A DNA stretch of 36,725 nucleotides from Bdellovibrionales bacterium (GTDB lineage: Bacteria; Bdellovibrionota; Bdellovibrionia; Bdellovibrionales; UBA1609), in NCBI GenBank assembly GCA_028819305.1, contig JAPPLY010000081.1, forward strand, positions 1 through 36,725, written 5' to 3'. Position 1 is the stretch's first letter; each line of letters begins with the position of its first letter. Made by a program: the position numbers and the translations under genes. This document shows positions 1-36,725 of the stretch, in pieces. Under the pieces are notes generated by a model. That model did no database searches and was not told the origin of the DNA. It was given only the letters and a program-made list of their open reading frames with translations.

Positions 1-165
1 AAGAGAGGGTTTAAAGCCTCTTTTGAGAGATAAAAAATCCGAAATCCGAATATTTAGCCAGATCCCGGGTGAAACAAAGAGAGAAATACAAAGAGCAAAA
101 GTGAGTTAGGTTATCACTTTCTTGAGGCTGAAAGCCCTTAGAGGGCTTTCAGTTGTATTAACCAA
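1..165. other. Left-edge spacer with two hairpins
   Basis: No coding region is supported here. Bases 1-24 form a short imperfect hairpin (AGAGG paired with CCTCT) followed by T residues, which could be the terminator of a gene lying left of the window. Bases 128-152 form an 11-bp perfect hairpin (CTGAAAGCCCT, loop TAG, AGGGCTTTCAG) followed by TTGTATT, also terminator-like. Neither can be tied to a gene inside the window. Confidence 0.35.
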
Positions 166-270
166 CTAGATTCCCGCTTTCGCGGGTATGACAGAAGAGG
201 GGGGACAGGAAAGGCAAGGACTTGCCTTTCTGTTTACCTTTCTGGATTTCCGTTTTCACGGGCATGACAG
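166..270. repeat. Two family A palindromes (dRS3-like)
   Basis: Two copies of CTAGATTCCCG-type palindromes followed by GGGNATGACAG lie at 166-194 and 242-270. Between them, 204-230 holds another hairpin (GAAAGGCAA / TTGCCTTTC) that recurs at 18852-18872. Truncated tails (GGGTATGATAG, GGTATGACAG) follow at 279-307. The core ATTCCC...GGGAAT design resembles neisserial dRS3 and other proteobacterial REP-like repeats. The copies differ from each other, so they look like old insertions. Confidence 0.75.
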
Positions 271-333
271 AACTTTGCGGGTATGATAGAGGAGGCAGGT
301 ATGACAGACCTTTGCGGGATAGATAAGGTAATG

Positions 334-378
334 ACTAATAAATCACTCTCCCCGTGGCAGCTAGATTCCCACTTCCGC
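334..378. repeat. Composite repeat shared with 36351-36390
   Basis: The stretch ACTAATAAATCACTCTC, then CGTGGC, then a gap and AGATTCC recurs in the same orientation at 36351-36390. Here it runs into a broken family A palindrome (CTAGATTCCC at 361-370) that ends just beyond the stop codon of the minus-strand gene at 385. It is one of several mosaic repeats in the window that join family A to other modules. Confidence 0.65.
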
Positions 379-384
379 TAAAGT

Positions 385-1551
385 TTAATCTGATACCACA
401 TAAACAGATAATAAGCGGCTTTGTTCATCCTTTAAAGCCACTACCTGCTTAACGACCTTATTCTCCCTATCTCGTAATTCATATACTTCCATCTGGTCAG
501 GGTCAGCTAAATCTATCTCTCTACTACTTAGATTAAGGCTACCCAGTAATTCATATACTTCCATCTGGTCAGAGCTGTCTTTTTCTTTAACAAAGGTATC
601 GTAAACTGGAAACAGTGCTCTATACTCTCTTACTACTTTATCCATAGAAGGAAACAAAATCGGCTCTTGTCCCTCTAACAATTTAGCACTGGACAACTGA
701 CCTCTTCTCCACTGCACATCGTAACGAGACTGGAGAGCTTCCATGGAAAACCTATCTTTCATAACCGGTTTACGCCCAATACTAGCCAGCTTCCTCTGCC
801 CTGTTGTAATTAAATGGAGAATTGTTTTTTCCTGTCTATTTAACCTGGCTTTCCATGTTTCCATTTCCTCTATATTCTCCTCCTCTTCACCCTTTGGACT
901 TCTTCGCAGATCCACTTCTAATTCCTCTTTCTCATTTACATATACAGCTACTGTTTGCTCATAACCATCTTTGTTTATAATTTTCACAGGCATAATAAGC
1001 ATACCATTAGATGTAGCTAAAAATCTGTCCTTAGAAAACTTACCACTATTAAAATAACTCACTCCCACTAACATCAAAAACACGGCACAAGCTACAGAGG
1101 AAACAGCATAATAAGAGGGCTTCCCACTTTTTCCACTTCCTCCATCCTGCCCTGCAAGAGTATTTAAGTTTTTCTTCTCTTCTATGGATGAACCTGAAAA
1201 GTCCGGATGATTTTCCAACCGTATCAAGTTTTCCTTCTCTTCTACAAGTGATCCTGGAGAGGAAGAACCCTTCTGTTGAAGAGAGCTACGATTTTTTCTG
1301 TCTGTTTTAGCAGTAACATTGCGGTCCGCAGGCTTATTTATATTAATGAGGACAGGCTTGCGTTTTGCCACAGAGCTGTCATTCCCGCGCAAGCGGGAAT
1401 CTAGCGAAAAAGGATTGACCTTGTTTGATTCTATTAAATTATCCGTTTGTTTATCCTCTTGATCCAAAACCCTCTGGTATGGAACATCCTGTTTTAGTTC
1501 TTTTTTTGGACCTGGAAATTTAATGATTTTTTTATCTTCATTGGATGACAT
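385..1551 (-). CDS. Unknown one-pass membrane protein carrying an in-frame repeat
   Basis: A 388-residue protein I do not recognise. Its N-terminal third is polar and low in complexity, a single hydrophobic helix lies near residues 146-167 (YYAVSSVACAVFLMLVGVSY), and the C-terminal 220 residues are charged and presumably on the other side of the membrane. The start is supported by AAGGGA about 8 bases upstream of the ATG. Near residues 50-60 the reading frame passes through a family A palindrome, giving SLDSRLRGNDS, so part of the N-terminal linker is repeat-derived. Two further oddities are an imperfect duplication in the linker (SLVEEKENL / SSIEEKKNL) and an exact 26-base duplication near the C-terminus that repeats DQMEVYEL 24 codons apart. 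The gene is monocistronic and divergent from the TPR gene at 1950. The function is unknown. Confidence 0.7.
   Translation of the reverse strand: MSSNEDKKIIKFPGPKKELKQDVPYQRVLDQEDKQTDNLIESNKVNPFSLDSRLRGNDSSVAKRKPVLININKPADRNVTAKTDRKNRSSLQQKGSSSPGSLVEEKENLIRLENHPDFSGSSIEEKKNLNTLAGQDGGSGKSGKPSYYAVSSVACAVFLMLVGVSYFNSGKFSKDRFLATSNGMLIMPVKIINKDGYEQTVAVYVNEKEELEVDLRRSPKGEEEENIEEMETWKARLNRQEKTILHLITTGQRKLASIGRKPVMKDRFSMEALQSRYDVQWRRGQLSSAKLLEGQEPILFPSMDKVVREYRALFPVYDTFVKEKDSSDQMEVYELLGSLNLSSREIDLADPDQMEVYELRDRENKVVKQVVALKDEQSRLLSVYVVSD
475..572. repeat. Exact 26-bp direct repeat inside a coding region
   Basis: The same 26 bases occur at 475-500 and 547-572. The period is 72 bp (24 codons), so the frame is kept and DQMEVYEL is encoded twice. 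The sequence between copies encodes LLGSLNLSSREIDLADP. This looks like a recent in-frame duplication. Confidence 0.85.
1378..1404 (-). repeat. Family A palindrome inside a coding region
   Basis: GTCATTCCCGC, a short loop and GCGGGAATCTAG form a near-perfect palindrome inside the minus-strand gene at 385-1551. In the gene's frame it reads LDSRLRGND, a peptide that is the usual translation of this repeat class when it lies in coding DNA. It falls in a polar linker ahead of the membrane helix, where an insertion is likely to be tolerated. Confidence 0.85.
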
Positions 1552-1830
1552 AAAAAGTTCCCTTCTTATTTAATAGATTCACCTCAATACTCATCGGAAG
1601 AGTAAGAAAAAATATTAAGTATTCAGATAAAGGAAAATATTCAGAAACCAGAAATAAACACAGCAGGAAAGAAAAATAAGATGTTAGTCCTGATTTTATA
1701 TTAAATAGCCTATAAATATTCTGGCTTTTTTTATGCCCGTCCGAAAAATAAGGATTTTTTAAAGATTTTTAAGAGAAATATTTGTAACCTCCTTAATAAC
1801 TATCGGAAAAGACTAAACAGCCGACAAAAA
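1552..1830. other. Divergent intergenic region
   Basis: A roughly 280-bp AT-rich region between two divergently transcribed genes. It presumably holds promoters for both, but I cannot single out clear -35/-10 pairs. There is no open frame of note. Confidence 0.4.
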
Positions 1831-1946
1831 TATACCGATCCGATATAGAAATCGTGACCTTCAGAAAACCTTTCTACTCTTGGGAGAAAAAAAACGACCA
1901 GAAAACCCTGTCCTCGTGGAAATGGGGATCAAACCGGATCGGTATA
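1831..1946 (+). repeat. 116-bp family B element with 11-bp inverted ends
   Basis: The element starts with TATACCGATCC and ends with the exact reverse complement GGATCGGTATA, giving an 11-bp terminal inverted repeat over 116 bp. Its interior (TTCAGAA, then CCTGTCCTCGTGG, then GGGGATCAAACC) matches the interior of the element at 26787-26944. It ends four bases ahead of the ATG of the TPR gene, so it forms that gene's whole 5' leader. An open frame from a GTG inside it (1854) also runs into the gene. Confidence 0.8.
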
Positions 1947-1949
1947 AGT

Positions 1950-3164
1950 ATGAATGTCTGTTACCATTTTTTTATTATTTGTTCTTTTTTTGTCTGGGTG
2001 ATGCTGACCACGGTTCCCTTATTAAAGGTACACACAGCTCAAGCACAACAAATATCTAAAAAAATCAAGAAAGAAAATAAAGCTGTTATTATCAAAAAAA
2101 AACAAAAGAAAAACATAAAAAAAACAAACAGCTCTATTGATTCTCCTATCATCGAAACATTAACAAATGAACTGGATTTTTTAAATAAGAAGTTGGCTCC
2201 GCGACTGCGTGAAAAAGAAGCCATAGATTATATAAAAAACAGCAAAAATAACAAAGCTATTGATCTTTTGGAATCACTAGAAGATAGCTCCGCCCGATCC
2301 TTATTAATACTAGCTCAAGCTTATGAAAACAAAGGAGATTATGAAAACCAAATTCGTGTTCTGAAACAATTGGTTAAAAAAAATAAAAAAAACGGACTTT
2401 ATCTGTTGGAATTAGCTAAAGGCTTTAGAAAACTATATTTCAAAACCGGTCTGTTTAAATATAGAGAGGAAGCCATCACTCATATCAACCATATCCTTAA
2501 ATTACATAAAAAATATCATGAAAAGGCTCACCTGGAGATGTTGAATCTACTTAAATATAAAGAAGATTCTGAAGAAACCAATTACGCCATTTTAAAGCTA
2601 TTACAGACATTAATTCGGGAATTTGGTGTAAAAAGAACCTATGTGAAAGATATATGCAAGTATTTTTATCTGAACAAGTTTTATAATCAGAGCCTTTCTG
2701 GATGTAAAAAAGCTATGAAGTACGACCCTAAAGAACCCAGTAATTACATTTACTATGCTCTCTCCATGGAAGAAACAGAAGAAATAGAGGAAAACCTAAA
2801 AAAAGCTGTGCGAAAATTTCCTAAATCTTTATTTGTGCGCCTGAGCATCGGCCAATTTTTTATAACACAAAAGGATTATAAATCCGCTCTACCTCATTTT
2901 AATAAAGCTTTAAAAATCAAGTCCAACTCAGCAGAAGGACAGATGGGGCTGGCCCAGTCCTTATTTTACAATGGAAAAGAAAAAACATCATATAAACATT
3001 TTCTGAAAGCTTGTATGTTAGATAAACCACAAATGCTATGGCCTTTTAAGCAAGCAAAATCTATACTTAACCAAAAAAGCAAATTCAAATTAGCCGGAAC
3101 TTTTGAAAAAGGCATCACCAGATGCTTCCTTAGAGCGCCTAAAAAAACAGTCAAAAATATTTAA
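1950..3164 (+). CDS. Secreted TPR-repeat protein
   Basis: A protein of about 404 residues. The N-terminus is a signal peptide: a hydrophobic stretch (FFIICSFFVWVMLTTVPLL) followed by AQA-Q, a good signal peptidase I site. A lysine-rich linker follows, then helical TPR-like repeats, clearest in the last third (SALPHFNKALKIKSNSAEG). TPR proteins are scaffolds; the partner here is unknown. I start at the ATG at 1950 because it gives a normal signal peptide. An in-frame GTG at 1854 would add 32 residues encoded by a family B repeat. Neither start has a strong ribosome binding site. A Fis-type gene follows 52 bp downstream and the two may be cotranscribed. Confidence 0.75.
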   Translation: MNVCYHFFIICSFFVWVMLTTVPLLKVHTAQAQQISKKIKKENKAVIIKKKQKKNIKKTNSSIDSPIIETLTNELDFLNKKLAPRLREKEAIDYIKNSKNNKAIDLLESLEDSSARSLLILAQAYENKGDYENQIRVLKQLVKKNKKNGLYLLELAKGFRKLYFKTGLFKYREEAITHINHILKLHKKYHEKAHLEMLNLLKYKEDSEETNYAILKLLQTLIREFGVKRTYVKDICKYFYLNKFYNQSLSGCKKAMKYDPKEPSNYIYYALSMEETEEIEENLKKAVRKFPKSLFVRLSIGQFFITQKDYKSALPHFNKALKIKSNSAEGQMGLAQSLFYNGKEKTSYKHFLKACMLDKPQMLWPFKQAKSILNQKSKFKLAGTFEKGITRCFLRAPKKTVKNI

Positions 3165-3216
3165 ACTTTCATTGAGATCAACCGATAATCAAAATATAAT
3201 CACTCCAGAGGGTAAA

Positions 3217-3633
3217 ATGAATAAAATTATCTTCATCAGCAATAGCCTAGCTGACATAAATAAAGTAAAGGGATTCGCAAAAAAAAGCGGCTACTCAACA
3301 GAATATTACTCAAAAGAAGAATGGAAAAAAAATAGTAAAAATTTAAAAAAACTATCTAAAAACAAAAAAGATACGGAAAAGCCTAATTCTGCTACTATTC
3401 TGTCATTACCCACTCTTGTTCCATCTTTACAAACTATGGATGAAATTAAATTAGAAGCTATTAAAGCATCTCTGTTAAGAGCTAGAGGAAATGTATCGAA
3501 AGCAGCTAAAATACTAAGTATAGGACGAGCTACTCTCTATAGAAAAATTAAAGATTTACACCTCAACCCGGAATCTTTTCGAAAACAATTAAACGAAGAG
3601 GAAGTAGAACTAACTTTCAAAAAAACAGCTTAA
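3217..3633 (+). CDS. Fis-type helix-turn-helix DNA-binding protein
   Basis: A protein of 138 residues. The last 55 residues form a Fis/HTH_8-type domain: an amphipathic helix (IKLEAIKASLLRARGNVSKA), then AAKILSIGRATLYRKIKDL, which has the A-x-x-L-x-I-x-R-x-T-L-Y-R-K-I pattern of the C-terminal domains of NtrC-type activators and Fis. The N-terminal part starts MNKIIFISNSL and may be a reduced receiver-like beta strand, but no phospho-acceptor Asp or ATPase domain is present, so it is not a full sigma-54 activator. The start at 3217 is set by AGAGGG five bases upstream. A longer frame from 3103 overlaps the TPR gene and lacks such a site. It probably acts as a small regulator; targets are unknown. 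Confidence 0.75.
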   Translation: MNKIIFISNSLADINKVKGFAKKSGYSTEYYSKEEWKKNSKNLKKLSKNKKDTEKPNSATILSLPTLVPSLQTMDEIKLEAIKASLLRARGNVSKAAKILSIGRATLYRKIKDLHLNPESFRKQLNEEEVELTFKKTA

Positions 3634-3982
3634 ACCCAATGGGTTTTAATTTGTAATACACTATAAAATCCTTAATCACTGTACTGGTCTTCGGATTACC
3701 TGTACCACTTCCCGTAAAATCCATCCTTACTACCTCTAAAGTATCTTTAAAACTCCCTATCTTTACTAAAGTGGTGTCCTCTACATTCGGGTCTCCTAAA
3801 CCCTGTATAAGCATGCTTATCGTACCTTTACCATTGGTTGAACTTATACCACCACTACTGGGCTTGAGATTAGCCTTACATGGAATGGTATTTGTTAATA
3901 CTTTACTTATAGACCATATAAGGGACTGTTCGGCGGTGGAGGCTTGAATAACTTTGGAGAAATGAAGAGAAACACCTATCAT
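3617..3982 (-). pseudogene. Small unknown reading frame, probably a gene remnant
   Basis: A 121-codon frame with a composition unlike random shadow frames (CKANLKPSSGG, then DFTGSGTGNPKTST). I cannot place it in a family. It looks like the C-terminal part of a secreted or pilin-like protein, but that is a guess. No ribosome binding site precedes the ATG at 3982. A better GGAGG sits before an ATG at 4007 in a different frame (MKSISHQIN), and an in-frame stop at 4004-4006 blocks upstream extension. A frameshift near 3980 that separated start and body would explain this. The 3' end overlaps the convergent Fis-type gene by 17 bp. Confidence 0.35.
3632..3646. terminator. Short hairpin after the Fis-type gene
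   Basis: AAACCC-AAT-GGGTTT, followed by TAATTTG, lies at the stop codon of the Fis-type gene and inside the 3' end of the opposing frame. It could end transcription from either side, but the stem is only six base pairs. Confidence 0.4.
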
Positions 3983-4006
3983 TAATCTGATGGCTGATAC
4001 TTTTCA

Positions 4007-4327
4007 TACCCTGTAACCTCCCATGTGAAAGCTGTTTAACCGTCCTTGAAAAAGTTTTCTTATTTTAAAAATTTCTACAAAAGTGACTAGATTCCCGTTT
4101 TCACAGGACGGGAAGCCACCAAAGTGGCTTCCCGTTTGTGACAAAACGCCTGTCTGTTGTTATCGGTACTCCAGTCTCTTTATCTCTGCTTTTTTCTTTA
4201 AAATTTATTCCAATTTCAGTATAATACAATAATACCAATAACTTATGATTCGCTAGATGCCACACATTTTATTTTATCGGGAAAAAGGAATAGACTATAT
4301 TCCAAAAATATCGGATAATTTCGGACT
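4007..4327. other. Repeat-bearing spacer
   Basis: No gene is supported. AACCGTCCTTGAAAAAGTTTTCTT at 4030-4053 resembles the end of the family C element. A family A half-palindrome (CTAGATTCCCGTTTTCACAG) starts at 4087. A perfect 12-bp hairpin (ACGGGAAGCCAC, loop CAAA, GTGGCTTCCCGT) lies at 4108-4135, followed by TTGTGA. The remaining 190 bp are plain AT-rich sequence leading to the ATPase gene. Confidence 0.6.
4108..4135. repeat. Strong 12-bp hairpin attached to a family A palindrome
   Basis: A perfect 12-bp inverted repeat with a 4-base loop, directly joined to a family A sequence. The junction CCGTTTTCACAGGACGGG reappears in reverse orientation at 18872-18892 (CCCGTCCTGTGAAAGCGG), so this hairpin-plus-palindrome unit is mobile or copied. 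It may incidentally act as a terminator. Confidence 0.65.
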
Positions 4328-5485
4328 ATGATCCAAAGAATACCTCGCCTAAGTGATCGTAATAGTTTTTTTCTATTTGGAGCCAGAGGGACAGGTAAAT
4401 CTACTCTTATTGAAAAAAAATATCACTCCAAAAAGACATTATGGGTTGATCTTCTTTTATACGAAGAAGAAGAAAAATTCTCTCAAAACCCAGATGAACT
4501 TCTTTTTATTTTAAACAAAAAGAAATACAAAACAGTTGTTATTGATGAAATTCAAAAAGTGCCAAAGTTATTGGATGTCATTCAAAAGATTATGAGGGAA
4601 AAACCAGGTATTCAATTTATTATGACAGGTTCAAGTGCCAGAAAATTAAAAAGAGGTTCTGGTAATTTATTAGCCGGTCGTGCTTTTCAGTATTACCTCT
4701 TTCCTTTTTCTATTTTTGAGTTGAATGAAGAAGTAGATTTTCATCACATTTTAAAGTTCGGAACGCTTCCTGAAATATTTCAAAAAAAATCTCCATCAGA
4801 TAAAAAAGATTTTTTAAAAAGCTATGTGCAAACTTATTTAAAGGAGGAAATTATTTCCGAGCAAATTATAAGAAAGCTAAATCCGTTTAGAAATTTTCTT
4901 CAAGTAGCGGCACAGCAAAGTGGCCAAATCATAAACTACTCTAATATATCCCAAGACATAGGAGTTGACGATAAAACAGTTAAAAATTATTTTTCTATTT
5001 TAGAAGATACTCTTTTAGGTTTTTTTCTTCCTCATTATCATAGATCTGTTCGTAAACAACAAAGGCAAGCTCCTAAATTCTATTTTTTTGATACAGGTGT
5101 TAAAAGAGCATTGGATAAACAATTGGAGTCTCCATTAATTAAAAATACCTATTCTTATGGAAATGCTTTTGAGCACAGAGTGCTCCTAGAGTGTTTTTAT
5201 CTAAATGAGTGTTTTAAAAAGGATTTTAGTTTTTATTACTTAATGACAAAAGATCAAAATGAAGTTGACTTGATTATAGAGCGACCAGGAAAAATAGATA
5301 TTATTGTAGAGATTAAATCCACTCAGCAAATTCAAAAAAGACATATAAATAAATTATGTCGTTTTCAAAAAAATTGGCCTCAACGTTGCAAAGCTCAAGC
5401 CTGGTCACAAGAAAAAGTATCAAAAATGATAGAAAAAGTGGAATGCTTATTTTGGCAGGACGCTCTTAGAGCCTTATTTTTTTAG
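4328..5485 (+). CDS. AAA ATPase with DUF4143 C-terminus
   Basis: A 385-residue protein. The N-terminal AAA_14 domain has a Walker A (GARGTGKST, about residues 18-26) and a Walker B (TVVIDEIQKVP), followed by the sensor segment MTGSSARKLKRG. The C-terminal half matches DUF4143 (NYSNISQDIGVDDKTVKNYF winged-helix-like part, then FYFFDTGVKRAL and a nuclease-like VDLIIERPGKIDIIVEIKST). The D..-E-x-K arrangement is PD-(D/E)XK-like, as is common in this family. The length is normal. These genes are widespread accessory ATPases with no settled role. It stands alone, with 345 bp of repeats upstream and a lipoprotein pair 105 bp downstream. Confidence 0.85.
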   Translation: MIQRIPRLSDRNSFFLFGARGTGKSTLIEKKYHSKKTLWVDLLLYEEEEKFSQNPDELLFILNKKKYKTVVIDEIQKVPKLLDVIQKIMREKPGIQFIMTGSSARKLKRGSGNLLAGRAFQYYLFPFSIFELNEEVDFHHILKFGTLPEIFQKKSPSDKKDFLKSYVQTYLKEEIISEQIIRKLNPFRNFLQVAAQQSGQIINYSNISQDIGVDDKTVKNYFSILEDTLLGFFLPHYHRSVRKQQRQAPKFYFFDTGVKRALDKQLESPLIKNTYSYGNAFEHRVLLECFYLNECFKKDFSFYYLMTKDQNEVDLIIERPGKIDIIVEIKSTQQIQKRHINKLCRFQKNWPQRCKAQAWSQEKVSKMIEKVECLFWQDALRALFF

Positions 5486-5590
5486 CGGACCTCATTTTCT
5501 CTTTCCCTATCTCTCCTGTTGCCTACAGACACTATAATCCTCAAAATATATTTTACTTATCTATATAAAATATAGTATTAAAAAAGAATC

Positions 5591-5902
5591 GTGAAGATCA
5601 TTATCTTATTGACTATTATTTGCATAAATCTTTCCTGTGCTTCCATCAGTATGGAATTGGAACCAAATTCCAAAAAATCCACCTCTTTTAACCACTACAG
5701 CCACTATGTTTTCTTTGGACTGATAGGAAATGACTCGCTCAATATTAAACAAGCCTGCATGGAAGGAACGCCTGTTCATATTCAGAATTATTTTACTTTT
5801 GAGGATTTTTTATTTGCCATAAGCACTATTGGTCTTTATTCTCCGAAAAGCACAAAAATTTGGTGTCAATTACCCCATCAAGACTCTTCTGTAAAACCAT
5901 GA
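5591..5902 (+). CDS. Bor-like small lipoprotein 1
   Basis: A 103-residue protein starting with GTG. Residues 1-16 form a lipoprotein signal with lipobox INLSC, placing the acylated Cys at 16. The mature part has the Bor/Iss pattern: HYSHYVFFGLIG, a central Cys (KQACMEG), then a hydrophobic segment and IGLYSPKSTKIWC, matching the LGIYTPREARVYC ending typical of the Bor family (PF06291). Bor and Iss are small surface lipoproteins of phage and plasmid origin linked to serum resistance; whether that applies here is unknown. Only a weak ribosome binding site is visible. The stop overlaps the start of the next gene (ATGA), so the two are translationally coupled. Confidence 0.7.
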   Translation: MKIIILLTIICINLSCASISMELEPNSKKSTSFNHYSHYVFFGLIGNDSLNIKQACMEGTPVHIQNYFTFEDFLFAISTIGLYSPKSTKIWCQLPHQDSSVKP

Positions 5903-6282
5903 AATACTTTTATTTTATTACTTTCTTCTTATTATTATCTTCTTGTATCACACCTATTGGCTTACATAAAAAGACCCACCTTCTTCCCCCTTCTGCCTCT
6001 GAAAAAAAATGGGAGAAAACCGTACCTACCTTTCTGTTTGGACTGATTAATGCTTCAAAAACAATAAAAGCCTGGGAAAAGTGCCCTACAAATTGGCACA
6101 CCATAAGAATAACCAGGTCTTTTTCTCACCTTATTATTTCTTTTTTAACTTTAGGGCTTTATACACCAGCAAAAGTCATTATTATTTGTGAAATATCCTC
6201 TGATTCCGTAAAACCATCAAATGAGTTTGAGCAGTTTAACAAAAAGGAAGAAGAAGGGGAGGAAATTTTAGATGAATTTTAA
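5899..6282 (+). CDS. Bor-like small lipoprotein 2
   Basis: A protein of 127 residues starting at the ATG that overlaps the upstream stop (ATGA at 5899-5902). An upstream in-frame ATG at 5860 would add 13 residues inside the previous gene and hide the signal peptide, so I prefer 5899. The signal MKYFYFITFFLLLSSC contains a lipobox. The mature part parallels its neighbour: FLFGLINA, a central Cys (KCPTN), a hydrophobic segment and LGLYTPAKVIIIC. The tail is strongly acidic (KKEEEGEEILDEF). The pair looks like a tandem duplication of a Bor-family gene that has diverged a great deal. Confidence 0.7.
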   Translation: MKYFYFITFFLLLSSCITPIGLHKKTHLLPPSASEKKWEKTVPTFLFGLINASKTIKAWEKCPTNWHTIRITRSFSHLIISFLTLGLYTPAKVIIICEISSDSVKPSNEFEQFNKKEEEGEEILDEF

Positions 6283-6295
6283 GGAAAATCGTAAG

Positions 6296-6330
6296 TAGTC
6301 GGTTCTGAAAAAGTTTTCTTCCTCAAAATT
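6296..6330 (+). repeat. Left end of a family C (MITE-like) element
   Basis: TAGTCGGTTCTGAAAAAGT starts 13 bp after the stop of the second lipoprotein gene and is identical to the left ends at 22460 and 34806. Only the left end is recognisable; the interior and right end are missing or decayed, so this is a truncated copy. Confidence 0.7.
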
Positions 6331-6523
6331 TTACAAGTTTAATATATTTCATTCAGAAAAACAGTCTGCCGGCTAAGGGTCCAAGGCCATTGGTTTTCTA
6401 CCTAGGAAAAACACAGGCCGTCCCGAGAAACAAAGCCCCATATAAAGGCAAATCTGTTTTCCTGAATGAATACCGTTTTTCAAGGGACAGTAAAGCAACA
6501 ACTTGCCTTCCCATTTAGTAGGG
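6331..6523. other. Spacer with repeat fragments
   Basis: No gene is supported. Fragments include AGGCCGTCCCGAGAAACAAA at 6415-6434, similar to a stretch inside the RND gene near 31003-31025, and ACTTGCCTTCCC at 6501-6512, part of the hairpin module seen at 204-230 and 18852-18872. Confidence 0.45.
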
Positions 6524-6550
6524 CTAGATTCCCGTTTACGCGGGAATGAC
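6524..6550. repeat. Family A palindrome
   Basis: CTAGATTCCCG, loop, CGGGAATGAC. This is a full-length, well-preserved copy of the palindrome, six bases beyond the stop codon of the minus-strand lipoprotein gene, where it could also serve as a terminator stem. Confidence 0.8.
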
Positions 6551-6555
6551 CCGGA

Positions 6556-7158
6556 TTATGTAGCCGCCTCTTTAGTTTCTGGTGTAGGTTCCGGTGCCTT
6601 CTTCTGCACTCCCTGACAACTAGCAAAAGTATAATCTTCTTTTACTTCCCTGTGTTTCGTTAAACAAAAAACCCCTTCATCTATCAGAAGCACCTGGCCA
6701 GAGTTATCTATACTGAGATACTGTTGTTTTACGCAATAGTTTTGAGCTGTAGCATATTGACCCACCCCTGTTCTTATTGGTAATTCAACAAATTTAACCG
6801 TCTCACTAAAATGATAAAACTCCCTCCAATAATCACAACCTTTTTCAGGATAAAATGGAAATATATTCTGGTTATCAACAATAGTACATGACACTTGTTT
6901 TCCAAATGTATTCACCCAAATTTGTTTCCCTTTATCATAAGTATATTGACTGCAATGCGCTACTTGGCCAAGGCCTAAATTACCACTACAAGAGGAAAAT
7001 AACAGTATAAATATATACCCGTAGGGTATTATCCCCTTTTTCATAAGGACAAGCTTTTTCGTACTTTTAGGTTCTTTCCTCTTAGCAGCGGGGCCTTTAA
7101 ATCTGGAATGTTTAAACACGATCGGTATAAGGTTACTCATTAATAATAATAGTTTCAT
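6556..7158 (-). CDS. Unknown lipoprotein with a repeat-derived N-terminus
   Basis: A 200-residue frame overlapping the end of the upstream kinase gene by 26 bp. AGAAGGAAAA directly before the ATG at 7158 is a strong ribosome binding site. The first 40-odd residues, including HSRFKGPAAKRKEPKS, come from a family B element. A second ATG at 7044 begins MKKGIIPYGYIFILLFSSC, a good lipoprotein signal (lipobox LFSSC) whose first residues are also repeat-derived. The secreted product therefore probably starts at 7044, unless translation from 7158 feeds a long pre-signal. The mature protein has about seven cysteines (HCSQY, VSCTI, KGCDY, NYCVK, FCLTK, ASCQG), suggesting disulfides in the periplasm. 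No family is recognised. Coupling to the kinase suggests a shared pathway. Confidence 0.7.
   Translation of the reverse strand: MKLLLLMSNLIPIVFKHSRFKGPAAKRKEPKSTKKLVLMKKGIIPYGYIFILLFSSCSGNLGLGQVAHCSQYTYDKGKQIWVNTFGKQVSCTIVDNQNIFPFYPEKGCDYWREFYHFSETVKFVELPIRTGVGQYATAQNYCVKQQYLSIDNSGQVLLIDEGVFCLTKHREVKEDYTFASCQGVQKKAPEPTPETKEAAT
7014..7129 (-). repeat. Family B element (KRKEPKS type), 116 bp
   Basis: Runs from TATACCCGTAGGGTATTA at the left to GATCGGTATAA at the right. The central part GGTTCTTTCCTCTTAGCAGC matches 21282-21301 inside the sensor-kinase gene at about 19 of 20 positions, and matching continues on both sides. Read on the minus strand it encodes FKGPAAKRKEPKS followed by IPYGY. It covers the region between the ribosome binding site and the signal peptide of the lipoprotein gene. 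Confidence 0.85.
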
Positions 7159-9064
7159 TTTTCCTTCTTTCTTTTTTTCTTTTTTGCATAGGAAAACTCA
7201 CTACATTTTTCAAAGATGGCGAATATAGTGTCACTGTTTTATCCTCATAACCTTTTCTTTTAAGGGTCAATCGAAATTTTTTATTACGCGGAACAGTTAT
7301 TGTTGTCGGTGTCAAAAATTCCACTCTTTTACTATTAATATATATTTGTGCCCCAGAAGGTTGCGTAACAAGAAAAACACTTTTTCCTAAAACCGAAGTG
7401 TTAGAGGATACTTTTTTTTGTGGCTTAACTTTCCGAACTAAAGGTGCTGTTTCATCTGATGTAGGCTCTCTCTCAGAAACACCAGGAGTCTTCATTGGCA
7501 AGTCCGGTTCCCGATTTTTGAATATAACATTTACATTTTTTTGTACAAACAATTTTACATTTTTTGGAATAAAAAAATAAGTTAATCCGATAATACTCAG
7601 CACACATAAACTAACTAATGTTTTTTTGGAAGCAAAGTTTCTTCTGTATTTATCTCTCCCTGAAAACGGAACGGTACGATTTTTATCTAACAAAGTGTCC
7701 TTCCAGGGTTGATATTTTGTGGAAGAAGAGGGCCCAGTGTCATCACTTTTTTTAGGAGTTTTAATGACATTACTATATCCATCTGATTCAAGAATGGGTC
7801 GTCCACTCACTTTAGAACCCAGAACATCATCATCAAATGCTGTTTTTGTAATTTCCTGACTAGGAGTTGTCTTTGAACTTGTATCTGCTTGAGTTTCCGT
7901 AGCAGTATAATTTTGTGACTGCGTCTGCGTACTCTGTTGTTCATTGGTATAATTACTGACTGAGCGTGATCTCACTCGATTCTGAGTGGTCTGATATCCT
8001 ACAAATGAGGACTTCCCCGTAACAGTATCATCCTCATCAAACAACGCACTAGACAGATGTTGCGCTGTTTTGAATGATTGTGTTTTAGAACCTAAAGCTC
8101 GTAAATATTTTTTTAAATTTTGTCTTTCTTCCAAAATCTCTTCCACATATACTTCTTTTATAAAAGAATTAAAATGGCCCTCCGTAAACTCAGGATAGAA
8201 TTTATTAAGAAAAACAGACAAATCGCTTCCCATCTCCGCTGCCGTTTTATATCGTAGGTTTTTATTCGCCATCAATGCTTTGTTCACTATCTCCACAAGT
8301 TTATCAGGCACTTGAGAATTCCTTTTTCTCAGGTCAGGAATCCTACAATCTCTGATTTTCTTTAGTAATTGCATTTCATTAGAACCTGTAAATAGCTTTT
8401 TACCTGCCAGTAATTCCCATAATACGCACCCCAAGGAAAAAATATCTGTTTGCTTATCCAACTTTTTACCACTTACCTGTTCAGGACTCATATATTCAAA
8501 CTTTCCTTTTAACACACCAGCCCTCGTAGCTTCAGAGTCATCTATTTTAGCAATACCAAAATCAATAACTTTTATATTACCCTCAAAGCTAACCATTACA
8601 TTTTGAGGACTAATATCACGATGGATAATATTCAAAGGCTGTCCTGTTGTGCTATCTGTACAATTATGAGCATAATCCAACCCATTACAAACGTGTTTGA
8701 TAATATAAGCACAAATAGCTACATCAAGGTTTCTTTTTTGACTTTTTAATTTTTTGGTTAATTGCCTTAAATTTCTTCCGGCAATATACTCCATACAGAT
8801 AAAATACTGATCTTTTTCAATTCCAAATTCATAAATAGAACAAACATTGCTATGATTCAGGTTGACGGCAATTTTCCCCTCATTTTGAAACATTTTGTTA
8901 AACTCTTTATTGTGAGAATGAGCTAATAATATCCTCTTTATGACTACAAATTTATAAGCACTTTCGATTTTTCCCGAACAACCCAGGAAAATCTCAGCCA
9001 TACCACCTCTGGCCACTTGCTTTAAAAGTATAAATTTTCCAAACTTACTTAACTTTAAATCCAT
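7133..9064 (-). CDS. PEGA-domain Ser/Thr protein kinase
   Basis: A 643-residue protein. The Hanks-type kinase domain spans residues 8-295: glycine loop ARGGMAEIFLG (18-28), ATP-binding Lys43 in VVIK, catalytic HRDISPQN (148-155), DFG (168-170), and YMSPEQ (191-196). All key residues are present, so it should be active. A long Ser/Thr/Gln-rich linker follows (about 330-470; probable autophosphorylation substrate), then one membrane helix (about 482-501, LVSLCVLSIIGLTYFFIPK) and a PEGA domain (about 560-632, FLVTQPSGAQIYIN) expected outside the cytoplasmic membrane. This architecture is frequent in Myxococcota and relatives. The stop overlaps the following lipoprotein gene by 26 bp, so the two form one operon. 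AGGAAAAGAG lies ahead of the ATG. Confidence 0.93.
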   Translation of the reverse strand: MDLKLSKFGKFILLKQVARGGMAEIFLGCSGKIESAYKFVVIKRILLAHSHNKEFNKMFQNEGKIAVNLNHSNVCSIYEFGIEKDQYFICMEYIAGRNLRQLTKKLKSQKRNLDVAICAYIIKHVCNGLDYAHNCTDSTTGQPLNIIHRDISPQNVMVSFEGNIKVIDFGIAKIDDSEATRAGVLKGKFEYMSPEQVSGKKLDKQTDIFSLGCVLWELLAGKKLFTGSNEMQLLKKIRDCRIPDLRKRNSQVPDKLVEIVNKALMANKNLRYKTAAEMGSDLSVFLNKFYPEFTEGHFNSFIKEVYVEEILEERQNLKKYLRALGSKTQSFKTAQHLSSALFDEDDTVTGKSSFVGYQTTQNRVRSRSVSNYTNEQQSTQTQSQNYTATETQADTSSKTTPSQEITKTAFDDDVLGSKVSGRPILESDGYSNVIKTPKKSDDTGPSSSTKYQPWKDTLLDKNRTVPFSGRDKYRRNFASKKTLVSLCVLSIIGLTYFFIPKNVKLFVQKNVNVIFKNREPDLPMKTPGVSEREPTSDETAPLVRKVKPQKKVSSNTSVLGKSVFLVTQPSGAQIYINSKRVEFLTPTTITVPRNKKFRLTLKRKGYEDKTVTLYSPSLKNVVSFPMQKRKKERRKNETIIINE

Positions 9065-9422
9065 AAATCACTCTTTTCCTAAAACTCATCTGTGCTTTTC
9101 ACTTGAAGTTAAAATATTTTATACACAGTCTAAATAAGGGTTAAGCCCATAAAAAATACAAATTATACCGAACAGGTCAGAAACCCCTGTTTCCCGTTCC
9201 CCGAGGACAGTTTTCACGAGAAAAAGCTTCAAAAGGGACAGGGTTGCGCCCTCCGCACTCCCTTCGCCATTAGGAAGAAGCTTACAGAAACCACAAAACC
9301 CTGTTCCCACAAAAGCGGTGATTAAACAAAATAATAAAAGCGTTCTCCCATTGATTTACAAAATAAACACATTTATAGTGTTCACATCCTAAATATTCTA
9401 ATCATTATGATTTTTATCGGTT
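9065..9422. other. Divergent spacer between the kinase gene and coaE
   Basis: It holds a family B element at 9164-9300 and otherwise AT-rich DNA. Promoters for the divergent kinase and coaE genes must lie here; I see no convincing boxes. A 63-codon frame on the minus strand inside the element (9119-9310) has no support as a gene. Confidence 0.5.
9164..9300 (-). repeat. Family B element (YRTG type), possibly two nested copies
   Basis: On the minus strand it begins GTGGTTTCTGTAAGCTTCTT, passes through GTGCGGAGGGCGCAA and ends GACCTGTTCGGTATAA. The same modules in the same order occur at 10053-10124 and 19609-19684. The middle is about 55 bp longer and contains CTGTCCTCGGGG, similar to the interior of the 1831-1946 element, so it may be one family B element inserted in another. 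Confidence 0.7.
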
Positions 9423-10037
9423 ATGAGAAATAAGAACTTTATAAATAAAATAGCCATAACCGGCCTAATCGGATCAGGAAAATCCACGGTGGGCCTGATA
9501 TTAACAAAAAAGGGAATAAATTTTATTTCTACTGATGAATTAGCAAAACAAGCTATTATACCCCCCAGCACAGGCTACCATAAACTACTTAAATTAATGG
9601 GACCGGAATATCTCACAAAAGACCATTTTTTTGACACCTCAAAAATAGCTAAAGAGGCTTTCCAAAACGGTTCTTTACTGAAACAAATAGAAGATATTAT
9701 TCATCCTATTATTCAAGATTTAATGAGGAAAAAAAACCAAGAACTGCTTTTTTCAGGACAACATAGTGTTTTTTATGAAGTACCCTTGTTATTTGAAAAA
9801 AAATGGGAACCTTTTTTTGATACCTATGTTGTTATAGCTATTGACCCTGCAAAACAAATGAAACATCTTAAAAAAAATCGCACTATTGATATCAAAGACA
9901 TAAAAAATCGAATGAGATTTCAGATGTCCCAAGAAAAGAAAATAAAAAAAGCAAACTATGTAATATGGAATAATTCATCACTAACAGATTTGGAAAAACA
10001 GGTCTTTAGTTTAATTAACTTAATAGGAGTGTGCTAA
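9423..10037 (+). CDS. coaE: Dephospho-CoA kinase
   Basis: A 204-residue protein of normal length. It transfers phosphate from ATP to the 3'-hydroxyl of dephospho-CoA, the last step of coenzyme A synthesis, in the cytoplasm. Visible motifs: P-loop GLIGSGKST (14-22), ISTDELA with the conserved Asp (38), the HPII stretch of the CoA-binding helix, and VFYEVPLLFEKKW, the typical V-x-D/E-x-PLLFE motif (here Glu in place of the common Asp). QKKLKKANYVI-type C-terminal sequence (EKKIKKANYVIWNNSS) matches the family ending. The ATG at 9423 has no strong ribosome binding site. The AddB-like gene follows 94 bp downstream, with a family B element in between. Confidence 0.92.
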   Translation: MRNKNFINKIAITGLIGSGKSTVGLILTKKGINFISTDELAKQAIIPPSTGYHKLLKLMGPEYLTKDHFFDTSKIAKEAFQNGSLLKQIEDIIHPIIQDLMRKKNQELLFSGQHSVFYEVPLLFEKKWEPFFDTYVVIAIDPAKQMKHLKKNRTIDIKDIKNRMRFQMSQEKKIKKANYVIWNNSSLTDLEKQVFSLINLIGVC

Positions 10038-10052
10038 TCTGGTTTGGATTTT

Positions 10053-10124
10053 GTGGTTTCTAAAGCTTCTTCTGGAGAGTGAATAGAGGGCGGAGGGTGC
10101 AAATTACATACCGATAAGGTATAA
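10053..10124 (+). repeat. Family B element (YRTG type)
   Basis: GTGGTTTCTAAAGCTTCTTC, then GGCGGAGGGTGCAAATT, then the palindromic end ATACCGATAAGGTAT. It fills the gap between coaE and the AddB-like gene and ends eight bases before the AddB-like start codon, so it supplies that gene's leader. Confidence 0.8.
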
Positions 10125-10131
10125 AGTAAAA

Positions 10132-12924
10132 ATGTTGGAATTCATCACCACTTTAGATACAAAAGCCAAAAAAAAAATTCTAAAAAATTTTACCCCTAAA
10201 GATAGTTTGTGGGTGACTTCCGATGTCAAATCCCGTCTCTTTATCATTGCTCAACTAACAAATAAACAATCACCCTATAAATCTAATATCCTAAGAGCTA
10301 CAGACTGTTGGTCCCAGTGGCTATCCGCTGCTTATCCTGAATTTTCTATCATTCCTCGATCCTTTCTCATTCTCATCTACCAAAAATGGGCACAAAATCG
10401 AACACAAGAGTGGCAAACCAGAAAAGAAACAGGATCTCTTTTATGCCAGTATATGGAAGCACTGGCCCATCTGCTCAAACACCCTCTCAGAGATAATCTT
10501 ATAGAAGAATGGAAAGCCGCCACAGTAAAAGCATCAACAGACCTTCATTGGTCCAGGTGGTACCACCTAGCTTCTGATTTCCAGTCCTATCTGGAACAAC
10601 AAAAAATCATTGAATCTTCCTGGGCCGGGGCTTTTTTATTGGATAATATTCCATTTAAACATATCCCGTTTAAAGAAGTTATTTTTGACTTAGGATTCAA
10701 TATAAACAGATGGGAAGGAGAATTAATCCAACAACTAGCTACTAAAATCAATACTAAAGTATTGGTTCCTTTTTTTATTGAAAATACATACCAAAATGAA
10801 ATTTATTCTATTTACAACCGGCTATACAAAACAGATCAGGTATCCCCATCTTTACGGAGACCAGTTTGCAAATTCCAAATAAATACACAACCTGTTTCAA
10901 AGAACATAAAGCTTAAAAAATTTATAACTCCCCTTGCTGAAGTAAAAGACATAAGTAGTTGGGTGAAAAATCTGCTAAATAAAGGTACTAAACCAAATAG
11001 AATTTGTGTGCTGGCTCCTCATATTGAAGATTATTGGACCTGCTTGAAAAGCTATTTCAAAAGAGAAGATATTATCGTCAATAAAGGAGAGTCTGTTTCT
11101 TTAAGCAGCATTCCTATCGTGCAATTATGGTTTGCAAAGATGCAAACACATCTATCCATTCTGAAGTATGAAAACCTGGAAACCATCTACTCTTATGAAA
11201 ATCGGGATGTCCATTTTAACCAACTAAAATCGGACTTTTATCATATAAAAAAAATAGAAAATGGGCCGTCTGAAATATACATAAAAAATAAATTAAAAAA
11301 CATAAATGAAGAAGTAACAGCTGATACTTTTATGAAATGGGCTTTGGAATTTTTACCGCAAAAAAAGAATGTGCCTATTGCCATTCAAAAGGCGATAAAA
11401 AAGTGTATAGATAATTTTTCGCAAACAACAAAAATAACAAAACAACATCTTAAATGGCCCTCCTGGCTCCATTTATTGAAGTCTTTTATCAACAAAAGCG
11501 AAATAGAGATACAAGCTGGTCATCCAAAAGGTATAAACTGCCTCAGCTTCAACGCCATTGGATGGTTGGAATCTGATTTTATCTATATTGCCGGTTTAAG
11601 TGAACAAAATATAAAAATACATAACTTTATTTCTTCCTTATCTACTGATTCTATTATGAAAAATTTGGGTTTTTTCATAAAATCCGAATCTGTTGATAAA
11701 TGGGAGCAAGTCATTAACTATTTTATCCAACAAAAAAACAAAGAATTTATTTTATCTTTTTCCTCTACAAATTTTTCTGGAACTCCTTTAAACCCTTCCT
11801 GTTTATGGTTGGAAAAAGCCATAGAATATAAAAAAGATATAAATCACCTGGATACATCTGGTATGACTTTATGGGATCAAAAACAAAGACAATCATCCAT
11901 ACGGGATATTATGTCCCATAATCCTGAACAACAAGCACAATGGAAATGTGTGGAGCAATCCATTCATGAGGATTTAGGTTACAAAACAATAACTCCCTTT
12001 GCACAACAGAGAGTAAAGATGCTATCCCCTTCCTCTTTAGAAGACTATATTAAATGTCCTTTTATTTTCACAGCTAAACATCTATTTTATTTATGGGATG
12101 GACCAACAAGAGATATGGATATTCCTATAAGTGAAAAAGGAAGTATAGTGCATAAACTTTTTGAAATTTTAAAGTGCAAAAACAATGGCTTCCTGTTTGA
12201 AAGTGACGGAAAAATAATACCCGATGAGTATATTTTAAAAATAATAGAAGATATAAAAACAAGTAAAAAATTTAAAAAACAAATAAACAAAATACATCCT
12301 GTTATTTGGGAAAAACAAAAAACATGGTTATTGAACAGGGCTCTTATTTTCTTAGAAAAAGAAAAAATAAAAAAACATCTATTTGAAAACTACAAAACGA
12401 TTGCTTGCGAAAAAAAGTATAACTGTTATTGGAATTTTAAAACAGCATCGCCTGATAGTAAGGGTGACATTATTTTTAAAGGAAAGATAGATCGTATTGA
12501 TTCAAATAATCAATCTTATCAAATTATTGATTATAAAAACTCTCTACCTACCGGATCTGTAGCTCCTTCCTGGTCTAGTCAAGACTGTTTTCAAATGGCC
12601 TTCTACGCACAAGTTTTAGAGAGAGGGTTAACGAACCTTCCTCCTCTTCCTGTACAATCTGCTCTTTACTTAAGTTACAAAAGTTTTGAGCACCAAGGAC
12701 TGGCTTTAAAAAAGCCCCCTTACATTCAACTCTTAGGAAGTTCAAAAAAAAAATCTCTTATTTCAGAAGAATTAAAACAAAAAATTTTTACAAGTGTTAA
12801 TAAAAAAGCAAACTCTTTCATTTTAAACATCCATAAAGGGTATTTCCCGGCGCATCCTAAAACAAAAACCCTTTGCACAAAATGTAAATGGAGAAAAATA
12901 TGCCGTGCCAGTCACCTAAATTAA
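10132..12924 (+). CDS. AddB/RexB-like PD-(D/E)XK exonuclease
   Basis: A 930-residue protein paired with the helicase gene 40 bp downstream, in the usual addB-addA order. The C-terminal 300 residues form a PDDEXK_1 nuclease: LSPSSLEDYIKCP (about 634-646), GSIVHKLFE (about 670), FKGKIDRIDS (about 782) and IIDYKNS (about 798; Asp and Lys catalytic), then QMAFYAQVLE. A Cys in KCP plus three C-terminal cysteines (LCTKCKWRKIC) form the AddB-type iron-sulfur cluster. The N-terminal two thirds resemble the inactive helicase half of AddB, and I see no Walker A, so ATP-driven movement must come from the partner. The expected role is processing of double-strand DNA ends for RecA loading. The family B element upstream leaves no visible ribosome binding site. 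Confidence 0.85.
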   Translation: MLEFITTLDTKAKKKILKNFTPKDSLWVTSDVKSRLFIIAQLTNKQSPYKSNILRATDCWSQWLSAAYPEFSIIPRSFLILIYQKWAQNRTQEWQTRKETGSLLCQYMEALAHLLKHPLRDNLIEEWKAATVKASTDLHWSRWYHLASDFQSYLEQQKIIESSWAGAFLLDNIPFKHIPFKEVIFDLGFNINRWEGELIQQLATKINTKVLVPFFIENTYQNEIYSIYNRLYKTDQVSPSLRRPVCKFQINTQPVSKNIKLKKFITPLAEVKDISSWVKNLLNKGTKPNRICVLAPHIEDYWTCLKSYFKREDIIVNKGESVSLSSIPIVQLWFAKMQTHLSILKYENLETIYSYENRDVHFNQLKSDFYHIKKIENGPSEIYIKNKLKNINEEVTADTFMKWALEFLPQKKNVPIAIQKAIKKCIDNFSQTTKITKQHLKWPSWLHLLKSFINKSEIEIQAGHPKGINCLSFNAIGWLESDFIYIAGLSEQNIKIHNFISSLSTDSIMKNLGFFIKSESVDKWEQVINYFIQQKNKEFILSFSSTNFSGTPLNPSCLWLEKAIEYKKDINHLDTSGMTLWDQKQRQSSIRDIMSHNPEQQAQWKCVEQSIHEDLGYKTITPFAQQRVKMLSPSSLEDYIKCPFIFTAKHLFYLWDGPTRDMDIPISEKGSIVHKLFEILKCKNNGFLFESDGKIIPDEYILKIIEDIKTSKKFKKQINKIHPVIWEKQKTWLLNRALIFLEKEKIKKHLFENYKTIACEKKYNCYWNFKTASPDSKGDIIFKGKIDRIDSNNQSYQIIDYKNSLPTGSVAPSWSSQDCFQMAFYAQVLERGLTNLPPLPVQSALYLSYKSFEHQGLALKKPPYIQLLGSSKKKSLISEELKQKIFTSVNKKANSFILNIHKGYFPAHPKTKTLCTKCKWRKICRASHLN

Positions 12925-12964
12925 ATAAAAAAAACCAGTAACAACAAACAGAACGGATATAAAA

Positions 12965-15277
12965 ATGAACATTATAAAAGCAGGCGCAGGGGCAGGAAAA
13001 ACAACTACTCTTATCAAGATACTAATAAAACATATACGGGATTATTATGTAGAAAAACAGACATTTCCCCGTGTAGCCGTCAGTACTTTTACACGCAAAG
13101 CCACTCGTGAACTCAAAGAGCGCATGATAGTAAAAGCCATTGAGCTAAACGATCAGAACCTTATTCAATATGTTAGTTACTCTCCTCAATTGCAAATTTC
13201 TACACTACATGGAATCTTTAATCAATTCATTCAAACTTATGGATACATAATGGGATTTAGCCCAGGTGTATCTATTATGAGTGAAAAAGAATCACATGAG
13301 CTTTTTGTCTCTATCTTAAAAAATGTCTTATTTGAACAAAAAATAGGCACAACCTTACTCGATCACTACTCCTTTGAAGAAATGACCGCTATCGTAAAAC
13401 AATATATTTCCTATATTCAAAATCAACCAACAAGGTCTCCATTTAATAAAGAAGAAATGCAAAAGTTAATAATAGATAAAAAACAGGAGTGTTTAAACAG
13501 AATGCCAGTAAAACAAAGTGGGAAATACAGGAAAGCACTTTTAGAGCTGGAAAAAGAAGAAGCGAACATAAATATATTCTCTCACTTGTGTCTGGAATTA
13601 CAAACTTTAGGTCAAAAAATGATTCCGATATGGAATCAGGAAAAAAAAGCCCTCAGTCAGATTACACTAAATGATATGGAAACCCTTACTATGGCTATTC
13701 TCAATTTAAAAGAAGTATCCCTGCCTAGCTTCGCGAAGATTAAACAAGATCAATATAAATGGGATTTCTGGTTTCTGGACGAATATCAGGATATCAGTCT
13801 TATACAAAATCATATTCTAAATAAGTTAAGTAAAGATAGTCAGGTTTTTATCGTAGGAGACCCTCAGCAAAGTATATACTATTTTCGAGGAGCCTCCACC
13901 TCTGTTTTTCAAAAGAAAGAAGAAGAAGCTAAACAAAATAAAAATTCCCAGGTACAATATTTAACAAAAAACTATCGGTCCTGTCCTGAATTAATAGCCT
14001 TTTTCAACGATTTTTTTCCAGAAGAAACATTCAAAAAGATGGATTCTGTGAATGATAATTATACAAAAGAAAAAGAAGTCGTATTTTTTAATGTAAAAAC
14101 AAAAGGTTCCAGTGTACCGAACTTAGAAAAAACGATACTTTTGGAAGAAAAGGCAAAATCACCGGCATTTTTAACTACAAACCTTATAAGAATATCCTCC
14201 AAAATAACCAAAGAAGAAAATGAATGGAAAGCGGTACTGAATAGAGTTAATAATCTGTTGAAACAAGGAGTAAACCCAGGGGAAATAGCTATTTTAGCCA
14301 GACAAAACAAAGCCCTTCAACAATTGGCCTGGTATTTAAAAAAACATCAACTCCCTATACATCTCCATTCTAGCGGCAGCTTTAAAAATAGAAGAGAAGT
14401 AACAGATGCTTTATTCCTTTTACGCTTTCTTTTAAATCCCCACGATAACGAAAACTTGATTGGCCTTTTAAGAACACCTTACTGTCGCATCCTCGATCAA
14501 ACATTAGTAAATTGGATACAAAAAAATCAACAATATCAATCCCTCTGGAATTTTTGTATAAAAGAAGCCTGTCTGCAGCCGATAGTGCGGCAATTAAAAA
14601 ATCACTTGGAAAATACCCATAAAATAGGAGTCACATTGAGCTTTCAACAAGCTCTTTTAGATTTAAGTTTTATTGATTTATCCTATTATCAAGATCCTAC
14701 AGGAGTACGGGAAGCTAATATATGGAAACTGATTTATTGCTTAAAAGATTATGAGCAACGAGAACAAAGTAATTTATTTGCTTTTGCTGACTATCTCTTT
14801 TTTGATAGCATGGGTACAGAATCAGATGATAATGCAAATTATTCTCAAAATGCAATATCGGCTATTGAAAGCACAGGGATTCAGCTTATGACTATCCACT
14901 CCGCTAAAGGCCTGGAGTTTAAACATGTTATACTGATAAAAATGGGAGCTGGGTTTAGAGCTACAGAGGGATTACAATACTTCATGGGAGACAAAGAGAC
15001 AGGCAAATGGACTTTGTCTGTAAAATCCAAGATAGAAGATAAAAGAATTAAATCTTCTGCTCATAAGAAAATTCAAGAAAAGCACAAGGAAAATGAATTA
15101 AAAGAATTTGATCGTCTATTGTATGTAGCTATGACAAGAGCTAAAGAAACTCTATCCCTTATTGGCTTGGAAAAACCAGAAAAAAATAGTTGGGCTGAGC
15201 GATTTTCCTTCTTTTCCCACCTTAAACCAGGCTCTCATCAAACAAAATATTACACATACTCTGTCAGCGAGGATTAG
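12965..15277 (+). CDS. AddA-like UvrD-family helicase lacking a nuclease domain
   Basis: A 770-residue superfamily 1A helicase. Motifs in order: I AGAGAGKTTT (6-15), Ia STFTRKATRELKER, II DEYQD (272-276), III VGDPQQSIYYFRG, IV NYRS, V TIHSAKGLEF (about 641-650), VI LLYVAMTRAKE (about 718-728). Every catalytic motif is intact. Typical AddA/RexA is about 1,150-1,240 residues and ends in its own PD-(D/E)XK nuclease. Here the protein stops about 50 residues after motif VI, so only the AddB-like partner would carry a nuclease. It sits 40 bp after the AddB-like gene and the two probably act as one complex at DNA ends. It converges on the GYF_2 gene with a 30-bp gap and no obvious terminator. Confidence 0.88.
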   Translation: MNIIKAGAGAGKTTTLIKILIKHIRDYYVEKQTFPRVAVSTFTRKATRELKERMIVKAIELNDQNLIQYVSYSPQLQISTLHGIFNQFIQTYGYIMGFSPGVSIMSEKESHELFVSILKNVLFEQKIGTTLLDHYSFEEMTAIVKQYISYIQNQPTRSPFNKEEMQKLIIDKKQECLNRMPVKQSGKYRKALLELEKEEANINIFSHLCLELQTLGQKMIPIWNQEKKALSQITLNDMETLTMAILNLKEVSLPSFAKIKQDQYKWDFWFLDEYQDISLIQNHILNKLSKDSQVFIVGDPQQSIYYFRGASTSVFQKKEEEAKQNKNSQVQYLTKNYRSCPELIAFFNDFFPEETFKKMDSVNDNYTKEKEVVFFNVKTKGSSVPNLEKTILLEEKAKSPAFLTTNLIRISSKITKEENEWKAVLNRVNNLLKQGVNPGEIAILARQNKALQQLAWYLKKHQLPIHLHSSGSFKNRREVTDALFLLRFLLNPHDNENLIGLLRTPYCRILDQTLVNWIQKNQQYQSLWNFCIKEACLQPIVRQLKNHLENTHKIGVTLSFQQALLDLSFIDLSYYQDPTGVREANIWKLIYCLKDYEQREQSNLFAFADYLFFDSMGTESDDNANYSQNAISAIESTGIQLMTIHSAKGLEFKHVILIKMGAGFRATEGLQYFMGDKETGKWTLSVKSKIEDKRIKSSAHKKIQEKHKENELKEFDRLLYVAMTRAKETLSLIGLEKPEKNSWAERFSFFSHLKPGSHQTKYYTYSVSED

Positions 15278-15307
15278 AAAAACTTTTTTATTGATTTTAT
15301 AACAGCC

Positions 15308-16990
15308 TTACTCTTGCTGTTTATTTTCTTTGAGCATTTTATCAACAAAAAGCAAAGGGCTATAGCGTGTTTTCACATCCAGGGCAAAGCCACGATCAAC
15401 ATATCCTCTGGCATCCATATACTGCCCTTGATTATATTTAACAAAGGCCAGCCCTCCTAAACCGGAAAGAGAATCAGGCACATTATTTAATACCACACGC
15501 CAATTTTTAAAAGCGCACTCCCAATCCATGGCTCTTTCACAAAACTGAGCCTGTAAAATATAAGGCAACACATACAGCCTATCAGAATCAGATCGAATAA
15601 CATCACCTAAAATTAAAACAGACTGATTCTTAAGGTTAACAAGATCAGTAATATACACCTGTACGGATTTAACCAATATATCGGTAGAATCAATTAATGT
15701 GGCTTTTGTGATAAAACTTTGCGCTAATTCGTAACGATAGGAACGAGCTAAACAGTAAGCATAAAAAGCAACAAATAATTTATGACCTTCATTATAAGAG
15801 TAAATCTTTTCACATAAGGGCAGTAGATCAGGCCATGAGTAAGTTTTCTTATCAATGAAAATATTATAATAATAACTGTCTGTTAAATGAGGGTTGCTAT
15901 CTAAAAACTTTTTAATTACAGGAGTCACCTCTTCTCCTTTTTGCAGCTGAATATAGATGAGACCTAAAAGAGCTTCCTGATAATAGTCACGTGGTTCTTG
16001 AGTTATCTCTTTTAACAAATCCTCAGCTTTATTTTTCTGATCTTCTGTTAAAGTATTTAATTGAAGAAGACATAAAGAAAAAGCGAAATAAATTAAACGC
16101 TTGTTTTTTAAAATATCCTCTTTATAATTTTCAAAAAAATCACATTTGCCTATTTTTGCGGAAGTTAAAGCTAAATTAGCAAAAGCAGATTGTTTGATTA
16201 CTGTTGACTGACCATCACTCACTAATTGATTTAACAACTGCCTAGCAGAGGACCAAGCATCTGTTTTTATTTGTACCAAAGCTTGAACTATTTTTGTCAC
16301 TTCATCAGAAGGAATCTGCTGCCTCTGTCCTAAACTGACCAAGGCCGCAGCTTTAGACAATTCATTATTTAACTGAAACTGTAGAGCCTGAAATAAGTTT
16401 TCATCATCCTTACTGAGACTGTTTTTCTCGCTTTCCCCTTTCCATATCCGAAGAGCTTCTGAATAGCTTCCCACAGAAAAATGATTGTAGCCCAGGCGAG
16501 ATAATGTATGCTTATCTTCACCCTTGTGCTTATTCGGGTAAGGAAATAGGAAAAACAAACCAACAATAAAAATAGATAAAACCAACATCGCAGTTAAAAA
16601 GAAATAGGATTTGCGCTTAGGCTTTACAGGGATACGCAATTCCGGGTTTTCCTCTATGATCTGATAAGGCATACCCTGCTCCGTAGAAGTGTGTTCACCT
16701 TTTTTCTCCACTCCTGGAGCCGTAGATTTTCCGGTAAATGTTCCTGTCTTTGTAAAACCCGTTTTTAATGAAGAGGTGTATTGCGTTAATTTAGTAATGT
16801 CTGTGTAATTCGCAAACTCAGGATACGCGGCTATAAAAATCCAAAATTCCTGCCCTGGGACACAGGCTGTAGCAACAGGAGAGATATAGCCTTTTGACAG
16901 TTGCTCTTTCACCTCATTTTCCGTAAAAGGGCCTATAATCTGATCATTATTTCTGATTAACCATTTTTTATCTTCACTTTGATTGGACAT
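15308..16990 (-). CDS. GYF_2-domain membrane protein with TPR-like repeats
   Basis: A 560-residue protein. Residues 8-58 match GYF_2/DUF4339 (KWLIRNNDQIIGPFTENEVK, then PGQEFWIFI), a small protein-interaction domain. A polar linker follows, then one membrane helix (about 128-148, FFLTAMLVLSIFIVGLFFLF) after a PKRK stop signal, so the GYF_2 domain should be cytoplasmic and the rest periplasmic. The C-terminal 400 residues are helical TPR/Sel1-like repeats (YNHFSVGSYSEALRIWKGE; AFVKYNQGQYMDARGYVDRG). GYF_2 plus TPR proteins are often seen in Bdellovibrionota and Myxococcota, but their function is unsettled. The ATG has a modest AGAGAAAA upstream. It is separated from purH upstream by a 143-bp repeat-bearing gap. 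Confidence 0.8.
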   Translation of the reverse strand: MSNQSEDKKWLIRNNDQIIGPFTENEVKEQLSKGYISPVATACVPGQEFWIFIAAYPEFANYTDITKLTQYTSSLKTGFTKTGTFTGKSTAPGVEKKGEHTSTEQGMPYQIIEENPELRIPVKPKRKSYFFLTAMLVLSIFIVGLFFLFPYPNKHKGEDKHTLSRLGYNHFSVGSYSEALRIWKGESEKNSLSKDDENLFQALQFQLNNELSKAAALVSLGQRQQIPSDEVTKIVQALVQIKTDAWSSARQLLNQLVSDGQSTVIKQSAFANLALTSAKIGKCDFFENYKEDILKNKRLIYFAFSLCLLQLNTLTEDQKNKAEDLLKEITQEPRDYYQEALLGLIYIQLQKGEEVTPVIKKFLDSNPHLTDSYYYNIFIDKKTYSWPDLLPLCEKIYSYNEGHKLFVAFYAYCLARSYRYELAQSFITKATLIDSTDILVKSVQVYITDLVNLKNQSVLILGDVIRSDSDRLYVLPYILQAQFCERAMDWECAFKNWRVVLNNVPDSLSGLGGLAFVKYNQGQYMDARGYVDRGFALDVKTRYSPLLFVDKMLKENKQQE

Positions 16991-17077
16991 AACGATATTT
17001 TCTCTTTTTCAAATTCTTTTGTCACTTATAAATTATAAAGTATAACTAAAATAATAACTTGTTATTAACGACTATTA

Positions 17078-17127
17078 TAAACCCAAAAGGTTTGCCCCCC
17101 GTTTCCACGGGAATCAAACACGACCAG
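17078..17127. repeat. Family A composite repeat
   Basis: AAACCCAAAAGGTTTG followed by CCCCGTTTCCACGGGAATC and CAAACACGACCAG. The first module recurs at 25177-25212 and 33325-33361 joined to the same palindrome. The CAAACACGA tail is the outer end of family B as seen at 7113-7121 and 36414-36422. The copy stops a few bases before the purH stop codon. Confidence 0.7.
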
Positions 17128-17133
17128 TCTAAA

Positions 17134-18747
17134 TCAATGTGAAAAACACCTTTGTCCTGTAAAAACCATATTAACCGACAAAGATTTAGCCTTTGAAATA
17201 ACTTCTTCATCTCTCAAAGAGCCACCTGGTTGAATAATCCATTGAATTCCAACACGAGCCGCTGCCTCCACAGAATCAGGAAAAGGAAAGAAGCCATCAC
17301 TAGCCATCACAGGTATAGAAAGACCGGAATGAAAGGATTTCCATTTTTGAATAGCTATTTCCACTGATGAAATACGATTTACTTGTCCCATACCAAGGCC
17401 CACCGTTTGATTACCAGACACTAAAGCAACAGCATTACTTTTTAAATGAGCACAAACCTTCCAGGCCATTAGCAGCTCTGACTGAACAGAAATATCTGGT
17501 TTTTTCCCTATATATTGCCAATCTTTTTGCCACTCCTTGTTAATTTTTTGAACGTCCTGTACTAATAAACCTCCATCCACACAATGTATATCCATCCGAT
17601 TTGAGTTTTCCGTTTGTCCCTTTTTTTCTCCTAAGGGAAAAGAAGTTCTGAAGGATGCCTTCTCTATACCTGTTCGGTATAATTCCTTTTGGCTATTATT
17701 ATACATGATTAATTCCGGCCACTTCATAATACGCAAATTCTTCTTTTTACTTTTAAAAAAAGCCAAAGCAGAATCACTATAATCAGGGGCTATAACCGCT
17801 TCCAGAAAAAGAGAACTTAATATTTGGGCTGACTTTTCAGAAATAAATCTGTTAGTAGCTATTACAGCCCCAAATACACTGACAGGATCCGCCTTTAGGG
17901 CTAAACGAATAGCTGTTTCCAACTGGCTGTTATAAGCCACTCCACAAGGATTATTGTGTTTAACGGCTACACAACAAGGTTTTCTGAACTCTCGCACAGT
18001 AGAAACAGCGGAATCTAGATCACAAATATTATTAAAAGACAGCTCTTTTCCTTGTAGGCAAAGAGCCTGATGAAGACCTGTTTTTTCCAGCTGAAACCAA
18101 CTAGCCTTTTGACCAGGATTTTCACCATAGCGTAGATTTGTGTAAAAACGACCTTTCAAATATAAACTTCTTTTCTCCTCCTGAGACTTTGCTTGCATCC
18201 CATCTGCAATACAGAAATTATAATCCGCCAACATAGAAAATACTTTTCCTGCTAGCTGCTTTCTTTTCTCCAAACCAGGTATTTCTCCTTCATTTAAAAT
18301 ACATTGATAATCTTCAGGGTTACACAATACAGTTACATACTTAAAATTTTTAGCCGCTGCCCGTAGAAGGGAAGGGCCACCTACATCAATCCATTCCACT
18401 AAATTTTTCTTTTCTTGATGCTTTGCATCTTCAAAAGGATATAAATTACATACCACCAAATCAAATGGGGAAAGTGCCGCGTCCTTCAGTACTTTTACAT
18501 CATCTTTCTTATCGAGGCGCGCTAAAAGAGGCATATAAATATAGGGATGTAAAGATTTCACTCGTCCATCCATTACCTCTTCAAAACCTGTCTGCTGACC
18601 TACTTCCACAACAGAAATACCTGCCTTCCTCAAATGAAGGGAAGTGCCACCTGTAGAAACCACACGCATACCCTGACGGGCTAAGGGACGAATGAAGTCC
18701 ACCAGACCTTCTTTATTGCTCACACTAACTAAGGCATTTTTAAACAC
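17134..18747 (-). CDS. purH: Bifunctional AICAR transformylase / IMP cyclohydrolase with a repeat insertion
   Basis: A 537-residue PurH, catalysing the last two steps of IMP synthesis. The N-terminal cyclohydrolase domain begins NALVSVSNKEGL and has STGGTSLHLR and VDVGGPSLLRAAAKN-type sequence; the transformylase domain has the catalytic VKHNNPCG (Lys263-His264), GENPGQK and FTGQRCF. Starts with GTG; AAAGGGAG lies about 12 bases upstream. Oddities: the usual VKTLHP-x-x-H-G-G is VKSLHPYIYMPLL, and the usual NPHQ is NPGQ. An insertion at residues about 356-384 (LYRTGIEKASFRTSF...) replaces a short linker ahead of DGGLLVQD and derives from a family B element. The protein is otherwise complete. 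It is monocistronic between repeats. Confidence 0.93.
   Translation of the reverse strand: MFKNALVSVSNKEGLVDFIRPLARQGMRVVSTGGTSLHLRKAGISVVEVGQQTGFEEVMDGRVKSLHPYIYMPLLARLDKKDDVKVLKDAALSPFDLVVCNLYPFEDAKHQEKKNLVEWIDVGGPSLLRAAAKNFKYVTVLCNPEDYQCILNEGEIPGLEKRKQLAGKVFSMLADYNFCIADGMQAKSQEEKRSLYLKGRFYTNLRYGENPGQKASWFQLEKTGLHQALCLQGKELSFNNICDLDSAVSTVREFRKPCCVAVKHNNPCGVAYNSQLETAIRLALKADPVSVFGAVIATNRFISEKSAQILSSLFLEAVIAPDYSDSALAFFKSKKKNLRIMKWPELIMYNNSQKELYRTGIEKASFRTSFPLGEKKGQTENSNRMDIHCVDGGLLVQDVQKINKEWQKDWQYIGKKPDISVQSELLMAWKVCAHLKSNAVALVSGNQTVGLGMGQVNRISSVEIAIQKWKSFHSGLSIPVMASDGFFPFPDSVEAAARVGIQWIIQPGGSLRDEEVISKAKSLSVNMVFTGQRCFSH
17605..17684 (+). repeat. Family B element (YRTG type) inside purH
   Basis: On the plus strand, TTCTCCTAAGGGAAAAGAAG, then TTCTGAAGGATGC, then TACCTGTTCGGTATAA. 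The right end matches 19668-19684 in the GGDEF gene almost exactly (CCTGTTCGGTATAA). Read on the purH strand it starts LYRTG, the same peptide in the same frame as in the GGDEF protein. It lies ahead of the conserved DGGLLVQD motif. Confidence 0.75.
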
Positions 18748-18851
18748 TTTTTATTTACACTCCCTTTAATTAGTCACCCCAGAAAAAATTTCTTATTCAA
18801 AATGTTGCCAACAAGAGAGAAAAATTTCAGACATGCGTTTTACCACCAAAC

Positions 18852-18925
18852 AGGAAGGCAATGATTTGCCTTCCCGTCCTGTGAAAGCGGGGAACGATCG
18901 GTATATATCACCAAACCGGTATAAT
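18852..18925. repeat. Mosaic of hairpin, family A and family B ends
   Basis: GGAAGGCAA-TGA-TTTGCCTTCC hairpin (18852-18873), directly joined to a family A palindrome in reverse orientation (CCCGTCCTGTGAAAGCGG), then GAACGATCGGTATA and, 12 bp on, CCGGTATAATC. It fills most of the purH / GGDEF gap. All modules are found elsewhere in the window in other combinations. Confidence 0.75.
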
Positions 18926-18936
18926 CTAAAAACAAT

Positions 18937-20046
18937 TTATGTTAAATCTCTTAGACTATTTACCGTATTTTGAACTAAAAAATCCGGTTTAAATCCTACG
19001 ACCGGAGTAGCAACAGCTGTCATATTACCATCGCATTCATCATGAGCAAAAGACAAAGCTTTTAAAGTAGATTGAAAAAGACTGTCTGCTGAACGATTGA
19101 CCCGAGGGTACTCAGCCAAGCCCAAGCTGAGTGTTAATCGCCCGTGAGACGGAAACACCTTAGAAAAGTCCGCAGATTCCACAGACCATCTGATTTGCTC
19201 TGCCTTCATACTAGCCCCTCTCTCAGAAGTATGCGGCAAAATAAGCCCCAAATATCCTTCCGGCCAAGCACCGAGAATATCATAAGCTCGGCTGTCTTTT
19301 ACCATATTATTCATAAAGGATTTTATAAAAAGTCCCGTTTTATAAGAGCCATACACAGATTCTAAAGTTTTTAATTGATCTAGTCGTAACAAAATAAGAC
19401 TCAATGGCAGCTGTAATCGGCGTGCCCTGGAAAATTCTACAAATAATTGTTTGAGAAAATACCTTTTATTGAAACAACCAGTTAGCCCGTCTATAGGACT
19501 ATTCTTCTCCCATTTGTCCTTCCATAAAAACTCCTTTACATAACTTTGTAAGACAAAAAGCTGATCCCAAACCATAGAAGAGTCTGATATACTAATCTTA
19601 TTTGAATTGTGTGGTTTCTGTACACTTTTTCCCACGGATGAACGGAGTTCGGAAGGTGCAAATTCCTGACCTGTTCGGTATAAAAAAGCAAACAAAGCTA
19701 TTACCTTTTTATTAAACACCAAAGGAAAATATTGATATTCCTGAGTGTTAAATAATTTTTGTACCTGAGAATGAAATACCGAAATCTGTTTTGGATTATA
19801 TAACTGTGCGGGATCAAAGGAAGGATCTGACTCATACAATCGGAAACAAAGAGTGTCATCCACTTCCAGATGGTTACTTTGTTTTAAAGATAACCAACCA
19901 GGAAAACTTTGATATTCAAAGTATAATACAGGAAATCCCGATGTTTTTACAAAAAACTCAATAGAAGAGGAAAAAGAATTATGATTTTTTAACTCCTTTA
20001 TCCATTCCGCAAAAGAATTTACTTTACCTCTATTATCTACAGTCAA
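18937..20046 (-). CDS. Degenerate GGDEF-domain protein
   Basis: A 369-residue soluble protein. Residues about 185-350 are clearly GGDEF-like in fold sequence (DGLTGCFNKRYFLKQL, then LSLILLRLDQLK, then ILPHTS and LTLSLGLAEYP), but the signature GGDEF is WPEGY (261-265) and the substrate-binding N/D of the D-x-D-x-F-K-x-x-N-D segment is replaced (RLDQLKTLESVYG). It should therefore not make cyclic di-GMP and may work as a binding or scaffolding domain. The N-terminal 170 residues may be GAF-like, but weakly. Residues about 122-147 (LYRTGQEFAPSELRSSVGK) derive from a family B element. The start overlaps the end of the sensor-kinase-like gene by 14 bp, so they are coupled and probably function together. 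Confidence 0.8.
   Translation of the reverse strand: MTVDNRGKVNSFAEWIKELKNHNSFSSSIEFFVKTSGFPVLYFEYQSFPGWLSLKQSNHLEVDDTLCFRLYESDPSFDPAQLYNPKQISVFHSQVQKLFNTQEYQYFPLVFNKKVIALFAFLYRTGQEFAPSELRSSVGKSVQKPHNSNKISISDSSMVWDQLFVLQSYVKEFLWKDKWEKNSPIDGLTGCFNKRYFLKQLFVEFSRARRLQLPLSLILLRLDQLKTLESVYGSYKTGLFIKSFMNNMVKDSRAYDILGAWPEGYLGLILPHTSERGASMKAEQIRWSVESADFSKVFPSHGRLTLSLGLAEYPRVNRSADSLFQSTLKALSFAHDECDGNMTAVATPVVGFKPDFLVQNTVNSLRDLT
19609..19684 (+). repeat. Family B element (YRTG type) inside the GGDEF gene
   Basis: On the plus strand, TGTGGTTTCTGTACACTTTT, then GAACGGAGTTCGGAAGGTGC, then AAATTCCTGACCTGTTCGGTATAA. It aligns along its whole length with 10053-10124 and with the minus strand of 9164-9300. 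It is antisense to the host gene, and the frame stays open and reads LYRTGQEFAPSELRSSVGK. Confidence 0.85.
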
Positions 20047-21655
20047 TGTAAGGTTCCTTTAAAGGTGTTTTAAAACTTTTTACATGAGCAATATAATCCA
20101 AAGGAATAAACAAACACACTTTTACCCCTCCCCCTTCGGAAGATTGCAACTTTACAATACCTCCCATACGAGACAATACGGATTGCACAAAAGGAAGTCC
20201 TAATCCGGTAGAATGTTTTTTTGTTGTAAAATGAAGCTGACCGGCTTTCTCCATGGTCTGTTTATCCATTCCTGGTCCCTCGTCTTCCACTTCACAACAA
20301 AACCATCTATTGTGCTTTTTAAATGTGCGAATGGTCAATGCACCTTCTTGACCGGAAGGCAGGGCTTGAGCTGAATTTTTAATCAACTCCCACAGAGATT
20401 GAAATAATTTATCTGAAAAAACAGGTAAATCTATATCTGAAGCTAATTCCCGATGTATTTTCAAATGAGAGTAATTATTCCTGCTTTTATCAATAACCCT
20501 ATTCACAATTGCCAAAAAAGTAGGTTCTACGATGGAGATACCGGATCTTTGTTCTTTATTCTTAGAGACATGTAAAACAGTGGTTAGAGCCTTCCGCATC
20601 CTTTTTAAATAAGGATTATTAGTATGAGCTAAATAGGATAAAGCTTTTTTTTGTTCCATTGTATTTTTACTAAAGGGAGAATACAAACTAACAGCAGAAG
20701 GCACCATCTTTGAAAGAAAGGTATTCCATCGTACTAAGCTGCCTCCAGAACCAAAGAGATAAAATAAAAAATCAGCAGCAGACATAAAAGACCTTAGGTA
20801 GAAAAAAATAAATAAAAATAAAATAGTAAAAACCATCATACTAAAAAGAGCTGTTTTCTTAAAATGAGATAAAAAAAACAAGCTGGTTTTTTGCGTTGGC
20901 TGACTGGCTATCAAAAAATATTTCTTATCGGGGATACTAACCACATTGGAGAGTTCCCTTTGTTTTGCCATTTCTTTCAACGGTAGGGTTCCATGATTGT
21001 TCGGAAAAATCAAACTCTTTGGATTTATATTGATAGGTCGAGCGACAGTGATTAAAGAAGAAGCCTTCCCGTTTTCAGCAACAATCCGATTCCACCCCTT
21101 AGGATACCGTTTCATTAAAGAAAGAAAATAAGAAGATAAAGGTAACTTTTTATTTCTGTAGTGAGACTCGGAATGCAAAAGAATCCGTCCAGAGTCATCA
21201 ATAAGAAAAACAGACCGTCCCTTTCCTACTTTGAAAGTCTTCGACATATACCCATCGGGTATTACTTTTCCGTAACTTTTCGGTTCTTTCCTCTTGGCAG
21301 CCAAACCTTTAAAACCGGAATTTTCAAAATTCTTAAATAGGTCCCCATAAAAACGAGGATTCCCCATCGGTTCGTTATAAAGAGAGAAAATCTCCTGCAA
21401 TTCAGAAACAGTTGATTTTTTACCTTTTTTCTTGAACAAGGGCTGTTTTAAATCAGATGAGTAAAAACCTGTTGCGCTTAAATAAGTTTGAATATGCCTG
21501 TAAATAACTAAAAACTGCTCCGTCAAATAGATTTGACTCTGATGATTAAAATGCCGGCTCTGATAAACGGAAAAAAACCAAGAAAAACAAAAAAAGAAAG
21601 ACAAAATACTTATTAGAAGGATGACAGATAGCTTTAACCAAAATCGTTGTTTCAT
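20033..21655 (-). CDS. Two-TM sensor protein with a GHKL histidine-kinase ATPase domain
   Basis: A 540-residue protein. Membrane helices lie at about 8-30 and about 275-295, enclosing a periplasmic sensor region of about 240 residues that includes FLIDDSGRILLHSE, as in Cache-type sensors. The C-terminal HATPase_c domain is complete: N box ELIKNSAQAL (about 423), G1 DEGPGMD (about 458), G2 STGLGLPF (about 485) and GGGVKVCLFIPL. I cannot find a convincing H-box (H-E/D-[LIV]-R-x-P) between the second helix and the ATPase, so the phospho-acceptor is unclear. No response regulator lies nearby. Residues 111-138 (NSGFKGLAAKRKEPKS...IPDGY) derive from a family B element. The downstream degenerate GGDEF gene overlaps by 14 bp. 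Confidence 0.85.
   Translation of the reverse strand: MKQRFWLKLSVILLISILSFFFCFSWFFSVYQSRHFNHQSQIYLTEQFLVIYRHIQTYLSATGFYSSDLKQPLFKKKGKKSTVSELQEIFSLYNEPMGNPRFYGDLFKNFENSGFKGLAAKRKEPKSYGKVIPDGYMSKTFKVGKGRSVFLIDDSGRILLHSESHYRNKKLPLSSYFLSLMKRYPKGWNRIVAENGKASSLITVARPININPKSLIFPNNHGTLPLKEMAKQRELSNVVSIPDKKYFLIASQPTQKTSLFFLSHFKKTALFSMMVFTILFLFIFFYLRSFMSAADFLFYLFGSGGSLVRWNTFLSKMVPSAVSLYSPFSKNTMEQKKALSYLAHTNNPYLKRMRKALTTVLHVSKNKEQRSGISIVEPTFLAIVNRVIDKSRNNYSHLKIHRELASDIDLPVFSDKLFQSLWELIKNSAQALPSGQEGALTIRTFKKHNRWFCCEVEDEGPGMDKQTMEKAGQLHFTTKKHSTGLGLPFVQSVLSRMGGIVKLQSSEGGGVKVCLFIPLDYIAHVKSFKTPLKEPYIDCR
21247..21336 (-). repeat. Family B element (KRKEPKS type) inside the sensor-kinase gene
   Basis: Starts TATACCCATCGGGTATTAC, contains CGGTTCTTTCCTCTTGGCAGC, and fades out in AAAACCGGAATTTTCAAAATTC. 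It lacks the roughly 20-bp stretch found between these parts at 7014-7129. The frame read is the same as in the lipoprotein gene, giving FKGLAAKRKEPKS followed by IPDGY, in the periplasmic sensor region. Confidence 0.85.
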
Positions 21656-21727
21656 TTCTTATGTTCCGCTAAAAATGAGAGACGATAGTAAAATAATGAA
21701 ATAAAAAAAAGATGTCACCTTATTTTA

Positions 21728-21841
21728 TTTATTTAAAATAAAACTCTAAAATGTGATAAAGCTTTTCTCCCCCTCCCGGGCTGTGAAATTCAAACTCCTC
21801 TCCTGTTTTTCGACCAATGAGGCTACGAGCCAAAGGAGAAT
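21728..21841 (-). pseudogene. greA: Orphan copy of the greA 3' end
   Basis: Matches 24537-24650 at 113 of 114 positions (21780 G versus 24589 A). On the minus strand it encodes the last part of GreA from SPLARSLIGRKTGEEF to the stop codon. Similarity ends abruptly at 21841/21842. It has no start and is not expected to be expressed as a protein. Confidence 0.92.
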
Positions 21842-21995
21842 CTATCCTATTTTCAGCACAACACAGAGCAATAAGTAAGTGATCTCATATACTTATGTAT
21901 TTCAATACAGGACTACCATTATAAAATTATGTTAAGAAAAATGTTAACTCTCTTTCACTAGAAGGGAGTGTGTGTTTAATTGAGGAAGGTTTACT

Positions 21996-22150
21996 ACATA
22001 TATCAAGAGGCTTTAGCCCATTCGTTATTAGGGTAACACATGTATCTTGATTTTCATTTAGATAGAAAGTAGTGCAACATATTCACATATATCAAGAGGC
22101 TTTAACACATTCACGATTGGGATAAAATCTGTATCTTGATTTTTATTTAG
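21996..22150. repeat. Two 66-bp direct repeats with internal inverted arms
   Basis: Copies at 21996-22061 and 22085-22150, period 89 bp. Each begins ACATATATCAAGAGGCTTTA and ends TGTATCTTGATTTT-ATTTAG, so each has inverted arms (ATCAAGA / TCTTGAT) about 36 bp apart. The loops differ more than the arms. They could be recombinase or regulator binding sites of the island or structured RNA; I cannot decide. Confidence 0.75.
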
Positions 22151-22459
22151 TAAGAGCACGAATCCTATACTGGATTGGTATAGCAACAGGATTTGTGGAA
22201 TATGAAAAGCTTATATTTTTAGCTATTTTTTCTTTGGAATGTATTCTTTTGCCGATTTTGATTTTATTATTTTTAATGTCTGCTGGTACCCGTAGGTAAC
22301 ACTCTGAAAATAGAATACCTGTGCTGATTAAGACAAAACACATAAAATTGTAATAACCATGACAAATCTATCGGATCTATTGGAAGATTGTATAAATTAC
22401 TATATTGAGCATAGCATCAAAAAGGTGAAAAATGGTATAATATATTTTTAAGTATTATG

Positions 22460-22570
22460 TAGTCGGTTCTGAAAAAGTCCCAATAATTTGATTTTACTTA
22501 TAGTTTTGTTATTTAAAAGGAATAATATTAGCAACAATTTTGAATAAAAAAACTCTTTCAGGACCGACTA
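22460..22570 (+). mobile_element. Family C MITE-like element, 111 bp
   Basis: TAGTCGGTTCTGAAAAAGT at the left; the right end is the near-exact inverted copy (ACTCTTTCAGGACCGACTA; 2 mismatches in 19). The outermost TA on each side fits a TA target duplication as made by IS630/Tc1-type transposases. It has no coding capacity and must depend on an outside transposase. It ends 27 bp before the methyltransferase start and may influence its expression. Confidence 0.85.
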
Positions 22571-22597
22571 TGTACTATTTATATTTGGAGAAGAGAG

Positions 22598-23464
22598 TTG
22601 AGCACAAAACATAAACATAAAAATAAAACAAAAAAAACTTTCCCAAAGGATTTTATAAACAAATTCTTATGTGGAGATGCAGTTCAGATTTTAAAAAAAA
22701 TCCCAAATGAAAGTTTGGACTTAGCTATTACATCTCCTCCCTACAACATCAAAAACTCAACAGGAAATGGTCTGAAAGATGGTAGAGGGGGTAAATGGGC
22801 CTCTGCCGCTTTGATAGAAGGCTATGCCACTTATAACGATAATATGCCCCATAAAAAATATGTAAAATGGCAAAGAGAAGTCCTCACAGAAATAATGAGA
22901 ATTTTAAAACCTACTGGTGCTTTCTTTTATAATCATAAGTGGAGAGTGCAGGCCGGTCTTATTCAGGACAGACAAGATATTGTCCAAGGCTTTCCTGTTC
23001 GGCAGATTATTATTTGGCAAAGAGCGGGAGGTATTAACTTTAATAAGGGCTATTTTCTCCCCACCTATGAAGTGATTTACATGATAGCAAAACGGGGTTT
23101 TAAACTAGCCCCCAAAGCCAACGCTGTAGGAGATATTTGGACTTTTCCACAAGAAATGAACAACAAACATCCGGCGGCTTTTCCTATAGCCCTTATTGAT
23201 AGAATCATCAGTTCTACAACAGCAAAGACTGTTATTGACCCTTTTATGGGTTCAGGAACAACAGCTTTATCAGCCAAAAAGTTAAAAATAGATTTTATCG
23301 GAATAGATATCGCTAAAGAGTACTGTAAACTTGCCAAAGAAAGATTGAAAAATTTTAAAAAAACAGGAAGAGATCCATTTCAAGAAACAAAAAAGAGCAA
23401 TAAAAAAATCAAAGTACAATTACACAGCGATACTTTGCCTTTATTTCAAGATGCAGACTTATAA
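22598..23464 (+). CDS. Type II DNA methyltransferase, SPPY type
   Basis: A 288-residue protein. Motif IV TSPPYN (residues 45-50) precedes motif I DPFMGSGTTAL (214-224), the order of the beta class. SPPY is most typical of N4-cytosine enzymes (M.MvaI-like), though some N6-adenine enzymes share it. Lys-rich N-terminus. The start is TTG with GGAG about 10 bases upstream; no ATG fits nearby. Its stop overlaps the start of the endonuclease gene (TAATG), so the pair is translationally coupled, methyltransferase first. Its role is to protect host DNA from the partner enzyme. The recognition site cannot be read from sequence; CCWGG- or CCSGG-like targets are plausible from the partner's family. Confidence 0.92.
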   Translation: MSTKHKHKNKTKKTFPKDFINKFLCGDAVQILKKIPNESLDLAITSPPYNIKNSTGNGLKDGRGGKWASAALIEGYATYNDNMPHKKYVKWQREVLTEIMRILKPTGAFFYNHKWRVQAGLIQDRQDIVQGFPVRQIIIWQRAGGINFNKGYFLPTYEVIYMIAKRGFKLAPKANAVGDIWTFPQEMNNKHPAAFPIALIDRIISSTTAKTVIDPFMGSGTTALSAKKLKIDFIGIDIAKEYCKLAKERLKNFKKTGRDPFQETKKSNKKIKVQLHSDTLPLFQDADL

Positions 23465-24246
23465 TGAAAATCTACACAAAAGAAAGCCTTATCCGTGAAC
23501 TGAAGAAAATCCGAAAACAAGGTTGGATAAAAAGTCAAAGAAAAGTCAGTCATGGAAATGTAGGAAACACTCTTGAAGATTTATTGGGAATTGAAGAAAA
23601 CAATCTACCTATTCCAAACGCAGCTGAATGGGAATTGAAATGTCAGAGAGCAGGCACAAGTTCTCTAACAACATTACTGCATTGCGAACCTTCGCCAAAA
23701 GCAATAAAATTTGTATCTAAAATTTTACTTCCAAAATACGGATGGAAGCATAAAAAAGCAGGTACAAAATACCCAAAAACAGAAATGAGTTTTCGACAAA
23801 CCATTTCCTGTCTTAATTATTCTGACAGAGGTTTTTGTGTAAAGCTTGATAAAAGAAAACGAAAAATTGTTATTTCCTTTAATTCAAAAAAAACAGATGA
23901 AAAACATTCTACATGGTTAAAGAGTGTAAACACACGAATAAGGCTTAAAGAATTAAATCCTCAACCTTATTGGGGCTTTGATGATATTTTTCATAAAGTT
24001 GGAGCAAAACTAAGTAACTGTTTTTATATAGAAGCTGAAGTAAAAAAAGAAAATAAAAAAGAGTTTTTTAAATATAGTAAAATATATCAATTAAGCGGTT
24101 TATCAATAGATAAGTTTTTAAACTGTCTGGAAAAAGGATTTATCCTTGTAGATTTTAACGCCCGAACAGGACACAACCATGGAACAAAATTCAGATTTAG
24201 AAAAAACAAATTACCTGATCTATATAAAAATGTAAAAGAGATTTAA
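23464..24246 (+). CDS. MvaI/BcnI-family restriction endonuclease
   Basis: A 260-residue protein, the size of MvaI and BcnI. The segment GNVGNTLEDLLGIEENNLPI (31-50) and the following AEWELKCQR (54-62) match the family core (PF15515), where an acidic residue and E-x-K form the nuclease site; here E57 and K59 are present. The position five residues before E57, which I recall as Asp in MvaI-type enzymes, is Asn52; this may be normal for this subfamily. The ATG overlaps the methyltransferase stop. Family members are monomeric enzymes that nick or cut short sites such as CCWGG (MvaI) and CCSGG (BcnI). It acts in the cytoplasm as defence against unmethylated DNA. Confidence 0.88.
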   Translation: MKIYTKESLIRELKKIRKQGWIKSQRKVSHGNVGNTLEDLLGIEENNLPIPNAAEWELKCQRAGTSSLTTLLHCEPSPKAIKFVSKILLPKYGWKHKKAGTKYPKTEMSFRQTISCLNYSDRGFCVKLDKRKRKIVISFNSKKTDEKHSTWLKSVNTRIRLKELNPQPYWGFDDIFHKVGAKLSNCFYIEAEVKKENKKEFFKYSKIYQLSGLSIDKFLNCLEKGFILVDFNARTGHNHGTKFRFRKNKLPDLYKNVKEI

Positions 24247-24249
24247 TCG

Positions 24250-24347
24250 CACTGAGACAGCAATGTTATCTATTTCTGAGCTAGCATAGAAAAGCGATTA
24301 CAACACAAAGGTTTAGTAAGACTAAAAATAGTCAAGCTTTCTCAGTG
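24250..24347. repeat. Inverted repeat just downstream of the endonuclease gene
   Basis: CACTGAGACAGC at 24250-24261 and GCTTTCTCAGTG at 24336-24347 are inverted copies with one mismatch, 74 bp apart. They lie upstream of the transposase stub, so the outer arm could be an insertion-sequence end, or the whole could be a large stem after the operon. Confidence 0.5.
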
Positions 24348-24391
24348 AGAATTTAATTTGATGAATTGATTTTAACTGAAAGGAGAAAATC

Positions 24392-24493
24392 ATGACTCAT
24401 CAACAATATATCATAAACAGAAAAACAAATATAGTAGAGCTTGGAAAAGTTTTAGGAAATATCTCTGAAGTTTGCCGTAAGCTAATAAATTGA
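24392..24493 (+). pseudogene. Truncated transposase N-terminus
   Basis: A 33-codon frame with an excellent ribosome binding site (AAGGAGAAAATC-ATG). The sequence MTHQQYIINRKTNIVELGKV, then GNISEVCRKL, matches the start of helix-turn-helix integrase-type (IS481-like) transposases, which usually continue with a G-[IV]-S-R-x-x-x-Y recognition helix. Here it ends IN-stop right after CRKL. It is a remnant of an insertion sequence whose body has been lost, sitting just inside the right boundary of the island. Family placement rests on memory of the motif only. Confidence 0.6.
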
Positions 24494-24537
24494 TATTAAA
24501 TTTGGTAAAACATACACCTTTTAAAGTATATGAACCT

Positions 24538-25020
24538 TTATTTAAAATAAAACTCTAAAATGTGATAAAGCTTTTCTCCCCCTCCCGGACTGTGAAATTC
24601 AAACTCCTCTCCTGTTTTTCGACCAATGAGGCTACGAGCCAAAGGAGAATTGATGGAAATTTTCCCTTGATTAACATCAGCCTCGTCCTCTCCCACGATT
24701 TGATATAGTTTTTCTTTACCGGCGGGGTCTTCTTCTATACGAACATAAGCCCCAAAGGTAATTTTATCAGAATTAATTTGAGAAGTATCCACTACATCCG
24801 CATTACTAAGAGTATCACTGATAGTGGCTATCCTCCCCTCAATATGAGCCTGCCGCTCCTTGGCCGCTGAGTAATCTGCATTTTCACTCAAGTCCCCATG
24901 TCCTCGAGCAACTTCAATAGCGGAAATAACTTTAGGCCGCTCCACTTCAATAAGATGCTTTAATTCTTTTTCCAATAAAGATTTACCCTGTATAGTCATA
25001 GGTTTTCTATAGCCGGACAT
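24538..25020 (-). CDS. greA: Transcription elongation factor GreA
   Basis: About 160 residues, the usual length. It binds the RNA polymerase secondary channel and stimulates cleavage of backtracked RNA. The N-terminal coiled coil is clear (LLEKELKHLIEVERPKVISA) with the acidic tip GDLSENADYSAAKERQ, holding the conserved D-L-S-E-N-A-[DE]-Y; the C-terminal FKBP-like domain has ISINSPLARSLIGRKTGEEF. The start at 25020 is set by AAGGAG six bases upstream; an in-frame GTG at 25044 would place this site inside the gene. Its last 114 bp are duplicated at 21728-21841, so the present 3' end may have come with the island, but the protein is intact. Confidence 0.95.
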   Translation of the reverse strand: MSGYRKPMTIQGKSLLEKELKHLIEVERPKVISAIEVARGHGDLSENADYSAAKERQAHIEGRIATISDTLSNADVVDTSQINSDKITFGAYVRIEEDPAGKEKLYQIVGEDEADVNQGKISINSPLARSLIGRKTGEEFEFHSPGGGEKLYHILEFYFK

Positions 25021-25462
25021 TTCCAACTCCTTTAAAAAATCCACTAAAAAGTGAACATAAAATTTCTACTTTATCAACTTTGCAATAAATAGGGGGTTTG
25101 ATTCTCTACATGACTCTAATTTGATATTTTTAATTTACTGATTTGCCAAATTACTCATTGCGTTGTATTTAAAGTTAAACCCAAAGAGCTTGATCCTCGC
25201 TTTCGCAAGGAATAAATTTTTTAGGGCCTTCCAGGAGTTCTAACCTTTGAATAAGTGTAAAAACAACTGGGGTTTTCAAATACAATCAGAATAGAAGTGT
25301 ATGTGAAAAGCACAGCCATGTCAAGTACAAACCAACTGGTAACAATAATGTAGATAAAGGTGTATCCTTTACTTTGTATATATACCGATCGTGTTCGAAT
25401 TTTCTGGTTGTTTTTTGTGATAGTGACTGACCTTTTCAAAGGAGAATAATTTCTAAAAAACA
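25021..25462. other. Divergent spacer between greA and the permease gene
   Basis: Promoters for both genes should lie here. It contains a composite repeat (25176-25285) and a family B end (TATACCGATCGTGTTCGAATTT at 25381-25402). A minus-strand frame of 80 codons (25221-25463) crosses these repeats and is not supported as a gene. Confidence 0.5.
25176..25285. repeat. Composite repeat of about 110 bp (family A plus tail)
   Basis: AAACCCAAAGAGCTTGAT, then the palindrome CCTCGCTTTCGCAAGG, then a tail with ACCTTTGAATAAGTG and ACAACTGGGG. The whole order of modules recurs at 33325-33435 (ACCTTTGAATAAATG, TCAACAGGAA), and the first two modules at 17078-17115. The copies have diverged substantially. 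Confidence 0.65.
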
Positions 25463-26785
25463 ATGAAAAAAATTATCCATTCTATTTTTGAAACAGAAAA
25501 ATATCAAAGCTCTATTCAGCAGGAGTTGATAGCGGGAATTACCACTTTTTTAAGTATGGCCTACATTGTCAGTGTACATCCACAAATCATAAGTCAAACA
25601 GGTATGCCTTTTTCTGCCTGCGTCACAGCTACGATTTTGATTTGTTTCTTCAGTTCTGCCGCTATGGGTTTTTATGCAAACAACCCTATTGTTCTAGGAC
25701 CTAGCGTCAGTCTAAGCAGTTTTTTTACCTTTACCTTGGTAAAGAGCCAAGGCATCCCTTGGGAGATAGCTCTCGGAGCCACCTTTTGGGTCGGAGTTAT
25801 TTTTTTCATCCTATCTCTTTTTAAAATACGAGAAAAATTAGCTTTATCTGTTCCTAATTCCATTAAAAACGCCCTTGTTTGCGGTATCGGTTTATTTATC
25901 GCTTTTATAGGATTAAAAGATGGCGGCTTGATCGTACATTCTGATGAAACTTTTTTAAAGGCAAAGTCTCTTACAGCGGAAAACAGTACCTTTTTAATAG
26001 GCTTGGCTATAACCTTTCTCATGTTAGTTTTAAGGTTAAAAGGAGCTTTGCTGCTGTCTATTGTACTCGTCACTCTTTTGTGTCTTCCTCTGGGCCATTT
26101 ATGGGGGGATAAAATACTTATTAATTACGAGGGTGTATTTTCACTTCCCGATTGGACTTTGTTTGCTAAAATGGACTTACTGAGTTCCTTACAATATTCT
26201 TTTTGGCCGGTTTTATTTTCTATTGCCTTCGTAGATTTATTTGAAAGCTTAGGGGGTATTTTAGGGATCGCGAAATCGGGTCCTTTAGTATCAGAAAATA
26301 GTATTCAACCTCGAAGCTTAAAAAAAAGCTTGCTAGTAGATGCAGCTTCCACCACCTGGGCGGGTTTAGTCGGTTCCAGTTCCGCCTTATGTTTTTTGGA
26401 ATCCCTAACCGGAATTCGAGCCGGAGGAAAAACAGGTTTAACTGCTGTTACAGCAGCCCTTTTATTTCTTCCTTTTTTATTTCTTTCCCCTTTACTGGCC
26501 ATGATTCCCCATATTGCTACAGCTCCGGTCTTAGTGGTATTAGGTTCTTATATGATGAAATCAGCGACAGATATTGAGTGGGAAAAACCGGATGAAGCCC
26601 TACCCGCCTTTGTTATGATTTTACTTATTCCCCTGTGTTTTTCTATTATTCAAGGAATTATATGGGGGTTTTTATTTTACACCTTTTTAAAATTGGTCAT
26701 GGGAAAAGGCCGGGATCTGTCCCTTTATATGTATTACTTATCCTCCTGTTGTGTGTTATTCCTTATTATTGACTTATTACTTTAA
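25463..26785 (+). CDS. NCS2-family purine-type permease
   Basis: A 440-residue inner-membrane protein with about 12-14 hydrophobic segments, aligned throughout with the AzgA/GhxP/PbuG branch of NCS2 permeases: QQELIAGITTFLSMAYIVSVHP at the start, FYANNPIVLGPSVSLSSFF, the LFESLGGILGIA stretch, and LESLTGIRAGGKTGLTA. Likely substrates are hypoxanthine, guanine or adenine with protons. Some signature positions differ from the usual (A-N-x-P-x-x-L-A-P-G-M-G-L-N becomes ANNPIVLGPSVSLS; DLFDT becomes DLFES), so specificity may be shifted. AAAGGAG lies about 18 bases before the ATG, which is far. A family B element separates it from mgtE. Confidence 0.88.
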   Translation: MKKIIHSIFETEKYQSSIQQELIAGITTFLSMAYIVSVHPQIISQTGMPFSACVTATILICFFSSAAMGFYANNPIVLGPSVSLSSFFTFTLVKSQGIPWEIALGATFWVGVIFFILSLFKIREKLALSVPNSIKNALVCGIGLFIAFIGLKDGGLIVHSDETFLKAKSLTAENSTFLIGLAITFLMLVLRLKGALLLSIVLVTLLCLPLGHLWGDKILINYEGVFSLPDWTLFAKMDLLSSLQYSFWPVLFSIAFVDLFESLGGILGIAKSGPLVSENSIQPRSLKKSLLVDAASTTWAGLVGSSSALCFLESLTGIRAGGKTGLTAVTAALLFLPFLFLSPLLAMIPHIATAPVLVVLGSYMMKSATDIEWEKPDEALPAFVMILLIPLCFSIIQGIIWGFLFYTFLKLVMGKGRDLSLYMYYLSSCCVLFLIIDLLL

Positions 26786-26786
26786 A

Positions 26787-26944
26787 TATACCGGATCGGT
26801 ATAAAAAAAGGGCGAGCTTCAGAATATTTCTTTTCCTTTTAAAGAAAACAAGGAGAAGACCGGAAAATCATGTCCTAGAGGAGATGGGAACCTCCTTCAC
26901 TTTCTCGAGGTCAGAGTTCGCGGGGACCAAACCAGACTGATATA
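26787..26944 (+). repeat. Family B element between the permease gene and mgtE
   Basis: Starts with the palindrome TATACCGGATCGGTATA and ends GGGGACCAAACCAGACTGAT-ATA two bases before the mgtE start codon. The interior GAGCTTCAGAA and TGTCCTAGAGGAGATGGGAA matches the 1831-1946 element, with an extra roughly 40 bp. Like that element it forms the entire leader of the gene behind it, and no Mg2+ riboswitch is recognisable. Confidence 0.75.
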
Positions 26945-26945
26945 A

Positions 26946-28322
26946 ATGACAGAAAGAAAAAAAATGAAAACACAATCCTTTCAAATGGAACGAATAAAAA
27001 AATTACTAAAGACGGATGATAAAAAGCAAATCACCCAAAGCATTAAGGCTTTCACAACAGCGGATTTATCTAGTTTAATGGCCGCTCTGGATAAAAACCA
27101 AAGCCTTGTATTTCTGGAAATTTTATTGCAATTAAATCGCGCTTCCGCGGTCCTTGTGGAAATGCCACAAACAGCTTTAAAGGACTTTTTTTCTTATACC
27201 AGTAAAGAACACAAGTTAGCCCTATTTCACGAAGGAAAGGCAGAGGATTTAGTCTATTTTATGGATTTCTTTAGTGAAGAGGAGCAAAAAGAGCTTCTGG
27301 AAGCTATTCCTCTCACTAAAAATCTGCAAATTCAACAATTTTTAAAATACCCTAAAAATAGTGTAGGAAGAGTGATGCAGTCTCCTGTTTTTTCCCTACC
27401 GGATCACTTTACTGTTTCCCTCAGTATTGAACAACTCAGGTATAGGGCAAAAGAAGAGCCTATTTACTATACTTACTGTGTTAATAGACAAAAAAAGCTA
27501 GTTGGAGTGGTTTCTATGAGGCAACTAGCCACTTTCGACGAAGATATTCCTTTAAACAAATTAATGGGTAAATCTGTTATCAGTGTTAAAACCAATACTC
27601 CTCTCAAAGAAGCTGCTCAAGTTGTAGTCCATTACGATTTTCCAGCTCTTCCCGTTACTAATGAAAAAAATGAGCTAGTGGGATTAATTACAAAAGATGA
27701 AGTCATTGATATTATCCAAGAACAGGCAACGGCTGACCTCTATGCCAGAGTGGGTTTAGAAGAAGATGATCGTATTTTTACACCTACCTGGATTAGTATC
27801 AAATACCGTGCTCCCTGGATAGGTTTAAATTTACTTATGGCTATTACAGCCAGCTCTGTCATCAGTCTTTTTGAAGAAACTATGTCTCATTTGATTATTT
27901 TAGCGAGTTTTAAAAATATTGTAGCCGGCGTAGGGGGTAATACAGCTATTCAAAGTCTAACTGTGATTACCCGTGGTCTGGCTGTTGGAGATTTCCGATT
28001 CTTCTCCACCTATAAAGCTATAATAAAAGAGTTAGGAATAGGGGCTGCCTTAGGGATCACAAGCGGTTTAGGAGCGGGCATTATTACCTATTTCTGGAAA
28101 GGGTCCTTTTTGGTTTCCTCTGTGATTGTTATTGCCATGTTTTTAAACTCCCTTATGGCTAGTTTAGCAGGTTCTTGTATCCCTATCTTACTAAATCATT
28201 TCCGTAGTGACCCAGCGGTGAGCAGTGGAGTACTGGCTACAACTCTTACGGATATTTTCGGTTTTTTTTCATTCCTTGGTATAGCCGCTCTCGGACTAAA
28301 GTGGTTTGGAGGTGGTTTTTAA
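26946..28322 (+). CDS. mgtE: MgtE-type magnesium transporter
   Basis: A 458-residue protein with the full MgtE layout: an N-terminal MgtE_N helical domain (about 15-120), two CBS domains (about 135-255; VMQSPVFSLP and HYDFPALPVTNEKNELVGL), then five membrane helices (about 280-458). The channel region has FKNIVAGVGGNTAIQSLTVI and SGVLATTLTDIFGFF, which includes the pore Asp of the last helix. The common M-P-[IL]-[IV]-A-G-M-G-G-N begins KN instead of MP. MgtE is a dimeric Mg2+ channel gated by cytoplasmic Mg2+ binding to the N and CBS domains. The first ATG (26946) lies right behind the repeat; ATGs at codons 7 and 14 are alternatives. Confidence 0.93.
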   Translation: MTERKKMKTQSFQMERIKKLLKTDDKKQITQSIKAFTTADLSSLMAALDKNQSLVFLEILLQLNRASAVLVEMPQTALKDFFSYTSKEHKLALFHEGKAEDLVYFMDFFSEEEQKELLEAIPLTKNLQIQQFLKYPKNSVGRVMQSPVFSLPDHFTVSLSIEQLRYRAKEEPIYYTYCVNRQKKLVGVVSMRQLATFDEDIPLNKLMGKSVISVKTNTPLKEAAQVVVHYDFPALPVTNEKNELVGLITKDEVIDIIQEQATADLYARVGLEEDDRIFTPTWISIKYRAPWIGLNLLMAITASSVISLFEETMSHLIILASFKNIVAGVGGNTAIQSLTVITRGLAVGDFRFFSTYKAIIKELGIGAALGITSGLGAGIITYFWKGSFLVSSVIVIAMFLNSLMASLAGSCIPILLNHFRSDPAVSSGVLATTLTDIFGFFSFLGIAALGLKWFGGGF

Positions 28323-28356
28323 ACATTTTTTAAATAATGGTATTTCAATTACGAGA

Positions 28357-28460
28357 TATACTTAGCCGATCCGGAAAAAGTTTTGAATAAAAGAAGCTTC
28401 TTTTCTTCCTTTAAAATAACAAAACTGTGGAGTTTGCAAATTCTATACTGTTTCGGTATA
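28357..28460 (+). repeat. Decayed family B/C mosaic
   Basis: TATACTTAGCCGATCCGGAAAAAGTT at the left resembles both a family B end and the GGTTCTGAAAAAGTT end of family C; then AAGAAGCTTCTTTTC and GTGGAGTTTGCAAATTC, ending TACTGTTTCGGTATAAAA as in family B (YRTG type). It lies between mgtE and the DHH gene. Confidence 0.6.
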
Positions 28461-28501
28461 AAAGAGTATAAGGAATATCCCTCTCAAAGTAGGAAAAATC
28501 T

Positions 28502-29497
28502 ATGCCCCGTACACAAACCCAGCTCACTCAACTTATTTCAAAAATTCAATCCGCCAGGAATATTATACTCACGACCCATAAAACATGTGATGGAGACGGT
28601 TTAGGATCTGTATTGGCTTTCTATCATGCTTTTAAAAAAATAAATAAGCCAGTTCGAGCTATTACTGTGGATAAAGTGTCACAGAAATACAAATTTCTGT
28701 CACCCAAAAAATATACAGAAAACTTTGAAGAGCTTAAAACAACAATAGAACCAACAGAAATAGCTTTGATATTTGATACAAATGATTACCGTCGAGTTCA
28801 ACCCCTTTATGAAAAGTTAAAAAAACACTGCCAGGAAATTATTTATATTGACCATCACCCCATTTTAGATACAGGGCCAAAACCATCCCCTTATTCTATA
28901 GTAGATACTGCGGCGGCCAGTACCTGTGAAATAGCTTACTTTTTATTAAAAGAAATGGGAATAAGTATGGACACGAACATAGCTACCGCTCTTTATGTTG
29001 GTATTGTATTCGATACTCAAAGGTTTCATTTCATTAGAAATTCAGAAATATCCCATAAAATTTGCGCCGACCTATGCCAATATATAAAAAATAATGAAAG
29101 TATCTATACTCATTTGTTTGGGATGATTTCATTAAAGAAAATGAACCTTCTTTCTCAAACTATCAATCAAACAGAATATTTTTATAAAAACCAAGTAGCT
29201 GTTTTAGAAATTACTAAGGAAAAATTGAACAAAAACAATCTGGATGTAGAAGACGCTTGTGATTTTTTGGACATGGCTTTAGATGTGAACTCCACTCAGC
29301 TTTCTGTTCTCATTGTTCATTTATCAAAAGACCAATACAAACTCAGTTTTAGAAGTAAAAAATGGGATGTATCAAAACTGGCCGAAGTGTTCAACGGAGG
29401 AGGGCATAAAAAAGCCTCTGGAGCCAATTTAGTAAATTATAAAAAAAACCCAAAGCTAGAAATTTTAAAAGCCATTCAACCTTTTACACAACAGTAA
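28502..29497 (+). CDS. DHH-family phosphoesterase, NrnA-like
   Basis: A 331-residue protein. DHH domain motifs: THKTCDGDGLGS (25-36), FDTNDYRR (91-98), the signature IDHHP (116-120) and GIVFDTQRF (167-175), giving the metal-binding Asp/His set. The C-terminal DHHA1 domain ends in FNGGGHKKASGA (about 300-312). This is the layout of NrnA-type enzymes, which degrade nanoRNA (2-5 nt) and dephosphorylate pAp to AMP. Cyclic dinucleotide phosphodiesterases of this family need extra domains that are absent here. AGGAAAAATCT lies before the ATG. The VOC and RND genes follow within 40 bp each and may be cotranscribed. Confidence 0.9.
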   Translation: MPRTQTQLTQLISKIQSARNIILTTHKTCDGDGLGSVLAFYHAFKKINKPVRAITVDKVSQKYKFLSPKKYTENFEELKTTIEPTEIALIFDTNDYRRVQPLYEKLKKHCQEIIYIDHHPILDTGPKPSPYSIVDTAAASTCEIAYFLLKEMGISMDTNIATALYVGIVFDTQRFHFIRNSEISHKICADLCQYIKNNESIYTHLFGMISLKKMNLLSQTINQTEYFYKNQVAVLEITKEKLNKNNLDVEDACDFLDMALDVNSTQLSVLIVHLSKDQYKLSFRSKKWDVSKLAEVFNGGGHKKASGANLVNYKKNPKLEILKAIQPFTQQ

Positions 29498-29524
29498 TTG
29501 TTTTTTTAAAGGAACATTAATAAA

Positions 29525-29935
29525 ATGAATATACCTTTCCATTTAGCTATTGGTGTTAGTGACCTGGAAAAAGCCAGACAGTTTTACGGAAATATTCTTA
29601 ATGCAAAAGAAGGTCGCTCCAGTCATCTATGGGTGGATTTTAACTTTTTTGGCCATCAATTAACCTGTCATTTAATTAAAGCTCAGATAACGTCGGCCCT
29701 AAACTCTAACCCGGTGGATAATAGAGATGTTCCTATCCCTCACTTTGGAGTGACCTTATCTGCTCAGGAATTTGATAAAATAGAAAATAGATTGAGAGAG
29801 CAGGGCATTTCTTTTTTTATAGAACCGCAAATTCGATTCAAAAATAAAACAGGCGAACAAAAAACCATGTTCTTTAAAGATCCCTTTGAGCATTTCATAG
29901 AAATAAAAAGCTACACAAAAAAACAAGAATATTAA
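29525..29935 (+). CDS. VOC/glyoxalase-superfamily protein
   Basis: A 136-residue protein with the beta-alpha-beta-beta-beta VOC fold in two halves: FHLAIGVSDLEKARQFYGNIL at the start and HFGVTLSAQEFDKIENRL in the second half, then FFKDPFEHFIEIKSY at the end. His6 and Glu (in HFIEIK) fit metal-ligand positions of the superfamily. The substrate cannot be inferred; members include dioxygenases, glyoxalases and antibiotic-binding proteins. AAAGGAAC about 10 bases upstream of the ATG supports the start. It sits 27 bp after the DHH gene and 39 bp before the RND gene. Confidence 0.85.
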   Translation: MNIPFHLAIGVSDLEKARQFYGNILNAKEGRSSHLWVDFNFFGHQLTCHLIKAQITSALNSNPVDNRDVPIPHFGVTLSAQEFDKIENRLREQGISFFIEPQIRFKNKTGEQKTMFFKDPFEHFIEIKSYTKKQEY

Positions 29936-29974
29936 CCCTCAAGACATACACTGTAGGTAAAATAGGTTAAACTT

Positions 29975-32900
29975 ATGAGTTTTTTTCTTTCCAACTCCCG
30001 TCTTGTCATTTTAGTCAGCCTTTCTTTTATCATTTTGGGAACAAGAGGGCTGTTAAACATGCAAAGGCAAGCTATCCCCCCTGTAGATTTTGCAAGGGCC
30101 ACCATCACCACAACTTACCCTGGTTCCTCCCCCACAGAAGTAGAAGAATTAATTACCACCAAGATAGAAAGTGAAATAAGGACTGTCAGACACTTAAAAG
30201 ACATAAACTCTGTGTCCAAACCAGGTATAAGTATTATCAACATCCGTATAGAAATAGACCAAGCCAATACAATAGAAGTCATCAATGAACTACATCAAGC
30301 TTTGCAAAATGTTCAGGGCTTACCTCCTGAAGTGTTAAACCCTCCACAGCTGACCCATATTGATTCTAGTACCAGGCGACCTGTCATCAACCTTCTGGTT
30401 ACAGGCCCAGATCATCATCGAATGAGAGATCAAATCAGTTGGAACTTAAAAACAAGATTGGAGAAAATTCCAGGTGTAGCGGAAATAGAACTTAACAACT
30501 ACAAAAAGAGGGAATTCCTCGTATTACTTTCTCAAGAAAAAATGAAAAAACATTATATTTCTGCCACCGACATTATCTCCGCTTTAGAGCAAAAAAAAAT
30601 GGATATTCCTGCCGGCTATTTGGAAACGCAGACGAGTAGAACTTTAGTGCGAGTGACCGGGAAAATAAGAACTGTGGAAGATATGGAAAATACGGTTATT
30701 CGATCTAATTTTTCAGGAGAAAAGGTTTTTATAAAAGACATAGCCACCGTGATAGATGGTTATGAAAAAGAAACACAGAGGAAATATTTTTACAAATCCG
30801 ATAAAAATCATAATTACCATCTCACTCCCACCACCTCTCTTTCCATAATGAAAACGGCAAAAGCGGATATTCTCCATGTGATCTCTCATATTCAAAAAAC
30901 CATTAACCAATTCTCACAAAACTTAAACCTAAAGGATTTTTATGGTGTAAAATCACAAAAAAAGAGAACAGAAGAAGATATAAAAAAACAACCAGAAACC
31001 CCTGGCCTCGCGGAAACAAAGCCCCACACAATCAATATAAATAAAGATTACAAAATTCTCACCGGATTTAATGATGGAGAAAATACGCAAAATCGGCTGA
31101 CAAATGTTCTCAATAACGGCTTAATGGGACTGATCATTATTTTTATTGTGTTTTTTCTATTTCTACCTTCTCGTATTGGCTTTATGGTTAGTTGGAGCCT
31201 CCCTTTATCCCTCTTTGGCACTTTTGCTATTCTCCCGTTTATGGATGTCAGTTTTAATGTAATTACAATGCTGGCGTTTGTTATCTGTATCGGCATGCTT
31301 ATTGATAATTCTGTTGTCATTGCCGAATATTACTCTCGTCTTGTAATGGAGCATAAAAAAACACCTTCTCAAGCTGCTTCAGAGTCAGCTCAACAGTTTG
31401 TAAAGCCTATAACCGCTACCATACTCACAACCATAGTTGCTTTTTTGCCCCTACTCGTCACCACAGGAGTTATGGGGCAATTTGTAAAGTGGATACCCAT
31501 TGTTGTTACTCTGGCTCTCCTTATGAGCTTATTTGAATCTTTTTACCTGTTACCTAATAGGCTTACATGGCTTCTTCAAAAAAAAGCCTCTCCCTATCAA
31601 ACAGGTATCCTTAATAAGCTCTCCTATATTGAAAATCTCTTTGAAAAAGGGATAAAAAATGTTGTAGCTAGAAAATATATAAGTTTAGGTGTCATTGCTA
31701 TTCTCGTTTCATCCACCATTTTGATATTCATGTTTGCCAGCCGATTGGATTTATTTGCCCCAAAAAGTCCTGAGTTTTACACAGCCTTGATAGAACCACA
31801 ACCGAATACTCCATTAGAGGTCATTGATAAAAAAGCACAAAAAATAGCCGAACAAATGCAATCTGTGTTTGAAGGTAAAAAACAAATTGATTGGATGTCT
31901 GTTGAGTCCAATACAGAAAAAGCAGAAATCCTTCTGAGGGTAAAACCCACTATCAGAAGACAGCTCAATTACATAAATATCCTCAATCAATTAAGAGAAA
32001 TAAAAAAAGAAGATTTAAAAACATTGAGATTTAGTACCCTCGTGGGAGGACCTCCTATAGGAAAGCCCCTGAAGGTTGTTATCCAATCCAACAATAGAAA
32101 AAAAATAAGAGAATTCATCAGTAAAGTCTCTCCTGAAATAGAAAAAATTCCAGGGATTATTAATGTAAAAAGCAACCCGGATATAGATCAAGGTGTAGAG
32201 TATCGAGTAGAAACTGACACAGAAACCTTGGCTCGGTTGGGAATACACTTTTCTTCTGTTGGCACAACACTAAGGACAGCTTTAGAGGGGCATATTATTA
32301 CTGAGCTTACAGAAAACAATGAATCTTTTTATGTCCGTATTAAAAATAATGATACTCACATATCTTCCAGTGGTTCAAAAACGCCAAAGACTTCTCCCTT
32401 TTCTTCAGAGGCCCCATCCCTTCTTCCTTCTAAAAAATTAGATCGTGTAGGTCAGGAATCCTTATCTTCTTTTGAGGATTTAAAAAAACTTAAAATTAAA
32501 ACCTTCACAGGGCAGCTGATCCCTTTGGATAAAATAGCAAAGTTAAAAGAAGTTCCAGCAGAACCCCATAGAAAAAGCTATAATTTTGAACCGGTCATTT
32601 TTTTAGAAGCGGACATAAATCCAAAAGTTACAACCAGCCTTAAAGTAAATAAGCAGGCTAAAAAAATCATAGAGCAAAAAATCAAAGACTATCCTTCCTT
32701 AACCTTTAAAATGATAGGAGAGCAGGAAACAACAAAAGAATCCTTGGACTCTTTATTAAATGCCGCCCTTATTGCTGTTTTTGCCATTTTTATTATTCTT
32801 ATTGTTTTATTTAAAAGCTTTCTCCTTTCGTTTTTAATTTTGACCTGCATACCTCTTGGGCTGATTGGAGTTATTTGGGCTTTCTTTTTACACCAAAGAC

Positions 32901-33277
32901 CTTTGGATTTTTTTGCCATGATTGGCATTATCGCTTTAGCCGGTGTCGTAGTAAATTCGGCTATTATACTTGTTAGTTTTATCTTAAAATTAAAAAAAGA
33001 GAGTCCAGAAAACTCTTTATCTGAAATTGTAGTTCAAGCTTCAAAAACACGCTTTCGCCCTATAGTAATTACCAATCTCACAACATTGGGAGGCTTATTC
33101 CCTACAGCCTATGCCATTTCTGGATTTGAACCCTTGCTTATACCAATGACTTTAGCTCTCTTCTGGGGGCTGCTGACGGCGACTCTTTTAACTTTAATTT
33201 GGATCCCCTGTGCCATTTTGATAATCAAAGATGGAGAACATCTTGTTGCTGCAATAAAAAAGAAATATAAAATGTAA
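29975..33277 (+). CDS. RND-superfamily efflux permease
   Basis: A 1,100-residue inner-membrane transporter of the AcrB type: first helix at about 9-27, porter domain (ATITTTYPGSSPTEVEELIT), helices 2-6 at about 370-530 and a second half with the same order. The fourth helix has FVICIGMLIDNSVVIAEYYS; the first proton-relay Asp is present and the second is Asn, as in many non-AcrB members. GIIALAGVVVNSAIILVSF is the matching helix 10. Two stretches look like added material: about 325-355 (polar, Lys/Glu/Thr-rich, containing PETPGLAETKPH) and about 795-830 (Ser/Pro-rich). No adaptor (membrane fusion) protein or outer membrane channel gene is adjacent, so partners must be encoded elsewhere or it works alone. 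It is the last gene of the DHH-VOC-RND run. Confidence 0.93.
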   Translation: MSFFLSNSRLVILVSLSFIILGTRGLLNMQRQAIPPVDFARATITTTYPGSSPTEVEELITTKIESEIRTVRHLKDINSVSKPGISIINIRIEIDQANTIEVINELHQALQNVQGLPPEVLNPPQLTHIDSSTRRPVINLLVTGPDHHRMRDQISWNLKTRLEKIPGVAEIELNNYKKREFLVLLSQEKMKKHYISATDIISALEQKKMDIPAGYLETQTSRTLVRVTGKIRTVEDMENTVIRSNFSGEKVFIKDIATVIDGYEKETQRKYFYKSDKNHNYHLTPTTSLSIMKTAKADILHVISHIQKTINQFSQNLNLKDFYGVKSQKKRTEEDIKKQPETPGLAETKPHTININKDYKILTGFNDGENTQNRLTNVLNNGLMGLIIIFIVFFLFLPSRIGFMVSWSLPLSLFGTFAILPFMDVSFNVITMLAFVICIGMLIDNSVVIAEYYSRLVMEHKKTPSQAASESAQQFVKPITATILTTIVAFLPLLVTTGVMGQFVKWIPIVVTLALLMSLFESFYLLPNRLTWLLQKKASPYQTGILNKLSYIENLFEKGIKNVVARKYISLGVIAILVSSTILIFMFASRLDLFAPKSPEFYTALIEPQPNTPLEVIDKKAQKIAEQMQSVFEGKKQIDWMSVESNTEKAEILLRVKPTIRRQLNYINILNQLREIKKEDLKTLRFSTLVGGPPIGKPLKVVIQSNNRKKIREFISKVSPEIEKIPGIINVKSNPDIDQGVEYRVETDTETLARLGIHFSSVGTTLRTALEGHIITELTENNESFYVRIKNNDTHISSSGSKTPKTSPFSSEAPSLLPSKKLDRVGQESLSSFEDLKKLKIKTFTGQLIPLDKIAKLKEVPAEPHRKSYNFEPVIFLEADINPKVTTSLKVNKQAKKIIEQKIKDYPSLTFKMIGEQETTKESLDSLLNAALIAVFAIFIILIVLFKSFLLSFLILTCIPLGLIGVIWAFFLHQRPLDFFAMIGIIALAGVVVNSAIILVSFILKLKKESPENSLSEIVVQASKTRFRPIVITNLTTLGGLFPTAYAISGFEPLLIPMTLALFWGLLTATLLTLIWIPCAILIIKDGEHLVAAIKKKYKM

Positions 33278-33324
33278 TGTTAATACAAGCCCCTATTAAG
33301 AACTTTTTTTTTAAAATTTATTTA

Positions 33325-33435
33325 AATCCAGAGGGTTTGACTCTCGTTTTCACAGTGAAAAGTTTTTCCAGATATTTCAAAAGTTTGCACCTTTGAATAA
33401 ATGAAAAATCAACAGGAAATCTCAAAAACAACTTG
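33325..33435. repeat. Composite repeat of about 110 bp
   Basis: AAATCCAGAGGGTTTGACTC, then CGTTTTCACAGTG, then AAAAGTTTGCACCTTTGAATA, then CAACAGGAAATCTCAAAAAC. Same order of modules as 25176-25285. It lies upstream of the nucleotidyltransferase gene and ends near a TTG that would be an alternative start (33433). Confidence 0.65.
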
Positions 33436-33483
33436 TATAGTATTTTATTGCGATATTTTAATATATGTCGTAATATAGAAAAT

Positions 33484-34014
33484 ATGAGGAAAGAGTTTGG
33501 TAAACAAGATATTCTAAAAGCACTTAAAACTCTGGATTCACTGGCTAAAAATCCTTTTGAAATCATTATTGCCGGGGGAAGTGCTATGATTTGCTCCTAT
33601 CAATTTCCTTTAGGAACTACAGATGTTGATGCCATTATTAAAAAATCGAATTTGAGCGAAGTAGATATATATATTAAAAAAACAGCTAAAAGACTTTCTC
33701 TAAGCCCTGATTGGTTGAATATATGGGTGTCTTCATTTACACATTACTTACCAGGAGATTATGAAAACCGCTTAAATATTTTATTTAAAGGTGAACAAAT
33801 AACAGCAAAAACTCTTGGAAAAGAAGATATTTTGATTTTAAAATGTTTTGCTCATAGAGGAAAAGATATAGCGCATGCCAGGGCTTTAATTAAACAAAAG
33901 ACGGATATTGATTTTGTAGAAAATCATATAAATAACCTCATTGCTAAAAACTGGCCACAGGCAAAAAAAGCACTCGATTTTCTGTATGATATTTTAGATG
34001 AGCTAGGATTATGA
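33484..34014 (+). CDS. Nucleotidyltransferase-fold protein (DUF6036-like)
   Basis: About 176 residues. The N-terminal half has the nucleotidyltransferase signature: FEIIIAGGSAMI (G-G-S) followed by FPLGTTDVDAII, in which the D-x-D pair would bind metal, as in DUF6036/AbiEii-like folds. The rest is helical (TAKTLGKEDILILKCFAHRG, then KDIAHARALIKQKTDID), matching the Lys/Asp-rich C-terminal region of these proteins. The ATG at 33484 is preferred; an in-frame TTG at 33433 lies in a repeat. No clear ribosome binding site. It overlaps the next gene by ATGA, so the pair is coupled. Such proteins are often toxin-antitoxin or defence components; that is inference here. Confidence 0.8.
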   Translation: MRKEFGKQDILKALKTLDSLAKNPFEIIIAGGSAMICSYQFPLGTTDVDAIIKKSNLSEVDIYIKKTAKRLSLSPDWLNIWVSSFTHYLPGDYENRLNILFKGEQITAKTLGKEDILILKCFAHRGKDIAHARALIKQKTDIDFVENHINNLIAKNWPQAKKALDFLYDILDELGL

Positions 34015-34721
34015 AAGGGCTTAGCAAAATTCCAGGAGAAAAAAGCATTTCTAAAGCTTATAAGGCTTTGCAGTTTTCTTCAGGTTCTGTTTATGTCAAG
34101 GATTTAGTACTTTGGAGCCAATGGACACGCTTAGACCCTCGTTTAGGGGAAATTTTTGTAGGACATATTTCAAAATTCTGGAGAACATATAATCCTGTAG
34201 ATATTAATCAGAAATTAAAACAGCAGATATGGCCGGCGGTTTTTGGTGTTATACTTGAACAGGTGCCGTTTTATTATTTACAAAATAAGAAGACAAAATA
34301 CTGGAATAAAAAGCTCTTTCTTAATTGGTCAAAGTGTGTAATGACGGATATTCTTCCTGCACAAAACGAACAATTCTTTATAGGAATTTATAAAGCGGGA
34401 GGAAAATTAATGAAAGAAGAATGTTTATACGCCATAAAGCCTTACCGCCAATGGGGCTATTATTCAAAAGATTTACTTATCAACAAAGCACAAATATCTA
34501 AAAAGACATTACTATCTATCTCCCAAAGAAACACCATTATAGATGAACTTTTAAAATTACATAAAAGAATAAGGGTAAAGGATTACTTGGAAAAAGGGAA
34601 TTTTCAAATCCATCGCCGACAAGCGCAAAGAGATTTAAAAAATTATAAACGACTTAAACCCTGCGGACACACAAAAGGCAAGTACTATATTCTGTCACAT
34701 TCCAAAAGCAAATGTTTTTAA
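34011..34721 (+). CDS. Unknown protein with C-terminal winged-helix domain, paired with the nucleotidyltransferase
   Basis: A 236-residue protein. I do not recognise the first 165 residues (YKALQFSSGSVYVKDLVLWSQ, rich in Trp and aromatic residues; VFGVILEQVPFY). The last 65 residues look like a winged helix: ISQRNTIIDELLKLHKRIRV, then HRRQAQRDLKNYKRL and GHTKGKYYIL, with the Q-R-D-L recognition-helix pattern of DeoR- and Fic-associated wings. The start overlaps the nucleotidyltransferase stop (ATGA). A DNA-binding partner encoded next to a small nucleotidyltransferase recalls AbiEi/AbiEii, but order and sequence differ. A family C element starts 84 bp downstream. Confidence 0.7.
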   Translation: MKGLSKIPGEKSISKAYKALQFSSGSVYVKDLVLWSQWTRLDPRLGEIFVGHISKFWRTYNPVDINQKLKQQIWPAVFGVILEQVPFYYLQNKKTKYWNKKLFLNWSKCVMTDILPAQNEQFFIGIYKAGGKLMKEECLYAIKPYRQWGYYSKDLLINKAQISKKTLLSISQRNTIIDELLKLHKRIRVKDYLEKGNFQIHRRQAQRDLKNYKRLKPCGHTKGKYYILSHSKSKCF

Positions 34722-34805
34722 AAAAATCTAAAAAATACTATAATCCTAAAAAGCGTCCGTCTGGACTTCGATTTTACTCTGTTCAATACAATGAAGCAGG
34801 TTATA

Positions 34806-34921
34806 TAGTCGGTTCTGAAAAAGTTCTAACAATTGGATTTTATTTATAGTTTTGTTATTTTAAAGGAATGATTTTTGCAAGAAAAAATCTTCTTGAATTT
34901 AAAGTTTCTCAGAACTGACTA
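34806..34921 (+). mobile_element. Family C MITE-like element, 116 bp
   Basis: The left end TAGTCGGTTCTGAAAAAGT is identical to 22460-22478; the right end is a diverged inverted copy (TTTCTCAGAACTGACTA). The interior GATTTTATTTATAGTTTTGT agrees closely with 22508-22527. Flanks read TTATA and TATAAA, consistent with insertion at TA. Non-coding. Confidence 0.85.
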
Positions 34922-35007
34922 TATAAAAATCAAAATACATAATTCTACATGAAATTATACCTGGATTTTTGAGCCTAGCCGGGAACATGCTGCTTTTAAT
35001 GAGAACT

Positions 35008-36348
35008 CTAATCGGTGTTAAGCGAAACTGTGCTGTTCAAAAGACGCTTGGTATAGTTGATCCAGTCACGAGCTATTTTAATCTGCTGTCCTTTTGCTTC
35101 TGTAGAGATAACTTGTTCAAAAGAGTTGACCGCGTCTGTATATTTTTTTAAATTCACATAAGCAATACCCATAGAAATATAAATATTTTCAAGATGTTTT
35201 ATTCCGCCCTTACCTAGAGCTTTTTGCAGATTATCTACAGCCGCCTTCCAATTTTGCTTACCCATATAAATGCGTGCCATTTTGAAAAAAATTTTTCCAT
35301 CTTCCGCAGCAGGAGCTGCTAGATGATAAGCTGCTAAAGCTTTTTTTGTTTCTTCCGCTCTTAACCAACAGTCTCCTAAAATTTCCTGATTTTTTTTGGT
35401 GGGTTTTACTTTTTTTAGTTTTAGAGATTTTTCAATCAAGTTAGCAGCTTTAAAAGAAAGACCTTGATACATAAGAAGACCGGCTAAGTGTAAAATCTCC
35501 TGTTCTTTTTCCAAAAAGTCCAGTTTATAAGCCAAATCCAAAGTAGCTAAGGCCCGGTCGTCCTTATTAATATTCAGATAAACAGCAGATAGTTGTTTCC
35601 AATATTTTTTCCTTTCAGGATAAAAGCCAGTAAGTTTTATCAGCAAACGAGCCGCTGGTATATATTGCTCCATATCCAAATTTAAAGCAGCTCCAAAAGC
35701 TAGCCAGCTTTCATTGGGCTGGGTAGTGGATTGAATCGCTTTCATTACTAATTTAAGGGCCTGTTTCTTTCTTTTTTGTTCCACTAGTACAGAAGCTTTT
35801 AAAATATAAGCGGAAGGGGGAATGGTGTCAGCAAGATAAAATATTTGATCTGTTATTTGAGAGGCTTTTTTCATCTTATTTTGAAGTAAATTTATAGTGG
35901 CTAGATCGTATAACACAGAAAGATGCTCGTTATAAGAAAGTCTTTTTAGATTTAGAGCTTTTTTATAATATAAACCCGCTTTTTTAAAATCATCCTTAGA
36001 TAAATAGACTTGAGCTTTTAGTTGATACAGTCGGGCTAGATCAAACAAACGATTTTGTACTATTTTCTCTAGTTTCTCAATTAGCTCTATAGTTTGCTTT
36101 TCCGAGTCTTTTTTACCCATAGTGCGTAAGATACGTTGCATACGCCGTTGTACTATAGGAGAGGTGAGAGCACTTCTACGATTTTTTAATTCTTTTTTAA
36201 GTTGAACCCATTTTTTTGGTATTTGTTCTCTTTTATTTTCTATGTTGGTAGGTTTTTTTTCTATAGATTTCTTTTGTTCCACACCAACACTTGTGTGACT
36301 AATGGAATATAAAAGAAAAAAGAAGATAATTTTTGTTTTCATATACAT
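35008..36348 (-). CDS. Secreted TPR-repeat protein
   Basis: A 446-residue protein. MYMKTKIIFFFLLYSISHTSVGVEQ is a signal peptide, probably cut near VG-VE; ATGs at codons 1 and 3 are both possible and no strong ribosome binding site is visible. A Lys-rich linker follows, then at least seven TPR-like units (DFKKAGLYYKKALNLK; NWKAAVDNLQKALGKG; YTDAVNSFEQVIS). It resembles the 1950-3164 protein in plan (signal peptide, basic linker, TPRs) but not closely in sequence. The likely role is as a periplasmic or envelope scaffold; its partner is unknown. The 5' side abuts the composite repeat at 36351. Confidence 0.8.
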   Translation of the reverse strand: MYMKTKIIFFFLLYSISHTSVGVEQKKSIEKKPTNIENKREQIPKKWVQLKKELKNRRSALTSPIVQRRMQRILRTMGKKDSEKQTIELIEKLEKIVQNRLFDLARLYQLKAQVYLSKDDFKKAGLYYKKALNLKRLSYNEHLSVLYDLATINLLQNKMKKASQITDQIFYLADTIPPSAYILKASVLVEQKRKKQALKLVMKAIQSTTQPNESWLAFGAALNLDMEQYIPAARLLIKLTGFYPERKKYWKQLSAVYLNINKDDRALATLDLAYKLDFLEKEQEILHLAGLLMYQGLSFKAANLIEKSLKLKKVKPTKKNQEILGDCWLRAEETKKALAAYHLAAPAAEDGKIFFKMARIYMGKQNWKAAVDNLQKALGKGGIKHLENIYISMGIAYVNLKKYTDAVNSFEQVISTEAKGQQIKIARDWINYTKRLLNSTVSLNTD

Positions 36349-36350
36349 TT

Positions 36351-36432
36351 ACTAATAAATCACTCTCTTCGTGGCGACCAGATTCCTGTTCTCTAGGGAA
36401 CGAGGCTGAAGATCAAACACGATCGGATAATA
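36351..36432. repeat. Composite repeat shared with 334-378, plus family A and B ends
   Basis: ACTAATAAATCACTCTC then CGTGGC (shared with 334-360), then a family A palindrome (GATTCCTGTTCTCTAGGGAA), then ATCAAACACGATCGGATAATA, the outer end of family B. It is a good example of how the modules are joined in one mosaic. Confidence 0.7.
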
Positions 36433-36683
36433 TATTAGTTATGTGTAAAATTCAATAACTAAACCCAAAAGGATTGGAGTATGGAAGTCCGTCGTTCAGA
36501 AAGTCAAATAAGGTTCTTCAACCATCCCTGTATATTTTTAGATGAACCTAAATTTTTTAAAATTTACTACTGAACTATCCGAAAAAGTAACTATGAACCC
36601 GAACATAAAAAGGTGTTTTAGTAATGCTTAAAACCTACCCCCTTCCCCTCTTAATTACAAAACTTAAGTTTGAAAGGTCCTTT
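36433..36683. other. Spacer before the right-edge gene
   Basis: Holds AAACCCAAAAGGATTGG (36463-36479), the first module of the composite repeats at 17078 and 25176, and ACTATCCGAAAAAGT (36575-36589), a decayed family C-like end. Nothing else is recognisable. Confidence 0.45.
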
Positions 36684-36725
36684 ATGAAGCTTTTTTTATT
36701 GGTTTTTTGTTTCTCTTTTTTAACA
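36684..36725 (+). CDS. Start of a secreted protein, truncated by the window edge
   Basis: GAAAGG about seven bases before an ATG at 36684 opens a frame MKLFLLVFCFSFLT that runs off the end. It has the basic start and hydrophobic core of a signal peptide. Only 14 codons are visible, so nothing can be said about the product. Confidence 0.55.
   Translation, partial: MKLFLLVFCFSFLT

Follow-up and report, generated by a model that had tools for sequence, protein, structure and literature searches.

Until now, the invasion of conserved genes by palindromic DNA that keeps the reading frame has been regarded as peculiar to Rickettsia and Wolbachia, and the Rickettsia palindromic elements (RPEs; RPE-1 and others) were reportedly described by Ogata et al. 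in 2000 and 2002. TA-flanked MITEs of bacteria include Correia/NEMIS of Neisseria and RUP of Streptococcus pneumoniae, and an IS630-type enzyme has been proposed for RUP. RPEs are 100-150 bp repeats of Rickettsia and Wolbachia that lie within preexisting ORFs, the frame of which they do not destroy (PMC3767692). Of those first described in R. conorii, nearly half lay in ORFs, and a 2024 review termed a similar process elsewhere conceivable (PMC10969869). REP elements of the GTAG and CGTC families also occur within ORFs, and the residues that they encode have been argued to be tolerated in loops (PMC3733652).

The window analysed here, which is the whole stretch of 36,725 nucleotides, carries copies of a repeat that behaves in a comparable manner. 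Our preferred explanation, to which we assign a probability of roughly 0.85, is that it is a non-autonomous, MITE-like mobile repeat of ~93-116 bp, which, within the genomes searched, is private to its species and has spread into both genes and intergenic regions. The copy number, the single sense frame, the empty orthologous sites, the intact hosts and the contrast in indels between genic and intergenic copies are established, as are the TA flanks, the restricted distribution and a left end common with intergenic repeats of a sister genus.

Copies, reading frame and host genes

Two copies in the window were recognised at the outset. The first is a long-form copy of 116 nt (TATACCGATCGTG...GGGTATA; 7014..7129, minus strand), which is read in frame within a lipoprotein precursor gene (6556..7158, minus strand; 200 aa, lipobox LFSSC) and gives the 38-aa segment IPIVFKHSRFKGPAAKRKEPKSTKKLVLMKKGIIPYGY; nothing in a Pfam search matched this precursor. 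The second, a short-form copy (~21247..21331, minus strand), is likewise in frame in the gene of a membrane sensor histidine kinase (20033..21655, minus strand; 540 aa, HATPase_c PF02518), within its periplasmic part, where it encodes FENSGFKGLAAKRKEPKSYGKVIPDGY and has a missing or degenerate left TATACC end (TTTAAGAAT). The lipoprotein ORF contains HSRFKGPAAKRKEPKS... and the kinase ORF NSGFKGLAAKRKEPKS..., so the in-frame placement of both elements given in the initial annotation is confirmed, as is their relatedness in DNA: they are 81% identical over 54 nt, and a search of the whole genome with the kinase copy retrieves its lipoprotein counterpart (E=4e-10), a likeness that, given ~41 copies genome-wide, is far beyond chance. 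The reported span 7014-21336 is not a single feature but covers two separate elements, which are of different length classes.

The lipoprotein copy splits the signal-peptide region and includes an in-frame ATG (7042-7044, minus strand) followed by MKKGIIPYGYIFILLFSSC, a plausible complete lipoprotein signal peptide, and the start codon of this host may thus come from the repeat; an alternative start is the upstream ATG at 7158, which has a better Shine-Dalgarno sequence. Because the copy splits the signal peptide and holds a possible start codon, the lipoprotein argues less strongly for internal insertion than do the kinase and the enzymes described below. Two further copies were found in the window. 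A partial right-end copy (...NNGFLFESDGKIIPDEY; ~12184..12232, plus strand) lies in frame in an AddB-like nuclease gene, with a net gain of 8 aa over both same-genus orthologues, and a degenerate long-form copy of the non-coding class (1831..1947, plus strand) is intergenic, immediately upstream of, or overlapping, the start of a TPR-protein ORF (1854-3164), the true start of which is probably the ATG at the right end of the copy.

When the kinase copy served as a DNA query against the whole 1.98-Mb genome (one species; a draft of 88 contigs, 92.9% complete), ~41 copies were found, the closest being 93% identical to the query, and a protein profile search of the same genome raised the number further, with profile matches weaker than ~E=1e-6 less certain. 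Extraction of the copies and their alignment in register gave the short-form DNA consensus TATACCGATCGTG-TTTGAAAATTCCGGATTTAAAGGCTTGGCTGCCAAGAGGAAAGAACCGAAAAGTTACGGAAAAATAATACCCGATGGGTATA, and the consensus peptide is IPIVFENSGFKGLAAKRKEPKS-YGK-IIPDGY, a hydrophilic, lysine-rich sequence; the single orientation and frame that encode it are free of stops over the whole length of the repeat. Elements fall in a size class of 93-116 nt; counted from ATACC to GGTAT, the inserted length is 93 nt for the short form and 114 nt for the long form, corresponding to 31 and 38 codons, and the long form carries an extra hairpin, with GTACGGAAAAGCTTGTCCCCGTGAAAACGGGGAT preceding the last palindrome of the repeat. 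When predicted folding was compared with that of shuffled sequences, the short consensus was no better (z=-1.2) and the long one better (z=-2.9), with z=-2.0 and +0.2 for the window copies. Rfam matched nothing within the window, and a consensus RNA structure for the repeat, being without covariation support, was rejected.

The protein profile places at least 22 strong copies inside long ORFs, all in one orientation and one frame, along with several weaker in-ORF matches; roughly half of the readily found copies sit in frame inside working genes. Six-frame analysis around each DNA-defined copy placed all 17 sense copies in long ORFs in the same frame (f0), and no long ORF passed through the repeat in either of the other two sense frames. 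A genome-wide search with tabulation of frames had been proposed in the initial annotation, and it returned every sense copy in a long ORF, among the ~41, in one frame. Sense copies outnumber antisense ones by 17:1 (P=1.4e-4). The antisense case (C9:263), in an MFS-transporter ORF, uses the open antisense frame of the consensus, which yields the aromatic-rich peptide IPIGYYFSVTFRFFPLGSQAFKSGIFKHDRY; that the lone clear example of such a peptide occurs in a membrane transporter fits with tolerance deciding survival.

The hosts of the repeat had been described as envelope proteins. This proved too narrow, for the repeat is carried by EF-G, GcvP, chorismate synthase (AroC), RNase R, FeoB, farnesyl-diphosphate synthase (IspA), ETF-ubiquinone oxidoreductase (ETF-QO) and MltG, as well as by a PQQ dehydrogenase, an SNF2-type helicase, TamB and an RNase H/AAA helicase; judging from the ORFs, PheT, Lnt, DsbD and MurI are hosts as well. 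EF-G, GcvP, AroC (TIGR00033), RNase R, FeoB and MltG are intact and pass their family cut-offs. The EF-G host, an essential translation factor, scores 879 bits against the equivalog model TIGR00484 (cut-off 659) and is the str-operon fusA, adjoining rpsG (S7) and rpsL (S12); each genome also has a second EF-G paralogue that is only ~44% identical. Copies are N-terminal in the lipoprotein, MltG, two further ORFs (C14:10208 and C72) and a mevalonate-type kinase (C37).

Several other repeated or extra segments were noted. A predicted shikimate kinase/dehydrogenase fusion (L061:3736-6372, minus strand; contig C11 of G000, ~51.6 kb) has ~120 extra residues, composed of several repeat fragments, between the P-loop and the next conserved region, and Pfam SKI matches it only from profile position 17. 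The PurH gene of the window (17134-18747, minus strand) contains a 31-aa segment, ~YNNSQKELYRTGIEKASFRTSFPLGEKKGQTEN (17588-17681), that includes the palindrome TATACCGAACAGGTATA and is absent in both same-genus orthologues. It has the length of the antisense repeat, yet gapped alignment of the two is no better than with shuffles, and, aligned without gaps, 37 of 78 positions outside the palindrome are identical (empirical 3e-4, post hoc); the segment may belong to a second family of protein-invading repeats or descend from a very old antisense insertion of the present one. A REP-like palindrome, CTAGATTCCCGCTTGCGCGGGAATGAC, is read in frame as LDSRLRGNDS in ORF 385-1551 (codons near 1376-1405) and has intergenic copies at 166-192, 242-268 and 6524-6550. 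A 114-nt stretch from the 3' end of a GreA-like gene recurs ~2.8 kb away, beside the histidine-kinase locus (21728-21841 and 24537-24650; 99% identical), and represents a recent partial duplication. Finally, a dispersed intergenic repeat of 83 nt starting TTATGTAGTCGGTTCTGAAAAAGT occurs at 22455-22537, 34801-34883 and 6292-6314, with 87% identity between two copies.

Borders, empty sites and movement

The insert is absent at 12 sites in orthologues from two same-genus genomes (G001 and G002), which bears out the clean insertion that the initial annotation had expected of an alignment with relatives. Three of these empty sites are in EF-G (~80% identical), the kinase and the lipoprotein; the other nine orthologues, retrieved with a joined-flank query, are those of GcvP, AroC, RNase R, FeoB, IspA, ETF-QO, the PQQ dehydrogenase, TamB and a helicase. 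Conserved residues often flank the insert directly on both sides, as in RNase R, where SIG[IPIG...PDEY]IKIKLSE compares with SMGIKIRLSE in a same-genus orthologue, and in the PQQ dehydrogenase, where DNPFV[FENS...]..ALPEIW compares with DNPFVSVENALPEIW. Alignments with PDB homologues break or are gapped at the insert in EF-G, AroC, GcvP, RNase R and ETF-QO, while in FeoB and the FPP synthase the region that can be aligned stops or starts beside it. As far as the alignments tell, the insertion sites are loops, linkers or N-terminal tails.

The repeat has the ends TATACC...GGTATA. With the borders set at T|ATACC and GGTAT|A, a T precedes ATAC at 16 of 17 left ends and an A follows GTAT at 26 of 29 right ends, which suggests TA targeting and a possible duplication of the TA target; the ends are themselves TA/AT repeats, and the orthologues that show the empty sites are only ~60-80% identical. 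The terminal inverted repeats (TATACCGATCG and the reverse complement TATACCCATCG) are short and imperfect. In several copies the TATACC left end is lacking or has given way to a different palindrome (CCCCGC...GCGGGGACAAGG); the mobile unit is therefore not fixed and the units are mosaic. Movement would be by transposition with help supplied in trans, for which the TA flanks suggest an IS630/Tc1-type enzyme. The Y1/RAYT transposase (PF01797), the sole family searched, was absent from the 92.9% complete genome and detected in five controls, and mobilisation by such an enzyme was rejected on the absence of PF01797.

Recombination between short homologies, rather than transposition, could also spread the element or replace host DNA, and we regard this as improbable. 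It draws on the empty EF-G site of the relatives (L083 and L084, compared with the occupied L058), which reads TTTGAAAAT AAA TTTAAG GAA ACTATACC..GATGAA and so resembles both element ends, on the presence of GTTGAAAAT at the empty PQQ-dehydrogenase site, and on several copies that start exactly at TTTGAAAAT without a TATACC end. These resemblances at two sites were, however, spotted after the fact, the RNase R, TamB and AroC sites have no evident resemblance to the element ends, and most full-length copies have TA flanks. The empty EF-G site hints at homology-assisted insertion or at an origin of the core in EF-G.

Selection on genic and intergenic copies

Frame-shifting indels are found in none of the 22 in-gene copies (21 sense and one antisense; one copy has a 6-nt in-frame deletion) and in 19 of the 20 intergenic copies (Fisher P=4e-11), which lie mostly between ORFs and not in broken genes. 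The coding long forms all have AGTACGG, whereas nearly all intergenic long forms have AGTTACGG, which is one base longer and out of frame. The contrast in frame between genic and intergenic copies reflects survivorship and not targeted insertion, since a frameshifted sense copy would break its gene. In the coding copies, internal stops are absent against ~4.4 expected (P=0.0065), third-position changes are in slight excess (16.3% vs 12.3%, P=0.07) and the synonymous fraction reaches 0.33, compared with 0.27 when changes are placed at random (P=0.02). Taken together, the indel, stop and synonymous results indicate that openness of the frame is enforced and the identity of the residues only weakly; the codon-level selection that the initial annotation had proposed to look for is thus present but weak. 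No orthologue carries KRKEPKS at the same place, the frame preference among surviving copies is absolute and the hosts are intact, each of which agrees with that annotation.

Could the segment instead be a functional peptide, a tag or an interaction or localisation motif selected in each host, the usefulness of which drives its spread? Peptide identity of 60-90% among copies and the slight excess of synonymous changes are what such a motif might leave, but common DNA ancestry accounts for the similarity, and the divergence of genic copies over the shared core (13.6%) is near that of intergenic ones (16.4%). The hosts, moreover, have no function or compartment in common, and insertions are rarer in genes than the 86% coding fraction predicts, a depletion that is expected if most genic insertions are lost. 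We consider a selected motif a poor candidate.

We propose instead the following course for a mobile repeat whose inserts are tolerated. Insertion in the right frame, in a loop, linker or N-terminal tail, would lengthen the host protein by 31 or 38 residues while introducing neither a stop nor a frameshift, and that protein would survive. As one frame encodes a stop-free, hydrophilic peptide, insertions in loops and linkers could survive, while those in other frames would carry stops and be removed by selection. The insert would be translated and retained in the protein as a tolerated passenger, not a useful domain, in keeping with the hydrophilic sense peptide and its placement in permissive sites. 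The genome would hold a natural set of ~20-30 'domain insertion' events with one peptide, in EF-G, RNase R, AroC, GcvP and others; since close same-genus empty sites are available and the non-coding sibling copies provide a neutral control, the question of whether such inserts are tolerated or later used is directly testable.

Origin and comparison with known systems

A profile search of 368 further genomes from the phylum gave no match at E<=1e-4 and, within the order at E<=1e-3, a single weak one, in G116. This genome belongs to a sister genus in the same family (g24; G115 and G116, L197-L226), which has many palindromic repeats with TATACYGATCGTGTTTGAAWWTTC ends, almost all outside long ORFs and with the ends in places forming inverted pairs ~95 bp long. 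The left 24-27 nt of the protein-invading repeat matches these TATACYGATCGTGTTTGAAWWTTC-type ends. On this match, the TATACYGATCGTGTTTGAAWWTTC-ended repeats of g24 are likely to be of the ancestral type, and the protein-invading family has probably branched off, in this species alone, from an older intergenic repeat. A core-pattern scan of GTDB contigs gave 14 single matches, of which none extends to the full element, the same scan of viral contigs found none, and plasmid and phage DNA searches returned only chance-level matches of 24-27 nt. A match in G012 (L031; 77-81% over 50 nt) is weak, best taken as chance, and was set aside. The sense and antisense peptides matched no model at E<=10 in NCBIfam, a library that presumably includes RPE domain models.

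The independently evolved family suggested in the initial annotation gains support from the absence in the 368 genomes, the unmatched NCBIfam search and the termini common with the sister-genus repeats. We hold it probable, with good confidence, that this is a protein-invading family independent of Rickettsiales, in which a lineage of an ordinary intergenic palindromic repeat, of the kind found in the sister genus, acquired in one species a frame open over its whole length and then spread into 22 or more conserved genes, perhaps 30, among them the str-operon EF-G. That the repeat is a true RPE acquired by horizontal transfer, or that the genome itself belongs to Rickettsiales, is very unlikely: repeats of a sister genus within the family have a matching left end, the peptides have no NCBIfam counterpart, genomes of the family reach 4.1 Mb, and the carrier genome has shikimate-pathway, GGDEF and PEGA-kinase genes, unlike Rickettsia. 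Size and gene content make it very probable that the carrier lies outside Rickettsiales, even though the size class, the behaviour and the kinds of host are alike (PMC3767692, PMC10969869) and PheT is a host in both (PMC3767692 Table 1). Least plausible of all is a survivorship artefact in which gene finders extend through the repeat and either the host genes no longer function or the true protein does not include the insert, as the N-terminal copies could indeed precede a later true start, but EF-G, RNase R, GcvP, AroC, FeoB, TamB, ETF-QO and the PQQ dehydrogenase are conserved on both sides of the insert with a continuous frame.

The mobile, protein-invading repeat displays individual features of several described families. 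In common with Correia/NEMIS and RUP, it is ~100 bp long, with imperfect terminal repeats starting TATA, TA borders and intergenic copies with indels; those elements are, however, overwhelmingly intergenic or disruptive, whereas about half of the present copies are in frame in genes. REPs are likewise small palindromes that occasionally encode residues inside proteins, but they measure 20-40 bp and the GTAG type is linked to RAYT, while the 93-116 bp repeat has no GTAG/CGTC tag that we noted and its genome no Y1 transposase. The QMITEs of Coxiella burnetii are MITEs that give in-frame residues to some proteins, yet they affect functional genes chiefly at the ends, with mid-ORF insertions in hypothetical proteins (PMC5896051), unlike the present repeat, which is often internal in essential enzymes.

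The closest parallel is with the RPEs and their Wolbachia counterparts (WPEs), which are also ~100-150 bp long, present in many copies, in frame in unrelated conserved genes with a family-specific peptide, and found between genes as well. The present repeat differs in having no detectable relation to the RPE peptide models that we take NCBIfam to hold, in being weakly palindromic overall with two length forms, in its confinement to one species, the same-genus relatives of which lack it, and in the TATACC...GGTATA ends common with intergenic repeats of a sister genus. The family acts like an RPE yet, judged by sequence, appears unrelated, and a second, apparently unrelated case would make the in-frame invasion of conserved genes a repeatable evolutionary route.
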